A DNA stretch of 64,000 nt, from the NCBI RefSeq assembly GCF_018320785.1, contig NC_054886.1, positions 30,453,732-30,517,731 on the forward strand, in the 5' to 3' direction. Positions 1 through 64,000 of the stretch are shown piece after piece (position 1 is the first letter of the stretch; every line of letters starts with the position of its first letter). Origin of the DNA: Cheilinus undulatus (lineage: Eukaryota; Chordata; Actinopteri; Labriformes; Labridae). The notes beneath the pieces are model-generated. The model ran no database searches. It worked only from the letters and a program-made list of their open reading frames with translations, and was not told the DNA's origin. Made by a program: the position numbers and the translations under genes.

Positions 1-604
1 ATCTGAAACAACGCCCATTGAACTCAGACCAACGACCAGAGCAGGAGGACCTTTTGAAGAGGACGCTCTCCTCTAGGGAAAAATTAAAGGACAGAAGAGA
101 AGTGCCTCGTTGTAATCTCTGTGTTCTAACACTTTAATCTAAAATAAACTGCAAATGCATGTACTGCAAACATCGTTGTTACTGACAGTGTTTCAGTTTG
201 ACAGGATTTATAACATGCATTGTTTTATTTCAGTCAGGAACAGCACACGTTCTTGCTCTTCTTAACCTGATTAGGAAAGCCTGAGGCAGGGAGAGAAGCA
301 GCAAAAATCCCAGAGCAGAGCAGGCATCAGTGACAATAGAATAACAGAGAATAGGTCAGAAATATAATGAAGGAGGAGCTGGGGTGGAGGAGGGTTGTGA
401 GAGCAGCTTGTAGAGTGTAGCCAGGCAAGAGCAGATTGATTATGAGAGCGATTAGCCAATAGCGTGCTTAGCTTAGGCTTTGCAGCTTCACTAGCTGATA
501 AGCCAATACTGTTAATACTTTTATGAGGTGAGAAAAATATTAAGTTAAAAAGTAATACTGGATAAAATGTATGAATTTTAATAAAATCTCCAAGAGACAC
601 TGAC
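1..604. repeat. Interspersed repeat left of lectin copy A
   Basis: No lectin-domain exon is visible here, although copy A would have to continue in this direction. Bases about 275-480 match two other places in the window: 41150-41285 in the same orientation (shared phrase AGGAGCTGGGGTGGAGGAGG) and 23165-23350 in reverse complement. This is therefore a dispersed repeat of unknown family, probably sitting in an intron of copy A. The conceptual ORF across 271-600 has no recognisable domain and is not proposed as a gene. Confidence 0.55.
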
Positions 605-789
605 CTACTTGATCCTGAGTCGTCTCTTTTTCCTCCTCTGGAACAGCTGTTGAATTTACAAGAGAAGTTACAGACATTATAAAATGTTACTATAGCAGTA
701 GAATATCATTTGATCATAAGATAATTACCAGCAGCTCCAGTCAGAGCCATCCCGACACAAAGAAGTGCAAACACAGTCAGCATCTTCAT
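605..789 (-). CDS. C-type lectin copy A, 5' exons only (partial at window edge)
   Basis: This is the start of a secreted C-type lectin gene. Exon 1 (729-789) begins with ATG AAG ATG and encodes a signal peptide (MKMLTVFALLCVGMALTGAA) before a GTAATT donor, ending in phase 1. Exon 2 (646 down to about 605) follows a CAG acceptor and encodes an acidic propeptide, AVPEEEKETTQDQ, ending before GTCAGT. The layout and the phase 1 boundaries match copies B and D. Exons for the carbohydrate-recognition domain are not found between 1 and 604. Either they lie left of the window beyond an intron filled with a repeat, or this is a truncated copy. The exon 2 end is uncertain because GTAGGT, 4 nt earlier, is an alternative donor that would leave phase 0. 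Confidence 0.7.
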
Positions 790-983
790 GATTCTGATTG
801 GAATGAGGATGGCCACAATGACAATGAGGATGGTCTACAGAAGTGTTAGTGATATGTCTATTAAGAGCAAAATACCATCATAAAATTTAAACTTCAATAA
901 AAGGAAATGAGTTTTGACCAAACCTGCTTGTCTTCTCCTCGTGTCAGCCTGTAGCTTAACAGACAAAAAGAGGAAATCAAGAT

Positions 984-991
984 CTTATATA
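984..991 (-). promoter_or_regulatory. TATA box of lectin copy A
   Basis: Read on the minus strand this is TATATAAG, followed by ATC. The same motif occurs upstream of copies B (TATAAAAG) and C (TATATAAG). It lies about 195 bases upstream of the copy A start codon, farther than in B and C, which suggests a longer leader or an untranslated first exon. Confidence 0.5.
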
Positions 992-1449
992 CGTTACTTA
1001 TCTTTTCACCAACCACAGAAAGAGGACTGGCATAATCACACCCACACACTCACACACAAAATGGCTTAGTCACAAACTTACAGACACGGATGACAGTATG
1101 AGTACAACTCTCAAACATGCTAAAAGTTTATCCTGAGATCCTGATGGACTCAGAAATCGTCACATTTCACACGTGTAAAAGCAAATAAGTAAAAAAAAAT
1201 GAAGCATTTTTGATTTAAGCTGTGACTGTTTACAAAAAAAAATTAACGTTTCAATGCAAATATACGACAGAAGAGAAAATAAAAATTATGGTGAGTGTTT
1301 TTAAAGCATATGCTGCTGTCATGTGCAGCAATTCAAACTTTTAGCATTTATTATTTTAGGCTCTAATAAATTGGCATCAAATTTCCTCAGAAAAAAACAC
1401 AATGAAAATAATACTGAAATACTGGAAATTGCAAACTGTTCAAAAATGA

Positions 1450-1452
1450 AAA

Positions 1453-1483
<31 letters not shown>

Positions 1484-1484
1484 C
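1450..1484. repeat. A-run plus (TA)n microsatellite
   Basis: An A-run is followed directly by about 12 TA dinucleotides. It is a simple-sequence repeat in intergenic DNA. Confidence 0.9.
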
Positions 1485-1944
1485 AGTATGTATCATATTT
1501 GATACATACTTTTGTCATACCTCTATCTAATCAATATGATCAATAAATAAAGAAAAGAATAAACTAAAGAAAACTTCTGAATTAAATCTGTATAGATGTT
1601 AAATTTTATGGAAATTTGGATTTTTTGGATTTCAGTAGAAAGTTAAATAAACATTTAAGTCCCAAAAAATGAGAATTTTCAGGCTATAATGTGTGTTTTC
1701 AGAATTTAATGGGTTAAATATATATGGCTTTATTTTCAAATCAAAATAAACTTTAAATTAATTTTGATTAATTAATTACAGAGTTGGAAAATGCAATTTT
1801 AAAACATGTATGCTGATTAATCTCACTTAATCATCACACAGCAGGCCAAAGACACTTTGTATTTTTGGGTGGAAAACTTGAAAATTCTCTCTGCTCTCAA
1901 CATTTTATAAAAGTGTAAAATCCACATTCTACAGATCAGTGTTA

Positions 1945-2460
1945 ATTTTGACAGCTACTTTTAATTTCTGTTTCAGTCTTAGGCTTTGGATGAAATTTAT
2001 TTTAGTTTAGTCACATGTCAGTCATTTCCATCCCTTATAGTTTTAGTCAACAAAATCTCAAAAATGTTTTAGTCCATGAAAAGTCCTCACATTTTAGTCT
2101 TTACTTTCAGTCCAAGCATTTATTCTCTTGCCTCAATCTGGTACCAAACCATGGTAGTGTGTTCTCTGCCAAACCTGGGGTTCCTGCTTTTTTACAGCTG
2201 AGAGGCAGAATAGATACAGATGCATTGTTTTTGACAGATTCACCCACAGTGGAGAAATATTATGGATTTTGAATGTCCAACAAAATTCAAATAGCATTTT
2301 AGTCTACTTTTAGTCAACTTGATGAAAAAAAACTTTCATTTTGTCAGTTTTACTCATCAAAGATCTATTTTTGGTGAGTCTTTGTCTTGTCTTTCTCATG
2401 GAAAAAAGTGTCGAGCCTTTTTAGTCGTAGTTTTAGTCGATGAAATGAACACTGCACAGA
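1945..2460. repeat. TTTTAGTC-rich dispersed repeat, copy 1
   Basis: The phrase TTTTAGTC and variants recur many times. A core (AGTCCAAGCATTTATTCTCT, then GGTAGTGTGTTCTCTGC) is shared with 25945-26325. Reverse-orientation, ACTAAAAC-rich relatives lie at 15368-15560, 37300-37690 and 37870-38045. The family is not identified. Confidence 0.75.
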
Positions 2461-4750
2461 TCAACACCTTCCTGGACTGACTAGTAAGTGGACGATCTGT
2501 CATCGGTCTTCATCTGTTAAAGAAATAAAAAACTTTTGATGCCATTCAGAAGCAGGTCCTTTCTGATCGTTTTTTAATACTTTTATTAAAACATACTGCA
2601 ATCTTTCTCAAATTATCAACATATATGCAAATAATTGTCATGGTTTTTTACAAAGTGTATAACTCATTGGATTAACCTTTTAAATTGACTGACAGCACTA
2701 ATTGATAAATCTTTAAACTTGATTTAGTGCACTTCCCTAATAGATAGATAGTAGATATGGATGGAAAGTAAAGCTATTATTATGATAATGAATATTACAT
2801 AAAAACCATTACAGTAGCTCACAGTCTTTAAATGATCTTCTTGGATCTATTTACTTGTATGTAGATTACTAAGATTCTAGAAATGAGAACTGAGTGTGAA
2901 GAGGTTATCATGAGATGAGCACATTTAAAATGACTCAGTGAAATGTTTGTGGCACAGATCAAACTTTTCTGATGCTATCGTTGCTAAACTTCTGCTCTCT
3001 TGGTTTCACACTCTGCCCTGAGTGGGAGATGAACCGTGGGACTTTAAGATTGTTATGTCCACGGTTCAGTTTGTTCTCACGGTTCAGTCTCTATGAAAGG
3101 CTGAAAAGAGTTTCTAGATGGAAAAAGCATTCATAATCTCATTATTGTCTGTTTTAACATAGAAAATGTGACAATAGTCCTTTAGAAGGGCCGGTGCTCT
3201 AAGTTAAAAAAGGGCACATGGAGCTACAACACTGAGTTGATAAATCATGAAGTTGATCATAAAAGAATAACTGCAATCTAGTTTAATAAATGATCAATTT
3301 AAGTAGTAAGTAATTATAAATCTTTTTAAAACAAAAACTTCAGATATTTGCTTGTTCTAGCTTCTTACCTGTTATGATGGATTGGATGGATTTGGATTTT
3401 TGTTCAAACTAAAGACATCTGAAGAATATTTGTGCCTTGGAAAACTGTAAAAGGCATTTTCACATTGTTTATTTCCTTGTATTTTGTTGTAAGTAATATA
3501 ACAATCTTTCAAACCCATGAATGAATGACACACACTTTTTAGCTCTAACTCTCCAGTATGACTAGTAAAGGATAGGCTGTCATCAAATGTGTTAAAAACA
3601 AAACTACATTGTACAGACCAGTGGTTATTTACTGGTCCAGAGTCTGGACCCACACCCACCTTCTTGTCAACCAATTATGATCCAGATTGCTGAGATTATT
3701 GAATCATTACCAAGTGTTTTTGATGAATAATGTTGCAGTAAAGGAGGTTCCCAGGCATCGATTTCCCAAATCAGCTTAACGGCCATTTAAATTTTCTTTA
3801 ACTGTCAAATTCATAACTGTGTTTTTGTGTCAGTTGCTAAGATGTGGACCTGATATGCTCTGTAGAGCGTGGCTAACGTTAGCAGCTAGCTCTGCTAGCC
3901 TTCCTCTTTATAGATTAATATCGTGCTTTGATATGTGGTCCCCTTAACTTTGGCTGAGTAGTTAAATGTGAGTTAAACCCTCAACAGCCTACATACGGCT
4001 TTATTTCCATTTATTACTTAATAAACTGTCGTACCACCGTGTCCTCACTACACGCTAACTGCTAAGCTCCTCATGTTTACGCCTGGCGAAGTGCCGGGGA
4101 GAAGCCCAAACAGGAAGGCAACATCCATTAACTGAAGCTACAGCGGCCTCTAGTGGCAGGAGGCTCTAAAGACCATTAGACCGGGATTTAAAGCCAGTGT
4201 TTAGAAAGCATGATAGGTAAATAGTTTAACTGACTTGTAAATCTTGCGCTGGCTAATTTGATACAGGACGTTTACTGTTTAACCACGTGCATCACTAGTT
4301 TGGGCCCTAAATTAAGAAAGCATGAATGAACAAGGAGAAAGGGCAAAAAACATGTTTGAAATAGAAGGACATGCATGTCTAATTTTCATTTTCCTTAGAG
4401 CATGGTGTAATCCACACACAGAAATGCCTGTTTTTGCTTTTACCATACGTTTGCTGTATTGGAACAAACTGAAAGACTTCTTGTGTTCTGTAAGATTGTT
4501 TTTTTGCATAAAGAAGAGAACAGATTGTTTCAGAGTGTGAAACCTTTAATTCAGCATAATAAAACAAAGATCAGTTCACTTTATAAAGAATGCACAGATT
4601 CTACTCATATCAGGAAGTGTTTCAGCAGTGGTTAAAACAATAGGATTAGATGAGTTACAGAGCTTTCAGGTTTAATACAAAATGAATGACAACAAAATCA
4701 CACAAGGTTTTTTCAACAGTATTCAGTACATGGTGTCAACTTTGGGGTGA

Positions 4751-7700
4751 TCACATGGTCTTGGCACAGACGAATGGGAGATAGTCGGTACACCACTGAT
4801 CATCCCAGCACTTATGATCTGTAAATATCAAAAACACAAGAGACAATTTAGTTATTCTGTATATACCAACATTTACACATGCTGTAACAACAGATAATGA
4901 AGCACTGTCAAAAAATGTCATAAAAGAACAAAGAAGACAACCACATATGATAAAGTGCTGAATAATATAATTTCTTTAAGAAAAGCTTTTCAAAGGAAAA
5001 CTTTTATTTTTACTTTTGATTATTCCATAAAGCTCAGGTGTCGAAGCTCAAATCTTCTAGATTAATGTGGAGTCAAACACAGATTTTGTGCATTTTATAT
5101 TTACATTTAACAGAAATTTCATTTCAGTGTGATTTAATCTTGTATCTTTTTGTTTGGTTGTTTTTGAGTTTCCCATTTATTTGTATAGAATAAGAAAACA
5201 AAGGCTCAGAAGCCTTTGCAACATTAACTTTTCCACAATGTTCTCAGATTTTGAGATAGTGGATTTTAGATTTTTGTGAGTTGTAAGCTGTAATCACCAA
5301 GGTTAAGAAAAAAAAAGTCTTCCCTTTGTAACGTGATAAATCTAAAACTTAGAAAAAGTTGAACTTTCTGTAGATAATCATGGGGAGAAATGAACTTTTA
5401 AATAATAAAATGATTTTTTGAGATTCATCCTGTTTATGAAAGAAAATATTTAAGCATTCAAATCTCTTGATGCAAACAGTTTTTAACTTTGTATTCATAT
5501 TTTCTAAAGTAGCCTAAGAGTTAACTGACTGGACTTCTACTTGGTGAAATATTTGAATTATTATGGCCCGAGCACTGACATAGGGTCAGCTAGGACCCCA
5601 TTGTATCTGTGTGCGTAATTTTCTGACAAAAGAATCTCTAATTTAGGGGCTTTAAAATGCTCAAAATTGTACCAAACTTTGCAGAAATTCTCCCCCCAGT
5701 AGGAATTTTGGTATTTTGGTGGAATTGTGCAAGTCTATCAAATAGGGGCTCCACTGGGGCCCCAAACATGAGATAAGAGACTGGGTAAGAGCTACAGGCA
5801 TGGAAATTGGTACACTTATGTATCATGATTAGACAAAAACAAAAGTCTCTCGAGGCCATTCTCTAAAGGATACAAGAAGCACACTACAAACAGCTAAGAG
5901 TCAAATTTGGGCATTTTTGGATGATTAACAAGCTTCATATTTTAACAAACTAGTCTGAGGGATTTCATCTGATTGACTCTGAGTTGAGTTTTTAATCTTA
6001 TACTAGACAACCTGGAGATCTCCAAACTTGAACTGATTTTTTTGTACATTTTTTGCAGTAAAAACACATTAATAATGCCGTATAACTTTTTAATACTTGA
6101 GTCAATCATCACCAGACTTTACAGGGATGGTCACATATCAACCCTAAATACATTTATACACCAGTATCATAACTTTCCTATAGCGCCCCCTTCTGGCAAT
6201 TGAACATTTTAGCCACAGATTTTTTTGTTTTGTTCCCTTTAAATATTCAGCCCCCTCATACCCTTCAGTCTAGTCTTATGAATTTTGGTCTTCATATGGG
6301 TCATCATAAGACCCACTTAAAAGCCTTTTGGACCCATGCCCAAATCCCAACAGGAAGATGTGTACCAGGGTGTGAGGGCCCTTCAGCGCTGCTTGCAGCC
6401 CTTGTTTCTTTATGTATTTGTAAGAGAGTACATAATCATCTTAACAGTTTAAATAGCTGGTGCCAAAACTTGTTATTTCATTTTGTTTAAAGGGGCTCTA
6501 TGCAAGATTTAGAAAAATATCAGTGTAGCGACACCGCCGGCCATCAGGCGAACTACAACAATATTGTGTTGCTCGTCCACGACGGCACACTCCTTGCTCA
6601 TGAACGAGCCTCTGGTTTATCAGCTGATACACACGCAGACCAAGGTGATTTACCGGCATCATGTGTACAGAGGAGGTAGGTGAAGTAACACTTAAAAGTT
6701 CCACCAACTAAACATGAAAATGAATAAAGCATATTTGAACCTCTAGTGCGGACACGGCACAAAGGCTATTAAAAAAAGGACGACATTTTCGCGACCATTT
6801 CTATGAATTAACAACTTAGCGACTTAGTGCAGTACTGACCAATTTGATTGTCTTTTTAGGTGTGTAATGTGTGATGTGTATTGAATGGGACGCGTTTTAG
6901 AGCAGAAGCAACAGGGCTAACGTTGCTTAGCTCTGATGATGGTGCCTCGACCACGGATATCAGATAGCTGACATTATGTGTTGAAGATATTTTACAAACT
7001 AAGTATCAAAACATAAACTCAGTAAGTTGAGTCCAGTGCCTGGAAGCAAGAAAAAGATTAAATATTATCCAGGAAACACTAAATGAGTAACATAACATTC
7101 TCGTTGTTTGGATTGCATCTTTGTAAGCAAGCTAATGTGATGTAGCATATGGTTTATACAACATAAAACACTACATTGTATTTCATGGTCCAGAGTGATG
7201 CTTTACCTTTTCAACAGAAAGACGGCCATCTCTGGATCGGTATTTATCCCGAGCGCCGAGCTAAGCTCCCTCTATTTCTCAAATACTCCATCGATATTTA
7301 ACCTCCATTTCCCCCTGCGTCGGTCACACTCTCTTTTAGCTTGACGGACTTCAGCAGATAAAACTGTCTTAGTTTTTTATGTTTTCGAGGAGTTTGTGTG
7401 GGTGTTTGGGCTGAGCTAGCCGGTCATTTACTGACAGAGGCAGCCTTCTCCATTCAACACGCTGTTGTCAGGTATAAACAGAGCAACGCGCATTACGTAG
7501 TACCCAACGTCACTTCCGTTCAGATTTCGCGGAAAATTTGGCCTGAGTTCTTCACAGAGAAACGACTCCACAGGCTTATACAGGCAAACAAGGAAGACAT
7601 AAAGAGCCTCATTCTTCACATCGGGATAAGTGCGCACCATTATATAGTCAAAAGTGGGAAGTTTTAAAGCAAAAATCTTACATAGAGCCCCTTTAAAATG

Positions 7701-9688
7701 TCTAATGAAGATTAAATTACCTCCATAGTTCATCTGTATACAGTTCTGCCAGCCGCTTTTATTGTCCGGCTGTCCTGGACACCAGAGGGGAAAATTGAAA
7801 TACGAACCATCACTCCACAGCCAAACATACTCCTTAAGAAGAGAATAAAACATGGTAGACAACATAAAATAAAGCATGCTTCTGTTTATGTTGTTATGCT
7901 TAATAATGGCTAAGTAACAAGGAATCACTAACATACCTGTTGTGCATCTGAGCCACCAAGCCATGCTAATGGATATCCACGAGAAACCTCCAGTATCATT
8001 TCCTGAATGAATATATACTCATCAAAGCTGTGCACTGATGCAAGGTTCCCACCTCGGGCCTGGCAGCGTTTCTGTAAATATTTGGATGGACAGAGAAAGT
8101 TGATTTTTTGTCAAACAACTCAAAAATCAAAGCATTACTTTCTTGTAATACTAACATGCTCTTCAATTACAGAAGTTAAGTTGCATTACCACTAAAAGTC
8201 GCACAGTTCTTGGATGATTCTGCTCTGCAAACTCAATGATCTAGTAGTAGAACATTATTAGCATGTTGGGGGGTTACTTTTTCACATAAGGCCAGGAAGG
8301 TTTAGATGGCCTTTTCCCTTAATAATTGAATCATCATTGAATTTACCTGGGTTATCTTTGTCTAATATTGAAATTTTATTGATGATCTGAAACATTCAAG
8401 TCTGAAAAATAATCAAATTAATAAGAAATCAGTCGCCCAATCATGCTGGTTACCTCAGCGTAAGCCCAAGTTGTTGGTGATGGAATGTAGATGAAACAGC
8501 GACCGTTGTGACCAGCCCAACCAAGGGGGCAAAATCCAGATCCCTGGACACTGAGACTGGCATCTGCAGAAAAAAACATGCTAACTGAACTCTGGGACTG
8601 CAACTTAAGGCCCCATCCACACGGAGACAAAAACGATACATTGCCATTTCGTTTTGAAAAAGTTTTTCGTAAAGACAGGATAGTTTCAGGAAATATCCGC
8701 GTAAGCGCAGAACCACTGAAAACGCTGTAGTGCATATGCCAAGCCTGTATGTGGCGCTGTATTGCTGCCACGGAAATAGACCAAAAGAGAGAAGAAGATC
8801 ACAGACAACTGACACAAACCTTCTTTTAGTTGCCCCTCTGGTTTTTTTAAGCAAATCTGGTCTGTGCGTGTCGCGGCGGTGGTAAAGGAGCATCAGATTT
8901 TGCTGTAAAATCTATAACAAGCTCAGTAGCCTCTGCAGCATGAACACAACCCTGTAACACGCCATTGTTGTTTTGGTCAGACCGGTTCACCCACAGATTC
9001 ATCAGGCTCTGCTTCTGGAAGAGCTGCATGGTTCAATACAGCACATGAATAGCATAATATTCATGTGCTGTATTTCAGTAAAACCCTAAAAATATGCATA
9101 AATATAAAGAAATATACATTTGTGGTACACAATGAAAAGCATTTTAAATAGCATGAATTTTGATATGGAGGCAATTGGGTAAAAAAAAAAACTCACTTTG
9201 TTGAGCATATGGTCCAAACATCAATACATCAGGTTGTGCTTCTTGAACACCTGGAGATATAATACAACCGTCCTTAACCTCAAATCATCTGGTGTGTTCA
9301 CTTTAATGTACAGTAAAAAGTTTCTCAGTCTCCTTTTGTCTCTTTCTTTGTACCTTCCACCATCCTAAAGGGAACTGAACAAGTAAGGTGCAAACCTTGT
9401 AAAACTTCAGTGGTTTATCAGAGGATCTGCACTCAAAAATAAAATCAACTTTCATTGATTTTAAATGTAGCAACTTACCTTCTTGGATGAATGGATTGCC
9501 GGTCACACGATCATCCACTGCCTGTGGAACGGCTGAAAGATTCAACAGCATTGATGGACATACTTAACTTTACAGACATAATTTCTCTCTCTCACTTCTC
9601 TTCTTAAATCTTGATTTCTCTGTCCAGACTCACCTGCAGCGTTAGTCAGGGCCATCACGGCACAGACAAGCACAAACATGGTCAGCAT
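4751..9688 (-). CDS. Secreted C-type lectin, ladderlectin / lactose-binding-lectin-like, copy B
   Basis: An intact gene. Exons in reading order: 9634-9688 (signal peptide, MLTMFVLVCAVMALTNAA), 9479-9532 and 9197-9250 (acidic propeptide), an optional 8991-9023, then lectin-domain exons 8454-8563, 7937-8071, 7721-7832 and 4751-4818. All borders are GT/AG and the phases agree; total 621 nt (206 aa), or 195 aa without the optional exon. The domain opens with CPLGWAGHNGRCF, continues with GGNLASVHSF and AWLGGSDAQQ, has the sugar-site loop WCPGQPDN, and closes with KCWDDQWC and FVCAKTM before TGA. QPD is the triplet linked to galactose-type binding in C-type lectins; specificity here is inferred. 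Family members are secreted serum, mucus or antifreeze proteins. Copies A and C start ATG AAG ATG; here the first ATG is GTG, so translation should start at the second. Two transposons sit in its introns. Confidence 0.85.
5561..6410. repeat. Teleost-type interspersed repeat with GGGCCC-rich ends, inside lectin B last intron
   Basis: The left end reads TGGCCCGAGCACTGA and the right end reads GTGAGGGCCCTTCAGCGCTG, with AT-rich unique-looking sequence between. From general knowledge, sequences with these ends are very common in teleost genomes. No transposase ORF is visible, so it is a non-autonomous or decayed element. The boundaries are approximate. Confidence 0.5.
6491..7692. mobile_element. 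Non-autonomous DNA transposon with TTAA target duplication, in lectin B last intron
   Basis: The left end AGGGGCTCTATGCAAGATTT (6491-6510) is matched in inverted orientation at 7673-7692 with one mismatch. Both ends are flanked by TTAA (6487-6490 and 7693-7696). The inside is 1.2 kb, richer in CpG than its surroundings, with no transposase-like ORF. TTAA duplication is the hallmark of piggyBac-like and Kolobok-like elements; the terminal bases do not look like piggyBac CCC ends, so the superfamily is left open. Confidence 0.75.
8609..8983 (-). mobile_element. hAT-like element fragment with GGCCCC-type terminus
   Basis: The start AAGGCCCCATCCACACGGAG matches the terminus of the fuller copy at 56433-57058, and the rest matches that copy in reverse orientation up to about 8983. 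The second terminus is absent, so this is a truncated copy. It lies between the optional propeptide exon and the first lectin-domain exon of lectin B. Assignment to hAT is tentative; no target duplication was read. Confidence 0.55.
9036..9073. repeat. Perfect 16-bp hairpin near an optional lectin B exon
   Basis: The left arm (9036-9051) is the exact reverse complement of the right arm (9058-9073), with a 6-base loop GCATAA. It lies 13-50 bases upstream, in transcription, of the acceptor of the optional 33-nt exon (8991-9023). Confidence 0.85.
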
Positions 9689-9763
9689 CTTCACACCTGG
9701 TCTAGTAAAAGTGATGAAAGGATTGTCTTCTTTTGTCTCAGCTTCCTGTGAGAAAAATCTGCT

Positions 9764-9771
9764 CTTTTATA
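9764..9771 (-). promoter_or_regulatory. TATA box of lectin copy B
   Basis: TATAAAAG on the minus strand, about 75 bases upstream of the copy B start codon. It is followed by a block (CACAGGAAGCTGA) that recurs at the same place in copy C, showing that the duplicated unit included the promoter. Confidence 0.65.
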
Positions 9772-9789
9772 CAGCTGTTGTCTCTCTCA

Positions 9790-11312
9790 CTTTAGAATTA
9801 ATACCTAAACCTCATCCAGCTCACTGTGTTTGAGGGTTAAACAATGAACAGACATCTGTAAATGCTTGTTTTGAGAGTTATTGCATGAAAAGGCAACACT
9901 TTCTAACATGATCTTGCATCAAATTATGACCAAAGATCAACGAATGAGGAGGTGAAATATCCCACTGAAGCATGACAGTCTGTGACCTATGAACCTGAAT
10001 ACTGTAACTAGCTGTTCAGACAAGGAGAGCACATTTATTTTTCTGTTTTTGTTGGAAGACATTATTTAAAGGTGAAGTCATCATGCTAACCTGGACAGTG
10101 GACCCTGTAGATGGCATATCATATTCTGTCTAAAGTAAGTGTATAGTAGATGTCTTTATGGTGGAGTTGTTTTGAATGCGGAGGCACCGATCCAAGACAG
10201 AAACCCAACATAAGATTGTGATAAGTTGCTGGAAAACTAGTACCAGATAGTTAAGACTGTTGGAACAAAATGGTGTTGTGTCTGAAGCTTAAAAGGTTAC
10301 AAACACAAACTATCCTGACATGTTGCACCAAAGCTTGCAGAATTAAAAACGACACTCTGTATATAATGATTTAGAGACTTGTTATAATGACTGCAAGACA
10401 GGTGGAGACAAACAAAGCAACAATATTCAGAAAAGAAAAGGCAGCATCAGAAACCCTTTTACCATCAGTGTTTTTATTGTCAATGATATACTGTAGATGA
10501 ATAAACCTTGGTATTATGTGTGCTTGTTTAAAACTGTTAATATGAAACAACCTCAACCTTTTTATAGCTAACTTGGATAAACAAAGGCTGAATAAAAATT
10601 ACTATGACTGTCATCAAACATTAGTCAGAAAACAACCTTTTTCCTATATTTTAATGGATGTCATCATGTCTGTTTGGAACCATACCTGATTATACTTTGA
10701 TGTTGTGATGGTTCAGTGGTGTGTTTAAATGTTTTTGCTTGCAGCTATTGTAGAAACTTGAAAACCACATGTAGCTTTGCCCTTAAGCATATCCTGATCA
10801 ATCTCTTAATGAAGTCTTAAAGGGGCAGTTATATGCAAAGTAAGCTGCAAGCTCTCTCAGCCTGTTTGAAAATTGGAGGAAAAGGGACCTCCAGATTACA
10901 CTGGCAAATACTTTTTTACAAACATCAGTTAAAGTCAGAAATATAGGAGAGTCAGCAACATGAATCAGGCTTTGAATTTGGAGCAACATGGTTCTGCCTC
11001 TTCCAAAGGGAGACAAGTTTTATATACTATATCAGAAAACTGTTCTTGAAATAAATAAGAGATGACAGACCAAATTTTCTGATGTTAAAGCCTTTTAATT
11101 TTGCTTGCCAAATACCATCAGATAGCATTCTTTGCAGAATACAGACTAGCTCTTTTAAGAGGTGCAAAACCAAAGACACACTCCAGCTCCTGTTGTTGTC
11201 AAGTGCTCGATTTCCTCAGTGGTACGACAGTGATAGTAAGAATAGAAAATATGAGATTAGTTATGCAGCCTTTATATTGCTTATGAAATCAATTACAATA
11301 AAATAGATGAGT
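9790..11312. other. Intergenic between lectins B and C; nothing identified
   Basis: AT-rich single-copy-looking DNA. I see no exon with matching splice sites, no terminal inverted repeats and no RNA gene. Short ORFs at 10371-10556 and 10798-11016 have no recognisable features. Confidence 0.5.
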
Positions 11313-12144
11313 TTAGTTAAGTCTTCTATACACAATCTCTCCCCTACCCGGTACAAAATCTCCTTTGTATGGGCAAGGGGATTGTTGGATTTTCTTGGCA
11401 CAGACAAATGGGTGTAATTCAGAGCACTGGCGATTATCCCAGCATCTTCCCTTCCCTGAATTTAAAAACAAGAGCATTCATTCTTGTTCTTTGCATCAGC
11501 ATCACTACAAATTAATTAAACAACAGTACTTTGATCATAATCAATCAGAAAAGACACATTACTAAACGTTAGTAGTATTATAAGACGTGAATAAAAAATG
11601 AAAGTAGAATTACCTCCATAGTTCATCTGTAAACAGTGCTGGCCTTTACAGTAGTTGCTCGGCTCACCTGGACACCAATTTTTGAAATTGAAACATGAAC
11701 CATCGGTCCACAGCCAATAGTCACCCTTAATTAGGGGAATATATTGAACGTAAACATCAGTGTTTAAACAAAGATTTGATTCAGCAAACTATGATTTTGT
11801 GTATTGTGTTTCATACCTGTTGTACATCCGAGCCTCCAAGCCATGCTGGTTGATAACTCCAAGTGTGTTTATATATCATATCCTGAATAATTTATGCTCA
11901 GAGAAGCTGTGCACTGATGCAAGGTTTCCACCTTCATCCTGACAAGTTGTCTGCAGAAATACAATGCAAGCAAAATGTTATATCCCAAGAAATATATGGT
12001 AAAAATGAACATCATGTGTGAGCCAGAAACTCATGCCAGGCACATTTCCACCTGATATGTATGGGATGTATGGGCCCAGGACCTGCTTTTCAGTGGATTA
12101 GAGGGACACAGGATAAAGGCCAGGGGTTAAGGTTAGGCAAGGGT

Positions 12145-12480
12145 CGGTTTAAGGCAGTGCTACTCAACCCTCTCAGCCCCATTTCTGTCATAAACTCCAA
12201 ATCTTTCTACACCATATGCATAAATAATATCCCCTATCTTCTCTAGCTGGTTTACCAAAGTCCCCTTGATCCCATCTAATAACCTTACTGGATCTCTATT
12301 TACTGTCTCCCACTTTTTAGTCCTTAGGCCATTTACCTCCAGCCTTCTGCTCATAGGTTCTCTTTCTGACTGCCAGACTGTCTTCAGTATCATCCACATC
12401 CCTTCTCCCCAGGCTATCCCCTTCCTCTTCAGAGTTGCTCAGATCCTGCAAACTGGTTTTCTACCTGCAGCTGGATGGAC
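12145..12480. other. Unidentified repeat-like stretch in lectin C intron
   Basis: It begins CAGTGCTACTCAACCCTCTC, which resembles one end of hAT-type elements, but I could not find a matching opposite end or a target duplication. It is reported as repeat-like only. Confidence 0.25.
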
Positions 12481-12839
12481 ACCAGCTGACTAAATCAACT
12501 GACTTCTTAGAAAGTGCAAAGCAATGTGGTGACCCTGCACTCCTATAACCACACACTTCATTCACCCTGATCTGTTCTAAGGCCTTTAATTAATGGTATC
12601 TTGATCCCAACCTGGCCGACACATTTCTCCCTCTCCTTCCCTCCTGTTTCACCAGCGGGTATATATTGAATGGAAAGCTGCAAACTAGTGCTACCGATCA
12701 CTTAAAAAAAGTTTTATGAGACCAATAAAAGAGGTGACATGCATCTCAATGTGGGTTTGATTGTTACCCATTTGTCTTTTTAGGCCGAAGCATATATTTG
12801 ATTTCGATTTGAAAAGTCTGGTGGTTCTACTTTAGTTGT

Positions 12840-14295
12840 ACTCAAATGACGAGACTCTGTCGTTTTACCCTTAAACCAAGCATCCCAGAGTGGACAGGGC
12901 CATATTCATCACCCCATGGGGTGGTAAATTCGACAGGTGGAGAGAGAGATTGTCAATTTTAATACAAACATGCATCCAAGTCCCTTCCACCAGAACTTGT
13001 GAGAATGTTAAAAGAATCTTTTCATACTGTTGGTCCCAGCATCCTCTCCATCACCAACAGTTGCCTCTCAACAGGATGTTTCCCCTCTGATTTCAAACAT
13101 GCAGTAGTCCAGCCTCTTCTAAAAAAAAAGAAAAAACTACTTTAGACACAAAACTTTTATCAATTTTAGACCCATTTCCAAACTCCTGTTCTTATCTAAA
13201 ATTCTTGAAAAAGTCCTTCATAAGCAATTGATTCACTTTTAACCGAAAATGGACCACTTGAGAAGTTCCAATCTGGTTTTAGAGAGAACCACAGCACAGA
13301 AACTGCTCTTTTAAAAGTTCTTAATGACTTGTTTTTAGCATCAGATGATGGCAACTGTTCAATTTTTGTTCTTTTAGATTTGAGTGCAGTGTTCGACTCA
13401 GTCGACTGCAATATGCTGATCGCCAGGCTCAAAGATTTGGTTGGGATCTAGGGACCAGCTCTAAATCTCCTTAAATCATACCTGGAAAACAAAGTTTTAA
13501 AGCATTTTTTAATGATTTATCCTCCTCCTTTTAGCTCCCCTCCTGTTTTCAGTATATATGCTGCCACTTGGTGCTCTCATAAAAAACATGGCTTAAAATT
13601 TCATTTTTATGCAGATGACTTACAGCTCTACCTCCCACTAAAAAGCCAAAGCCCACAGTCACTACAATTACTTTTCCACTGCCTCCAAGAAAAAAAAAGA
13701 CTGGCTGGCTCAAAACTTTCTATTCCTAAATGAACAAAAAACTGAAGTAGTCCTATTTGGCCAACCTGACTCCACCAGCACCCAACAGAAAGACCTTGGC
13801 CCAGTTGATTTTAGAATACATTTGAAAATGTTATCGCTAGTTTTTAAATCTCTCCATGGTTTAGCCCCCTCCTATTTATCAGACCTTTTAACCCCATATA
13901 CTCCACCTCAGTACCTCAGATCCATTGAGCAGTCCTTCCTTGTTGTCCCTAGAGTTAAACATAAACTCAGAGGTGACCGTGTTTTCTCAGGGGCAGGCCC
14001 ACATCTGTGGAACCATCTGCCTCGTCAAATTAGAGGTGGTAACACTATACATTAATTCAAGGCCCAGCTCAAAACCCACCTGTTTTCCATGGCTTTCAAT
14101 ACTGCTTAGAGACTTCTCCAATCAAAGAAACATTCTCCTCTCAATTGAATGTGTACTCTCTGCCATGTTATTGTGTCTTGTCTTGTCTAAGATCTCCTGT
14201 AATGTTTGGTTGTTTCTTATTATGCTTTAAGTGTGAAGCACTTTGGTCAGCTGAAAGCTGTTTTAAACGTGCTATATAAATAAAGTTTACTTACT
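12840..14295 (+). mobile_element. Non-LTR retrotransposon 3' fragment, L2-like
   Basis: Broken reverse-transcriptase reading frames are visible on the plus strand. The catalytic-motif region reads FYADDLQLY, preceded by a segment encoding SAVFDSVDCNMLI. Farther on comes HGLAPSYLSDLLTPYTPPQY and then FSGAGPHLWNHLP, the C-terminal signature of fish L2-type LINEs. The 3' end reads TGCTATATAAATAAAGTTTA then short TTAC repeats, the usual LINE tail. Multiple frameshifts and stops show it is dead. It lies in the intron between two lectin-domain exons of copy C, in the opposite orientation to the gene. L2 rather than a sister clade is inferred from memory of family motifs. Confidence 0.8.
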
Positions 14296-15339
14296 TACAG
14301 AATGTTTGAGCCTCTGAATGAAACATATGCAAGCAGAAGAAAGCACTGAGCCTTCAAAGTAAAAAAAAGACAGAGCTGAGAACTATAAACCTAGCGCGAG
14401 TTTGACTCATTGTGTGTTGTTTTTTGCTTTATATTTACAGTGGCTCAGTGCATCAAATGGCAAATGTATGTTTAACAGTCAACATTGTTCCTTAATAAAT
14501 AAAATTAGAAATTTTAACATTAATATTCAGATCATCTCTTAATATAATTATGACCTACTTGCCCTGTAACACGACCAAAAGCAGTGTCTATGTGATTAGA
14601 CTAAAACACAAAAAACTTAGTGAGGGTGTTCATAGAAGTATTGCAAAAGGACCTACAGTTACAATACTACAGTTAGACAACAGCAGCACTGGTGCATTCA
14701 TGTGAATGGTTCTTATTACCTCAGCTTGAGCCCAGGTGGTTTCTGTTGAAGCATAGAAAAAACAGTGATCATTGTATTCATCCCAGTCAGTGGGGCACAA
14801 CCATGATCTTTGCATGTAGAGAGCATCATCTGCGAACGAACGAACAAAGAAATGAACATTTGAAGCACCAAAGCAGAGTCTAACCTGAGCTTCAAAATTC
14901 ATTATAATGTCTGCATTCAGGGTTTTAATCAGCACATTTCCTTTGAGAAATTAATCTTAATTGTTGCTTTAAAAAAAAAAAAAAAAAATCTCAAGTTTAG
15001 GACGATGCCACTGCCATTTCAAGAGGCCTTGTGTTTTGGACGTCTGCAAAGTTAAGCATAGTTTCATCTCTTAACGTGCAAAATATTAGTATGTTCCCTC
15101 TCATTTAGTTGAGCTCAGACCAAAGTATTCTGAAAGTCTGGCAGTTGACAGCACTGCAAGCACTTCTTTTAAAGTATTCTTTTAAGTTATTGTAAAGTCA
15201 ATCTGTCCCTACATGAAAAACAGTACTGCACATTTACTGACATGCACATCCAGATTTGTACTCACAAAAGCAGCTGCTGGTGTTTTCTGTCTCTTTTCTC
15301 TTCTCGAAACTCGGCAGATCAATATTGTTTGTCAAGAAT

Positions 15340-15364
15340 TCTTTTGTGTGTGTGTGTGTGTGTG
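15340..15364. repeat. (TG)n microsatellite
   Basis: About 11 TG dinucleotides directly before an ACTAAAAC-rich dispersed repeat. Confidence 0.85.
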
Positions 15365-15367
15365 TCC

Positions 15368-15560
15368 AAGGTTGTTATAGTTAACTAAAACTAAATAACT
15401 AAAACTAAAATTCAAAAATCATTTTAGTTAACTGAAACTAAATAAAAACTAAGCTTTACCAAAAAAAAACTAAACTAACTAAAACTGTATTGTGCGCATA
15501 CAAAACTAACTAAAATAAAATAAAATAAAATAAAAATGGAGACGAAATATCCTTAGTTTT
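15368..15560. repeat. ACTAAAAC-rich dispersed repeat
   Basis: Tandem AACTAAAACTAAAT units followed by (AAAAT)n. It is the reverse-orientation relative of the TTTTAGTC repeats at 1945-2460 and 25945-26325. The next 200 bases (to about 15750) share a second block with 37500-37690 (GTTCAAACATCA then AAATAAA). Confidence 0.7.
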
Positions 15561-17219
15561 AGTCTTTGACACAACCATACTGAGTGGCACACACACAAGC
15601 CAGGGAAGTGTAAAATTGCCTGATCTGATTGACTGATTGATTAATCTGAAGACTTCACACCGTGGTAGTTTAATGTCTGGAGTTGTATTCAAACATCATC
15701 ATTAAATAAACAAAGGAAAAGTGAAGAGTGGCCTGTTTTAATATGTTTTTAAAAATGTATGACGCTCACTCAGCCCTGACATCTATAATGGAGCATAATG
15801 GAGAGAGAGACTGTGATGCAGCCCCCTGTATTATTATTTTAATATTTAGCAATAAAACTGTCAGCAGGAAAAAAAACTTAAGGCTCACAGAGATGCTGTA
15901 CATTATGATTCTATTTGTTGAGCCATGTTCTGAGTCAAATATAGGTCTATAATAATAATTTGCTGGTCTGCACAGTCCAGAAAGTTCCAGTTCCAGAGAG
16001 ATCATATCAGTATTCAGTATCAGCCAATACCCGACACCTTGGTATAGGAATTGGTACCAGGAAGGAAAAAATTGTATCGGAACATCTCTAAGATACAGAA
16101 TGCTTTGAAAAACTTAACAGCTTGGTAGTCCATCAAAACATCCTAAAGTTAAGAAAAAGGCCAGCTCACCTACAAAGTACGATACTGAGTTCAGTCCACC
16201 AGGCTTTCTTAGCACTGAAACAGTTGGAAGTGAAATACAGTAGTCAGATTTCTTTCACAGTGGGACGACAGCATATCAGGTTATAATGACAGCAGGAAGA
16301 CATGAGGAGAAAGGCATGAGGCCTCATGGCTGTCAGACAAAATCTAGTTATGAAATAACCTCAAAAGGGTACAACCCTATATCTAAAAAACATTGCTAAC
16401 ATTGTGGAAACTATGAACATCAACAGAATAAATTAATAAAAATGATATTTTCGTTGTTTATCAGAGCATTTGCCCTGAAAGCAAACTCACCTTTTCAACT
16501 GGATCGTCCCATCTTCACTGCATCAGGCTCTGCATCTGGAACAGCTGGAGTCACCATACCAATATAATTTAGAGTGTTTTATAGACATCTTTTACAGGAA
16601 AACAAAAACAAGCTCAACTATTTTATTCAAAAAATGGAACAAAGATGGACCCACCTTCTTGGATGCCTGGTTCCTCTGTTGTTTCATCAGGATCTGCTTC
16701 TGGAAAAGCTGGAGATTTAAAATAAATTCCCATTGGCTTTACTTGTCAAAGTGACTTTTCGTAGACAATATTGAGAGGCTAGCTCTTTTGTACTCTCTCT
16801 GCTCTATCTACTCTCCCTCATGAATCAGCTGACTATCAGTACACCGTGATGGTTTGGTTGTTTCTCAGAGATTTGGACTACATAGTTTATTGAGTTTATT
16901 GTTTTGGTAAAACAGAACAAATACTCACCCTCTTGGAGAAGAGCCTCTGCTGTCACATTCAACGCTGCTTCTGGAACCGCTGTAAGGTTTAACACAGCAC
17001 TTAATTTACCGGCTTCATTACAGATGCATTAGTTTTGATTTCTCTGTCAAACTCACCAGCAGCATTGGTCATGGTTATTGGCAAACACACATAGTAACAC
17101 AGTCCCCATCTTCATGGCTGAGTTGATGCAGATAGTAAAAGTGATGAATAGATTTAGACATCTTCTCTCTTTCTTGTCAAGATTCAGCTTCCTGTGTGAG
17201 GATGCTGGACTGATCAGCT

Positions 17220-17227
17220 CTTATATA
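17220..17227 (-). promoter_or_regulatory. TATA box of lectin pseudogene C
   Basis: TATATAAG on the minus strand followed by AGC, with the downstream CACACAGGAAGCTGA block shared with copy B. It is intact although the coding part is broken. Confidence 0.55.
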
Positions 17228-17659
17228 CTCTTACTTTTCTCTAAGTCTTTGTCCTCAAAGAATGCATCAATACCTTATCAGTGGTTACCATTTTATCTTA
17301 ATATTGACTTTAAAGGTTCATTAACTATTCAAGCAATGAGGAAATAAAATGCTTATCCTTCAGGGGTTCGACTGACCAATGAGACATGATAATCTGAACA
17401 GGATGGACATTTTAGACAGGAACAACAACATGAAATGTTCTAAAAATGTTTATGTGCTTTTACAGCATGGGATGTCTGAAAAGTCCTTATCTGGGTCAGA
17501 GCATTTATAATAAAACATTTTCACTTTGGTGAGGAAAATACTGGTTTACCTGGTTGTTTATACCTCCATGATAAGAACACCAATGGTTGTTACTCCTTAA
17601 CCTGTTTAAGTGACAGATTATCCAAAATAGGTTGCAGCTGTATCAGAGTTCTTAGTATG

Positions 17660-17730
17660 CAAACACCAATCTCAAAAAAGTTGGGACACTTAGTAAAATG
17701 TGATATAAAGATATGAATATAGGAATTAAC
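17660..17730. repeat. Fragment of Tc1-like family end
   Basis: CAATCTCAAAAAAGTTGGGA matches the end of the family seen at 22463-23130, 40385-40815 and 62700-63980. The fragment is cut off by the GGAT minisatellite; sequence after the minisatellite (18160 onwards) may be its continuation. Confidence 0.5.
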
Positions 17731-17786
17731 AAATAGCCCAGCATTTGACTGGTGACCAGTCCAGGATGTCTCTTTTCCCAATGACA

Positions 17787-18123
17787 GAATGGATGGATGG
17801 ATGGATGGATGGATGATGGATGGATGAAGGGATGATGGATGGATGATGGATGAATGGATGGATGGATGGATGGATGGATGGATGGATGTTGGATGTTGGA
17901 TGCTGGATGGATGAATGGATGGATGGATGGATGGATGGATGATGGATGGATGAAGGGATGATGGATGGATGTTGTATGCATAGATTGATGGATGGATGGA
18001 TGGATGGATGGATGGATGGATGGTTGGATGTTGGATGTTGGATGCTGGATGGATGGATGGATGGATGGTTGGATGTTGGATGTTGGATGCTGGATTGATG
18101 GATGGATGGATGGATGGATGGGT
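17787..18123. repeat. (GGAT)n minisatellite with higher-order units
   Basis: Runs of GGAT are interrupted by longer blocks such as TGGATGTTGGATGTTGGATG and GATGATGGATGGATGAAGGG, each repeated two or three times in the same order. This is a higher-order structure rather than a simple tetranucleotide run. ORFs crossing it on either strand are by-products of the repeat. Confidence 0.95.
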
Positions 18124-18852
18124 GGAATTTACAAATCCTTTACAACTGATATTGTATTGAATAGATCACAAAGACAAGATATCAAATGTTCAAACTGATA
18201 CTCTTCTTTCTTTCCTGGAAGACACACTTTGAAATCCCCATGATGTGTTTCATAAAAGATTGGACAAAGAGCATGTTTACCACAGTCCACACACTCCATC
18301 ACCCTTTATTTTTTAATGAAACTGTCTAAGCATCTGAGGACTAAAGACACAGATTGTTGAAGTTTGGAAAGTGGAACTCATCCTTGATCATCAAGTCCTT
18401 CTTACCTGCCACGTGGACAGTTTTATTATTCTGCCCCATGGAATCTATGAACAGGCCCAAATACAAACTGGAGCTTCTCTTATGACTGTTTAAATAAGAA
18501 GCAGATTATTCACTCTATTTTCTACCTAGCTTTGGACAATGATTGCCATGGGGGTTCCCATTCCTTTTGGATTGATTTCCTTCTCTGGAAATTCTTCTGA
18601 AACCAATAACATTTCCAAACAACTGAACAAAAGAGTTAGTTCTTATAAAGAAGAAACAGGGTGCGTATTCATTAACATGGTTAACACCACGATGTGAGAT
18701 CAAGGTCACCTGTACAGGTTGGGTGAAATCTCTTTTTTTCACAGGGGAATTTGGTGGTATCAATGTTTGATTGTTTCATGGAGAGGTATTCCCTGGAAAA
18801 AGGGCTCGCTTTGAGTATGTTTCTCTTATCCCCCCTCTCTCTCTCTCTCTAC

Positions 18853-19400
18853 AGTTGAAACCAGAAGTTTATGTACAGTGTATAAAAAGACACCTTTACT
18901 CCCCATTGTGAGATCAATCAGACTGAACTTTTCCTGTTTTAGAGTCAAACATCTTCATGCATTGCCTTTGTATTTTGTAGCATTGCCTTTAAACTGTGTG
19001 ACTTTGGTAGATTCTAACAAGAGTTTGGAATTTTGGCCCACTCCTCCTGACAGAACTGGTGTAACTGCAGGTTTGTGGGTTAATTTGCTCACACACACTT
19101 CTTCAGCTCTGCCCACAAATTTTCTCTAGGATTGAGATCGGGCCTTCATGATGGCCACTCCAAAACCCTTTGACCTTAAGCCACTGTGTAATAAATTTGG
19201 TGATATGTTTAGGGTCATTGTCCATTTGGAAGACCCATTTATGCCCAAGCTTTCACTTCCAGGCTGATGTCTTGAGATGTTGCTTCAATATTTCACAATG
19301 TTCTTTCTTCATGTTGCCATCTATTTTAGTGAATTAGTAAATGGTCCCTCAAGATATCTAGTTTTAGAGATAGGTGCCTCTCTCTTTATGATTGCAACAA
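18853..19400 (-). mobile_element. Truncated Tc1-like transposon with terminal inverted repeat
   Basis: The left end ACAGTTGAAACCAGAAGTTT then TATAAAAAGACACC is the terminal repeat typical of fish Tc1-like elements. The sequence from 19020 (CCACTCCTCCTGACAGAACT) through 19300 is the antisense strand of the Tc1 transposase region, decayed. The other end is missing; a (CT)n run (18834-18852) abuts the left terminus. Confidence 0.75.
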
Positions 19401-19501
19401 GGAAATGAATGGTTATTCTTGTGATTAAAAAAAACACACATTATGAAGATCCATACTATGGTTATCATTTTTATTGTATTCTTGTGATTTACACTCTAGA
19501 G

Positions 19502-20634
19502 CAGTTTTAGCCTGCAACCCCCCCAAAAAAAGGTGCCAGAGACCGGGGACCCCACTGCACCTGAAGATGGTTGAACACACCCATGCACATTCAAGTGTAG
19601 TCATGTGGAGAAAAGGCCGTCCACATGGGGGGATAGAGGGGAGAGCTTTCTGGAGACCATAGAGGTCAGCAAAATCATGGTCCATTGTGCCTTTATAATA
19701 ATCACTCTTATCACAGCAACAAGGTTTTTTTGTGCCATAGACAATAACCCTCTTGAAAATGTAAATCATTTTTCTTAAAAACAGAATTAAAATTAGTACA
19801 AATAAGAAAATGTCAGAAAAGGTGGTGAAATAGGATTTTAAAAGTAGCTGAAATGGGTTAAAGTGGTGAGAAATAGGCAAAAAGTAGTCAGAATGGTTTA
19901 AAGTTGGAGAAACAGGCATAAAAAGTGGTACAAGGGGTTAACAGTGGCAATATTGCCTTAACAGTGGTAGAAATGGGTTTAGAGTGGTAAAAATGGGTGG
20001 AAAGGGGGGGAAATTGGATGGTGAAAGTGGGTAAAATTGGTTTGAATTGGCAAAAATGGGTTAACTGAGGCAGAAAATAGGCAGAAAGTGGCAGAAATGG
20101 GTTAAACTGGCAAAACTGTGCAAGAAAAATAGAGAAATGTGGTTCAAATGAGTGTAGAAAGTGATGGAAATGGTTTAAAAGAGACAAAAAATGACTCTCA
20201 AGTGGAAAAAAAATGGGCAGAAATAGTGGTGAAATTGGTGTAAAGTGGAAAAGAAATGGGTAATCAGGCAAAAATTGGCGCAAATTATGTAGAATGATGA
20301 AAACTGGAAAAAAAATAGTGGCAAAAATTTGGTGGGAAAAGAGGTTAAAAGTGGCTCAAATACATACTTTCAACATTAGAACTCAATAATGGTTTAACAC
20401 ACTTTATAGCTTCAAAATGAGGTAACTGTTAGCAAGGATGCTAGCACCAACACTATTGATAAAAAACACCTGTACTGATATCATCAATAAATCACAGCAG
20501 GTTGGGGCCATTCTCTGGGGTTGTCTATGTATAAATCTCACCAAAGGACCATGTTCATAGAAATGGCTAAAATATACAAAGGCATCTGGTGACCCCCTGT
20601 CAGTGTCTTGTGACCCCTATGTTGAGAACCACTG
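19502..20634. mobile_element. Non-autonomous hAT element carrying an internal minisatellite
   Basis: The element is flanked by perfect 8-bp direct repeats CTCTAGAG (19494-19501 and 20635-20642). The right end, read inward, is CAGTGGTTCTCAACATAGGG, the classic hAT/Charlie-type terminus; the left end is CAGTTTTAGCCTGCAACC. The target matches the known NTCTAGAN preference of this group. The interior from 19860 to 20350 is a degenerate tandem array of units like AGTGGTAGAAATGGGTTAAA. There is no transposase. ORFs in the array (19425-20283) are repeat by-products. A related array lies at 45300-45740 and, inverted, at 49740-50080. Confidence 0.85.
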
Positions 20635-20720
20635 CTCTAGAGTGTGAATACAATTGAAAAGAAATATCCCTCTGCAGGATGCCCTTGGCACTGCGGGGTT
20701 CTCTGCTGTCCAAAGAGACT

Positions 20721-23700
20721 TCACAGTTTTCTTGCACAGACAAACGTCTTCAAGAAAGAGCAGGGCTGGTCATCAAATTTCTGTTCATCTGTGAAAATAC
20801 AGAGAGTAAATCAGGGATGAACTGACTAATTTTCTAATGTGCTACACAGCAAACATTTGGAAAAAGATTGACAGACTTTAATATTCTATCACCACAGATT
20901 AACCCTCGGATCCTACTATGTCCGTTTTGAGGACATTCATCATTTTTATCATCACTTTTTTGAGTTGATAGTCACATTTTTATAGATTGAGGCATCAAAT
21001 TTGGCCTAAGTTATTATTTTTCTTCAAATTAAAAAAAAAAACAAAAAAAAAGCATGTTGCCCATAGAACTCCATTGACGCTAAATAGCTCCATCCACCCT
21101 TGTTTGTCTGAAATCGGACAAAAAGGCTTCCATTAAAAACACGTTTTTGAGTTTGTATCTATGGCACCAAAACAACATATAGCAACTGTTTTTTTTGTTT
21201 TTTTTTGCAGTCAGTTGATCACCAGGGATCTAAAATTTACCATTCCACCACAGTGATCCAGCAGATCATGCCAGCACACCATTTTAACCCCTACAGCAAC
21301 GCACACATGGTTTTCCTTCCATGGACTCAGACTGTTTGGAGCGCTATTTCACCCGCTAAACACCGTCAGAATTAAATGAACCGATTCATGCCACTAGATA
21401 TGGATGTCTGAGAGTGGGCTACATGTGTAAGGAAAAGTTTGTGTTTTATTAACACCTTTCTGCATGTCCGTTTTCTGGACAAACAAGGACAGATGTAGCT
21501 AAAATATGGAATTTGGCACTACCAAAAAAATTTCAATGCATCAAAATCAATTTTACTACTCATCAATGGCATGGCCCAGACTCTATTTAATGAAAAACCT
21601 TTTTTTCTGGATCATTTTATATGGTAAATACGGTGTTTTTGTGTTTTTTACCAAAAAAACAGTGACATGGTGTTCAATAACTGGTATAAAAAGGGTGTAA
21701 CATTGATTTTTATTTATTTATTTATTTATTTTTTGTGGTTGAAGTTGTTGAAGAGATTTGAAGCAGTGAAAGTAAAAAAAAAAAATGTTGAAAATGATTA
21801 TTTTATTAACACCTTTCTGCATATCCGTTTTCTGGACAAACAAGGACAGATGTAGATAAAAATTACAAGAGAGCGAGGGTTAAAAATGTTACTCCGTGGG
21901 TCTGGTGTTAAGTGACAAGCAAATACAGATGTCTATTTTGCTACTACTTAGTCAAATCTGGTCAAATTTCAGAAAGAGAGTTCTTAATTGATTTACCTCC
22001 AAAGTTCATCAGCAGACAGTGGGCACGGGCTCGGTTATCAGGCTGTCCCACATCCCAGTAGTTAAACATGAAAGGTGAGCCATCACTCCAGAGCCAGGTA
22101 CCCTCCTGGAAGACAAGCAGACCAAAGAAGAGAAGAGACAGTATTTGTTATGCATAGATTTATGTCACTTTGAAATCCGCTGTAATCCTTAACCAACCTG
22201 TTGTGCGTCTGAGCCTCCAAGCCATGCGAGTGGGTATGTTTGAGTTTGCCTCTTTATCATTTCTTGAATGGCGTGCTGCTCGCTAAAGCTGTGTACTGAT
22301 GCAAGGTTTCCACCTCGACTCTGACAGTTTCTCTACAAATGAAGAGGACAGTCATTAGAAATGGCACTTTAATTTGGCATAACAAAAGACATTAGCTTAG
22401 ATGGCAGTCAGTCAGTTAACATTTCAATAATAAATGAAATCCAATGCTAACATATAAAACCCCAGTTCCAAAAAAGTTGGGACACTGTGGAAAATGTCAA
22501 CTAAATGCATTGATTCTCAAATCTCATAAACCAATATTTTATTCACAGTAGAACATAGGCAACAAAAGGCTGGAAAAGTAAGTGGTACTAATGAAAAACA
22601 GCCAGAGGGGCATTTTGCAACAAATAAGTGCAACCGGTCAGTAACATGACAGGGTCTAAAAGGACCATTTTATGGAGGCAGAGTCTCTCAGAAGTAAAGA
22701 CGGGCAGAAGTTCATTAACCTGTGAAAAACGGCATCTAAAAGTTGTGGAGCAATTTCAGAAAAGTGTTCCTCAATGTAAAACTGCAAAGACTTTGAATAT
22801 CCCACCATCTACAGTCTATAAAATCATTAAAAGATTCAGAGAATCTGGAGAAATCTCTGTTAGCAAGGGACAAGGTCAAAGGTCGATGTTGGTTTGCTTG
22901 TGGTTTTTGGGTCCACAGGCAGTACAGCATTAAAAAAGACACTGGAAATCACTGCACGGACTCAGGAACACTTCCAGGAATCATCGTCTGTCAGCACAGC
23001 CATCCAGGAATGCAAGTGAAAGCTGTATCATGCAAAGAAGAAGTCATATGTGAACAGGATTCAGAAACTCTGCGCCAAAGCTCATTTACAATGAACTGAG
23101 GCAAAATGGAAAACTGTTCTGTGGTCACTTTTTGCGAGTTTGGGTTGTACATTCAAAACTGACGATGCTCTTCCACTCTCTCTGCAAGCTGCTCTTCCAA
23201 CCGTCCTCCACCCCACCTCCGTCTTTTTATTCTGCTTCTGACTAAACTGGTGTCATTCTGTTGTCACTGATGCCTGCTCTGCTCTGGGGTTTTTGCTGCC
23301 TCACTCCCTGCCTTATGCTTTCCTTATCTGCATAGGAAAAGTAGGAACATGTGCTGTTCACGCTTAATACTTTCCACATAAACCACTTTCCACCTATTAA
23401 GCAAATTACATTTTTCTCTTATTTTTCTAAATATTAATGCAAATGACAGTATTTTTCAAGTCATCAGCCGTTAGAGCATAATTCAAATGTTTTTGAACAA
23501 ACTTCATAATGATAACCATTATCTTTTAAAAAATAAAAACCTCAAAATGCACTGTTCCACGTTATTAAGCGCAACAGATTTTTAAAACATTTTATTGGTT
23601 GTAAAGAACTGAAAATGGTCATTTCTTGAATTTGCAGCATTAGGAGGTCATATTTACTGAAATCAAAGCTATTTCAATCAAAAACATCTTAACAGGCAAA

Positions 23701-25268
23701 GTTCCATGTTAACATAGTAGCCTTCTTTGATATCACCTTCACTATTCTTGCATCCATTGAACTTGTGAGTTTTTGGAGTTTCCGCTTGAATTTCTTTGCA
23801 GGATGTCAGAATATCCTCCCAGAGCTGCTGTTTTGAAGTGAACTGCCTCCACCCTCAGAGATCTTTAGCTTGAGGATGCTCCAAAGGTTCTCAACAGGGT
23901 TGAGGTCAGGGGAGGATGGGGGCCACACCACGAGTTTCTCTCCTTTTATGCCCATAGCAGCCAATGACACAGAGGTATTCTTTGCAGCATGAGATGGAGC
24001 ATTGTCATGCATGAAGAAACTTTTGCTAGGGAAGGCATGTTTCTTCTTTTTTGTACCATGGAAGAAAGTGGTCAGTCAGAAACTCTCTATGCTTTGCCAA
24101 GCTAATTTTCTCACCTACCAGCTCTCTCCTCATGATACCGGCCCAAACATGACTCCGCCCCCTCCTTGCTGATGTCACAGCCTTGTTGGGACATGGTGGC
24201 CATCCACCAACCATCCACTACTCCTCCATCTGGACCATCCAGGGTTGCACGGCACTCATCAGTCAACAAGACTGTCTGAAAATGAGTCTTCATGTATTTC
24301 TGGGCCCACTGCAACCGTTGTCCAAGGCATTACACTATTTGACACTTTTCAGCAGCAGAGAGATCCTGTTTCTTTCCTATATTGCTGAAACCTGTGGCCT
24401 GCTTAATAATGTGAAACATGTGGAACAGTGCATTTTGAAGTTTTTATTAAAAATAAATAAATAATAGCTGTCATTATGAAGTTTGTTCAAAAACATTTGA
24501 ATTATGCTCTAATGGCTGATGACTTGAAAATTACTGTGACTGTCATTTGCATTAATTTTTAGGAAAATAAGAGAAAATGTCATTTGTTTGATAATGTGGA
24601 AAGCGGTGTATGCTCAGCGAAAGGCAGGGGAATCCCAGAACAGCCACACTGCCGTGGTCCTGACTGAAATGAGCATTTAAAGCCCAGTTCTTCAAGTATG
24701 AGCTTTTGTAATACAGAAAATTTGCCACATTTCTACCATAAGTGATAGGGGCCGACTCAGAATGATCCTGATTACCTCAGCATCAGCCCAAGTCATTGTT
24801 GTATCAACATAAAGGAAGCAGCGCTCGTTGAAACGGGTCCAACCACTCTGACAACCTGCTTCTCTCTCTGTAGTGACAGTATACCCTTCACCTGCAACCA
24901 AATTCAGAAAAAAAATTAACAGGTGAAGCACCCAACCTGGACCACAGTGATACAGAAAAGTATGTAAAGCTTATGCAACATGATCTTTGGGCTTTCATGC
25001 ATCAGTAAACACAGAAAAAACAAGGTCGAGGATACTTGAAACTGAAGAAACACTAACTCACCCTCTGGAGCACATGGTAATGCTTGATCTGCTTCTAAAA
25101 CAGCTGAAAGATTCAACACAAATTCATTGACTCCTGTCATCTGCTGTTTTACTCTGCTCACATAGTAATCTCATGGCATCACTGTGTCATTCTTTATATT
25201 TCCTGATAATACTCACCAGCTTTGGCCATCATGGCACAAGTCAGAAACAACACGATGAGCATCTTCAT
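20721..25268 (-). CDS. Secreted C-type lectin, ladderlectin / lactose-binding-lectin-like, copy D
   Basis: An intact gene with six exons: 25217-25268 (signal peptide MKMLIVLFLTCAMMAKA), 25062-25103 (propeptide AVLEADQALPCAPE), 24776-24891, 22198-22332, 21997-22105 and 20721-20788. All borders are GT/AG, phases agree, total 522 nt (173 aa), a usual size for this group. The lectin domain opens with CQSGWTRFNERCF, then RNCQSRGGNLASVHSF, AWLGGSDAQQ, WLWSDGSPFMFNYW, the GQPDNRARAHC sugar-site segment and FVCARKL before TGA. QPD suggests galactose-type binding (family knowledge; not proven for this protein). It has a single propeptide exon, fewer than B or C, with an extra cysteine in it. Introns hold a piggyBac-like element (20903-21879) and Tc1-like insertions (22463-24610). 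No clear TATA box was seen at the position used in copies B and C. Confidence 0.87.
20903..21879. mobile_element. Non-autonomous piggyBac-like element with TTAA target duplication
   Basis: TTAA occurs at 20899-20902 and 21880-21883. The inner ends are CCCTCGGATCCTAC (left) and, read inward from the right, CCCTCGCTCTCTTG. The TTAACCCT start is the piggyBac pattern. Inside, a block with CTTTCTGCATGTCCGTTTTC is duplicated at about 21455-21500 and 21810-21860. There is no transposase ORF. It lies in the last intron of lectin D. Confidence 0.75.
22463..23130 (+). mobile_element. Degenerate Tc1-like element, 5' part with helix-turn-helix region
   Basis: It begins CCCAGTTCCAAAAAAGTTGG. A reading frame at 22628-22933 encodes a helix-turn-helix stretch (TAKTLNIPPSTVYKIIKRF then RESGEISVSKGQG), typical of Tc1/mariner transposase N-termini. 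The remainder up to AATGGAAAACTGTTCTGTGG is frameshifted. The same family is seen at 40385-40815, 55995-57765 and 62700-63980. It lies in a lectin D intron. Confidence 0.75.
23142..23350. repeat. Inverted copy of the repeat at 275-480
   Basis: The phrase CCTGCTCTGCTCTGGGGTTT is the reverse complement of sequence at about 307-326, and the match continues through CCACCCCACCTCC. It sits between two Tc1-like elements. Confidence 0.65.
23380..24610 (-). mobile_element. Decayed Tc1/mariner transposon with about 190-bp terminal inverted repeats
   Basis: The segment 23385-23575 and the segment 24400-24610 are imperfect inverted copies (shared phrase TTCAAATGTTTTTGAACAAA). Between them, on the minus strand, are pieces of a DDE transposase: TVLLTDECRATLDGPDG (about 24220-24280), then MHDNAPSHAA and WPPSSPDLNPVENLWSI (23860-24012), which carry the second and third catalytic-motif neighbourhoods. 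The pieces are in different frames with stops, so it is inactive. The long inverted repeats are unusual for plain Tc1 and fit the subgroup with long ends. Confidence 0.8.
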
Positions 25269-25429
25269 GGCGGTGAGGTGGCTGAGGCGTCAAAATGATG
25301 AATGGGTTTTAATGCCTTCTGTCTTTTAGCGTCTGCTGAGATACCGAGCAGGTCTGCTCTAATTAACGGTTATTAACCTTCGTTATTTGTTTTGAACAAA
25401 TGCCCAAAAACCTTATCAGGTTCAATGCA

Positions 25430-25925
25430 CCAATAGGTACAATGTCCACGCTGTGATCTGTGCTCTCAAAGGCTTTCAACAACATTTTGTAGCATTTCTG
25501 TGGTGATTTGTGCCCATTCATACTGTTAAGCATTTATGAGGTCAGGCATTGATGTTGGACGAGAAAGCCTGGCTCACAATCTCTGTTCCAGTTGATCCCA
25601 AAGGTGCTCGATGGGGTTGAGGTCAGGGTTCTGTGCGGGCCAGTCAAGTTCTACCACACCAAACTCATCAAACCATGTCTTTATAGTCCTCCTTTGTGCA
25701 CTGGGCTACAGTCATGCTGAAATAGAAAAGAGCCTTCCCCAAACTGTTGCCACAAAGTTGGACGCAGAGCATTGTCCTAAATGTCTTGGTATGCAGAAGC
25801 ACTAAGACTGGCCTTCATTGGAGATAAGGGGCCTAAGCTAAACCCTGAAAAACAGCCCAATACCGTTATCCCTCCTCCACCATACTTCACAGTTGGAACA
25901 TTGCCATCAAGCTGGTAATGTTTTC
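25430..25925 (-). mobile_element. Tc1-like transposase remnant (antisense)
   Basis: Phrases such as GGTTGAGGTCAGGGTTCTGT and CAGTCATGCTGAAATAGAAA are typical of antisense transposase-region remnants that are very common in fish. No intact frame or ends were found, so class assignment rests on remembered family sequence. Confidence 0.45.
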
Positions 25926-25944
25926 CAGCATCCTCCAAACTCAG

Positions 25945-26325
25945 GAACATTTTAGTCTAGTTTTAGACCATAAAAGTCTTTACACTTTAGTCTGAACTTT
26001 TAGTCCAAGCATTTATTCTCTTTCCTAAATCAGGTACCAAATCATGGTAGTGTGTTCTCTGCACCCTGCCAAACCTGGGGTCCCTGCTTTCTACAGCTGC
26101 ATTGTATTTTACCCACAGTGAACACGTCATGGATTTTAGATGTCAGACGAAAACTACATTACATTTTAGTCTAGTTTTAGTGATCTTGATGAAAATTAAA
26201 CTTTATATTTGTCAGTTTTAGTTACCAAAGATCTATTTTTGTTAGTCTTAGTCTAGCCTTTCTCATGAAAAAAGGCTGTCGATGAACATTTTTAGTCAGA
26301 GTTTTAGTTGACGAAAACACTGGAC
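25945..26325. repeat. TTTTAGTC-rich dispersed repeat, copy 2
   Basis: Same order of shared blocks as 1945-2460, including CCAAACCTGGGGTCCCTGCT and repeated TTTTAGTCTAGTTTTAG. Confidence 0.75.
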
Positions 26326-26470
26326 TGCATGGATAAATGATTGATTTTATACACATGTGACTCACACACCTAGATCCAAAAATAAACAGGTGCATCCAAA
26401 CACTTTCGCCCATATAGTGTACATCTCACATCAACCTGGGCAAATGCCAAGGGGGGTGATTGGACTAAAT

Positions 26471-26958
26471 CAGGGGTGTCCAAAGTATGGCCAAATGTGG
26501 CCCATTTTGATTGGTCCACAGTAAATTCTAGATATAAAATGAAATATGGCCCTCATTACAACATGAAGCTTGTGCTTAACTGTATTATTCTTCTTGTTTT
26601 CAGCACAAGGCAGTGCTACCATGTTAAATCTGTAAACAAACATTTTGACAAGATATCGTGATTAATAACATCCTGATGGATTATCACAGCAAATAGCAGC
26701 ACCGTTAACTTTTCAGGGACAGAGCCAGTGGTAGCCAGGTCCAAACTGGACCCCCTGAAAAATACTGAAAATGACTATTTGCCCTGTCAGCCCTTAGCTA
26801 GCCGTTTCGGCATACTCAATTGCTAAGCTTGTATTAGCATAATTTGATTCATTTTACTACTTTTTACTAATCCTCATGCCAAGGAATATGAAAGTGGCCT
26901 CACCATCCTTTTATATTTTTGTATGTGGCCCTCTGTGGAAAAAGTTTGGACACCCCTG
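26471..26958. mobile_element. Short non-autonomous hAT element (488 bp)
   Basis: Perfect 8-bp target duplications GACTAAAT lie at 26463-26470 and 26959-26966. The termini are CAGGGGTGTCCAAAGT and, read inward from the right, CAGGGGTGTCCAAACT. There is no coding capacity. Ends of this type are common in vertebrate hAT-derived elements. Confidence 0.9.
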
Positions 26959-27146
26959 GACTAAATGTTCGTCTGTTCCTTTCATTATGGGCCAATCAGA
27001 GCAATCAAAAATAAGACGTCGTGGGCACACCAGGCTCCAGAGGGAACTAGCTACAGTAGCTGCTATGGTTGCTAACTATTACTAGTGCTAGTTGGTGAAA
27101 CAAACTCATGCCAAAGCCGGTCAGTTAAAGACCGGCCTGCCTACAG

Positions 27147-27240
27147 CAGGGGTGACAAACTCATCAAGTCAGGGGGCCAGATTTGCTCTAATGGGATGTC
27201 CTGAGGGACAGACTATTTGTTAGCAACGTCACCACCACCA
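27147..27240. repeat. hAT-like terminus, partner end not found
   Basis: CAGGGGTGACAAACTCATCA followed by GGGGGCCAGATTT resembles one end of a hAT-type element. I could not locate the opposite end. Confidence 0.4.
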
Positions 27241-28022
27241 AACACTTATAAATACACTGCTGATGAATCACAACTTTAACTTAGTGTTATAAACATATAC
27301 CATTTAATTAACCCCTAATTAAAGTGGGTATTTGCTGTTTTTCTCCCGTTTTTATCCATACCACATTATTGTTTGTTTAAATAGTCAGGATGTATTCTTT
27401 TATCTGTAAATGAACTGACACCAGAACTGTGAATTTCATGTTTATTTATTTATGTAACAGAGACAAAACAGAGCAAGCTGTACAGAAAAAAACATATAAG
27501 ACCTCTGTTTAAAGAAATAGTAAGAAATTATCTTGTAAAAACTGGGCTTGTACCAATACAGAACTGGATGATTTCAGTAACAGAAACCATTTCTGATATT
27601 TTTTTCTTTAAAAATCTGGAGCCTTAATGATATCTTTCTATTGAATATCGCTCTAAATCTCTGCTTTTATTACATTAACTATAGAGAAACTGAGAGAAGA
27701 TGGCATTAGATTCAAAACAAAAGGAAATCATAGTAGAATCAAATAGATTTATTATGAATCTAAGAAACAGTCAAAAAATCGAGGATTTGATACTTTTGTT
27801 AAACCATAAAGAATACAAACTGTTTTTAAAATGGCTAATAAAACTAAAGTTATCAACATTTAATCTGAATGCTTTACATGTCTAAGATGAGTCACAACCT
27901 CATTTGTATGAGAAGCTTTTGAGTGAGAGCATCTTTCAAAAGGTGCTACATGGATTCCAAACAAAAATATTTGATCAGAAAGATTGTTTGCAGCAGATCC
28001 ACCGTCAGTCTAACCTGACATG

Positions 28023-28053
28023 CCAGATGGATGTGTGAAACACATCCATCTGG
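28023..28053. repeat. Perfect 14-bp hairpin
   Basis: CCAGATGGATGTGT (28023-28036) and its exact reverse complement (28040-28053) are separated by GAA. It lies in the intergenic region between lectin D and the znf638-like gene. Function unknown. Confidence 0.8.
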
Positions 28054-28250
28054 GAAGGCTTCAATAGTAATTGTTTGAGAAAAGGCAGAGGCTTTGAAAA
28101 AACTCGGAGTGTGATTGGATGACTGTTCTGTCTGTAACATCTCTACGGGCCTATAAGAGCAACAAAACACGTGACGTAGCCTCTATCGAGCTGCCGTGCG
28201 CAGCTACCGAGGAATAATGAGAAACATGGCGACCACAGACATGTAAGTAC

Positions 28251-28376
28251 TCAACTTTTGCTGTTTTTGAACAGAAAACAACTCACTGCTGTTCTTTGTT
28301 CTTCCTTTAAAGAATTGTTGTCAAGTTCTGATAAAACTGACGCTTTAGCAGCATCCACCCTAAGCTCTTCTGCCAT
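28251..28376 (-). other. Short ORF with weak helicase-like N-terminus
   Basis: A 41-codon minus-strand ORF begins MAEELRVDAA and contains SLKEEQRTAVSC, which resembles the segment before the Walker A motif of RecQ-like helicases found in fish repeats. It ends in a stop with no Walker A motif, and no continuation with splice sites was found. On the opposite strand a short ATG GCG ACC ACA reading frame (28216-28242) ends at a GTAAGT donor-like site, so this may be a CpG-containing promoter region or a repeat fragment. Function is not claimed. Confidence 0.25.
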
Positions 28377-28399
28377 AATTGCGCAGGCATCTTGCTGCT

Positions 28400-30880
28400 G
28401 TTTGTTAACGTCACTACTCTGCTGCACCTGAAAGTACTGCCCTTCGTCGCTGATTGATCATGTCACTTTCTAACCGGGCCCAAACGGTTCAGATGGGAGC
28501 TTAACAACATGGATTCACCAGTGAAAAACAAGGAAACAGGCGTATCCATCCGCTTTGCAAGGTTACCGTCAGTCACCTTGATACCTGATCTTATGTCTTT
28601 TCTTGAAAGCGTCAATATGACAAAGTTGAAGTGTCTCGTACTCCTAACAATACTTGAAACCATCCATTTCACTCTTGGTGAATGTATTGTTGAAGCTGCA
28701 AGAGGAATACAGGCAAAGAATCACTGTGGACCAAGCTTGCAAAGCACGTTGAACAAGTATTCCTTACATTTCTGTCATTTCAGGCTCTTAAAGATGGTTA
28801 AAATCTTACGAGTATGGCCGATAAGATTGTTTGTAATCACGTGATCCAGAATTCCCATTGGGGAATAGCCATTATGAATGAATGGGAACAGAGGAAATTT
28901 TAAAGGTCTACATGGACACGTACGCTGCAATTATCAGACAATTTCAACATATCTTGAATGTGATCATCTAGCCAGATAAAGGGAAACAAGAGCATCGAGG
29001 CTTGTACTGAGAAGAGGCTCACTGAGCCATTTAGCTTATAATTGAAACTGTGATGTACTATTAACCGTATAAGCCTTGTGAGGTGAGCGGCCAAGTGATG
29101 GTGTAGTTTTCACGAATGATCCTGAGCTACGAGACCCTTTACGTTAGCCACGGTAGCTAGCTCCTGTTTGAGTGCCAGTGCCCTTTCCTCCATCCTTTGC
29201 CGTCCTCTAATCCACATTTAAAAAGCTGAACTGGTATCTCATGAAGAGCCATTTAGGAGCCAAACAACCAGCTCTACAGAGCTTAACCAAATGGTCTGGA
29301 AAGAGATGGGTGTCCCATCACAATGGAGGGACATCCGCTTTGTGGAAAAGGACCATACATAAGCGTTGTGCGGCACCGCTGGTCCTGGCTTTTATCCGTG
29401 TCTTCTTTTTCTGAGGGGTTTGTTTTTTGCACTCTGAATGCTTGGCATAGTCCAGCATTCTGGTAGTGTTTCTCCATGTAGAAATCCCCTCTCGCCCCCC
29501 AACAGGAATTCTCCACTGCTTCTTGACGTCATCTGCAAAGAACCTTTATTCCAAAAACCTACAATCTCTTGAACACTTTGCTCTTTTCTTTTCAAACTTT
29601 GAGATGCGATCCTGCTACATTTGTGAGTGCTTACGGAGTTACTAAAACCTCGGACATCTTTTATCAAGGAAAACTCGTGTATGTGAGGATTTAATACTAA
29701 TCAGTTAGGGTCCAAATCTTGACATTTTTGCTCAAGTTTTAAAACTCTAAATTTTGTGTTGAAATGTGCCAAGTGACTGCAGTTTATTAACTTCACTAGT
29801 AGCAGCCAACAGCCAAAAATCAGACTCCGCCAATCAGAGGCACTTCTGTGACACTCAAGGATTGTGGGTAATGTAGTGCTGTCGCCTGAGATCACGAATA
29901 AACCGTTTTTTTCTTAAACCAGGTCAATAATATACTTGTGTGTGTCTTCTAAAAGACCATTTACCTTCCTTCTCTGAACAGTCTTTTGTTAACTTCACTT
30001 CTACCCGCAGTGCTGGATCGAACGTGGAAGTTTCGCACATAAAGGCGATATCAGCCAATTGCTGTGACACTCTAGGATCTTCGACGAAGTAGCGCTGTTG
30101 ACCGCAACCGCAGATAAACCACGTGAACTAGCAACCTATATATCTTTGATACACCTTTGTTACCCAATTTTAACATTTCCAGGCAGTTTTGGGTGTCCAG
30201 GAGGTTACTTTTTATTGCTGAAGTATTGATTTAGGTATCAATATGGTTTGATTTTAGCTAGTATCTTATTGAAATTCAGGACAGCCAGCCAATTTTATTA
30301 TCTGTTTTTCTTCTGAAGGTGTGCAGATCATGCAAGTTTCTGCAAAGTTGCACAATTTTCACAGTGAAATCGTTACCACAGATGGCAGATTTGTGGTCTT
30401 ACAATTGCAACCGAGTCGTCTAGTGTGTGCATTCAGAGGATTATATGATAATGATAAAAAACATTTGAATCTGTTGAATGTCTTGTCTGTGGCCAGCCCT
30501 TAATTTGGTGCTGAAGACACTCTCGGCATAGAAAACTCCACTCATTTCCAGTTCATTGAATAAAAAATGGAAACACATTCATCTATTGACTCTTCCCATA
30601 GCTGCATAGTATTACTTTTCAAATATAGTTATAATTTGTTTCGATAAATTAAATGAATCATGTAGCACCTTTAAAAAGGTCTCAACTCTTCATGACACAC
30701 CCAGTTTGTTTGTTTTCTCCAAAACCGATGCAACAAAAGTGTGCAATTACAGAGCAGAACAAGGCACAAAAACTGCGGAAGGGAATCCCACTGGTTTGGT
30801 GTTTTTTTATGCAAATGACATTACACAGCTTCATCTTTTACACATTTCATTAAAAAGGTTTGGATACCAGTTGAGGATTT
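28400..30880. other. Intergenic, no supported gene; contains 3' UTR of the znf638-like gene at its right end
   Basis: ORFs here (for example 28509-28844) have no domain and no splice context. A partly repeated block (about 29820-29910 and 30045-30125, both with AGCCAAT or GCCAATC, TGTGACACTC and GATAAACC or AATAAACC) suggests an old duplication. Minus-strand AATAAA signals occur at about 30208-30213 and 30294-30300, roughly 590-680 bases past the stop at 30886; either could end the transcript. Confidence 0.4.
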
Positions 30881-30885
30881 TATGA

Positions 30886-31157
30886 TCACTCAGAAAAGGA
30901 GCCTTGACTCGGTGTTGAACTTCTTGATTTCTGCTGAAGCTCCTGGTAATGTTTCTACAAAAGAAGAGAGAGAACACAAGCTAGGTAAGGCTGAGTGTGT
31001 TTTTGAGTAGTGTTTCTGAAATTTGTGTGTGTGTTTTGTACCTGAAGCTTGTTGAAGTGTTTTTGGCTGCTGCAGTGGAGCTCCTTGGCCGTGTTTTCAT
31101 TTTTATAGAAAACAGAGCACAGGCTGCAGAAATAACCAGGGACAACAAACTCCTTAC
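30886..31157 (-). other. znf638: znf638-like: matrin-type zinc finger and C-terminus (exons 31042-31157, 30886-30954)
   Basis: Exon 31042-31157 encodes GKEFVVPGYFCSLCSVFYKN followed by a helix ending in HCSSQKHFNKLQ: two cysteines three residues apart and two histidines in the spacing of the matrin U1-like C2H2 finger, which binds nucleic acid. The final exon adds KHYQELQQKSRSS and ends TGA at 30886-30888. This is where ZNF638 and matrin 3 carry the same finger. Confidence 0.85.
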
Positions 31158-34100
31158 CTGTTAAAGATAAAACAGTTAGAGTTAAACAGCTGAGACAAAT
31201 TTGATTAAAATTGTTGATCCATTTTCAATCAATTGCGACTCACCGAGAGGATTGTTGGGTTTGAATTCTGGCAGTTTGAAGTCTGAAGGAACAGAAGGAG
31301 ACTGAGATCGAGATCGCTTTGCTTCAGGTCCATCATGCTCCCTCCGTTGTTTACTCACAACTGAACAAGAAAGAGAGAAGTCACTCAGTTAGGTATCGCT
31401 TCTTTCTTTTGATCAATGTGTTACTGAGCAAATCTAGAAAAATCCCTTCTTTAAAATAAACTGCTTTTCTTTGTTTTCTCAAAGGGACCCTGCATAATGA
31501 TGAATGTTTCTTTATAATCCTCTTTTGTGTGTTTGTTATAAAAGAAACGCTGGATCTCTGAGAAATTTTGGGATACCATTGTTGTGCAATACACTCTAGG
31601 GAAGGGTGTCAAATGTTGCTATTGCCCTCTTTCTCTCAGTACCTTTCATATCTACTCTGCTCCTTTCTTCCTTCTCTTCTTCTCCTATCTCTGCAGAGGA
31701 CGCAACCTTGTTTGACTGGCTCGTTGCTTCAGCCTCTGCTGTCCTTTGGGCTTCCAGTTCACCTTCAGTTGTCAGTTTAGTTAAACTTTTGCTCAGCGAT
31801 GAGGAGGCTTCAAGTGAGGAGGGAGGAAGTTCATCAGTTTGTGCATTTTCTTCTTCGTTCTCCTCTTGTGTGCTTACATTATTCCCTCTGGTAGATTTTC
31901 TTACTGTTATCAAAGAAAATGAACAAGCTAAGTGAGTGGAAACAGTAAAAATGGTTAAAAAATAGAGTTGTTTTTCGATTCTCAGTGTGTGGAGATGAGG
32001 TTGTAGTTGTGTTTTTGTGTTACCAGGAGTCTGTCTGCCTTTCTTTTTAGGCCTGCCTTTAGTACGAGATGTTGACGTTTCCCCTTTCTCCTCATCTTTC
32101 ACCTCATCGACGATCACAAAGTTCATACTTTCCTCTGAAAGCAAAGAAAAAACAGATCAGCTTTACATTAGAAACATAACTCTAGGGTAGAAACATTTAT
32201 AAAACAGCTGAAAGCAGTGTGTTGAGCCTGCTGCGTCTTTCTTCTGCTGAAATTTCAACCAATCAACCTTGGTCAGATAAAATAACTCATGCACCGACAG
32301 ACTGAGGCTTATTCAACCCAACAAGTCACAAGTTCTTATATCATCCTCCTGGCAGTCTGAATCAATGGTTTTCAAACTTTTTTTTGCCCAAGGCACAGCA
32401 AAAATCAAGCTGAAGTCTCAAGGCACACCATATTTGCCTCTTTTACATGAGTTGCAACATGCCCCAACTGCATGCAATGTGGGAGAGCACCCCTAAAAAA
32501 TGTTTGGTTACAGAGTTGCCTGTTGTAGTATCCTGACGGACTCTGATGGAATGCAGCTCAAGGGCCCAAGGTTTATCCCCAGTCACCCTGTTCCTATTTT
32601 CCTCTCTGTTGTTCACATTGAGATGGACAAGTAACAAGGAAAGAGGATGACAAGGCACCAGGAGTGTCCGGCCAGTAGATATTCTTAAGTTTCCTACACT
32701 TGTCTCACTCCCAGAACTTGTTAGCTTGTTTTACAAAGTGGAGATTGTGATGCATGGATATCATTTATGAAATGTTACGGTATGATTTGTGCTAACATTT
32801 TTACATCTGGAAAACAGTCAATTTACAGGGCAGAGAATTTTATATTTATCAGACTACAGATATGAGCATGCAATGCTACTTTACATGATACAATGCAATG
32901 CCTGATGCTTGCATGCAGTAAGGGCATTGGTTATAGTATCTTTAGTTGCTGCATAGTTGTAGTCATAATGTATAGTTAGACGAATTCCTGAGGCAAACCA
33001 TTTCAGAACCACAGGTCTAAATGAACTTAAAAATGAGCTCAAGCTTTTTGCTGCATGAAAATTAACCCATTTCACTCCATTAAGAGAAAAAAACAATGCA
33101 CTGTACAAAAAAGCTGTCTTAATTTGGCTAGAAAACAAAGCTTGGATGAAGATATGTCTCAATCAAAGTGCCGCCTAAAATTTTAGTCCTCTCACAAGTA
33201 AGACTTCTAAAGCCTTCAAGGGTCCAATTTGAGACTTTAAAGACTTTCATGGATCTGCGGAAACCCTGATTTGACCTTACTTTTTCAAACTGTTGGACCT
33301 TGGATGGAACAAAATGTGACTGAAGAAAGACAGGATGTAAAGAGGTCTGAAAAGTGCATCCTCACTGAAGCCCTGGGAGGTCATGCATCCATTTTCATAA
33401 GATAATATGTACTTGCATATCAGGCTTTTCCCCCAGTTTAGGTCTTGACCCACCAGTTTTGTACCACTGCTTTAGGTTGCATAGTCAGAAGAAATCTCAC
33501 CTGTGTCGTCATCATCATGTTTGCGTTTTGCAGATTTTAATGCTGTCTTTCCTTGCGCTTCTCTCTGCGGCTCCTCTTCATCATAGCAAGCTTCATCTAG
33601 AGTCACCAGAGTCTGAAAATCAACAAAAGAGATCTTTAAATACGTTTTTTCACAGGAAAGAAACTAAACTTTTGCACGTGTTTCCACCTGGATCTTTACC
33701 TCCTGGTTCAGGTCTTCAGCTGATTTGTCTTCCTGGTTTAGACGTTGGTCCTCCAGCTTGCTTTCTTCATCCTGTCCCTCTGCCTCATCTTCTACAAACT
33801 CATCCAAAGTGACGAGCGTTTGCGCCTCTCCTTCAGCTGCCTCCTCTTCCAACTCTTGTCCCTCAGGCACCTTTTCATCCTTGGCCTCATCTGCCCCCAC
33901 CTCATCCAGAGTCACCAGCTCTTGGGAATCAACCTCCCCCTTCTCCTCTTCCCTTCCCCTTTTCTTCCCCCTTCTACTCCCTCCATCATCCTCTCCTCCT
34001 TTACTGCTGTTGCTCCGGCTCCTTCGCTCCCTTTCTCTTGTGCTCCTTACTTCCTGTTTAATGGCGAGCTGCTTCTCTTTAGCAGCTTGTCGCTTCCTCA

Positions 34101-37100
34101 GTTCTTCCTCCTCTGCTGTGTCATCAGGGTAATCCTCTTCCTCGTCGCTAACTTCATCTAAGTTCACCAGAACGCTTGTTGTCTGTTCTTTTTCAGGTGA
34201 TTTCTCTTCAGTCTCTTTATCGAGTACGACAGTATCACTCTGAGATTTTATCAGGGAGTCTGATTTGGGTGTCCTTTCCTTATCCTGTGGACCAGAACCC
34301 TCTAAAATAGATGAATCCTCATTTATCTCCTTCAAATCATCAGCCGTCTGACGAAGACTGCCCACAACCAGTTTTTCAGGTTCTTCACTACATGTGTCTC
34401 CGTCTTTTTCAGCTTCCTCTCTAGGAGATTCATCTTTTGTCTTTGATTCATCCTTGGACACCGTCGTCTCTTCTTGAACTGCATCGTCTTCCAGAGAATC
34501 GACAATCTGGAACAACGGTTCTTCCTCCTCGTTTTCAGTTACTCCTTTCTCTTCATCTTTGTTTGTAGGAATATTCTCGTCTCTTGCACTCCCAGACTGG
34601 TCTGATGGGACTCGATCGTTGTTTGACTCGTCCTCTACAGAATCAAGAATCTCGAAAGTCGACACTTCTTCACTGGCCTCTTTTTCAGACGCTTCTTTGT
34701 CAACCTTTCTCGGTGTTGCGTCATCTTTCCTAGTCGATTTGACCTCTTTCTTTGGTCTTCCCCTCTTCCCTTTCCCTCTTGTAGCAGGCTTATCATCATT
34801 AATAACCTCTTCCTCCACAGAATCCAGTATTTCATAGGTAGCAGCTTCCTCGCTTCTCTCTTCGATACTCTCCTTTGATGGCGTGATCTCCTGTTGTGCT
34901 TTCGCCTCTTTCTTCGGGGTTTTTTCCCTGCTCTTTGACTCTCTGGCAGGAGTTTGTCTCTTTCTTGTTGGTGTTTCCTCTTTCAGAGCCTCCTCAGTGG
35001 TTCTGCCCCTTCTTCCTCTGGTTGATCTTGTTGAGATTGCTGGCTCATCACTGGCCATTTCATTCTCAACAGAGTCTAAAACCTTGTATGTTACCTCCTC
35101 CGGTTTTTCCTCTTTCTTTCCTCTTGTGCTTCTTCTTCTACCAGTGCTTTCTCTGGCTCTATCTGGTTCTTCAACTTGCTCTTCTTCGACAGAATCTACT
35201 ATCTCAAACACTATCTCCTCCTTTGTGTCAATCTTTGTCCTTGCCTGGTTTTTCTTAACTGTCTTGGCTTGTTTGCTGGTGAATTCTTCCTCTGTTTCAC
35301 TTTTGGATGCCTTGCTTGAAGGGCCACCTCTTCTTGAAGGTCTATCGTCTTTTTTGGCAATGGCCTCCCCTCTCTTGGACCTTCGTTGCTTGTTTTCGTT
35401 CTCCGTAGTTGTTGCCTGAACTTCCACAGAGTCGATTACTTGATATTCCCCTTCATCTACAGGTATTTTGTCATCTTTGGATGCCTCCACACTGGAAGTT
35501 TCAAACTTTTCACCTTCTGCCTGATCATCAATGGAATCCAATATCTCGAAGGCATCTTGCTCACTGTCAGACTCTTTTGTGTCGTCTTTATTTGGCTGGT
35601 CCTCATTTGGGGTCTCCCCCTGAAGGTTTCCTGCTTCTTTGGTGGCTTTGCCTTCGACTTCCTTCTCGTCTTGTGTTGTGTTTTTCTCTTCTCCCTTGCT
35701 CGTTTGAGTTTCTTTGCCTCCTGTGTCCAACTCTATAGGATTATTCTCTTTATTGATCTCTTGTATTTTATCATCAGATTTATCAGCTACTGGAACTACG
35801 TCTTCCTTGGAAGGCTGCTTTAAAGTCAAACAGTCTTCTATGACCAGGCCACTGTCTTCTTGGCTTGTTGCTTCTTCATCTTTGGTTGCACCCTCTCGTA
35901 GGAGGGGACTTTCGATGTCCATTTCTCTTTCCCCCTCAGGATGAGCTTTGCCTTCAACTTTGACACCATCCAAGACCTGGCCACCCTCCGATCCAGTTAA
36001 CTGAAGCGTGGAACTTCCATCTTGACCACCATCTTGCATCTGTTTATCTGTTTGACCGTCAGATGAACTGGCAGTTTGGCGATTATTGCTGTGAACCTCC
36101 TCCAACCCCTTTTGTTTGCCGTCTTCTTCCTCCTCTTCTTGGCTTTCCACCTTATCTTTATTTGCATTCAAATCATGCTCCATATCCTGGGTTTGGTTCA
36201 AATCTAATCCATGCTCCTGCTGAGGTGGATGCATCTCTCTTGTTGTTTCTATTTTTGTCTCTGACTCAACAGTTTCTGCAGCAGGGCCCAGTGCTGACAC
36301 CGTGTGGTCAGATGTCACCACTGCACTCTCTGTGTCATCAGCTTCCACTTTCCCCTTCTCTGTATCTAGGGAGGCCTTTTGAGATGCAGTGGAGGCATGT
36401 TTTTCTCTTTCACTTGCACTGGATGATTTCACAAGAGATTTTGTGCTGCTATGTTGTGTCTTTTTATCAACAGAGGACAGGGTTGCAGTTGACTTTGGAG
36501 GACAGGAGGAGGTGGCCTTACTGGCACTGGAGGAGGATGAGGATTTGGAACTGGATTTGGTGGGTTTAGATGAGTTTTTCAAGTCAGAGCTCGAGTTAGA
36601 AGGTCTGGAGCCTTTACTTGACCTAGATGAGGAGGATGAGCTTGTGCTGGTGTGGTCTTTTGAAGACCTTGTTGAGGACTGTTGCCGAGAAGAGGACGCA
36701 CTAGAGCTTGGCCTTTTTCTTGAGGAATGCCTGGATGAGGAGTGGCGACGAGACTCGGAGCTCTTGTCTTCAGCGTCGTCATAAACTTCATCAACAGTGA
36801 CAAACTCGTCCTCGTTGAACTGTTCCTCGTCAAAAAGGTAGGCATCAGGGAAGGCCTCAGAGGAGATGTTGTCTTCTGTAAAATCATCGTCTTGACCCTG
36901 AAAAGAAAGAAGCAATCACTAAAGTATAAAAGAAAACAATACTGCACTAATCATGGATCTCAATTGGTCACAATTAATGCTGACAGTCCTAAATCTTTGT
37001 GGAAATGGCTGGTGGTCCAGAAAGCTGATCTAAAAAAAACATGCAGCTTCTTTTGCTCTGAATTTAAGGTGAAACCTTTATAGGACCCCCTAAGGAAAAA

Positions 37101-40100
37101 AAATCATATCATTTTTGCAATCAGGATGCAAAATCTTATTAGTAGTCGCCTAGACTGCTTCATAATATTTGATAGCTCCTTGTTCTTGTGATCATCCACA
37201 TAGTGGTCTGTATTAATGGGTTCTTTAAATGCACCCTAGAATATCAACATCATCCATTTATTTATCAGATTATTGTAATCCTTTTGAAAACCACAGTTTT
37301 TAAATCAGTGTCTGGCAAGGTTATTATACTTATTATATCAAACAAAATAACTAAGACCACAATAAAAAAAATCAGTTTAATAAACTGAAATTAAACTGAA
37401 ATGAGGCTATACTGAAAAAAGGTTAGAAGTAAACTGCATGTTTACAAAACAAACTAAAATAAAACAAAATTTGAAGAAAAACGTTTTTGTTTTAGTCTTT
37501 AACATTAGCATACTAACTGACATGAACACACAGGTCTGATTAATGTAAAATTAAGAGGACTTAATACAGCTGTAATGTTAAGCTTTGAGCTGTGTTCAAA
37601 CATCACAAATAAATAAAATTAACAGTGAGGAGCCTGTTCTCATTTATTTTCAAAAATATATAATTTATTTTACTTTATTTAGTCTTGCTTCTTATAAGTC
37701 TCAAGCACCACCTGTTCACCACAGCCTACAGTCTTCACTAAACCACCCCTTACACTCATCCTACCCCTCACACAGTTTGTCCATGTCTATGTGTTCCTGT
37801 AAAGCGTCCTTAGGTTTCTTGAAAGGTGCTATATAAATTTAAGATATTATTATTATTATTATAAGTATCTCATGTTACTGAAAAAACAGAAACATAACTG
37901 CAACTTATAAAAACTAGATTAAAATAAAGTATGTTTGCACAATAAAAACTAAAAAAAAAAAAAACAAACCAGCAGCAAAATCAAGCTGAAGCTAGACTCA
38001 AATTAAAAACAAGAAGTGAAAATTGAATGAAAATAAAAACGAATGAATATTCCAACTTTTTGCACTGGTATCCAGTCCTTGTCATTATGTAAAACAGCCA
38101 CATGAGGGTGCCAATGTGCATCTCTGTCAAGTACCATAATCATGTCTTCTGCTTGAAAAAGATGTCTGGTCAATAAGAAAGCACCGTATTGGACTTTTTT
38201 CCAATAATATTTAAAAACTTAATATATTCAATATTGATACTGATAAACACACAATTGTTTTTATTTTAAAGAAGATGCTATTAAAATGATCTCACTTAAT
38301 TAAACAGCATTGTGGTTCCCTGAGATTATCCTGGCATGGTGTGTCAGTATACTGATTCTGCTTTAAACTGTCCAAACTTATCTGCACAATACTCTGTCTA
38401 AAGATAGTACATCAGCAGATTTTTCCTATCTACAGATATCGATAGCATGCAGATAATACTGTGCAACCCATTTAATAAAGTCATCAAAGTCTAAACACAA
38501 AACCTAGTTTACTGTCAGTGTCTTCGCTAAGCTTTAAAGCATTTTAATTTTAGAAGTAAAGACAAGGTTTGTAAATTTCCTTAATTAGATTTCAAACTAT
38601 GGTACTAGTTACTCTAACACTGCTAACACAAGGCAGTCATGTATTTGTATGAGCTACTTTCCAGAGCAGATTAATGGAGCTTAGTTGAAGTTCAAGCAGA
38701 AAGACTGTTTCATTTCCATTCATCCTTTCATTTGATGAGGATAAATATGAATATTGCAATACAAAAAGGTAAATAGGTATTAATAAAATGTATTAATACA
38801 TACAACAACTAAAAGGCATATTAATATTAATATCAATAACAACAAAACCCTAAAAGCTTTGCCTCAGCGTAGCATTGGTCAGCGTAACATAGTGTTCAGG
38901 TCAAGCTCCTTCATGTATCCGGCATCCCTTCAACGCTACTTCCAATAATCTCATCAGTGTCTGGGTTAAGATCCTTGGAAATCTGCTCCTCAGAAGTCTC
39001 TTACTCATCTTGTCCTACTCCCATCACCACCACCAGTGTCTAGACTCCATGGGGTGGGGGTGGGGGGTATCCTAGGCTGCTGTCAGCCTCACTACCCCTT
39101 AAAGTTTATAAAGACATCACGGTGGAGTCGTAAAAGAATGAACAACATTTCATAATTTCAGAAATTTCCAAACATTTCCAAACTTGTAGAATTAATCATT
39201 GTTAAACTCCTATTAAAAGTCTCTCCTGATAGAAATACAAATGTGTTGCTTTTGCAAGTATTTTCAGTTTTTGGACATAGCAAAAAAGATTTTTCAAAGA
39301 GAAAAATTTCAAAAATGTTTCTAATTTTAAAAGGTATGCCTGAAATTTGGCCCATGTGGTGCACCCTCCTAATAAACGATTCTGCAACACAAACAAATGC
39401 AACAACAGACTGAGATTTATACCAGAACCTCACCTGTCTTTCTACACCCTGAGACCTGCCTTTCTGAACCAGTCTCTGCTGGCCCACTGTCACCGTGATG
39501 GCTTTGAGCAAGTCCTTGTCCATCTCCGGGGACATCTCGTCACCACTGATCAAGTCGGATTCAAGGTTTATTATAGTCTCACCAGAATCTTGTAGCCGCT
39601 TTTTGAGGCTTTCCACACTGAAATTTAGAACAAAAGGATAGTTAATTTTCAATGGCAGAGTGAAATCATGTGATCTCAAATTAAAAACGAATTGTTTAGC
39701 CATCTTTTATTCATTTTATTGTTGGTGAATATGTCCAATTCGTTCAATACATGAATGATGACTGAACCTGACTACAAAATAAGCATGCTTTTGCAGATAA
39801 AATATTTACTTTTCTCTCTTAAACTGACAACAATTGATTAAAAGTTATGCACTTACGATTCAAAGTTTTTCACTTTACTCCTGGGGAAAGAAAAATGGCA
39901 TGGTTCAGGTGTGAGAATGGGTGGAAAAAAATAGCACAAAAACAGATTTTTTTAAAACAGATGCTAACTATTATAGCATAAATTCCTCCTTTTTTCATAT
40001 GCATAAATTTACAAAGACATTCATACCAAACTGGGTCCTCTCTGAAAGACTTGGTGGAGGGATCATTGTATTTCTCCACCACTTGGGTGACACCGTTGGA

Positions 40101-43100
40101 GTCAGTCATCTCAATGCATATCTGATTGAGAATGGAAAGGCAAAGAAAATAAGAAGAGAGAAAGCAGCTATTTTTAGAAAAACCCTGTGAGTTAGGTTGT
40201 AGTTTTATGAATAACAAGTACACCCAAAACTGTGGAGCACAATAACTAATAAATGGTGACTCGGTTGTGGCTTTTACAAACCCAATCATAATAAAAATGT
40301 GCACAGAGATTTCCTGAGATTCTCTGAATGTTTTGATATTATGTAGTATAAAATAGATGGTGGAATATTCAGTCTCTGTTTTACCTTGAGGAAAATTCTT
40401 CAAAAACTGCTCCACAATTTTTCAACAAGTTTTCAGAGATGGTGAACCTCTGCACATATTCACTTCTGAGAGACTCTACCTCTCTAAAATGCTCCTTTTT
40501 TACCCAGTCATGTCCATGGTTTGTTGCCCATTAACCTAATTAGTTGCAAAATGCTCCTCCGGTTCCATTTCATTAGTCCCACTTTCTTTTCCAGCCTTTT
40601 GTGGCTCTGTCCTAACTTTTTTGAGATGTTTTGTTGCCAACAATTTGAAATGAGCTAATAATTTTCCTGAAGTGATAAAACATCTAAGTGTCAACATCTG
40701 ATTTGTCGTTTATGTTCTATTGTGAATTAAATATGGGTTTATGAGATTTGGAAATCATTGCATTCTGTTTTCCTTTATATATTACACAGTGACCCAACTT
40801 TTTTGGAAGTGGGTTGTCAATAAATAAATGGTTAAAAGGTCTGTTTTTTATTCAGGTTTCTAGTCTCTAAGAATGTCATATATGTTAGAACAGCAGGATT
40901 ATGTTTACCCTGTTCCCCAGAGGCAGGAAGTTGACAAAAGTCGTGATGGACGCCACCATTTCTATGACCAATGTGATGACGTCCAGAGAGACCTCAGAGA
41001 CCTCCACACACAGCAGACGATCCTCAAGAGACATCGGATCAGGAACTCCCTGCACAGGAAGAAGAATTCAGTCCGGACCACCTCTCAAAAACCAAAAATG
41101 ATTTGCGCCTACAGAACATTGACAGACTGACATTGATCCAGTTGGAAGCAGGATAAAGGAGGAGCTGGGGTGGAGGAGGGTTGCAAGAGCAGCTCACGGA
41201 GAGAGTGCCAGAGGACAGCCAGGCAAGAGCAGTTTAAGTAAGGCAGCATGAGAGCCAATGGGCTACCTTAACTAGCGCTTTATGCTCAATTTGTTGTCAG
41301 GACCATGGAAAAACCTTTCACTTAAAACAACATAAACAAAAACGAAACATTACTTACAGCGTTGCTCCACATCATCATGTTTCTGTACATCTTCTCCTGC
41401 AAAAAAAAGAGGACATATTTTTAGAGATGCTCTGAAGTTGGATCCATTTCTATTAAATCCTCTTTGCTAAGGTCAGATCACACATTATAGCACGATCATA
41501 GCCTGATCAGACGAGCTTCAGTGAATTGTTTACTTTTTCTTTTCAAGAGTCCGTACCTCACTGGATTCTGGATACATGTTTTGCGTGACAAAGTGGACAC
41601 CAATTTTTTTCCTCTTGAATACAAGTCGCTTGGCAATATGGGCTTGGACAAACTCACAGCACATGGCCCAATCAGCAAAGTACACAAAGGCCTGGAGATG
41701 AAAATGGGAGAAGCAATGACTGTCAATTAATGTAAAGTAAAATAAACTTTTTTTCCATGAATGTTGAGCTTTTAATAATCAAAGTCATACCCTCCTCTGC
41801 AGCGGTAAAACTGTCACATTGTAGTACAGGGATTGAAGGTTCTGTTTGGTGAAATACGGCCAAACCATCCTCGCCACATCCTCATGCTTGTAGTTTCCTT
41901 CTGGCAAACCGGTCAACATGATCGTTGGACACAGCGAACCCTGACGGGTCGCCTTCTAGATAAACAAAATCACCAGCCAAGGTTACATTTTGTGCTATGA
42001 CACTTTAAATCCATTTATCACAGTTCATTGTAATCAAACATTTAAGATTTATATTGGAACGTATTGTGGTAATCAGGGTTAGCTGTATACATGGGCTTGC
42101 ACATTTTTTACAGAGCTGGCTTTTAACTAAAGTTCGAAACTGCAATTCTGAGCTTTTTCAATGACAGAAATCTGTAAGACGATTTTGTAGCAAGTGCACC
42201 CAGGAAGCTTGTATTACAGATGTGGCATTTGTATGAATCAGTTTAGGACTAGAGCAGAGAAGATGAAGAGCAGACGCACAGACACTGTGCACTGAAAATG
42301 CAGAGCTTTTCGGAGAGCCTCAGCTTGTTAACAAAGACTACAGTCTACATTGCTTTTCACTCACTTCAATGGTAGACGGACTAACATTAAAAAAGATTAG
42401 CTTAGTATTAGCTTCCTTTTCCTGTTCCTTCACTGTGTGCTGGCCGTGACAGTTTTTAACGGCTTTTCAACATCAGTATGTTAAATAAAAGCACTTGGTG
42501 GAACTAGTGATTCAATGTTTGGTAAATTACTTGTTAACAAATTAACTTGTTTAGTTAATCAACACCAAGAGAACCAAGAGAAGATGTTCTGAAGGTATTA
42601 CAGGAGTAACAGGCAAAAATCAGAAAAACAAAGTATTGCAAAATGCCTTCAACAAAAAAACAAAACAATAAAACAAGAGACATTTGTAAATTATTTTAAA
42701 TTCTATCATCCATTAATGTGAAATATGTGCATAAAATTAATTCCATTTCAATTAAAACTGTAGCAATTTGTGAGATTAACGCTGGAGTCCAAGTGATGTC
42801 TAACCTCCGGAGACCTGAGCTTTTGTTTTAGGGTGCATTTGTAGTTTCTCCCCTACTTTTTTGGGATAAGAAGGGTTGAATAAGTTAAATATAAACCTTG
42901 ACTTTGAACAGGAAATTCTTTGAATTATTCCTTTCAAAAATCCAAACAAATTCCCCAAAATTTCATTAAAAATTACTCAAAATTCCGGTGAAAATTTTTA
43001 AACATATTTAAAAGTAGCCCATAAATAATACCCCAAAATTTCTCGAAATGTTTATGTGATACTTTATCATAAGACCCAAATATTCCAATAAAAATTTCCC

Positions 43101-46100
43101 CCAAAATGGCATGAATAAACTAAAAAAAACCTAAAAAGATCAACAAATATATTCCCCAAAATTCCATGGTTAAGACCAAAATATCCAACCATGAACGTTC
43201 TTGAAAATATCAAAACACAACCTGCCCCCAAATTCCAATTCCATTTCCCAAAAATTTACAAATACATTTCTCCATAGTATACAAACTTATCCCTCAAATT
43301 TTCATGAAAATACTTGACAATTTCCAAGCAAACTCCCCAAAATGTCCAAAGAGCAAATTCTCCCATTATTTTAGGCAAATTACTTAAACTTCAATGGACA
43401 TTCTGAACAAGTATTTTTAAAAAAAGGAAGATAATTTTATGTTGTAGGAATGCCAAAATGAAATGTCCCCATATGTGCATGCAGGATCTTAAAATAAACG
43501 TCTGCAGAGGACTCTTCTGAATGTCCACAGCTGTGTGCAACTATGTTTCAACCACCTCAAGGGACAGTGGGGCGAGTCTCTGGCACCTTTATTTCGGGGT
43601 TCTTGGACAAAAAAGTTTGGGAACCCTTGGCTTGGGCAAAGAATCTAACCTCCAATTTATTTTGGGTAATGTCAAGATCAGAATCGGGCTTACCTCAATG
43701 GAAAACGTCCCTATGACAGTCTTGAACACTAGAAGATAGAAGTGAAAACAAAAAACAGATCACCTTACTCGTGTGCTTACTCAGCAGCCACAAAACCTAC
43801 AGGATGATAAAGAAAGATAAAGAATCTCTCTTACTTGGGATGACGAACCAAGGAGAAATGGTCGGGAACACAAAGGGACTATTTCTCAAGCTGATCCAAA
43901 ATGGTGAAGGGCTGATCTGTGGAAGAAAAACTTTCACTCCTGGCAACGTTGCCCCTTCAACAAGATCGTCCCTGTCCAGGAGAGTGTCGTTGGGAAATTG
44001 TGGTGCTGCACGGATAAAGGAAAAAATAAATTCAAGCTGGGATGAATGCATTTTTGCTCTATTCTATGGGCAGTTTCCAGTTCAACGGCCAATGTGAGAC
44101 CTCAAAGACAGATCCTCACCAGGGGGTATATGGCAGCCGGTTGGTATTTTCAGCCTCTGGATTCTGTAGCTAGGGGGTTGTTTCAGAAGACTGTACCAAA
44201 CTCCCAGCCAATCAGCATCACGACAAGTCTTGAACTCAATAAATACCTGAAACACATTCATACACATACAGAACATGATTATCAACAACTAGGAGTTTTC
44301 TTTGTTACTGGTTTAATCAGTGTAATCATATCAGGATGCTTCTACCTTGTTGAGGAGAGGAAGGAAGTTCTTGACAGAGCCGTGCCTCTCTAAAACCTCT
44401 CTGAGGTCCCTGGTCTCACTGGGTGAGATGTCTCTGATGAGAATGACCCCATCTCTGTCCCCCTTCATGCGCTGAATCAAGAAAAGGAAGTCAACATTCA
44501 AATGAACAGTTTAACAGGGGAAAGAGATTTAGAAGTGAAAACTAAAAAAAATTAAAGCTGAGGTTTTGCTTGACTTACGTATTTGACCAGCTCCATCAGG
44601 GATTTATAAAACCGGAACTACAACAGAAACAGCAAAGCAGACAGAGATAAGGCGCAACAATATAATTCTCCAATGCAATCTTCAGAGTTTATGTGCATTT
44701 GTATAGATATTGCTGGAAAAAGATCAAATAAGTCAGAAATTATTTACAGGAAGGTTATTTATTATTTGGGGTTTTCTGTATTATAGATAAGACTGGGGCA
44801 GGCCTCCTACTCTGCTGTATGGAGTTCCCCAGGGTTCCGTCCTTAGACCAGGCCTTCTCCTCAGTCAGTTTCAGTAGGAGCAAGACCACCCATAAGTGTG
44901 AATAAAAAGGGGAGAGTGTTCTGAAGCCGAGCCAAACTGGGGGCCCATGGGGGTCAGCAAAAGTTGTGATAACCATATTTAATTTTTAACCTAAATAATA
45001 ACCACTCTTATCGAAGCAACATTCTTTTTTAATTATTTAAGCTGTAGTACAAAATAACCTTTTTCAAAATTATTTTTGTATATTTTTGTATAATTATCCC
45101 TTTAATTAAACATAATTACCTTTATATTATATTATTAACAGTGTGGATGGACACAATTATTAGGAAAGTAATTTCAGACTTTATAGCTAGGCCATGATGT
45201 GTACATATGCCAGGATGCCAGAAAATAAAATAGAAGAAACTGAGATAACTTTTTTTGGATACATAGTGAATACATGTGAAAAGAGAAAACAAGAGGGTAA
45301 AAAAATAATGCATAAATGGGTTAAAATGTGCAAAAAATGGACAAAAAGTGGCAAAAAATAGCTAAATTAGGCAAACAGCTGCAAAAGATGTTGCAGAAAA
45401 GTGTTTCTTTTTTTAATGACAGAAATGCATGAAAAGGGGCTAAAAACTAGATAAAAGTGGCAAAAAAGTAGGGGGGAAATGGGTGAAAATTGGCAAAAAA
45501 AAAATTGGATGAAAGTTGCATAAACAGGCAAAAAATGGCAAAAAGTTGATGAAAAAATGGGTGAAAAAATAGGCAAGAAATTGCAAATATGGGCAAAAAG
45601 CTGTTAAGAAGTTGCAGGAATGGGTAAAAAAGGGACAATAATTGAATAAAGGAGGTAAAAGATGGGCAAAAAAAGCAAAAATTGGTTAAAATGGCAAAAA
45701 ATTTGGCAATAACAGCTTGAAAAGAGGTAAAAAAAAAATCAAGTACCACAAATAAATAATTCCAACATCAGAACAGAACCCAACAATAGCCTGACACACT
45801 TTCCAGCTCCAAAATGAAGTCACAGAGTGCTAGCACTAACGCCACTGATCCAGCACAACTGCATTGATATCATCAAAACACCAAAAGTGGGGAGGGCCCA
45901 TCCTCTGGGTTTTTCAGGGGTACAGCCTATTCTGTGGGCGGGCCTGAGTGTGAGACAGTAGTTTTGTGTTTAACTGTCCCGTTTGGGGAGCCTGAGCATA
46001 TCCCAGCCTTTATAACTGTATTATTTCCCTCTTTAACCATAATCCCACCTGTCGGAAAGGAAGGTTCTGCTTTTGTAGGGTTTCCCAGGAATTAAGACAA

Positions 46101-49100
46101 ATGAATGATGATGATAAAAAACAATTAAAAAAGAACTGAAAAGTATTCAATGTAAGAATGTCAGTGAAAAGCTCACCGGACTCATTGAAATAACGTCGTC
46201 CATCGGATGGAAACTGAGTTTGGACTCCTTTAACAAAATGGGATCTTTTTTGGAGGCTCTTAATATGTCGCTCACTTTTCCTGTTGACGGCATTTGGACA
46301 AAAGCCTGAGAAAACAAAAAAACAAACAAATCAACACAGTTATTTGTGTTTATCTATTTTTATTTGTGTCTAGAGAACTTTCTTTTGTTGACTAAACTGG
46401 GGGCATTCTGAATTAAAGAATTCTTTACAAACAAGGTGAGTTTCTCCACAGAAATGCTAAAACCAGCTTTTATTGAAAAGCACAAACCTGAAGTTTAACG
46501 ATACTGTGTTTTTGTTTCTCGTGACATATTACAAGAAAAAATTCTTTTGATTCTATGAGATTCACGTGCACGATGGTAGCGCAGCACTCAAAAAGGGAGA
46601 GACATCTGGCTGCAGACCTCTATGGTGGGGCAGTTTGGGCTCATGTGTTGCAGACCTCTACATTGGGACAACCTCGACCGTGAGACAGGAAGTGATAACA
46701 ATAATAATAACAATAAATCAATTTACCTTGACATTAAACCCTACAAAACAGGTACAAAGACCCAGGTCAATCTTTAAATTTGTGCTTTTAAAACAAGCTC
46801 TAAAACAACTGTGACATCATGACAAGACAAACACAACCTGCTATTATCTGTAACTATAGCCATGACTTATCCTGCATCTACGAAGAGAAGGCCAATGTGA
46901 ACAAAGCAGCTGTGGCCATGACTGGAAAGTACCAAGAAATCAGACAGGGCTGAAAAGGGACAAACACGTCTACTCTCTCACTAATTATTCATTATTTATT
47001 CATACAATTGTGAAAAAATAGCCAGTTACTGTAACCTCTGACAGGAAGTGGATAATATACGTCATTCTGGTTCCAGCTCCAGCTCCAGTATGTCTAGGTC
47101 GCCCCCTATAGAGGTCTGCTGCCAGATCCTCTTGTAAAGAGGCAGTTTTAAAACCCCTATAATCCAGAATTACTCACTTAAAGGTGCATCACTGTTTTCT
47201 TTAGATGCAGTTCACTTTAAATGAGGGGGAGAAGTTGATGGAAAATTATTAATGCCAGCTTAGTCTGCCACTGAACTTGCCACTTGCAATGCACAATAAA
47301 AGGTGGTGAATTATCAACTGCGTTGGGCCAGTGTGTGATGGGAAAAATAGGTATTAAAAGTGCCTCTATCCCCCAGATTTTATGGTATCTGAGCAACAAC
47401 CACATGATTTTTTATCCAAAGCAACAAGAGAATTGCACCCGGGTGTCATTTTACAGAAGTCTTATCTTAAAATATCAAAATCTCACATATGTGTATGAAT
47501 TTAGAAAAAAGAAATAAGTGCTAAAAAAGTGCATACCAAGCAGGCCTGAGGAACAACATAGATGTTGTGGTCTTTGTGTTGATACCCAAAAGGAGTGAGG
47601 AGCTCGACAATGTCATCCTCCGTGTAGCAGCCTTCCTCATAAGCCGGCAGCCAGGTGATGAGCATCTGAAACAACAAAGACACAAGAGGAGAGAGGTGAT
47701 ATCACGAAGGAGAGGAAACATCACCACACATGCTGTCGCTGCAATGAGAGATGACTGTTGTCTTCAGAAAACATGTTCTTGATAATATAAACTACTTTGA
47801 CAAGAGTGGGGGACGGTGCTAAACCAAGTCGAGCTTACTACTTCTTTGGATTGAGTTTGTTGTTCATCCTAAAGCTGTGCAATATTTTAAAAAATTAAAC
47901 AATAGATCGATGTACCTTCAAATGAGATTTAGGATAAGACCAGAACCTTAAAAGCATTAATTTATCTGAAATTATTTGTCTAAATGGAGAATACTACTTT
48001 TTAAATTTCATATAGGGACTTTTATATAATTAATAGAACTCAAATGATATTTATGTACTGTATGCTTAAAACAACAGTGTAAAAGAAAGTCCTGGACACA
48101 AAACATTGGGCAGTTTTTCAGTTTTATCTTTCAAAAGCTGTAAACCAACTCTTGCATACAGTCTAAATCGTGCAAATCAATGACAGCATTTGAGATAGTG
48201 GGTAGAATTGAGACCATGCTCACTTTGGAGGAATATTTGGCTGTAAACTAGTTTCTGTACATTTAATGCCACTTATAAAAATAATGGGAGATTTTATGGT
48301 ATGGACAAGAGGAATGTCCTACAATTTAGACACTGTTTTAAAGAACCCAGCGTAGCGCCGGTGTTTCGATTAGCATATTCATTTTTGAGTGGCGGTAGAT
48401 TTGAAACTGGAGATAGATCAATCATTCTTTTTGCATATAACATCTGGGGAGTTACACTAACATTTCACATGTTCACCATGTTTCAGAGTGCTTTTTTGTT
48501 GTTTTTTGTTTTTTTACAAAAACACTCAGACTCGAACGCAAAGCTTTCAAACCAATTACATCCCCAGATGATGAGTCCAACTACTCATCTACCTCAATTG
48601 TTTTCACAGGTTACAAAATTGACTATATCTCAAAAAGCAAGTGATGTACAGACTCCAAATAAATTTCCTGTGGTTCCAAGGGATATTGTGCAACTTTTTT
48701 ACATTTACAAATTTGAGGGATCCAACTGTGCAATTTCTGTATTTTGAAATATATGTAAACATACAAAAACGATTTTCATTTTTTTAGGTTTATTATACTT
48801 TTAAGCAATTTATTGTAGTAGTTAAGACATAAATCAATACATATTATTAAAACTTGAAGTATAAGGGTTATATTGATGTAAAGCAAATAAAAATACTCTA
48901 TAGTAAAAAAAATAAATTGCACTATAGTATGTAAAAATGTAAGAACATGTCCTGGCGGACTTACACAATGGTAGGTTTTAAAGGGTTAAGAGTTTAGGCA
49001 ATTTTTGAAAACTAAAAGCAAAGAAAAAAACACCCAATATTAGGTTTCTTACAACTTCTGTTCCTACGGCAATGGTTAAACTTTGATTTTACAAGAATCA

Positions 49101-52100
49101 TATCAGAATATCTAAACAATTTCTTGTTTCTTTACCAAATTAGTTTTATTGAGGTTCTGTCTAGGTATGATTCTTGATCTGCACTGTATATGGACAAAAA
49201 TATATTTAAATTCAGGTGTTCATCCCTGCTTGATACTCCACAGTCAACTGTAAGTGATATTATTAGAAAGTGGAGGCGTTTAGGAACAACGGCAACTCAG
49301 CCACAAAGCGGAAGACAGCAAAACTCACCAACGCTCTGCTGATTCCACAGCTAAAGACGTCTGAGCTTCCACTGGCATTAATCTAAGCACAAAAAGCTGC
49401 AGTGGGAGTTTCATGGTTTCCAATCATACTGGATACTGGACTGTGGAGCAGTGGTGTTTCGCACCAGCGAAACATTTTCAAGAACCTCAATCAAGTCCAG
49501 TAGCCCTCTTGAGGGAGATTTGGATTCACTGAATGTGAAAACCTTTGAGCAGGGGTCATCAAGTACATCTGCACAAGGGCCAGATTTAGTCTCAACAGAA
49601 ACCCTGGGGGCCGGACTTTCACATAAACAAAAATTAAATCAATATTTTGATCTGATCAATTTATTATTGCAGCAGTATTTGTATTTTCTTTCAGAGAAGG
49701 GGTGATTTAGTATCAGAATCAACCCCTTTTCACTACTTTGCCAGGCTATTTCTGCTATGTTTTCGCCACTTTTAACCCATTTTTGATACTTTTTGCCTCT
49801 TTAACTCAATTTTTTTCAATTCTTTAGCCCTTTTTATACCATTTTCCTGCATGTTTTATCTTCTTTGTGCCACTCTTTTATCCATTTTTGCCATTTTTCC
49901 TTCTATTCTTGCCATTTTTGACCAATTTTTTGATACCTTTTGCCCCTTGTTTCCTCTTTAGCCATTTTTGCCACGTTTTAACCTCTTTTCACCACCTTTT
50001 CTGCCAATTTTTGTCCCTCTGTGCCACTCCCCATTATCACCCATTATTTTTGTAACACTTTTGCCAGCGTCACCCCTTTTTTAAAATATCTAATAAGTAT
50101 GAATGAAAAGTACATTTCAGTAAAAAAAAAAAAAAAGATAAAATGTGAAGTGTGATGGAAAGATCCATATTAAGGTGTGTGCTCGTTCTTCTTGAGGGTA
50201 CTGTCAGACTTCTCCTTCCCCTTCTTCGCACCAGCAAGCAGCCTCAGCACCAAGTACAAGGCCGAATCCATATTAGGCTTCGTGCTCATTTAACTTGTTT
50301 GTTTCTTTATAATGTTGCTTAAGATGAATTACAACCAAGGTCTAGACTGTTGATTTATGAGGTAAATTGTTCCAAAGTGAAGAACACTTTGGACTTGACC
50401 TGTTCTCACCCTTTTCAGCACTCACAGAGGAAGCTGCATGACAAGGAGGGGGGCAGTTTTCATAGCTTTTACTCTGTATCTTACTTTGCAGAAGTGGGGT
50501 GCAGGAAGAGAGGGAAAAATAGCGCCAAACTTCAAGGTTAGCATCTGCATAGATGTAACTTAGCCTATGAGAGGTTATGAATAAGTACTGCAGATGTATT
50601 GTATTGTAAGATATTCAATGTTTTATTCATGTTTATTCATGCTTGAAAATTAACAAAACGGGACTGCAGCCTGGCGGGACTCTCCCTTCGACCGTCTTAT
50701 GTGATTGTTATTGTGAGACTCCTCTTCTTGAAAGAATATCTTTTCAATAAATCTCATGTTAAAAGACATCTCTGACTTGAGCTCTCTTTGTTATTCTGAG
50801 TCCAAGAGAAAATTGCCAAGACAGAAGTCATTCTAAAACTAATATAATATTAATTGTTTGTGGGATGGATTTAACAGCTGCAGACATTTAAAGCCATAGG
50901 ATACTCTTAAAACCACAACATCTTCTTTTCTTCCTTTTCTGAATTTAATGATCTTTCGGGGGGCTGGACAGGAAGCTTTTGGGGGCCTGATATGGACGCT
51001 GGGCTGCCAGTTGATGATCAGTGCCTTAGAAGAATTTTTTTAAATTGGTGTCACAAACCAAGTATCATAACTGACATGTTATCTTGAGTTGAGTTTGACA
51101 CTTCATCACTATATAATGCAGCAAAAGCTACAGTCAAAGTAACAGCACTTATTCTAGAAGACTGAAATCACATTTAAAGAGTTATGAAAAACCAGAGGAA
51201 AACTACCTTTGGTGTAGTCGCGTTTTTTCTCTTGAGGGAAGCTGTCGAAGAGAAGCAAAAACAAAAATTATAAAATCATTCTGAAAACAGAAATTTATTG
51301 AAAACACAAAGACTCATTTCATAGATCTCTCACCAATTATTTGTTTTGTCAGGTGATGCTCTAACCTCTCCCCAAAGGTCAGATTGGCGTCTTTGGCTGA
51401 TGTGTCTGATTGTGTTGTCAGTGCAGCTGATGGAGCTTTACAAGGATAAATTTAATTAGGATGAGTTTTTGGACAGTTATGCTAATTTTCCTTCAGATTC
51501 CCTTTAACCCATTGAATTTTGCAATAAAAAAGGAGTCTTCCAGTGCATAAAAAGGCATGACTAGCCGTGACTAACCTATGTGGTTCAGCTTGATGACTTT
51601 ACAACCAGGGGCTTGACCCAGCAGACTGTACCAACCTTCAAACCGAGCCGCATCTTCAACACACTCAAACTCTAAAAAGAGCTGGAAAAACACAAAAACA
51701 CAGAAGTGAGCGTGACAGGAAGTCTTCGTCATAGTAAATCAAACCGCTGATACTGTGTTTAAGTGTTTCTACCTTGTTGAGGAGGGGCATGAAGTTTGAG
51801 ACAGGACCAAAGTCTTCCAGAGCTTGTCTGAGCTCCCTGATCTTACTGGATGAAATGTTCCTGATGAGGAAGGTTCTCCCTCCCTCATCCAGCAAATACT
51901 GCACCAAAATATAAAGAAACAGACAGAGATTTGACAGGGTTTTTAAACGTATACTGTCGCTTTAAAACACTATGTCTCACCTGGACTTACTGTCACAAAG
52001 AGCTTGTAAAACATCGACTCTGCGGTGCACACTTATGCTTTAAACATCAACGACAAAAAAAATACCAAACGGAAATTAAAACCCAAAGAGTTTTATGTGA

Positions 52101-55100
52101 GCCACAGTAAACACAAATGTGTACTCCCATCTCTAGGGGACCAAAAAGTGGAAAAAAATAATCATTCTGCAACGAAAAGTCTTAAAATTTTCAAATATTT
52201 ACAAAAAAAAGTTCCTTGACCCTTTTTATATTGGCTCTATTTGAGCCATTACTCAAAGCAGTTCCTGTCTGCAGTGACACAGAGGGACACGTCACGGGCT
52301 CTCTGTCTCCCTTTCTCTCCATTAGGAGCTTTCCAGGCTGTCGCCTCCAGGATATACATGCCCACTTTGACAAAGTATGACGTGACTACAGAACAGCCTG
52401 CCATCGGTTTGCACAGACTGTCACAATGCATTGTGGGATATGAAATACAAAATACAGCAGATAGCATTAGCCATAAAAGATCAAAAAACGGCTTAAAAGT
52501 TGGATGAAAAGACGATCATTGCTGGAGGTTTTGATCTGGATTTCTTGATTTCATCTTTGAATGCCCTAGAACCTTGGTTCCCAACCTGCGGTCCAGGACC
52601 CCCCTAGGGGGCGCTGGATACATCCTCGGGTGGTGCGAGGCTCTGTATGCCCTGAGGTTAGACTTGTACATATCAACAGGAATCATGGTATAACTTAAAA
52701 AAGATTCAAACTGTGGTTGTTGGGTAAAAGAATTTGTGTTTATAGGGCTACTTTGTTTGGATTTGCACAAAAAAACAATTAAAATCTGTTAATTTCGGCC
52801 ACAAAGTATCACTATTTTTTTTCGAGTAGGTCCTGGGAGGGCTCAAGTTTTCTTAGATACAAGTAGGAGGTTGGGAAAAAGGTTGGGAACCGCTGCCCTA
52901 GAAAGTCACTAAAGTTTTAGGCTTTACAGACGCTGGAGATTACTGTTCAGCCCTCTGGAGGTGCAGTGGGACTAACTGGATGAAACACTGATGAAGAAGG
53001 GTTCCCACTTAACAACCCTGGTGAAGTGTGGGTTTCTTACTACCCATCAGTCTGCACAGTTGATTTGTGGAGGCAAATAGTCCTCTCTCCATCCTCCATC
53101 CTCTTTATAGGGCACAAGTATCTTGTGTTTTATTCAGATTCTAGGCTTGATAGAAAAGCTTTTGTAAGCACTCGAGAGGTTTATGATTCAAAAGTTAGAT
53201 TTTTAATAACCTGTCTCGAAAATGTCCATCTCAGAGAGTTGAGAGTAATTAACAGGATTTAAACGTGTGGTGCGCATTTGTGTAAATTACTTACACACTT
53301 CATCAGCCTCTTCAGGAATCGATAAAACTGAAGCTGAAATAGAGACATCACAGAGGCAGCGTTAAAACACTGAACACTTTATACTGTTGTAGTTTTTGAA
53401 ACATGTTGCATTATCTTAAGTTATTATTGATATGTACCGAAGAGTAAAAGTGAGCTTTGGCTAGCATTATTGCAGCTACAAACTGCACAGTCAGCTCTGT
53501 AGGCCACACAAACAAACTGGGCCAAACCAAGAAAGTTAAAAAAAATAAATAAACATAAGAAAATTAAAAATTATCAGAAAAAAAACTTGAGCTGAGGTAG
53601 GTCTGTTAATTCTGCTTTAAATTACAAACTTATTTGGACATTCTGCTGACATGTTAGCCAATAAATGAATGGTAAATATTGGCAAAAATTTCTGCAAACA
53701 CTTGAATTTCCCTCTGGCCTATTGTAGTATCTATCTATCGATATACCAATAATACACTTTTAAAGCCAACGTCTGCTGATGTCGATAACAAGGCTGTACA
53801 TTGAGACAGTGCATTCGGAAAGTATTTGGACCCCCTTGACCTTTTCCAGTTTTGTAATGTTGCCGCCTGATGCAACATCAAAATAACAAGAATTTTAATT
53901 CTCATTAATCTACACTACACAGTACCCCATCATGACAAAGTGAAAACACAATTTCAGAATTTTCTGCAAATATAATAAACAAATATAACAAAACAAAAAA
54001 ATATTACACTGACATGCATGAAAGCCTACTTGGCTTCCATTTGGAGGTTTTTTGCAAACTCCAAAAAGGCTTTCATTTGTTTCGCACGGAGGAGATTCTT
54101 CCCTCTAGCCACTCTGCCATAAAGCCCATAGGGCTGCAGTGAAGGTTGTCTGTTAGTGTGAGTTTGCCATGTTCTTTGAGGAATCATGTAACACAGCTAA
54201 AATCATGTTTCGCCTAGGGTGTGCAGAGATCCAGGAATAGTATGTGAGATGGACTTTTAAGGATTGAGCTGCATACGTGGGTGTTTCCACATACCAGTAG
54301 TCAAGAGTGCAAAGTGATGTTCCTGTCTGTATATCTTGGCCCAGCTGTTCCCAGTAAGCTCTACCGATCTCCACACAGGACCTCTGGAGCTCAGTCAGAG
54401 TGGACTTTAGGTTTTTGGTCTAAGCCCCTTCTCACCCAACTACTCAGACTGGCTGGGCAACCGGCTCTTGGAAGAGTCCTGGTTCTTCCATGTGAGAATT
54501 ATGGAGGCCAAAGTGCTCCTGGGAACCTTTCTTGTTGCCTCCTCCAGATGTGTGACTTGCAACAATCATGTCTCTCTGCAGGCAGTTCCTTTGACCTCAT
54601 GGTTTGGTTTTTGCTGTGATATGCATTATCAGGTGTGCCTTCTATAGAGAGGTGTTTGCCTTTTAAAATCATGTCAAATCAGTTTATTTTACCTCTAATC
54701 AAGGTGTAGAAACATCACAGCAAAGACTGAGGAAAAGAAGAGGAACCTAACCTTTTTTCAAAGGGTCTGAATACTTATGTCAATGTGATATTTAATTTTT
54801 TACTTCTAATTGATCTGCAAAAAAGTCTAAAGGGGGTCTGAATACTTTCTAAATGAACTGCATGTCCAACATTATGGCTTCATGAAGGTTATTTTGTTGC
54901 ACAAAACCTACAGATATAGAAACTCTTGTTGCTCAGAGAGCTAATTCTTGGCAGGCATTGAAAACACAAAGGTTGTTACCACAGTAATAACCAATGCATA
55001 GGCAATCTCTCAAAACAATGTGCTGCCTGATTAAGCATTAAAAAAACACGTAAATACGTATGATTTATACGCTTACCACTTTCATCTGATAGCGGAGACG

Positions 55101-58100
55101 TATTATTTTGATAGAAAGCCTGTTCTCCTTGAGGAAAATGCCGTTATGTTGAGACTCTTTCAGAATATCATACACATTTCCTATCGATGACATCGTGGCA
55201 AAGGCCTGAAAGGAAATTAATAATTTTAAAAATCACAGAAAATGTAGTGCTAAAACCAGTAAAGTCACATATACTGTGCTCTTTTGACAAAAAAAGGCTT
55301 GAAATTTTCAAATTCTGCAAAAATATTTTTTCCAGAATCTATACTTTTTTATCAAAGAAAAAAAAACTACAGAAGCATGATCCACTCTGATATCCACTTA
55401 TAACCTGATGCCTACCATGCATGTCTGAGGAATAACGTAGAGGTTTTCTTGTTTATTTTTGAATCCGAAAGGAGCAAGCAGATTAGCAACATCATCCTCT
55501 GTGTATAATCCATCGTGATATGTCGGCAGGTTACATATCAGCAATTGTTGGTTGTACGACTGAAAAACAGAGGACAGAAAATCTGAATTAGAAAGGAAAA
55601 AGATTCATCATTAGAAGTGAATTACAGCCATCTTGCTACAGTAACTCTATTTCTGGATCATGTGAGTGTTATGAAGAAACTCACTGATGGTGAGATGTGG
55701 GGAGACTGTAAGCAATCTGTGAAAGATATAAAAAGGTAAAGTCATACATTTAGAGGAATTCAATTTAAGAAGAGATAAAAATGCTGATTCAGTTTCTTAC
55801 GTATGCTTTGTGGAAACAGGTGCTTCTCCAGCATCTCCCCAATCGTCGGCTGGATGACTGCAGCAGAAGGCTTTTTAGATGCAGGTTTCTGCTTACTCCC
55901 GACTGCAGATGCTGGTGTAGTTTTCACTTTGCTGACCGTTTTGGAGGACCCCTCTGCTTTTGCCGTCACTGCTGTAAAAGGATTTTGAATACAACAGATT
56001 TGATTAAGACAGATGTCAGAGCATCAACACCGGTTTGGGACTGTCAAACAGTTAAAAAGGCAAATGGAAAGCTCTGCGGTCACATGAATCAAAAATTAAA
56101 ATTATTTTGGGAAACCAAGAGCACTGTATCCTGCCACCCAAAAAGGAGAGGGACCATCCAGTCCAAGCCTGCATCTCTGATGGTATGGGGTTGCATTAGT
56201 GCCTATAGCGTAGGACGCTTACACACCTGGAAATGCACTATCAATGCTAAGTAGACAGAGCAATACATGCTCCCATCCAAACGTCTCTTTCAGGGAAGGC
56301 TCCACATGTATCAGCAAGACAATGCTACTCCACATACCAAATCCCTCACAACAACATGGCTACACAGTAGAAGAGTCCTGGTGCTGAATTGGCCTGCCTG
56401 AACTGGAGCATCGTAAATTAAAAAATCTGGCTAAGGCCCCGTCCACACAGAGATTAATTCAGGAGTATGCGCAAAAGTTTTTTGTCGTATTGGCGTTTAA
56501 TCCAAATTAAACAGCATTTTGGGAGGCCATAAATGTTGCTTTTTAAAACCGGGTCCCAGAGTGAACAAATCTGTAAACGCTTACCGTTTCGTCTCCATGT
56601 GAACAGCCAACCTCCTCTTTCTTGAAACGATTACATCATACATAATGTAGACCACTTAAGGAGCCTATGCAGGTCTGGCCAAAAAAACCAGTGGTGGATT
56701 ACAGGGTGGTATTCGTGCTGCAGAAGCTACTGAGCTTATTATGGCTTTTACAGCCAAATCTGATGCTCCTTTATCACCACCAAGAACAACAGACACCAGA
56801 TATTCTTAAATCCAGCGAGACGAACAAGCAGAAGAGCAACAAGGAGAAAGTTTGTGTCAGTTTTCTGTGATCTTCTCTCTTTTGGTGCATTTCCATGGCA
56901 GCAATACAGCGCCTCATACAGGCTTGGCATTTATACTACAGCATTTTCAGGCGTTTTCAGTGGTTTCATGCTTACGCGGACATTTCCTGAAACGACTCCA
57001 TATTTACAGAAAGCTTTTCCAAAACGAAACTGTTTTCATCTTTGTGTGGACAAGGCCTAAGAAGATCCAGGACTGTTCAGCAGCTTGAATCTGCATCAGA
57101 CATGACTGGGACAGCATTCCTCTCCCAAAACTCCAGCTAACGGTCCCCTCGGGCAAAGAAGAAGCCAAATGTGAACACGATCCATCATCTCTGGGCCAGA
57201 GCTCACTGAAAATGGAGCAAGGCAAAATGGAAAACTGTTCTGTGGTCAGGCGAATCAAGATAAGAAGAACCAGGACTGTTGAGGTGCTAAAATCCTACAT
57301 CAGACAAGAATGGGACAACATTCCTCTCCCAGTACTCCAGCTAATGGTCTAGATTGTTGTTGATGGTGCAGTGTGTGATATTTAGCCCAGTATTGTCTGG
57401 TTGAACAAACTTAAAAATGTAATAAATTATAAATAAATACGTCTATTGGAATAAGTGTCTACTCATCAGAATATCTAAAATGTATTTACCTTTCTTCTTA
57501 ACTTAAAATTTGCCCTTTTTTCATATATGTCCGCCATCTTGGAATTTGCATATTTCATGTTCCCACAATACTACAGAAGGGACTTAATAAAAGAAACTCC
57601 CTCTGGCTGAAGGCAACGATTACCACCAGAAATAAGCATCACAATCCAGAATCTGACTGTTTGATGTTGATTATATTCCCAAATTTTACACAGTGCACCC
57701 CTAAAAGGAGAGGAGAAGCTACACAATGGTATGGTAAATGCAACTTTTTTAAAATTTGGGTTGCATACTTTTTAATGACTATCTCAGACATACCCTTTTG
57801 TGTTTTTGATGCAGTCCCTCCACTTAGCACATCTTGCTGTACCGCAGCATCAGCAGCGCTTCCTGCAGCCTGCTCTTTTACTTGAGAAGCTTCTGTCCTG
57901 CTCTCTGGTTGTTTTTCTGGTACAGCTTCAGCACCATCTGTCCCTCTGTCCTCTGTGCAAATTCCAGATTCCATGAGCTCCATAGGCCCCGTTTCCCCAA
58001 GCTCCATTGGTTCATCAACTTCATCAGCTTTGACAACTTTTTCTTGATCCTTGTCTTCAACAGATGGGACATCTGCTTTTTCAGCAACCTCAGCCAAAAC

Positions 58101-61100
58101 TTTTGATGCCTCCAAGGACCCTTCAACCTTAGTTTCAGGTTGGTCTGGCTTGAGACTTTCTCCAGGTGGCTGAGTTTCAGTATTTCTGACTGCCTCTGCC
58201 CCTGACTCACCAGGCTTTTCCTCTTGAGCTTTGGGTTCCTGCTCAGGTAGAACCATTTCTGCTTGGGAGGCCAAAACCACATCTTTAACCACTGGTTGTT
58301 TTGCAAGTTCATCAACTGTACTGCCTACAGACTTCTCAACTTCGGTCATCGAGATGGCCGATTTCTCACCATCTGGGATGTCTTTAACTCCTACCCCAGT
58401 TATTTCAACACTGTCTGTAGGTGTCTCAGGTACAGACAAGAGTTCAGTGTCAGGCTGATTTCCTGAAGCCTCAGTTTTTGTTGGGTCCTCCATAACACAG
58501 GTCTTTGTTCCATCTTCTGCAGTTGGGAGCTTTTCATTTGAGGATTCAGGTTTCATCACAGAGGCATCCTTGACTAATGGTGTGGTCACTGCAGGTACCA
58601 GACCTTCAAAAGATCAAATTAAGAAGGGGGTGATTATTAGTTTTTGTGCACTTATGAGATACAAACACAAAGTTTGGTTTGGCCTTACCTTGAGGTGTCG
58701 ACTCCGTCACTCCCCTTGCAATCTTTGCCTCCAAAGCAGCTCCACTGTTCCCTGCTGCTTGCTGTTGCACCTGTGAAGATCCTGTCCCTGGTCTTTGTAT
58801 CAGTGTGCTCTGCTGGACTGAACTGGTAGGTGGTTGACTTTCACTGGGTTTCTCTGGGGATTGTCCTGGTGCAGCTTCTTTGCTGGTCATTTCTTTCCCT
58901 TTAGCCGCATCAACCAACTCTGCATCTTTAACTTCTGTCACTCCAAGCTCCACTGGTTCATCATCAGCTTTATCAGCTTTGCCAACTTTTGTTTTGCCTG
59001 GTAGATTTGCTCCGTCGGCAGCCTTGGCTGTGTCCTCTGACACCTTGAGAGATCCCTGAGCCTTAGATTCTTCATGCTTGGAGTTTTCTAAACCAGACTG
59101 ATTCCCTTTGGCATCATTTTTAGCTGTTGCTTTGGCTTCTCTTGCCAAAGTCTCCTTTTGTCCTACTACTAATTCCTTTGCGGTCTCTGTGGTTGGGGAA
59201 ATAGATGACTCTCCAACTATGGTGATTTCCATTCCATTCACAGTAAGGCTCTTGACGCTCTTCAATTTTTTAGCGTCTTCTTCTTTCTCAAAAATCACGA
59301 CAGCCTGTGTGTGAACAAACACATACTTTTGTGTTAAAACAAGCATCAAGATCATCTGCTCTCACTTTGACTTGTTTTCAACCTACAATGATTCTGTTTT
59401 GGGAATAATTATCTACAAAACACCTTACAAAAACAAAAACTCCCCGTAGGAGAACAGAGGAGAGGAGAATGTTGGTATACATACCTCTGATCTTGCACGG
59501 AATAGTACAATTGACTTGGTTTTTCCGAATTTGGCCACAGCTGAGAGCACGTCACTGTGGGAGACAGATTTTTGAATCCCATGTAGCTTCACCATGGTTG
59601 GAGGTGAAGCTTTACCTGACTGTGAGAAGGAAAAGGACACAAGTTTAGGCTTAAACCGATCAGTCTCCTTGATCCTTGTGATTGAAAATTCAACATTTTT
59701 GCATTCTCAGCTACCTCGGCTGTGTCTTTTGACCCCTCCACGGACTCCTTGGATTCAGGATGGGTGGGCTTGGAACTTTCTCCATGGGGCGGATTTTGTG
59801 ATTTTGGAGTTACACTTGCACTGGTATTTGTTTTTGTTCCAGAGACTTTGTCTAGTGGAGTTTTCTGCACAGCTGAGACCGCTTGTATTTGGGAAGAACT
59901 TGATGAGGCTTTTGGTAATTCTTTCACCGACCTATCCCGTTCTAGAGTGTCTTTCAACATGACCGCAGGTCTTTTAACACCAGTTAGTACTGAGATAGGT
60001 TGTCCTTTGGTGTCCCCAGTGTCTGGCTTCTTTTGTTGGGGTGTGAAAGACTTTTCCTGCTTTGCCGCTGCAGCCTTCTCTTGTCCCTTTGCAGGCAACT
60101 TGACTGTTGCTGCTGTTTTAGCACTCGATGGACTCAAGACATTTTTTGCCTTTGATACCAAGACCTTTGCCTTGCTTACAGCCCTTGCCACATTAGCTGA
60201 GCCTTTAGCTGCTGTCTTCTGATTGACAACTTTGCCTGGTGCTCCTCTGCGGGCTCCAGAGAACAGAGGCCCCATAAGTGGAGGGATCTTGGGTGTTGGT
60301 AAAAGAGTTTTTCTGCCAGTAGTGGTCTTTGTCTGAACTTTGGTTGCGGCAGATTTTCTGTAAACAAAGATTATTGTTATTTGGGTCAAAACAAAGAAAA
60401 TGTCAATCATGAAACTATTCTCTATAGGCTGAAGTCCCTAAATAGCTTTCAAATGTTTGAGTTTCAAAGTACATGGAAGAAATTAAATAGACCGACTTTA
60501 AAATATGGAAAAGGATTACGGTCACAGAAAACATTTTTGACATTTGAGTTCCAATTTTTGTTTTTTTTTTTAATTCAAATCTGAGAACATGATCAGAGTC
60601 CTGAAAAGGTTACAATTCTGAGAAAAAAGTCAAAATTCTAAGGATAAAGTCAGAATCCTGAGAAAAAAAACATAGTTTTGACAAAAAAGGAAAAATCTGA
60701 ATTCTGTTTAAAAAAATCTGAGATTTAAATTAGAATTTTGAGATTAAAGTTATATATCTGAGATTAAGTCAGAAATCTTGGATAAAAGCCAAAGTACTAA
60801 GGTTAAATCAGAATACTGGGATTAAAGTCAGAAATCTTGGATTAAAGCCAAAATACTAGGGTTTAATCAGAATACTGAGATTAAAGCCAGAAATCTTGGA
60901 TTAAAGCCATAATACTAGGGTTAAATCAGAATACTGGGATTAAAGTCAGAAATCTTGGATTAAAGCCAAAAAACTAAGGTTAAATCAGAATACTGCGATT
61001 AAAGTCAGAAATCTGGGATTAAAGCCAAAATACTAGGGTTAAATCAGAATACTGAGATTAAAGTCAGAAATCTTGGATTAAAGCCAAAGTACTAAGGTGT

Positions 61101-62623
61101 AATCAGAATAATGAGATTAAAGTCAGAAATCTGGGATTTAAGCCATAATACTAGGGTTAAATCAGAATACTGAGATTAAAGTCAGAAATCTTGGATTAAA
61201 GCCAAAGTACTAAGGGTTAAATCAGAAATCTGGGATTAAAGTGAGAAATACGGTTTTAAGTCATAATTCCATAATTCTGAGATCAAGAAAGAAAAACTGG
61301 GATTAAAGTCAGCAAAAAATGGGATTAAATCATATTTCTGAGATTAAGTCAGAATACCGGGATTAAAGTCATAAACCTTAGATTAGATCAAAATCTCAAT
61401 TTAAGTGAAAAAATCTGGGGTTCAAGTCAATATTTTAAAATAAGGTCAAAATTCTGAGATTAAATCAGAAAAGTCAAATTTCTGAGAAAAAAGCTGGAAT
61501 CTTAAACATTAAAGCCAGAAATCTGTGATTACAGTCATAATTTTTAGACAAAATCAGAATGCAGAGATTAAATCAGAAGTCTGGGATTAAAGTCATAACG
61601 CTGGGATGGAAGTCAGAAATCTGGTTTAAAGCCATAATTCTGAGATAAAGTCGGAAAATTGGGATTAAAGTCAGACAAATGGGATTAAATCCTATTTCTG
61701 AAATTAAATCAGAATTCTGGGATTAAAGTCATAATTTTTAAAATAAAATCAGAATGCTGAGATTGAATCACAAATCAGAGATCAAGTCAAAGTCCTGATA
61801 AGAATCTGAATGCTGAGATTAAGGCAAGAATTCTGAGAAAAAAAGATGGAAATCTGAGATTAAACAGAATTCGATTTTCATTCTCAGAAATTACAAAAAA
61901 AGAGTAGAATTTCAATTTTAAAAAATCTGCGGCTCTAATCTACTTCCATTCTTATCATACACATGATTTTAGACATTTTTCCATGTGTAGTAACCAATTC
62001 TTGGTATTATTTTACATTGACGATCCTCATTAAAAAATTATGAACTTGACACGTATTGATAGTTATGAACACATACTGTAGGTGTGAACGGTCCTTTTTT
62101 AAGAAAAGTCTGAAGAGTTTTTTATAAAGAGGAATTAAATTCAAACAATGAAAACTATCTTTGCAATTAAAGGAGCCATGAAAAACATCTTACAATGAAG
62201 AGGCCCTGACTTGCTTCTTGGTCAACGCAACCTGTAAACAGAACATAATTATATTAAAAAGATTTTTTGTTGTATGACTTCACATGAGTAGAAAAATGGA
62301 CTACAGCTGAGAGGCATAAAAAAGTGAATACCCTTGCTCTGACAACAGCAACAGCAGTTCCTTTCACATCAACGTACTTTAAGGCCCTCAGTTTATTAGC
62401 AGCTTCTTCTTTCTCAAAATTTACCACTGCCTATACATGAACACACAAACACACATCTTGTTACATAACATCAAACATGACATATATAAAATGTTTTCAG
62501 TTCCTCTAAGCTGACCTCCTCTGTGGACCGATAGAGCAGAACCGACTTGGTTTTCCCGTACCGCTCCAGAGCAGCGACCACATCATCATGAGAAAGATTT
62601 TTATGAATGCCGTCTAGTTTCAC
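30886..62623 (-). CDS. znf638: Very large ZNF638/NP220-like nuclear RNA-binding protein (5' end beyond window)
   Basis: 36 exons could be joined with GT/AG borders and consistent phase: 8715 nt, 2904 codons plus stop. Order from N-terminal: two RRMs each followed by Ala/Lys/Glu-rich segments; a tandem array of RRM-like modules; a 1066-codon acidic and Ser-rich exon with about a dozen (V/L)DEV and DSVE repeats; a basic segment; and a C-terminal matrin-type zinc finger (YFCSLCSVFYKN, HCSSQKHFNKL), ending SSTPSQGSFSE. Human ZNF638 (NP220) is a nuclear DNA/RNA-binding protein with RRMs, repeats of the LVTVDEV type and a C-terminal matrin-type finger; the match is in domain order and repeat sequence. 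Matrin 3 is the closest alternative but lacks the DEV repeats. The visible protein is already longer than human ZNF638 (about 1980 aa). Exon details are in the module entries. The start lies right of 64000. Confidence 0.75.
31244..33612 (-). other. znf638: znf638-like: basic and acidic tail exons
   Basis: Four exons, all joined in phase 1 at their 3' ends: 33501-33612 (TLVTLDEACYDEEE, then basic KSAKRKH), 32024-32134 (SMNFVIVDEVKDEEKG, then an AT-hook-like KGRPKKKGRQ), 31643-31903 (Glu/Ser-rich) and 31244-31360 (KRSRSQSPS nuclear-type basic/RS segment). The first two carry the last two DEV repeats. KGRPKK resembles an AT-hook core, which fits a chromatin-associated protein (inference). Confidence 0.8.
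32363..33014. mobile_element. hAT-type element in znf638-like intron
   Basis: Near-perfect 8-bp duplications lie at 32355-32362 (GTCTGAAT) and 33015-33022 (GTCTAAAT). The left end reads CAATGGTTTTCAAACTTTTT, and the right end, read inward, is CTGTGGTTCTGAAATGGTTT, both hAT-like. It is about 650 bp with no transposase. Confidence 0.65.
33700..36897 (-). other. znf638: znf638-like: giant 3198-nt exon with acidic DEV/DSVE repeats
   Basis: A single open exon of 1066 codons starting GQDDDFTEDNISSEAF and ending DLNQE before GTAAAG. It opens with FVTVDEVYDDAED and a Ser/Arg/Lys-rich tract, followed by a long Glu/Asp/Ser/Thr-rich region. A motif is repeated: FEILDSIDD, YQVIDSVE, FEIVDSVEEE, YKVLDSVENE, YEILDSVEEE, FEILDSVEDE, FQIVDSLEDD, VLVNLDEVSDEEED, LVTLDEVGADE and LVTLDEFVEDE. 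Basic patches such as GKGKRGRPKKE alternate with the acidic motifs. In human ZNF638 the comparable repeats read LVTVDEV; here a run of seven has DSVE or similar instead of DEV. Open reading frames on the plus strand across this exon are shadows. Confidence 0.9.
36898..39433. other. znf638-like intron with repeats; no coding exon seen
   Basis: AT-rich intron. It holds ACTAAAAC-type dispersed repeats (37300-37690 and 37870-38045), a (TTA)n run at 37848-37862, and otherwise unremarkable sequence. Confidence 0.55.
39434..40121 (-). other. znf638: znf638-like: linker exons before the giant exon (incl. 24-nt micro-exon)
   Basis: Exon 40027-40121 encodes ICIEMTDSNGVTQVVEKYND, exon 39857-39880 is only 24 nt (SKVKNFE) and exon 39434-39617 encodes ESLKKRLQDSGETIINLESD through QGVERQ. 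The phases are 0 to 2, 2 to 2 and 2 to 0, which fits the micro-exon being real: it has CAG acceptor and GTAAGT donor. Position after the last RRM half suggests the first exon is what remains of a second RRM of the repeating unit. Confidence 0.7.
40385..40815 (-). mobile_element. Tc1-like family fragment, antisense
   Basis: Reverse-orientation relative of 22463-22660: CTTTTTTGGAAGTGGGTTG-like end at the right (about 40800) and CTCTGAGA-type middle. Located in an intron between linker exons of the znf638-like gene. Confidence 0.65.
41145..41285. repeat. Second direct copy of the repeat at 275-480
   Basis: AGGAGCTGGGGTGGAGGAGG, then CAAGAGCAG and GAGAGCCAAT-like blocks, match 370-450 in the same order. 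Confidence 0.65.
41358..41955 (-). other. znf638: znf638-like: third module copy, RRM plus 39-nt exon
   Basis: Exon 41791-41955 encodes KATRQGSLCPTIMLTGLPEG then EDVARMVWPYF and YYNVTVLPLQRR (first RRM half). Exon 41557-41691 encodes AFVYFADWAMCCEFVQAHIA (second half, RNP1-like position AFVYF). Exon 41358-41396 is 39 nt (EKMYRNMMMWSNA), the same length and position as 44579-44617 and 53295-53333. The following RRM of the unit is reduced or lost (see 40027-40121). Confidence 0.8.
42900..43440. repeat. Degenerate CCCCAAAATTTC-type tandem repeat in intron
   Basis: Phrases such as TTCCCCAAAATTTCAT, ACCCCAAAATTTCTCG and TTCCCCAAAATTCCAT recur at irregular spacing over about 500 bases. It looks like an old, decayed tandem array. 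Confidence 0.6.
44795..44870 (+). mobile_element. Tiny reverse-transcriptase remnant
   Basis: The plus strand encodes YGVPQGSVLRPG, the conserved GVPQGSVLGP segment of non-LTR reverse transcriptases. It is less than 100 bases long, directly before a repeat similar to the hAT element at 19502-20634. Confidence 0.55.
44875..45990. repeat. hAT-related repeat with internal minisatellite, second copy
   Basis: The block with AACCACTCTTATCGAAGCAA matches 19700-19720 (AATCACTCTTATCACAGCAA), and the array 45300-45740 has units like GGGTAAAAAATGGGCAAAAA as in 19860-20350. The 3' block (GCTAGCACTAACGCCACTGA) matches 20440-20460. Clean ends were not found. It lies in a znf638-like intron. Confidence 0.65.
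46604..47129. mobile_element. Short element with inverted ends in znf638-like intron
   Basis: The left end ATCTGGCTGCAGACCTCTAT and the right end, read inward, ATCTGGCAGCAGACCTCTAT are nearly identical inverted repeats of at least 20 bp. A third copy of GCAGACCTCTA lies at about 46650. There is no ORF and the target duplication is unclear, so the class is unknown. Confidence 0.6.
49200..49460 (+). mobile_element. Short transposon-like fragment
   Basis: The start ATATGGACAAAAATATATTT and the phrase ATTAGAAAGTGGAGGCGTTT are typical of degenerate, fish-wide DNA-transposon remnants. No ends or ORF can be assigned. Confidence 0.35.
49545..51030. repeat. hAT-like repeat with inverted minisatellite and a nested LTR-like segment
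   Basis: The left end AGCAGGGGTCATCAAGTACA and a right block GGGGGGCTGGACAGG then TTGATGATCAGTGC look like opposite ends of a hAT-type repeat. Inside, 49740-50080 is the inverted form of the AAAATGGG minisatellite. The nested stretch about 50640-50820 has AATAAA and ends GAGAAAATTGCCA, which resembles an LTR end. Only the minisatellite relation is firm. Confidence 0.45.
52572..52895. mobile_element. Short non-autonomous hAT element (324 bp)
   Basis: Perfect 8-bp duplications CCCTAGAA lie at 52564-52571 and 52896-52903. The left end CCTTGGTTCCCAACCTGCGG and the right end, read inward, CAGCGGTTCCCAACC are hAT-type termini. It sits in an intron of the znf638-like gene. Confidence 0.85.
53808..54865 (-). 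mobile_element. Tc1-like element, decayed, both ends present
   Basis: The left end AGTGCATTCGGAAAGTATTT and the right part GGGGTCTGAATACTTTCTAA then AATGAACTGCATG form the terminal inverted repeats of a widespread fish Tc1-like family. Inside, the antisense of the transposase 5' region is seen near 54570-54650 (TTTGACCTCATGGTTTGGTT). Heavily decayed. Confidence 0.65.
55685..55971 (-). other. znf638: znf638-like: spacer exons before the first module
   Basis: Exon 55801-55971 encodes a Lys/Ser/Ala-rich stretch (AEGSSKTVSKVKTT, SKKPSAAVIQPT) ending in TIGEMLEKHLFPQSI. A 32-nt exon (55685-55716) adds CLQSPHISPS. These correspond in order to the spacer plus 35-nt exon pairs at 51207-51435 and 43694-44005, so each two-RRM module is preceded by a spacer pair. 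Confidence 0.7.
55995..57765 (+). mobile_element. Tc1-like element interrupted by a nested hAT-like insertion
   Basis: 55995-56432 encodes a broken transposase: ASLMVWGCISAYSVGRLHTW, then YQQDNATPHTKSLTT (catalytic-motif neighbourhoods). The sequence resumes at about 57058 (AAGATCCAGGACTGTTCAGC) and continues with family sequence, partly duplicated, to about 57765. The interruption is the element at 56433-57058. Confidence 0.7.
56433..57058. mobile_element. hAT-like element nested in a Tc1-like element
   Basis: The left end TAAGGCCCCGTCCACACAGA and the right end, read inward, TTAGGCCTTGTCCACACAAA are imperfect inverted repeats. The inner right end matches the truncated copy in lectin B (8609-8983) in reverse. 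There is no transposase. The target duplication is unclear. Confidence 0.65.
57794..62623 (-). other. znf638: znf638-like: two tandem RRM units with low-complexity tails
   Basis: Unit 1: 62516-62623 (VKLDGIHKNLSHDDVVAALE, KTKSVLLYRSTEE), 62332-62430 (AVVNFEKEEAANKLRALKYV), 62194-62231 (38 nt) and 59715-60357 (643 nt, Ala/Lys/Ser-rich). Unit 2: 59485-59619 (MVKLHGIQKSVSHSDVLSAV, KTKSIVLFRARSE), 58689-59304 (AVVIFEKEEDAKKLKSVKSL, then Glu/Lys/Ala-rich) and 57794-58603 (810 nt, Pro/Glu/Val/Lys-rich). Both RRMs split at the same place, after beta 3, and share wording (KTKS, FEKEE, KL), so they arose by tandem duplication. The tails are disordered-type sequence. The 5' exons lie beyond 64000. Confidence 0.85.
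60590..61880. repeat. 1.3-kb minisatellite in znf638-like intron
   Basis: Units of the type GGATTAAAGTCAGAAATCTT, GGATTAAAGCCAAAATACTA and GGGTTAAATCAGAATACTGA alternate, forming a repeating block of about 85 bases in the central part, with more divergent units on both flanks. No coding meaning. Confidence 0.9.
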
Positions 62624-62699
62624 CTTGGATTGATGAAAGAGAACAAATGTTTAAGGAAAGACTTACTATGTTTAATTCATAATCACCCATACATTAACC

Positions 62700-63980
62700 T
62701 TAATACAACCCAAATTCCAAAAAAGTTGGGCCGTTGCCTTGAATGTAAGAAATGCAATGATTTGAAAATCTCATAAACCACAAAAGAACATATCAGCTAC
62801 TAAGACAGACATTTTACCAATTCATGAAAAATATCAGCTCATTTTGAATTTGATGGCAGCAGCACATCTCAAAAAAGTAGGGACAGGGGCCTGATTACCA
62901 TTGTGTAGCATCCCTTCTTCTTTTAACAATAGTCTAAGCATCCAGGAGGTGAGGGGACCAGTTGTTGGAGTTTTGGGAGAGTAATGTTGTCCCATTCTTG
63001 TTTGATGTAGTATCCTAGCTGCCAAACAACTTCGAGCCTTCTTCTTTTGATTCCACTGACAACAGAGCAGTTTTCCATTTGCCTGAATCTATTTCAATGG
63101 CCCAGAGAAGACAGCTGTGTTTCTAAATCCTGTTCACAAAGGGTTTCTTCTTTGCATGATGCAGCTTTAAGTTACATTTGTGGATGCCAAACCTGTGCTG
63201 ACAGACAAGTGTGATGGAAAATCATGTCTTAAACTTGCAACCTTGCATTTACCCCACCTAAACCTCCGTCTTGTCTTGAGCAAACTACTGTATGTCTGAC
63301 CTGGTCTTCACCTCTTGAGGGACTTTGAGGACTGTACTGAGGGTTTTAAAACAAAAGGGTTTTTGGGGTGGTCAACAACATCTTATTCATGGCTTGTAGG
63401 TATTTGTGTTCGAGCCCGCCTTATCTTGACAATGAAAGGACCCTTTGACTGGGAGGTTAATGGCCTAGCAGGGGTTATCTGTGGGGCAAGACTCTGTTTT
63501 ACGACCTATTGTGTTACCTACTGGCTACAAAGGAGGACTGGATTTAACGTACTCCACACATTCTGTGAAGGCCCTGTCATGGTCATAGTTGGTGTGTCCA
63601 CCTCAGGTGTGGATAAAACCCAAAAAGTTTCTCCTGCTGATTGTCGTCGGTGTTGTCTTATAGATATAGATTTCCACAACATAATGATTTCTGGAAGTGT
63701 TCCTGAGTCCATGCAGTGATTTACATTACAGAATCAGCATGCCGTCTGAGGGCAATTGTAGGCACATTTTTCTAAAATTGATCCACAATTTTTAGATGCA
63801 TTTCATCGTAGATTGTTGAACCTCTGCCCATCTTTAATTTTAAGAGACTCTGCCTTTCTAAAATGATCCTTTTATACCCAGTCATGTTACCAACCTGTTG
63901 ACAATTAACCTGATTAGTTGCCAAATGCTCCTCAAGTGGTTCTTCCTCTTTTACAAGCGCTTTGTTGCCCTGTCACTACG
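62700..63980 (-). mobile_element. Tc1-like family copy, antisense, with inserted stretch
   Basis: CCCAAATTCCAAAAAAGTTG at the left and the phrases CTCAAAAAAGTAGGGACAGG and ACAATTTTTAGATGCATTTC match the antisense of the 22463-23130 family. About 63215-63680 does not match the family and looks like a separate insertion. The ORF at 63315-63719 inside it has no recognisable domain. Confidence 0.6.
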
Positions 63981-64000
63981 TTTTTGAGATGTGTTGTTGT

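Follow-up and report, generated by a model that had tools for sequence, protein, structure and literature searches.

A ZNF638/NP220-like gene of Cheilinus undulatus with a probable three-copy RRM module and a predicted protein of at least eight RRMs

How many RRMs can a gene of the matrin-3/RBM20/ZNF638 group encode, and how might they have been gained? This question is raised by a 64,000-nucleotide stretch of Cheilinus undulatus DNA, which was analysed as a whole and is called the window here. Judging from its sequence, the minus strand appears to carry a ZNF638/NP220-like gene, of which the window contains the 3′ part. It is quite probable that this gene contains a module in three copies and, upstream of it, a duplicated RRM, and that the predicted protein has at least eight RRMs. 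Each module (M1, M2, M3) comprises six exons: a pair encoding RRMa, one of 39 nt, a second pair encoding RRMb, and an exit exon. The exons of the first two modules are listed below.

55416..55582, minus strand: M1 exon 1, RRMa first half (acceptor at 55582, phase 1, or at 55559, phase 0)
55077..55205, minus strand: M1 exon 2, RRMa second half
53295..53333, minus strand: M1 exon 3, 39-nt linker exon
51773..51898, minus strand: M1 exon 4, RRMb first half
51576..51681, minus strand: M1 exon 5, RRMb second half
51207..51241, minus strand: M1 exon 6, exit exon of 35 nt (modelled in phase 1)
47537..47665, minus strand: M2 exon 1, RRMa first half
46177..46305, minus strand: M2 exon 2, RRMa second half
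44579..44617, minus strand: M2 exon 3, 39-nt linker exon
44346..44471, minus strand: M2 exon 4, RRMb first half
44120..44246, minus strand: M2 exon 5, RRMb second half
43694..43728, minus strand: M2 exon 6, 35-nt exit exon

Both blocks lie where the initial annotation had placed them, with the exon classes that it had named, and they pair exon by exon. Exon lengths are 144 (or 167), 129, 39, 126, 106 and 35 nt in M1 and 129, 129, 39, 126, 127 and 35 nt in M2. Exon order and the phases of the introns that follow exons 1 to 4 are common to both blocks, as had been claimed, and M3 shares them too. M1 and M2 are identical at 80 of 176 aligned residues; at codon positions 1, 2 and 3, identity is 60, 72 and 53%. 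The whole-module protein score of 386 was reached by 0 of 500 shuffles (mean 29.1, SD 4.6), and the kinship of the two blocks stands. Across modules, RRMa pairs with RRMa and RRMb with RRMb; the nine a-to-b comparisons were unremarkable, and a comparison of the RRMa and RRMb profiles gave no match (probability 0.3%). This a-a and b-b kinship, together with the shared exon order, supports the earlier proposal that a whole module was duplicated within one ZNF638/matrin-3-type gene.

The matching exon boundaries are compatible with unequal exchange in introns without demonstrating it. When equivalent introns were compared, all twelve pairings yielded nothing beyond short matches (best E 0.005); equivalent introns are unlike each other, and the duplication is therefore old. 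We propose that a six-exon module with two PTB-type RRMs was tandemly duplicated to three copies long ago, perhaps by exchange in introns, and that a separate RRM may have been duplicated upstream to give R1 and R2. The layout could also be ordinary for fish ZNF638 and already in databases, either through a duplication that preceded the teleosts or through copies that are unrecognised in ZNF638 generally. Module divergence and dissimilar introns, which speak for an old duplication, agree with this, and a putative human RRM2 sequence weakly matches RRMa, with an E-value of 0.014 (nominal search size 1000), as a tentative lead. A putative human RRM3 sequence did not match RRMb (E 6.4). On the other hand, ZNF638 is given two RRMs in one review passage (PMC6279932), in agreement with the earlier remark that the layout is unfamiliar from described ZNF638. 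Among titles and abstract starts, no domain study of ZNF638 in zebrafish was found; literature searches on RRM tandem duplication and RRM number, and on the paralogy of matrin 3, ZNF638 and RBM20, found nothing. We give an ordinary fish layout a slightly better than even chance; it is compatible with the three-copy explanation and not exclusive of it.

The third copy is the most diverged part of the three-copy explanation. Its exons, with the basis of each call, are listed below.

41791..41955, minus strand: M3 exon 1, RRMa first half (gene finder; shuffles)
41557..41691, minus strand: M3 exon 2, RRMa second half (gene finder; shuffles against M2)
41358..41396, minus strand: M3 exon 3, 39-nt linker exon (gene finder; model)
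40909..41049, minus strand: M3 exon 4, RRMb first half (gene finder; absent from the initial annotation)
40027..40121, minus strand: M3 exon 5, RRMb second half (splice sites, phase)
39434..39617, minus strand: M3 exit exon, 184 nt (missed by the gene finder)

This block had been described as partial, with its second RRM lost or altered. We find six exons spanning 41955-39434 on the minus strand, with 39617-39434 as the exit exon. The second RRM is not lost, being encoded by two exons (41049-40909 and 40121-40027), but it is altered; the exon 40027-40121, previously added with a 'perhaps', is part of M3 as the second half of RRMb. In whole-module shuffles, the M2-M3 score was equalled by 0 and the M1-M3 score by 2. 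Exon 1 stands above shuffles against both M1 and M2 (0/2000 each), as does exon 4 (10/2000 and 4/2000), and exon 2 against M2 only (0/2000; 204/2000 against M1). For exons 3 and 5, among the five M3 exons compared, similarity to M1 or M2 was not above shuffles, and they were assigned because of order, length, phase and splice sites. Among non-members, HMMs built from M1 and M2 put M3 exon 1 at the top (E 0.11) and M3 exon 4 next (E 2.2); M3 exons 2, 3 and 5 are missing from the eight best matches listed. That M3 is a third module copy is moderately supported.

M1 and M2 might be real and M3 a decaying remnant, its second RRM unfolded, in which case the working protein would have six or seven RRMs. 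M3 is far more diverged, with 31/174 residues identical to M1 and 43/166 to M2. Searched alone with phmmer against solved chains, M3b gave zero matches at E up to 10, and a donor score of just -0.1 was obtained for exon 5 (40027). The similarity of R1 to M2b is also about as strong as that of M3b to M2b (4/300 against 2/300 shuffles, hardly different). Nevertheless, all six M3 exons are open, have AG/GT borders and keep the frame, four of them were called by the gene finder without homology input, and within the NFxPLxN stretch N, F, P, L and N do not vary among the three b domains. Decay of M3 seems rather unlikely to us. No sign of an assembly artefact repeating one locus was seen, and such an artefact is excluded at the observed divergence of M1 and M2, which are identical at fewer than half of their aligned residues and have unlike introns.

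In the three-copy explanation, the modules are preceded by two further RRMs.

62623-62516 and 62430-62332, minus strand: R1, RRM in two exons (Pfam RRM_1)
59715..60357, minus strand: Lys/Ala/Ser-rich spacer exon from R1 to R2 (gene finder; open in the model)
59206..59619, minus strand: R2, an RRM shared by exon 59619-59485 and the beginning of exon 59304-58689 (Pfam RRM_1)
59304-58689 and 58603-57794, minus strand: exons with R2 second half and long spacer (gene finder; model)

The window therefore holds eight RRMs (R1, R2 and three RRMa-RRMb pairs) instead of the about seven counted initially. Each of the eight is interrupted by a phase-0 intron where beta-3 is inferred to begin. Open phase-0 candidates of 39 nt number eight in about 33 kb of the minus strand, and three of these lie between RRMa and RRMb. 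The R1-R2 score was equalled by 0/300 shuffles. When the domains were compared with RRM profiles, as had been suggested, R1 (22.2 bits) and R2 (23.4 bits) exceeded the Pfam RRM_1 cut-off of 20.7, whereas M1, M2 and M3 had zero matches to Pfam RRM families at E up to 10. Scanned as single domains at E up to 1, five of the six module domains (all but M2a) matched no Pfam RRM family. PTB-type RRMs are not known to carry the aromatic RNP signature. The module RRMs were recognised solely by comparison with solved PTB-type RRMs. Against solved chains, the RRMa profile matched ZNF638 6SXW (E 6.5e-6) and RBM20 6SO9 (E 9.5e-6), and it cannot separate the two proteins; the RRM kinship of RRMa, as of R1 and R2, is evident from sequence. 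The RRMb profile matched Matrin-3 1X4D (E 0.0018) and PTB (E 0.025 to 0.055); that the b domains are RRMs is moderately supported. The top solved chain for R2 was Msx2-interacting protein (E 3.9e-5), with weak matches to PTB and hnRNP L (E 0.34 to 0.87). A first-half PTB-type profile finds only M1a, M2a and M3a (ranks 1, 2 and 8), with R1 at 28, R2 at 38 and the b domains at 74 to 278; with a second-half profile built on four solved PTB-type RRMs, none of the eight RRMs came higher than 32nd.

Downstream of the modules, the gene continues to a zinc finger and a stop.

33700..36897, minus strand: large exon, acidic and Ser-rich, containing VTxDE-type (four) and DSVE-type (seven) repeats (gene finder; model)
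31244..33612, minus strand: exons 33612-33501, 32134-32024, 31903-31643 and 31360-31244 with two more VTxDE-type repeats
31157-31042, minus strand: exon of the matrin-type C2H2 zinc finger
30954-30886, minus strand: terminal exon with stop

The pattern [LFV]V[TIN][VL]DE, which defines the VTxDE-type acidic repeats, matches six times in the model. The finger (C-X2-C...H-X5-H, 31128-31057) lies in the penultimate coding exon and matches U1-C (E 3.3e-4); against Pfam zf-U1 it reached 20.4 bits, under the cut-off of 22. The model joins 32 exons, all with AG/GT borders, into a reading of 2,792 residues that stops just past the matrin-type finger; in its final form it depends in part on the hypothesis. 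The gene finder, run without homology input, missed M1 exons 1, 3, 4 and 5, R1 exon 2, M2 exons 3 and 5, M3 exon 5, the exon 39617-39434 and the zinc finger exon, and assigned other frames to the terminal exon and to M1 exon 6; these exons were positioned from homology, splice sites and phase. The R1 splice scores are weak (acceptor 0.6, donor -1.8). Module order, splice sites, phases and open frame can be read from the DNA itself, and a single transcript would presumably carry all modules. Several candidates were rejected or set aside: the gene-finder exon 54133-54030 was read as a remnant of a Tc1-type transposase (HTH_Tnp_Tc3_2, E 0.0056, 17.4 bits; cut-off 31.5), the gene-finder exons 56246-56227, 50433-50410, 49568-49465, 44163-44120 and 43971-43835 are weak and off the module pattern, and at 56929-56867 a stretch resembling a zinc finger lacks a good acceptor on visual inspection. 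A search of a phage collection gave zero matches.

Human ZNF638 has a basic spacer between its RRMs, and NP220 carries an LVTVDEV acidic repeat. The fish gene resembles ZNF638/NP220 in its RRMa profile, nearest to 6SXW, its C-terminal matrin-type finger, its VTxDE acidic repeats and a basic inter-RRM spacer. PTBP1 and hnRNP L, which have four RRMs and no zinc finger, show weak matches only (PTB to the RRMb profile, PTB and hnRNP L to R2). According to the review passage, ZNF638 and Matrin-3 each have two RRMs between two zinc fingers and RBM20 has one RRM (PMC6279932). The fish gene differs from ZNF638 as described there in the eight RRMs of the window, and also in its three tandem RRMa-RRMb modules and additional DSVE-type acidic repeats; the N-terminal finger of the ZNF638 layout would fall outside the window. 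It is like Matrin-3 in that 1X4D is the chain nearest to the RRMb profile, and unlike it in having several modules and a long region of acidic repeats. The likeness to RBM20 is that RRMa is almost as close to 6SO9 as to 6SXW. The synteny set of ZNF638 is given in one passage as Dysf, Exo6b (as written) and Cyp26B1 (PMC10350081); positions 1-30850 of the window hold nine candidate exons above threshold, the one compared with solved chains being a C-type lectin, and the window omits the upstream side.

Taken at sequence level, a single predicted protein seems to carry at least eight RRMs rather than about two. The RRM pairs may act as a multivalent array that contacts pyrimidine-rich RNA, in a nuclear protein that would otherwise function as NP220 does; the degenerate copies might contact proteins instead. 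M2 and M3 start and finish in phase 0, so skipping either would preserve the frame. Only tentatively, we suggest that a fish lineage turned ZNF638/NP220, a factor in silencing and splicing, into an array of at least eight RRMs via repeated whole-module duplication and that skippable, frame-neutral modules can tune the RRM number. If this is true, the RRM number exceeds the up to six quoted in one passage for RBM19 (PMC8600070), which likewise has many RRMs; the two numbers are compared by description. Since the module RRMs were missed by the Pfam models used, RRM counts in the family may be underestimated. NP220 binds cytidine-cluster dsDNA and is reported to be the first to bind incoming retroviral DNA, recruiting HUSH and SETDB1, which silence that DNA (PMC8621569). 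An expanded RRM array in an NP220-like protein would offer a system for asking what the RRMs contribute, and the common intron site in all eight RRMs would be a clear trace of how a multi-RRM protein grows.

The modules are carried by one minus-strand gene, which enters at the window edge (64000) and ends near 30886. Exons were called with a small gene finder that uses codon statistics and splice-site scores without homology input. It yielded many of the gene's exons, and those it missed were placed by similarity, phase and splice sites. The final model has 32 exons, with AG before and GT after each internal exon, and runs for 2,792 residues to the stop. R1 is the first exon visible, and the N-terminal part of the protein lies beyond the window. 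The RRMs and the exon lengths of the modules, each of which carries a first and a second RRM (RRMa and RRMb; M1a, M1b and so on), are as follows:

62623-62332, minus strand: R1, RRM upstream of M1
59619-59206, minus strand: R2, RRM upstream of M1
55582 or 55559-51207, minus strand: M1, exons of 167 or 144, 129, 39, 126, 106 and 35 nt
47665-43694, minus strand: M2, exons of 129, 129, 39, 126, 127 and 35 nt
41955-39434, minus strand: M3, exons of 165, 135, 39, 141, 95 and 184 nt

The three modules share one plan, in which RRMa (two exons), a 39-nt exon and RRMb (two exons) are followed by an exit exon. In every module the first four introns, those that follow exons 1 to 4, are in phase 0; exon 5 is followed by a phase-1 intron in both M1 and M2 but by a phase-2 intron in M3. 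M2 and M3 both start and end in phase 0. For M1, splicing directly to the exon that ends at 57794 gives a start at 55582 in phase 1; the alternative start, 55559, is in phase 0. With thresholds fixed before counting, but with the claim of the initial annotation already known, only eight open phase-0 39-nt candidates were found in about 33 kb of the minus strand (31-64 kb), three of them between RRMa and RRMb of M1, M2 and M3. The third block, previously described as partial, has every exon of the plan but is strongly diverged. The multi-RRM array proposed earlier stands, with eight domains in the window rather than about seven.

R1 and R2 reach the Pfam RRM_1 cut-off. No Pfam RRM model matched M1, M2 or M3, which were recognised as RRMs by comparison with solved chains. 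Alone, M2 matched ZNF638 (6SXW, E 0.0054), M1 matched RBM20 (E 0.072) and Matrin-3 (0.43), and M3b had no match. The three-member RRMa profile found ZNF638 (E 6.5e-6) and RBM20 (E 9.5e-6), and the RRMb profile Matrin-3 (E 0.0018), then PTB (0.025). Three solved PTB-type RRMs supplied a first-half profile, which among 2086 six-frame segments placed M1a 1st, M2a 2nd and M3a 8th; the remaining five RRMs, namely R1, R2, M1b, M2b and M3b, ranked 28th to 278th. With the second-half profile, none of the eight ranked above 32nd. A phase-0 intron lies at the inferred start of beta-3 in 8/8 RRMs, some of these junctions having been placed with the common pattern in view. We read this intron as descent of all eight from one two-exon RRM.

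The core observation, duplication of a whole module within one gene, proved right: the M1-M2 score was equalled in 0/500 shuffles (80/176 aligned residues identical over five exons). For M1-M3 and M2-M3, 2/500 and 0/500 shuffles did so. All six same-type domain pairs gave 0/300, except M2b-M3b (2/300), and the nine a-to-b pairs were equalled by 9 (M2b-M3a) to 293 of 300, as expected from copying of the whole a-b unit. R1 against M2b, however, was equalled in only 4/300, so that M3b is hardly nearer to M2b than R1 is. Tested per exon, M3 exons 3 and 5 showed no similarity above shuffles, and exon 2 exceeded them against M2 only. With HMMs built from M1 and M2 alone, M3 exons 1 and 4 were near the top among the matches listed and exons 2, 3 and 5 were absent among them. 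The R1-M2b likeness, the M3 shuffle results and the HMM misses weaken the case for M3 as a copy.

Twelve comparisons of equivalent introns gave no convincing similarity (best E 0.005); the copies are therefore old, and the exchange point is unreadable. Identities at the three codon positions, a coarse measure, are 60, 72 and 53% for M1-M2, 40, 52 and 36% for M1-M3 and 40, 55 and 36% for M2-M3, a pattern that fits protein-level constraint, not decay.

Several repeats and possible transposon remnants were also seen in the region:

54133-54030, minus strand: possible Tc1-type remnant, transposase match below cut-off
55769-56251, plus strand: possible Tc1-type remnant by eye only, best Pfam match unrelated and below cut-off
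60614-61864, intron between R1 and R2: degenerate tandem repeats, periods about 20, 40 and 59 bases
40389-40636 (M3 intron) and 63760-63999 (upstream of R1): dispersed copies, about 74% identical, probable mobile element
57058-57349 and 62956-63084: short direct and inverted repeats, 78-84% identical

Downstream of the gene, nine candidate exons exceed the score threshold. The one compared (21997-22105, minus strand; WLWSDGS) is C-type-lectin-like and matches solved C-type lectins. Another such stretch (7431-8018, minus strand; WLWSDGS) was judged by eye, and neither has a Pfam match. Together with a signal-peptide-like exon (9745-9634) and small similar exons (9479-9521, 16655-16699), they suggest tandem lectin genes.

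VTxDE-type acidic repeats are a mark of NP220 (ZNF638), and six occur in the gene. A distinct set of seven [FY][EKQ][IV][LVI]DS[VLI][ED] repeats lies in an acidic exon (36897-33700, minus strand). At the gene's end is a matrin-type finger (C-X2-C...H-X5-H), whose Pfam zf-U1 score is below cut-off. Because of this finger, the VTxDE-type repeats and RRMa, the gene is placed by its sequence in the ZNF638/matrin-3/RBM20 group, most likely as ZNF638 itself. According to a review (PMC6279932), matrin3 and ZNF638 have two RRMs flanked by two zinc fingers; the window has eight RRMs, a layout that may be common to all fish. PMC8621569 describes NP220 as a nuclear protein. It reportedly binds cytidine clusters in dsDNA, is the first to reach incoming retroviral DNA, and recruits HUSH, SETDB1 and HDACs. 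The array of PTB-type RRM pairs would add multivalent contacts with RNA or with proteins; the M3 pair, which is more degenerate, may act in protein contacts.
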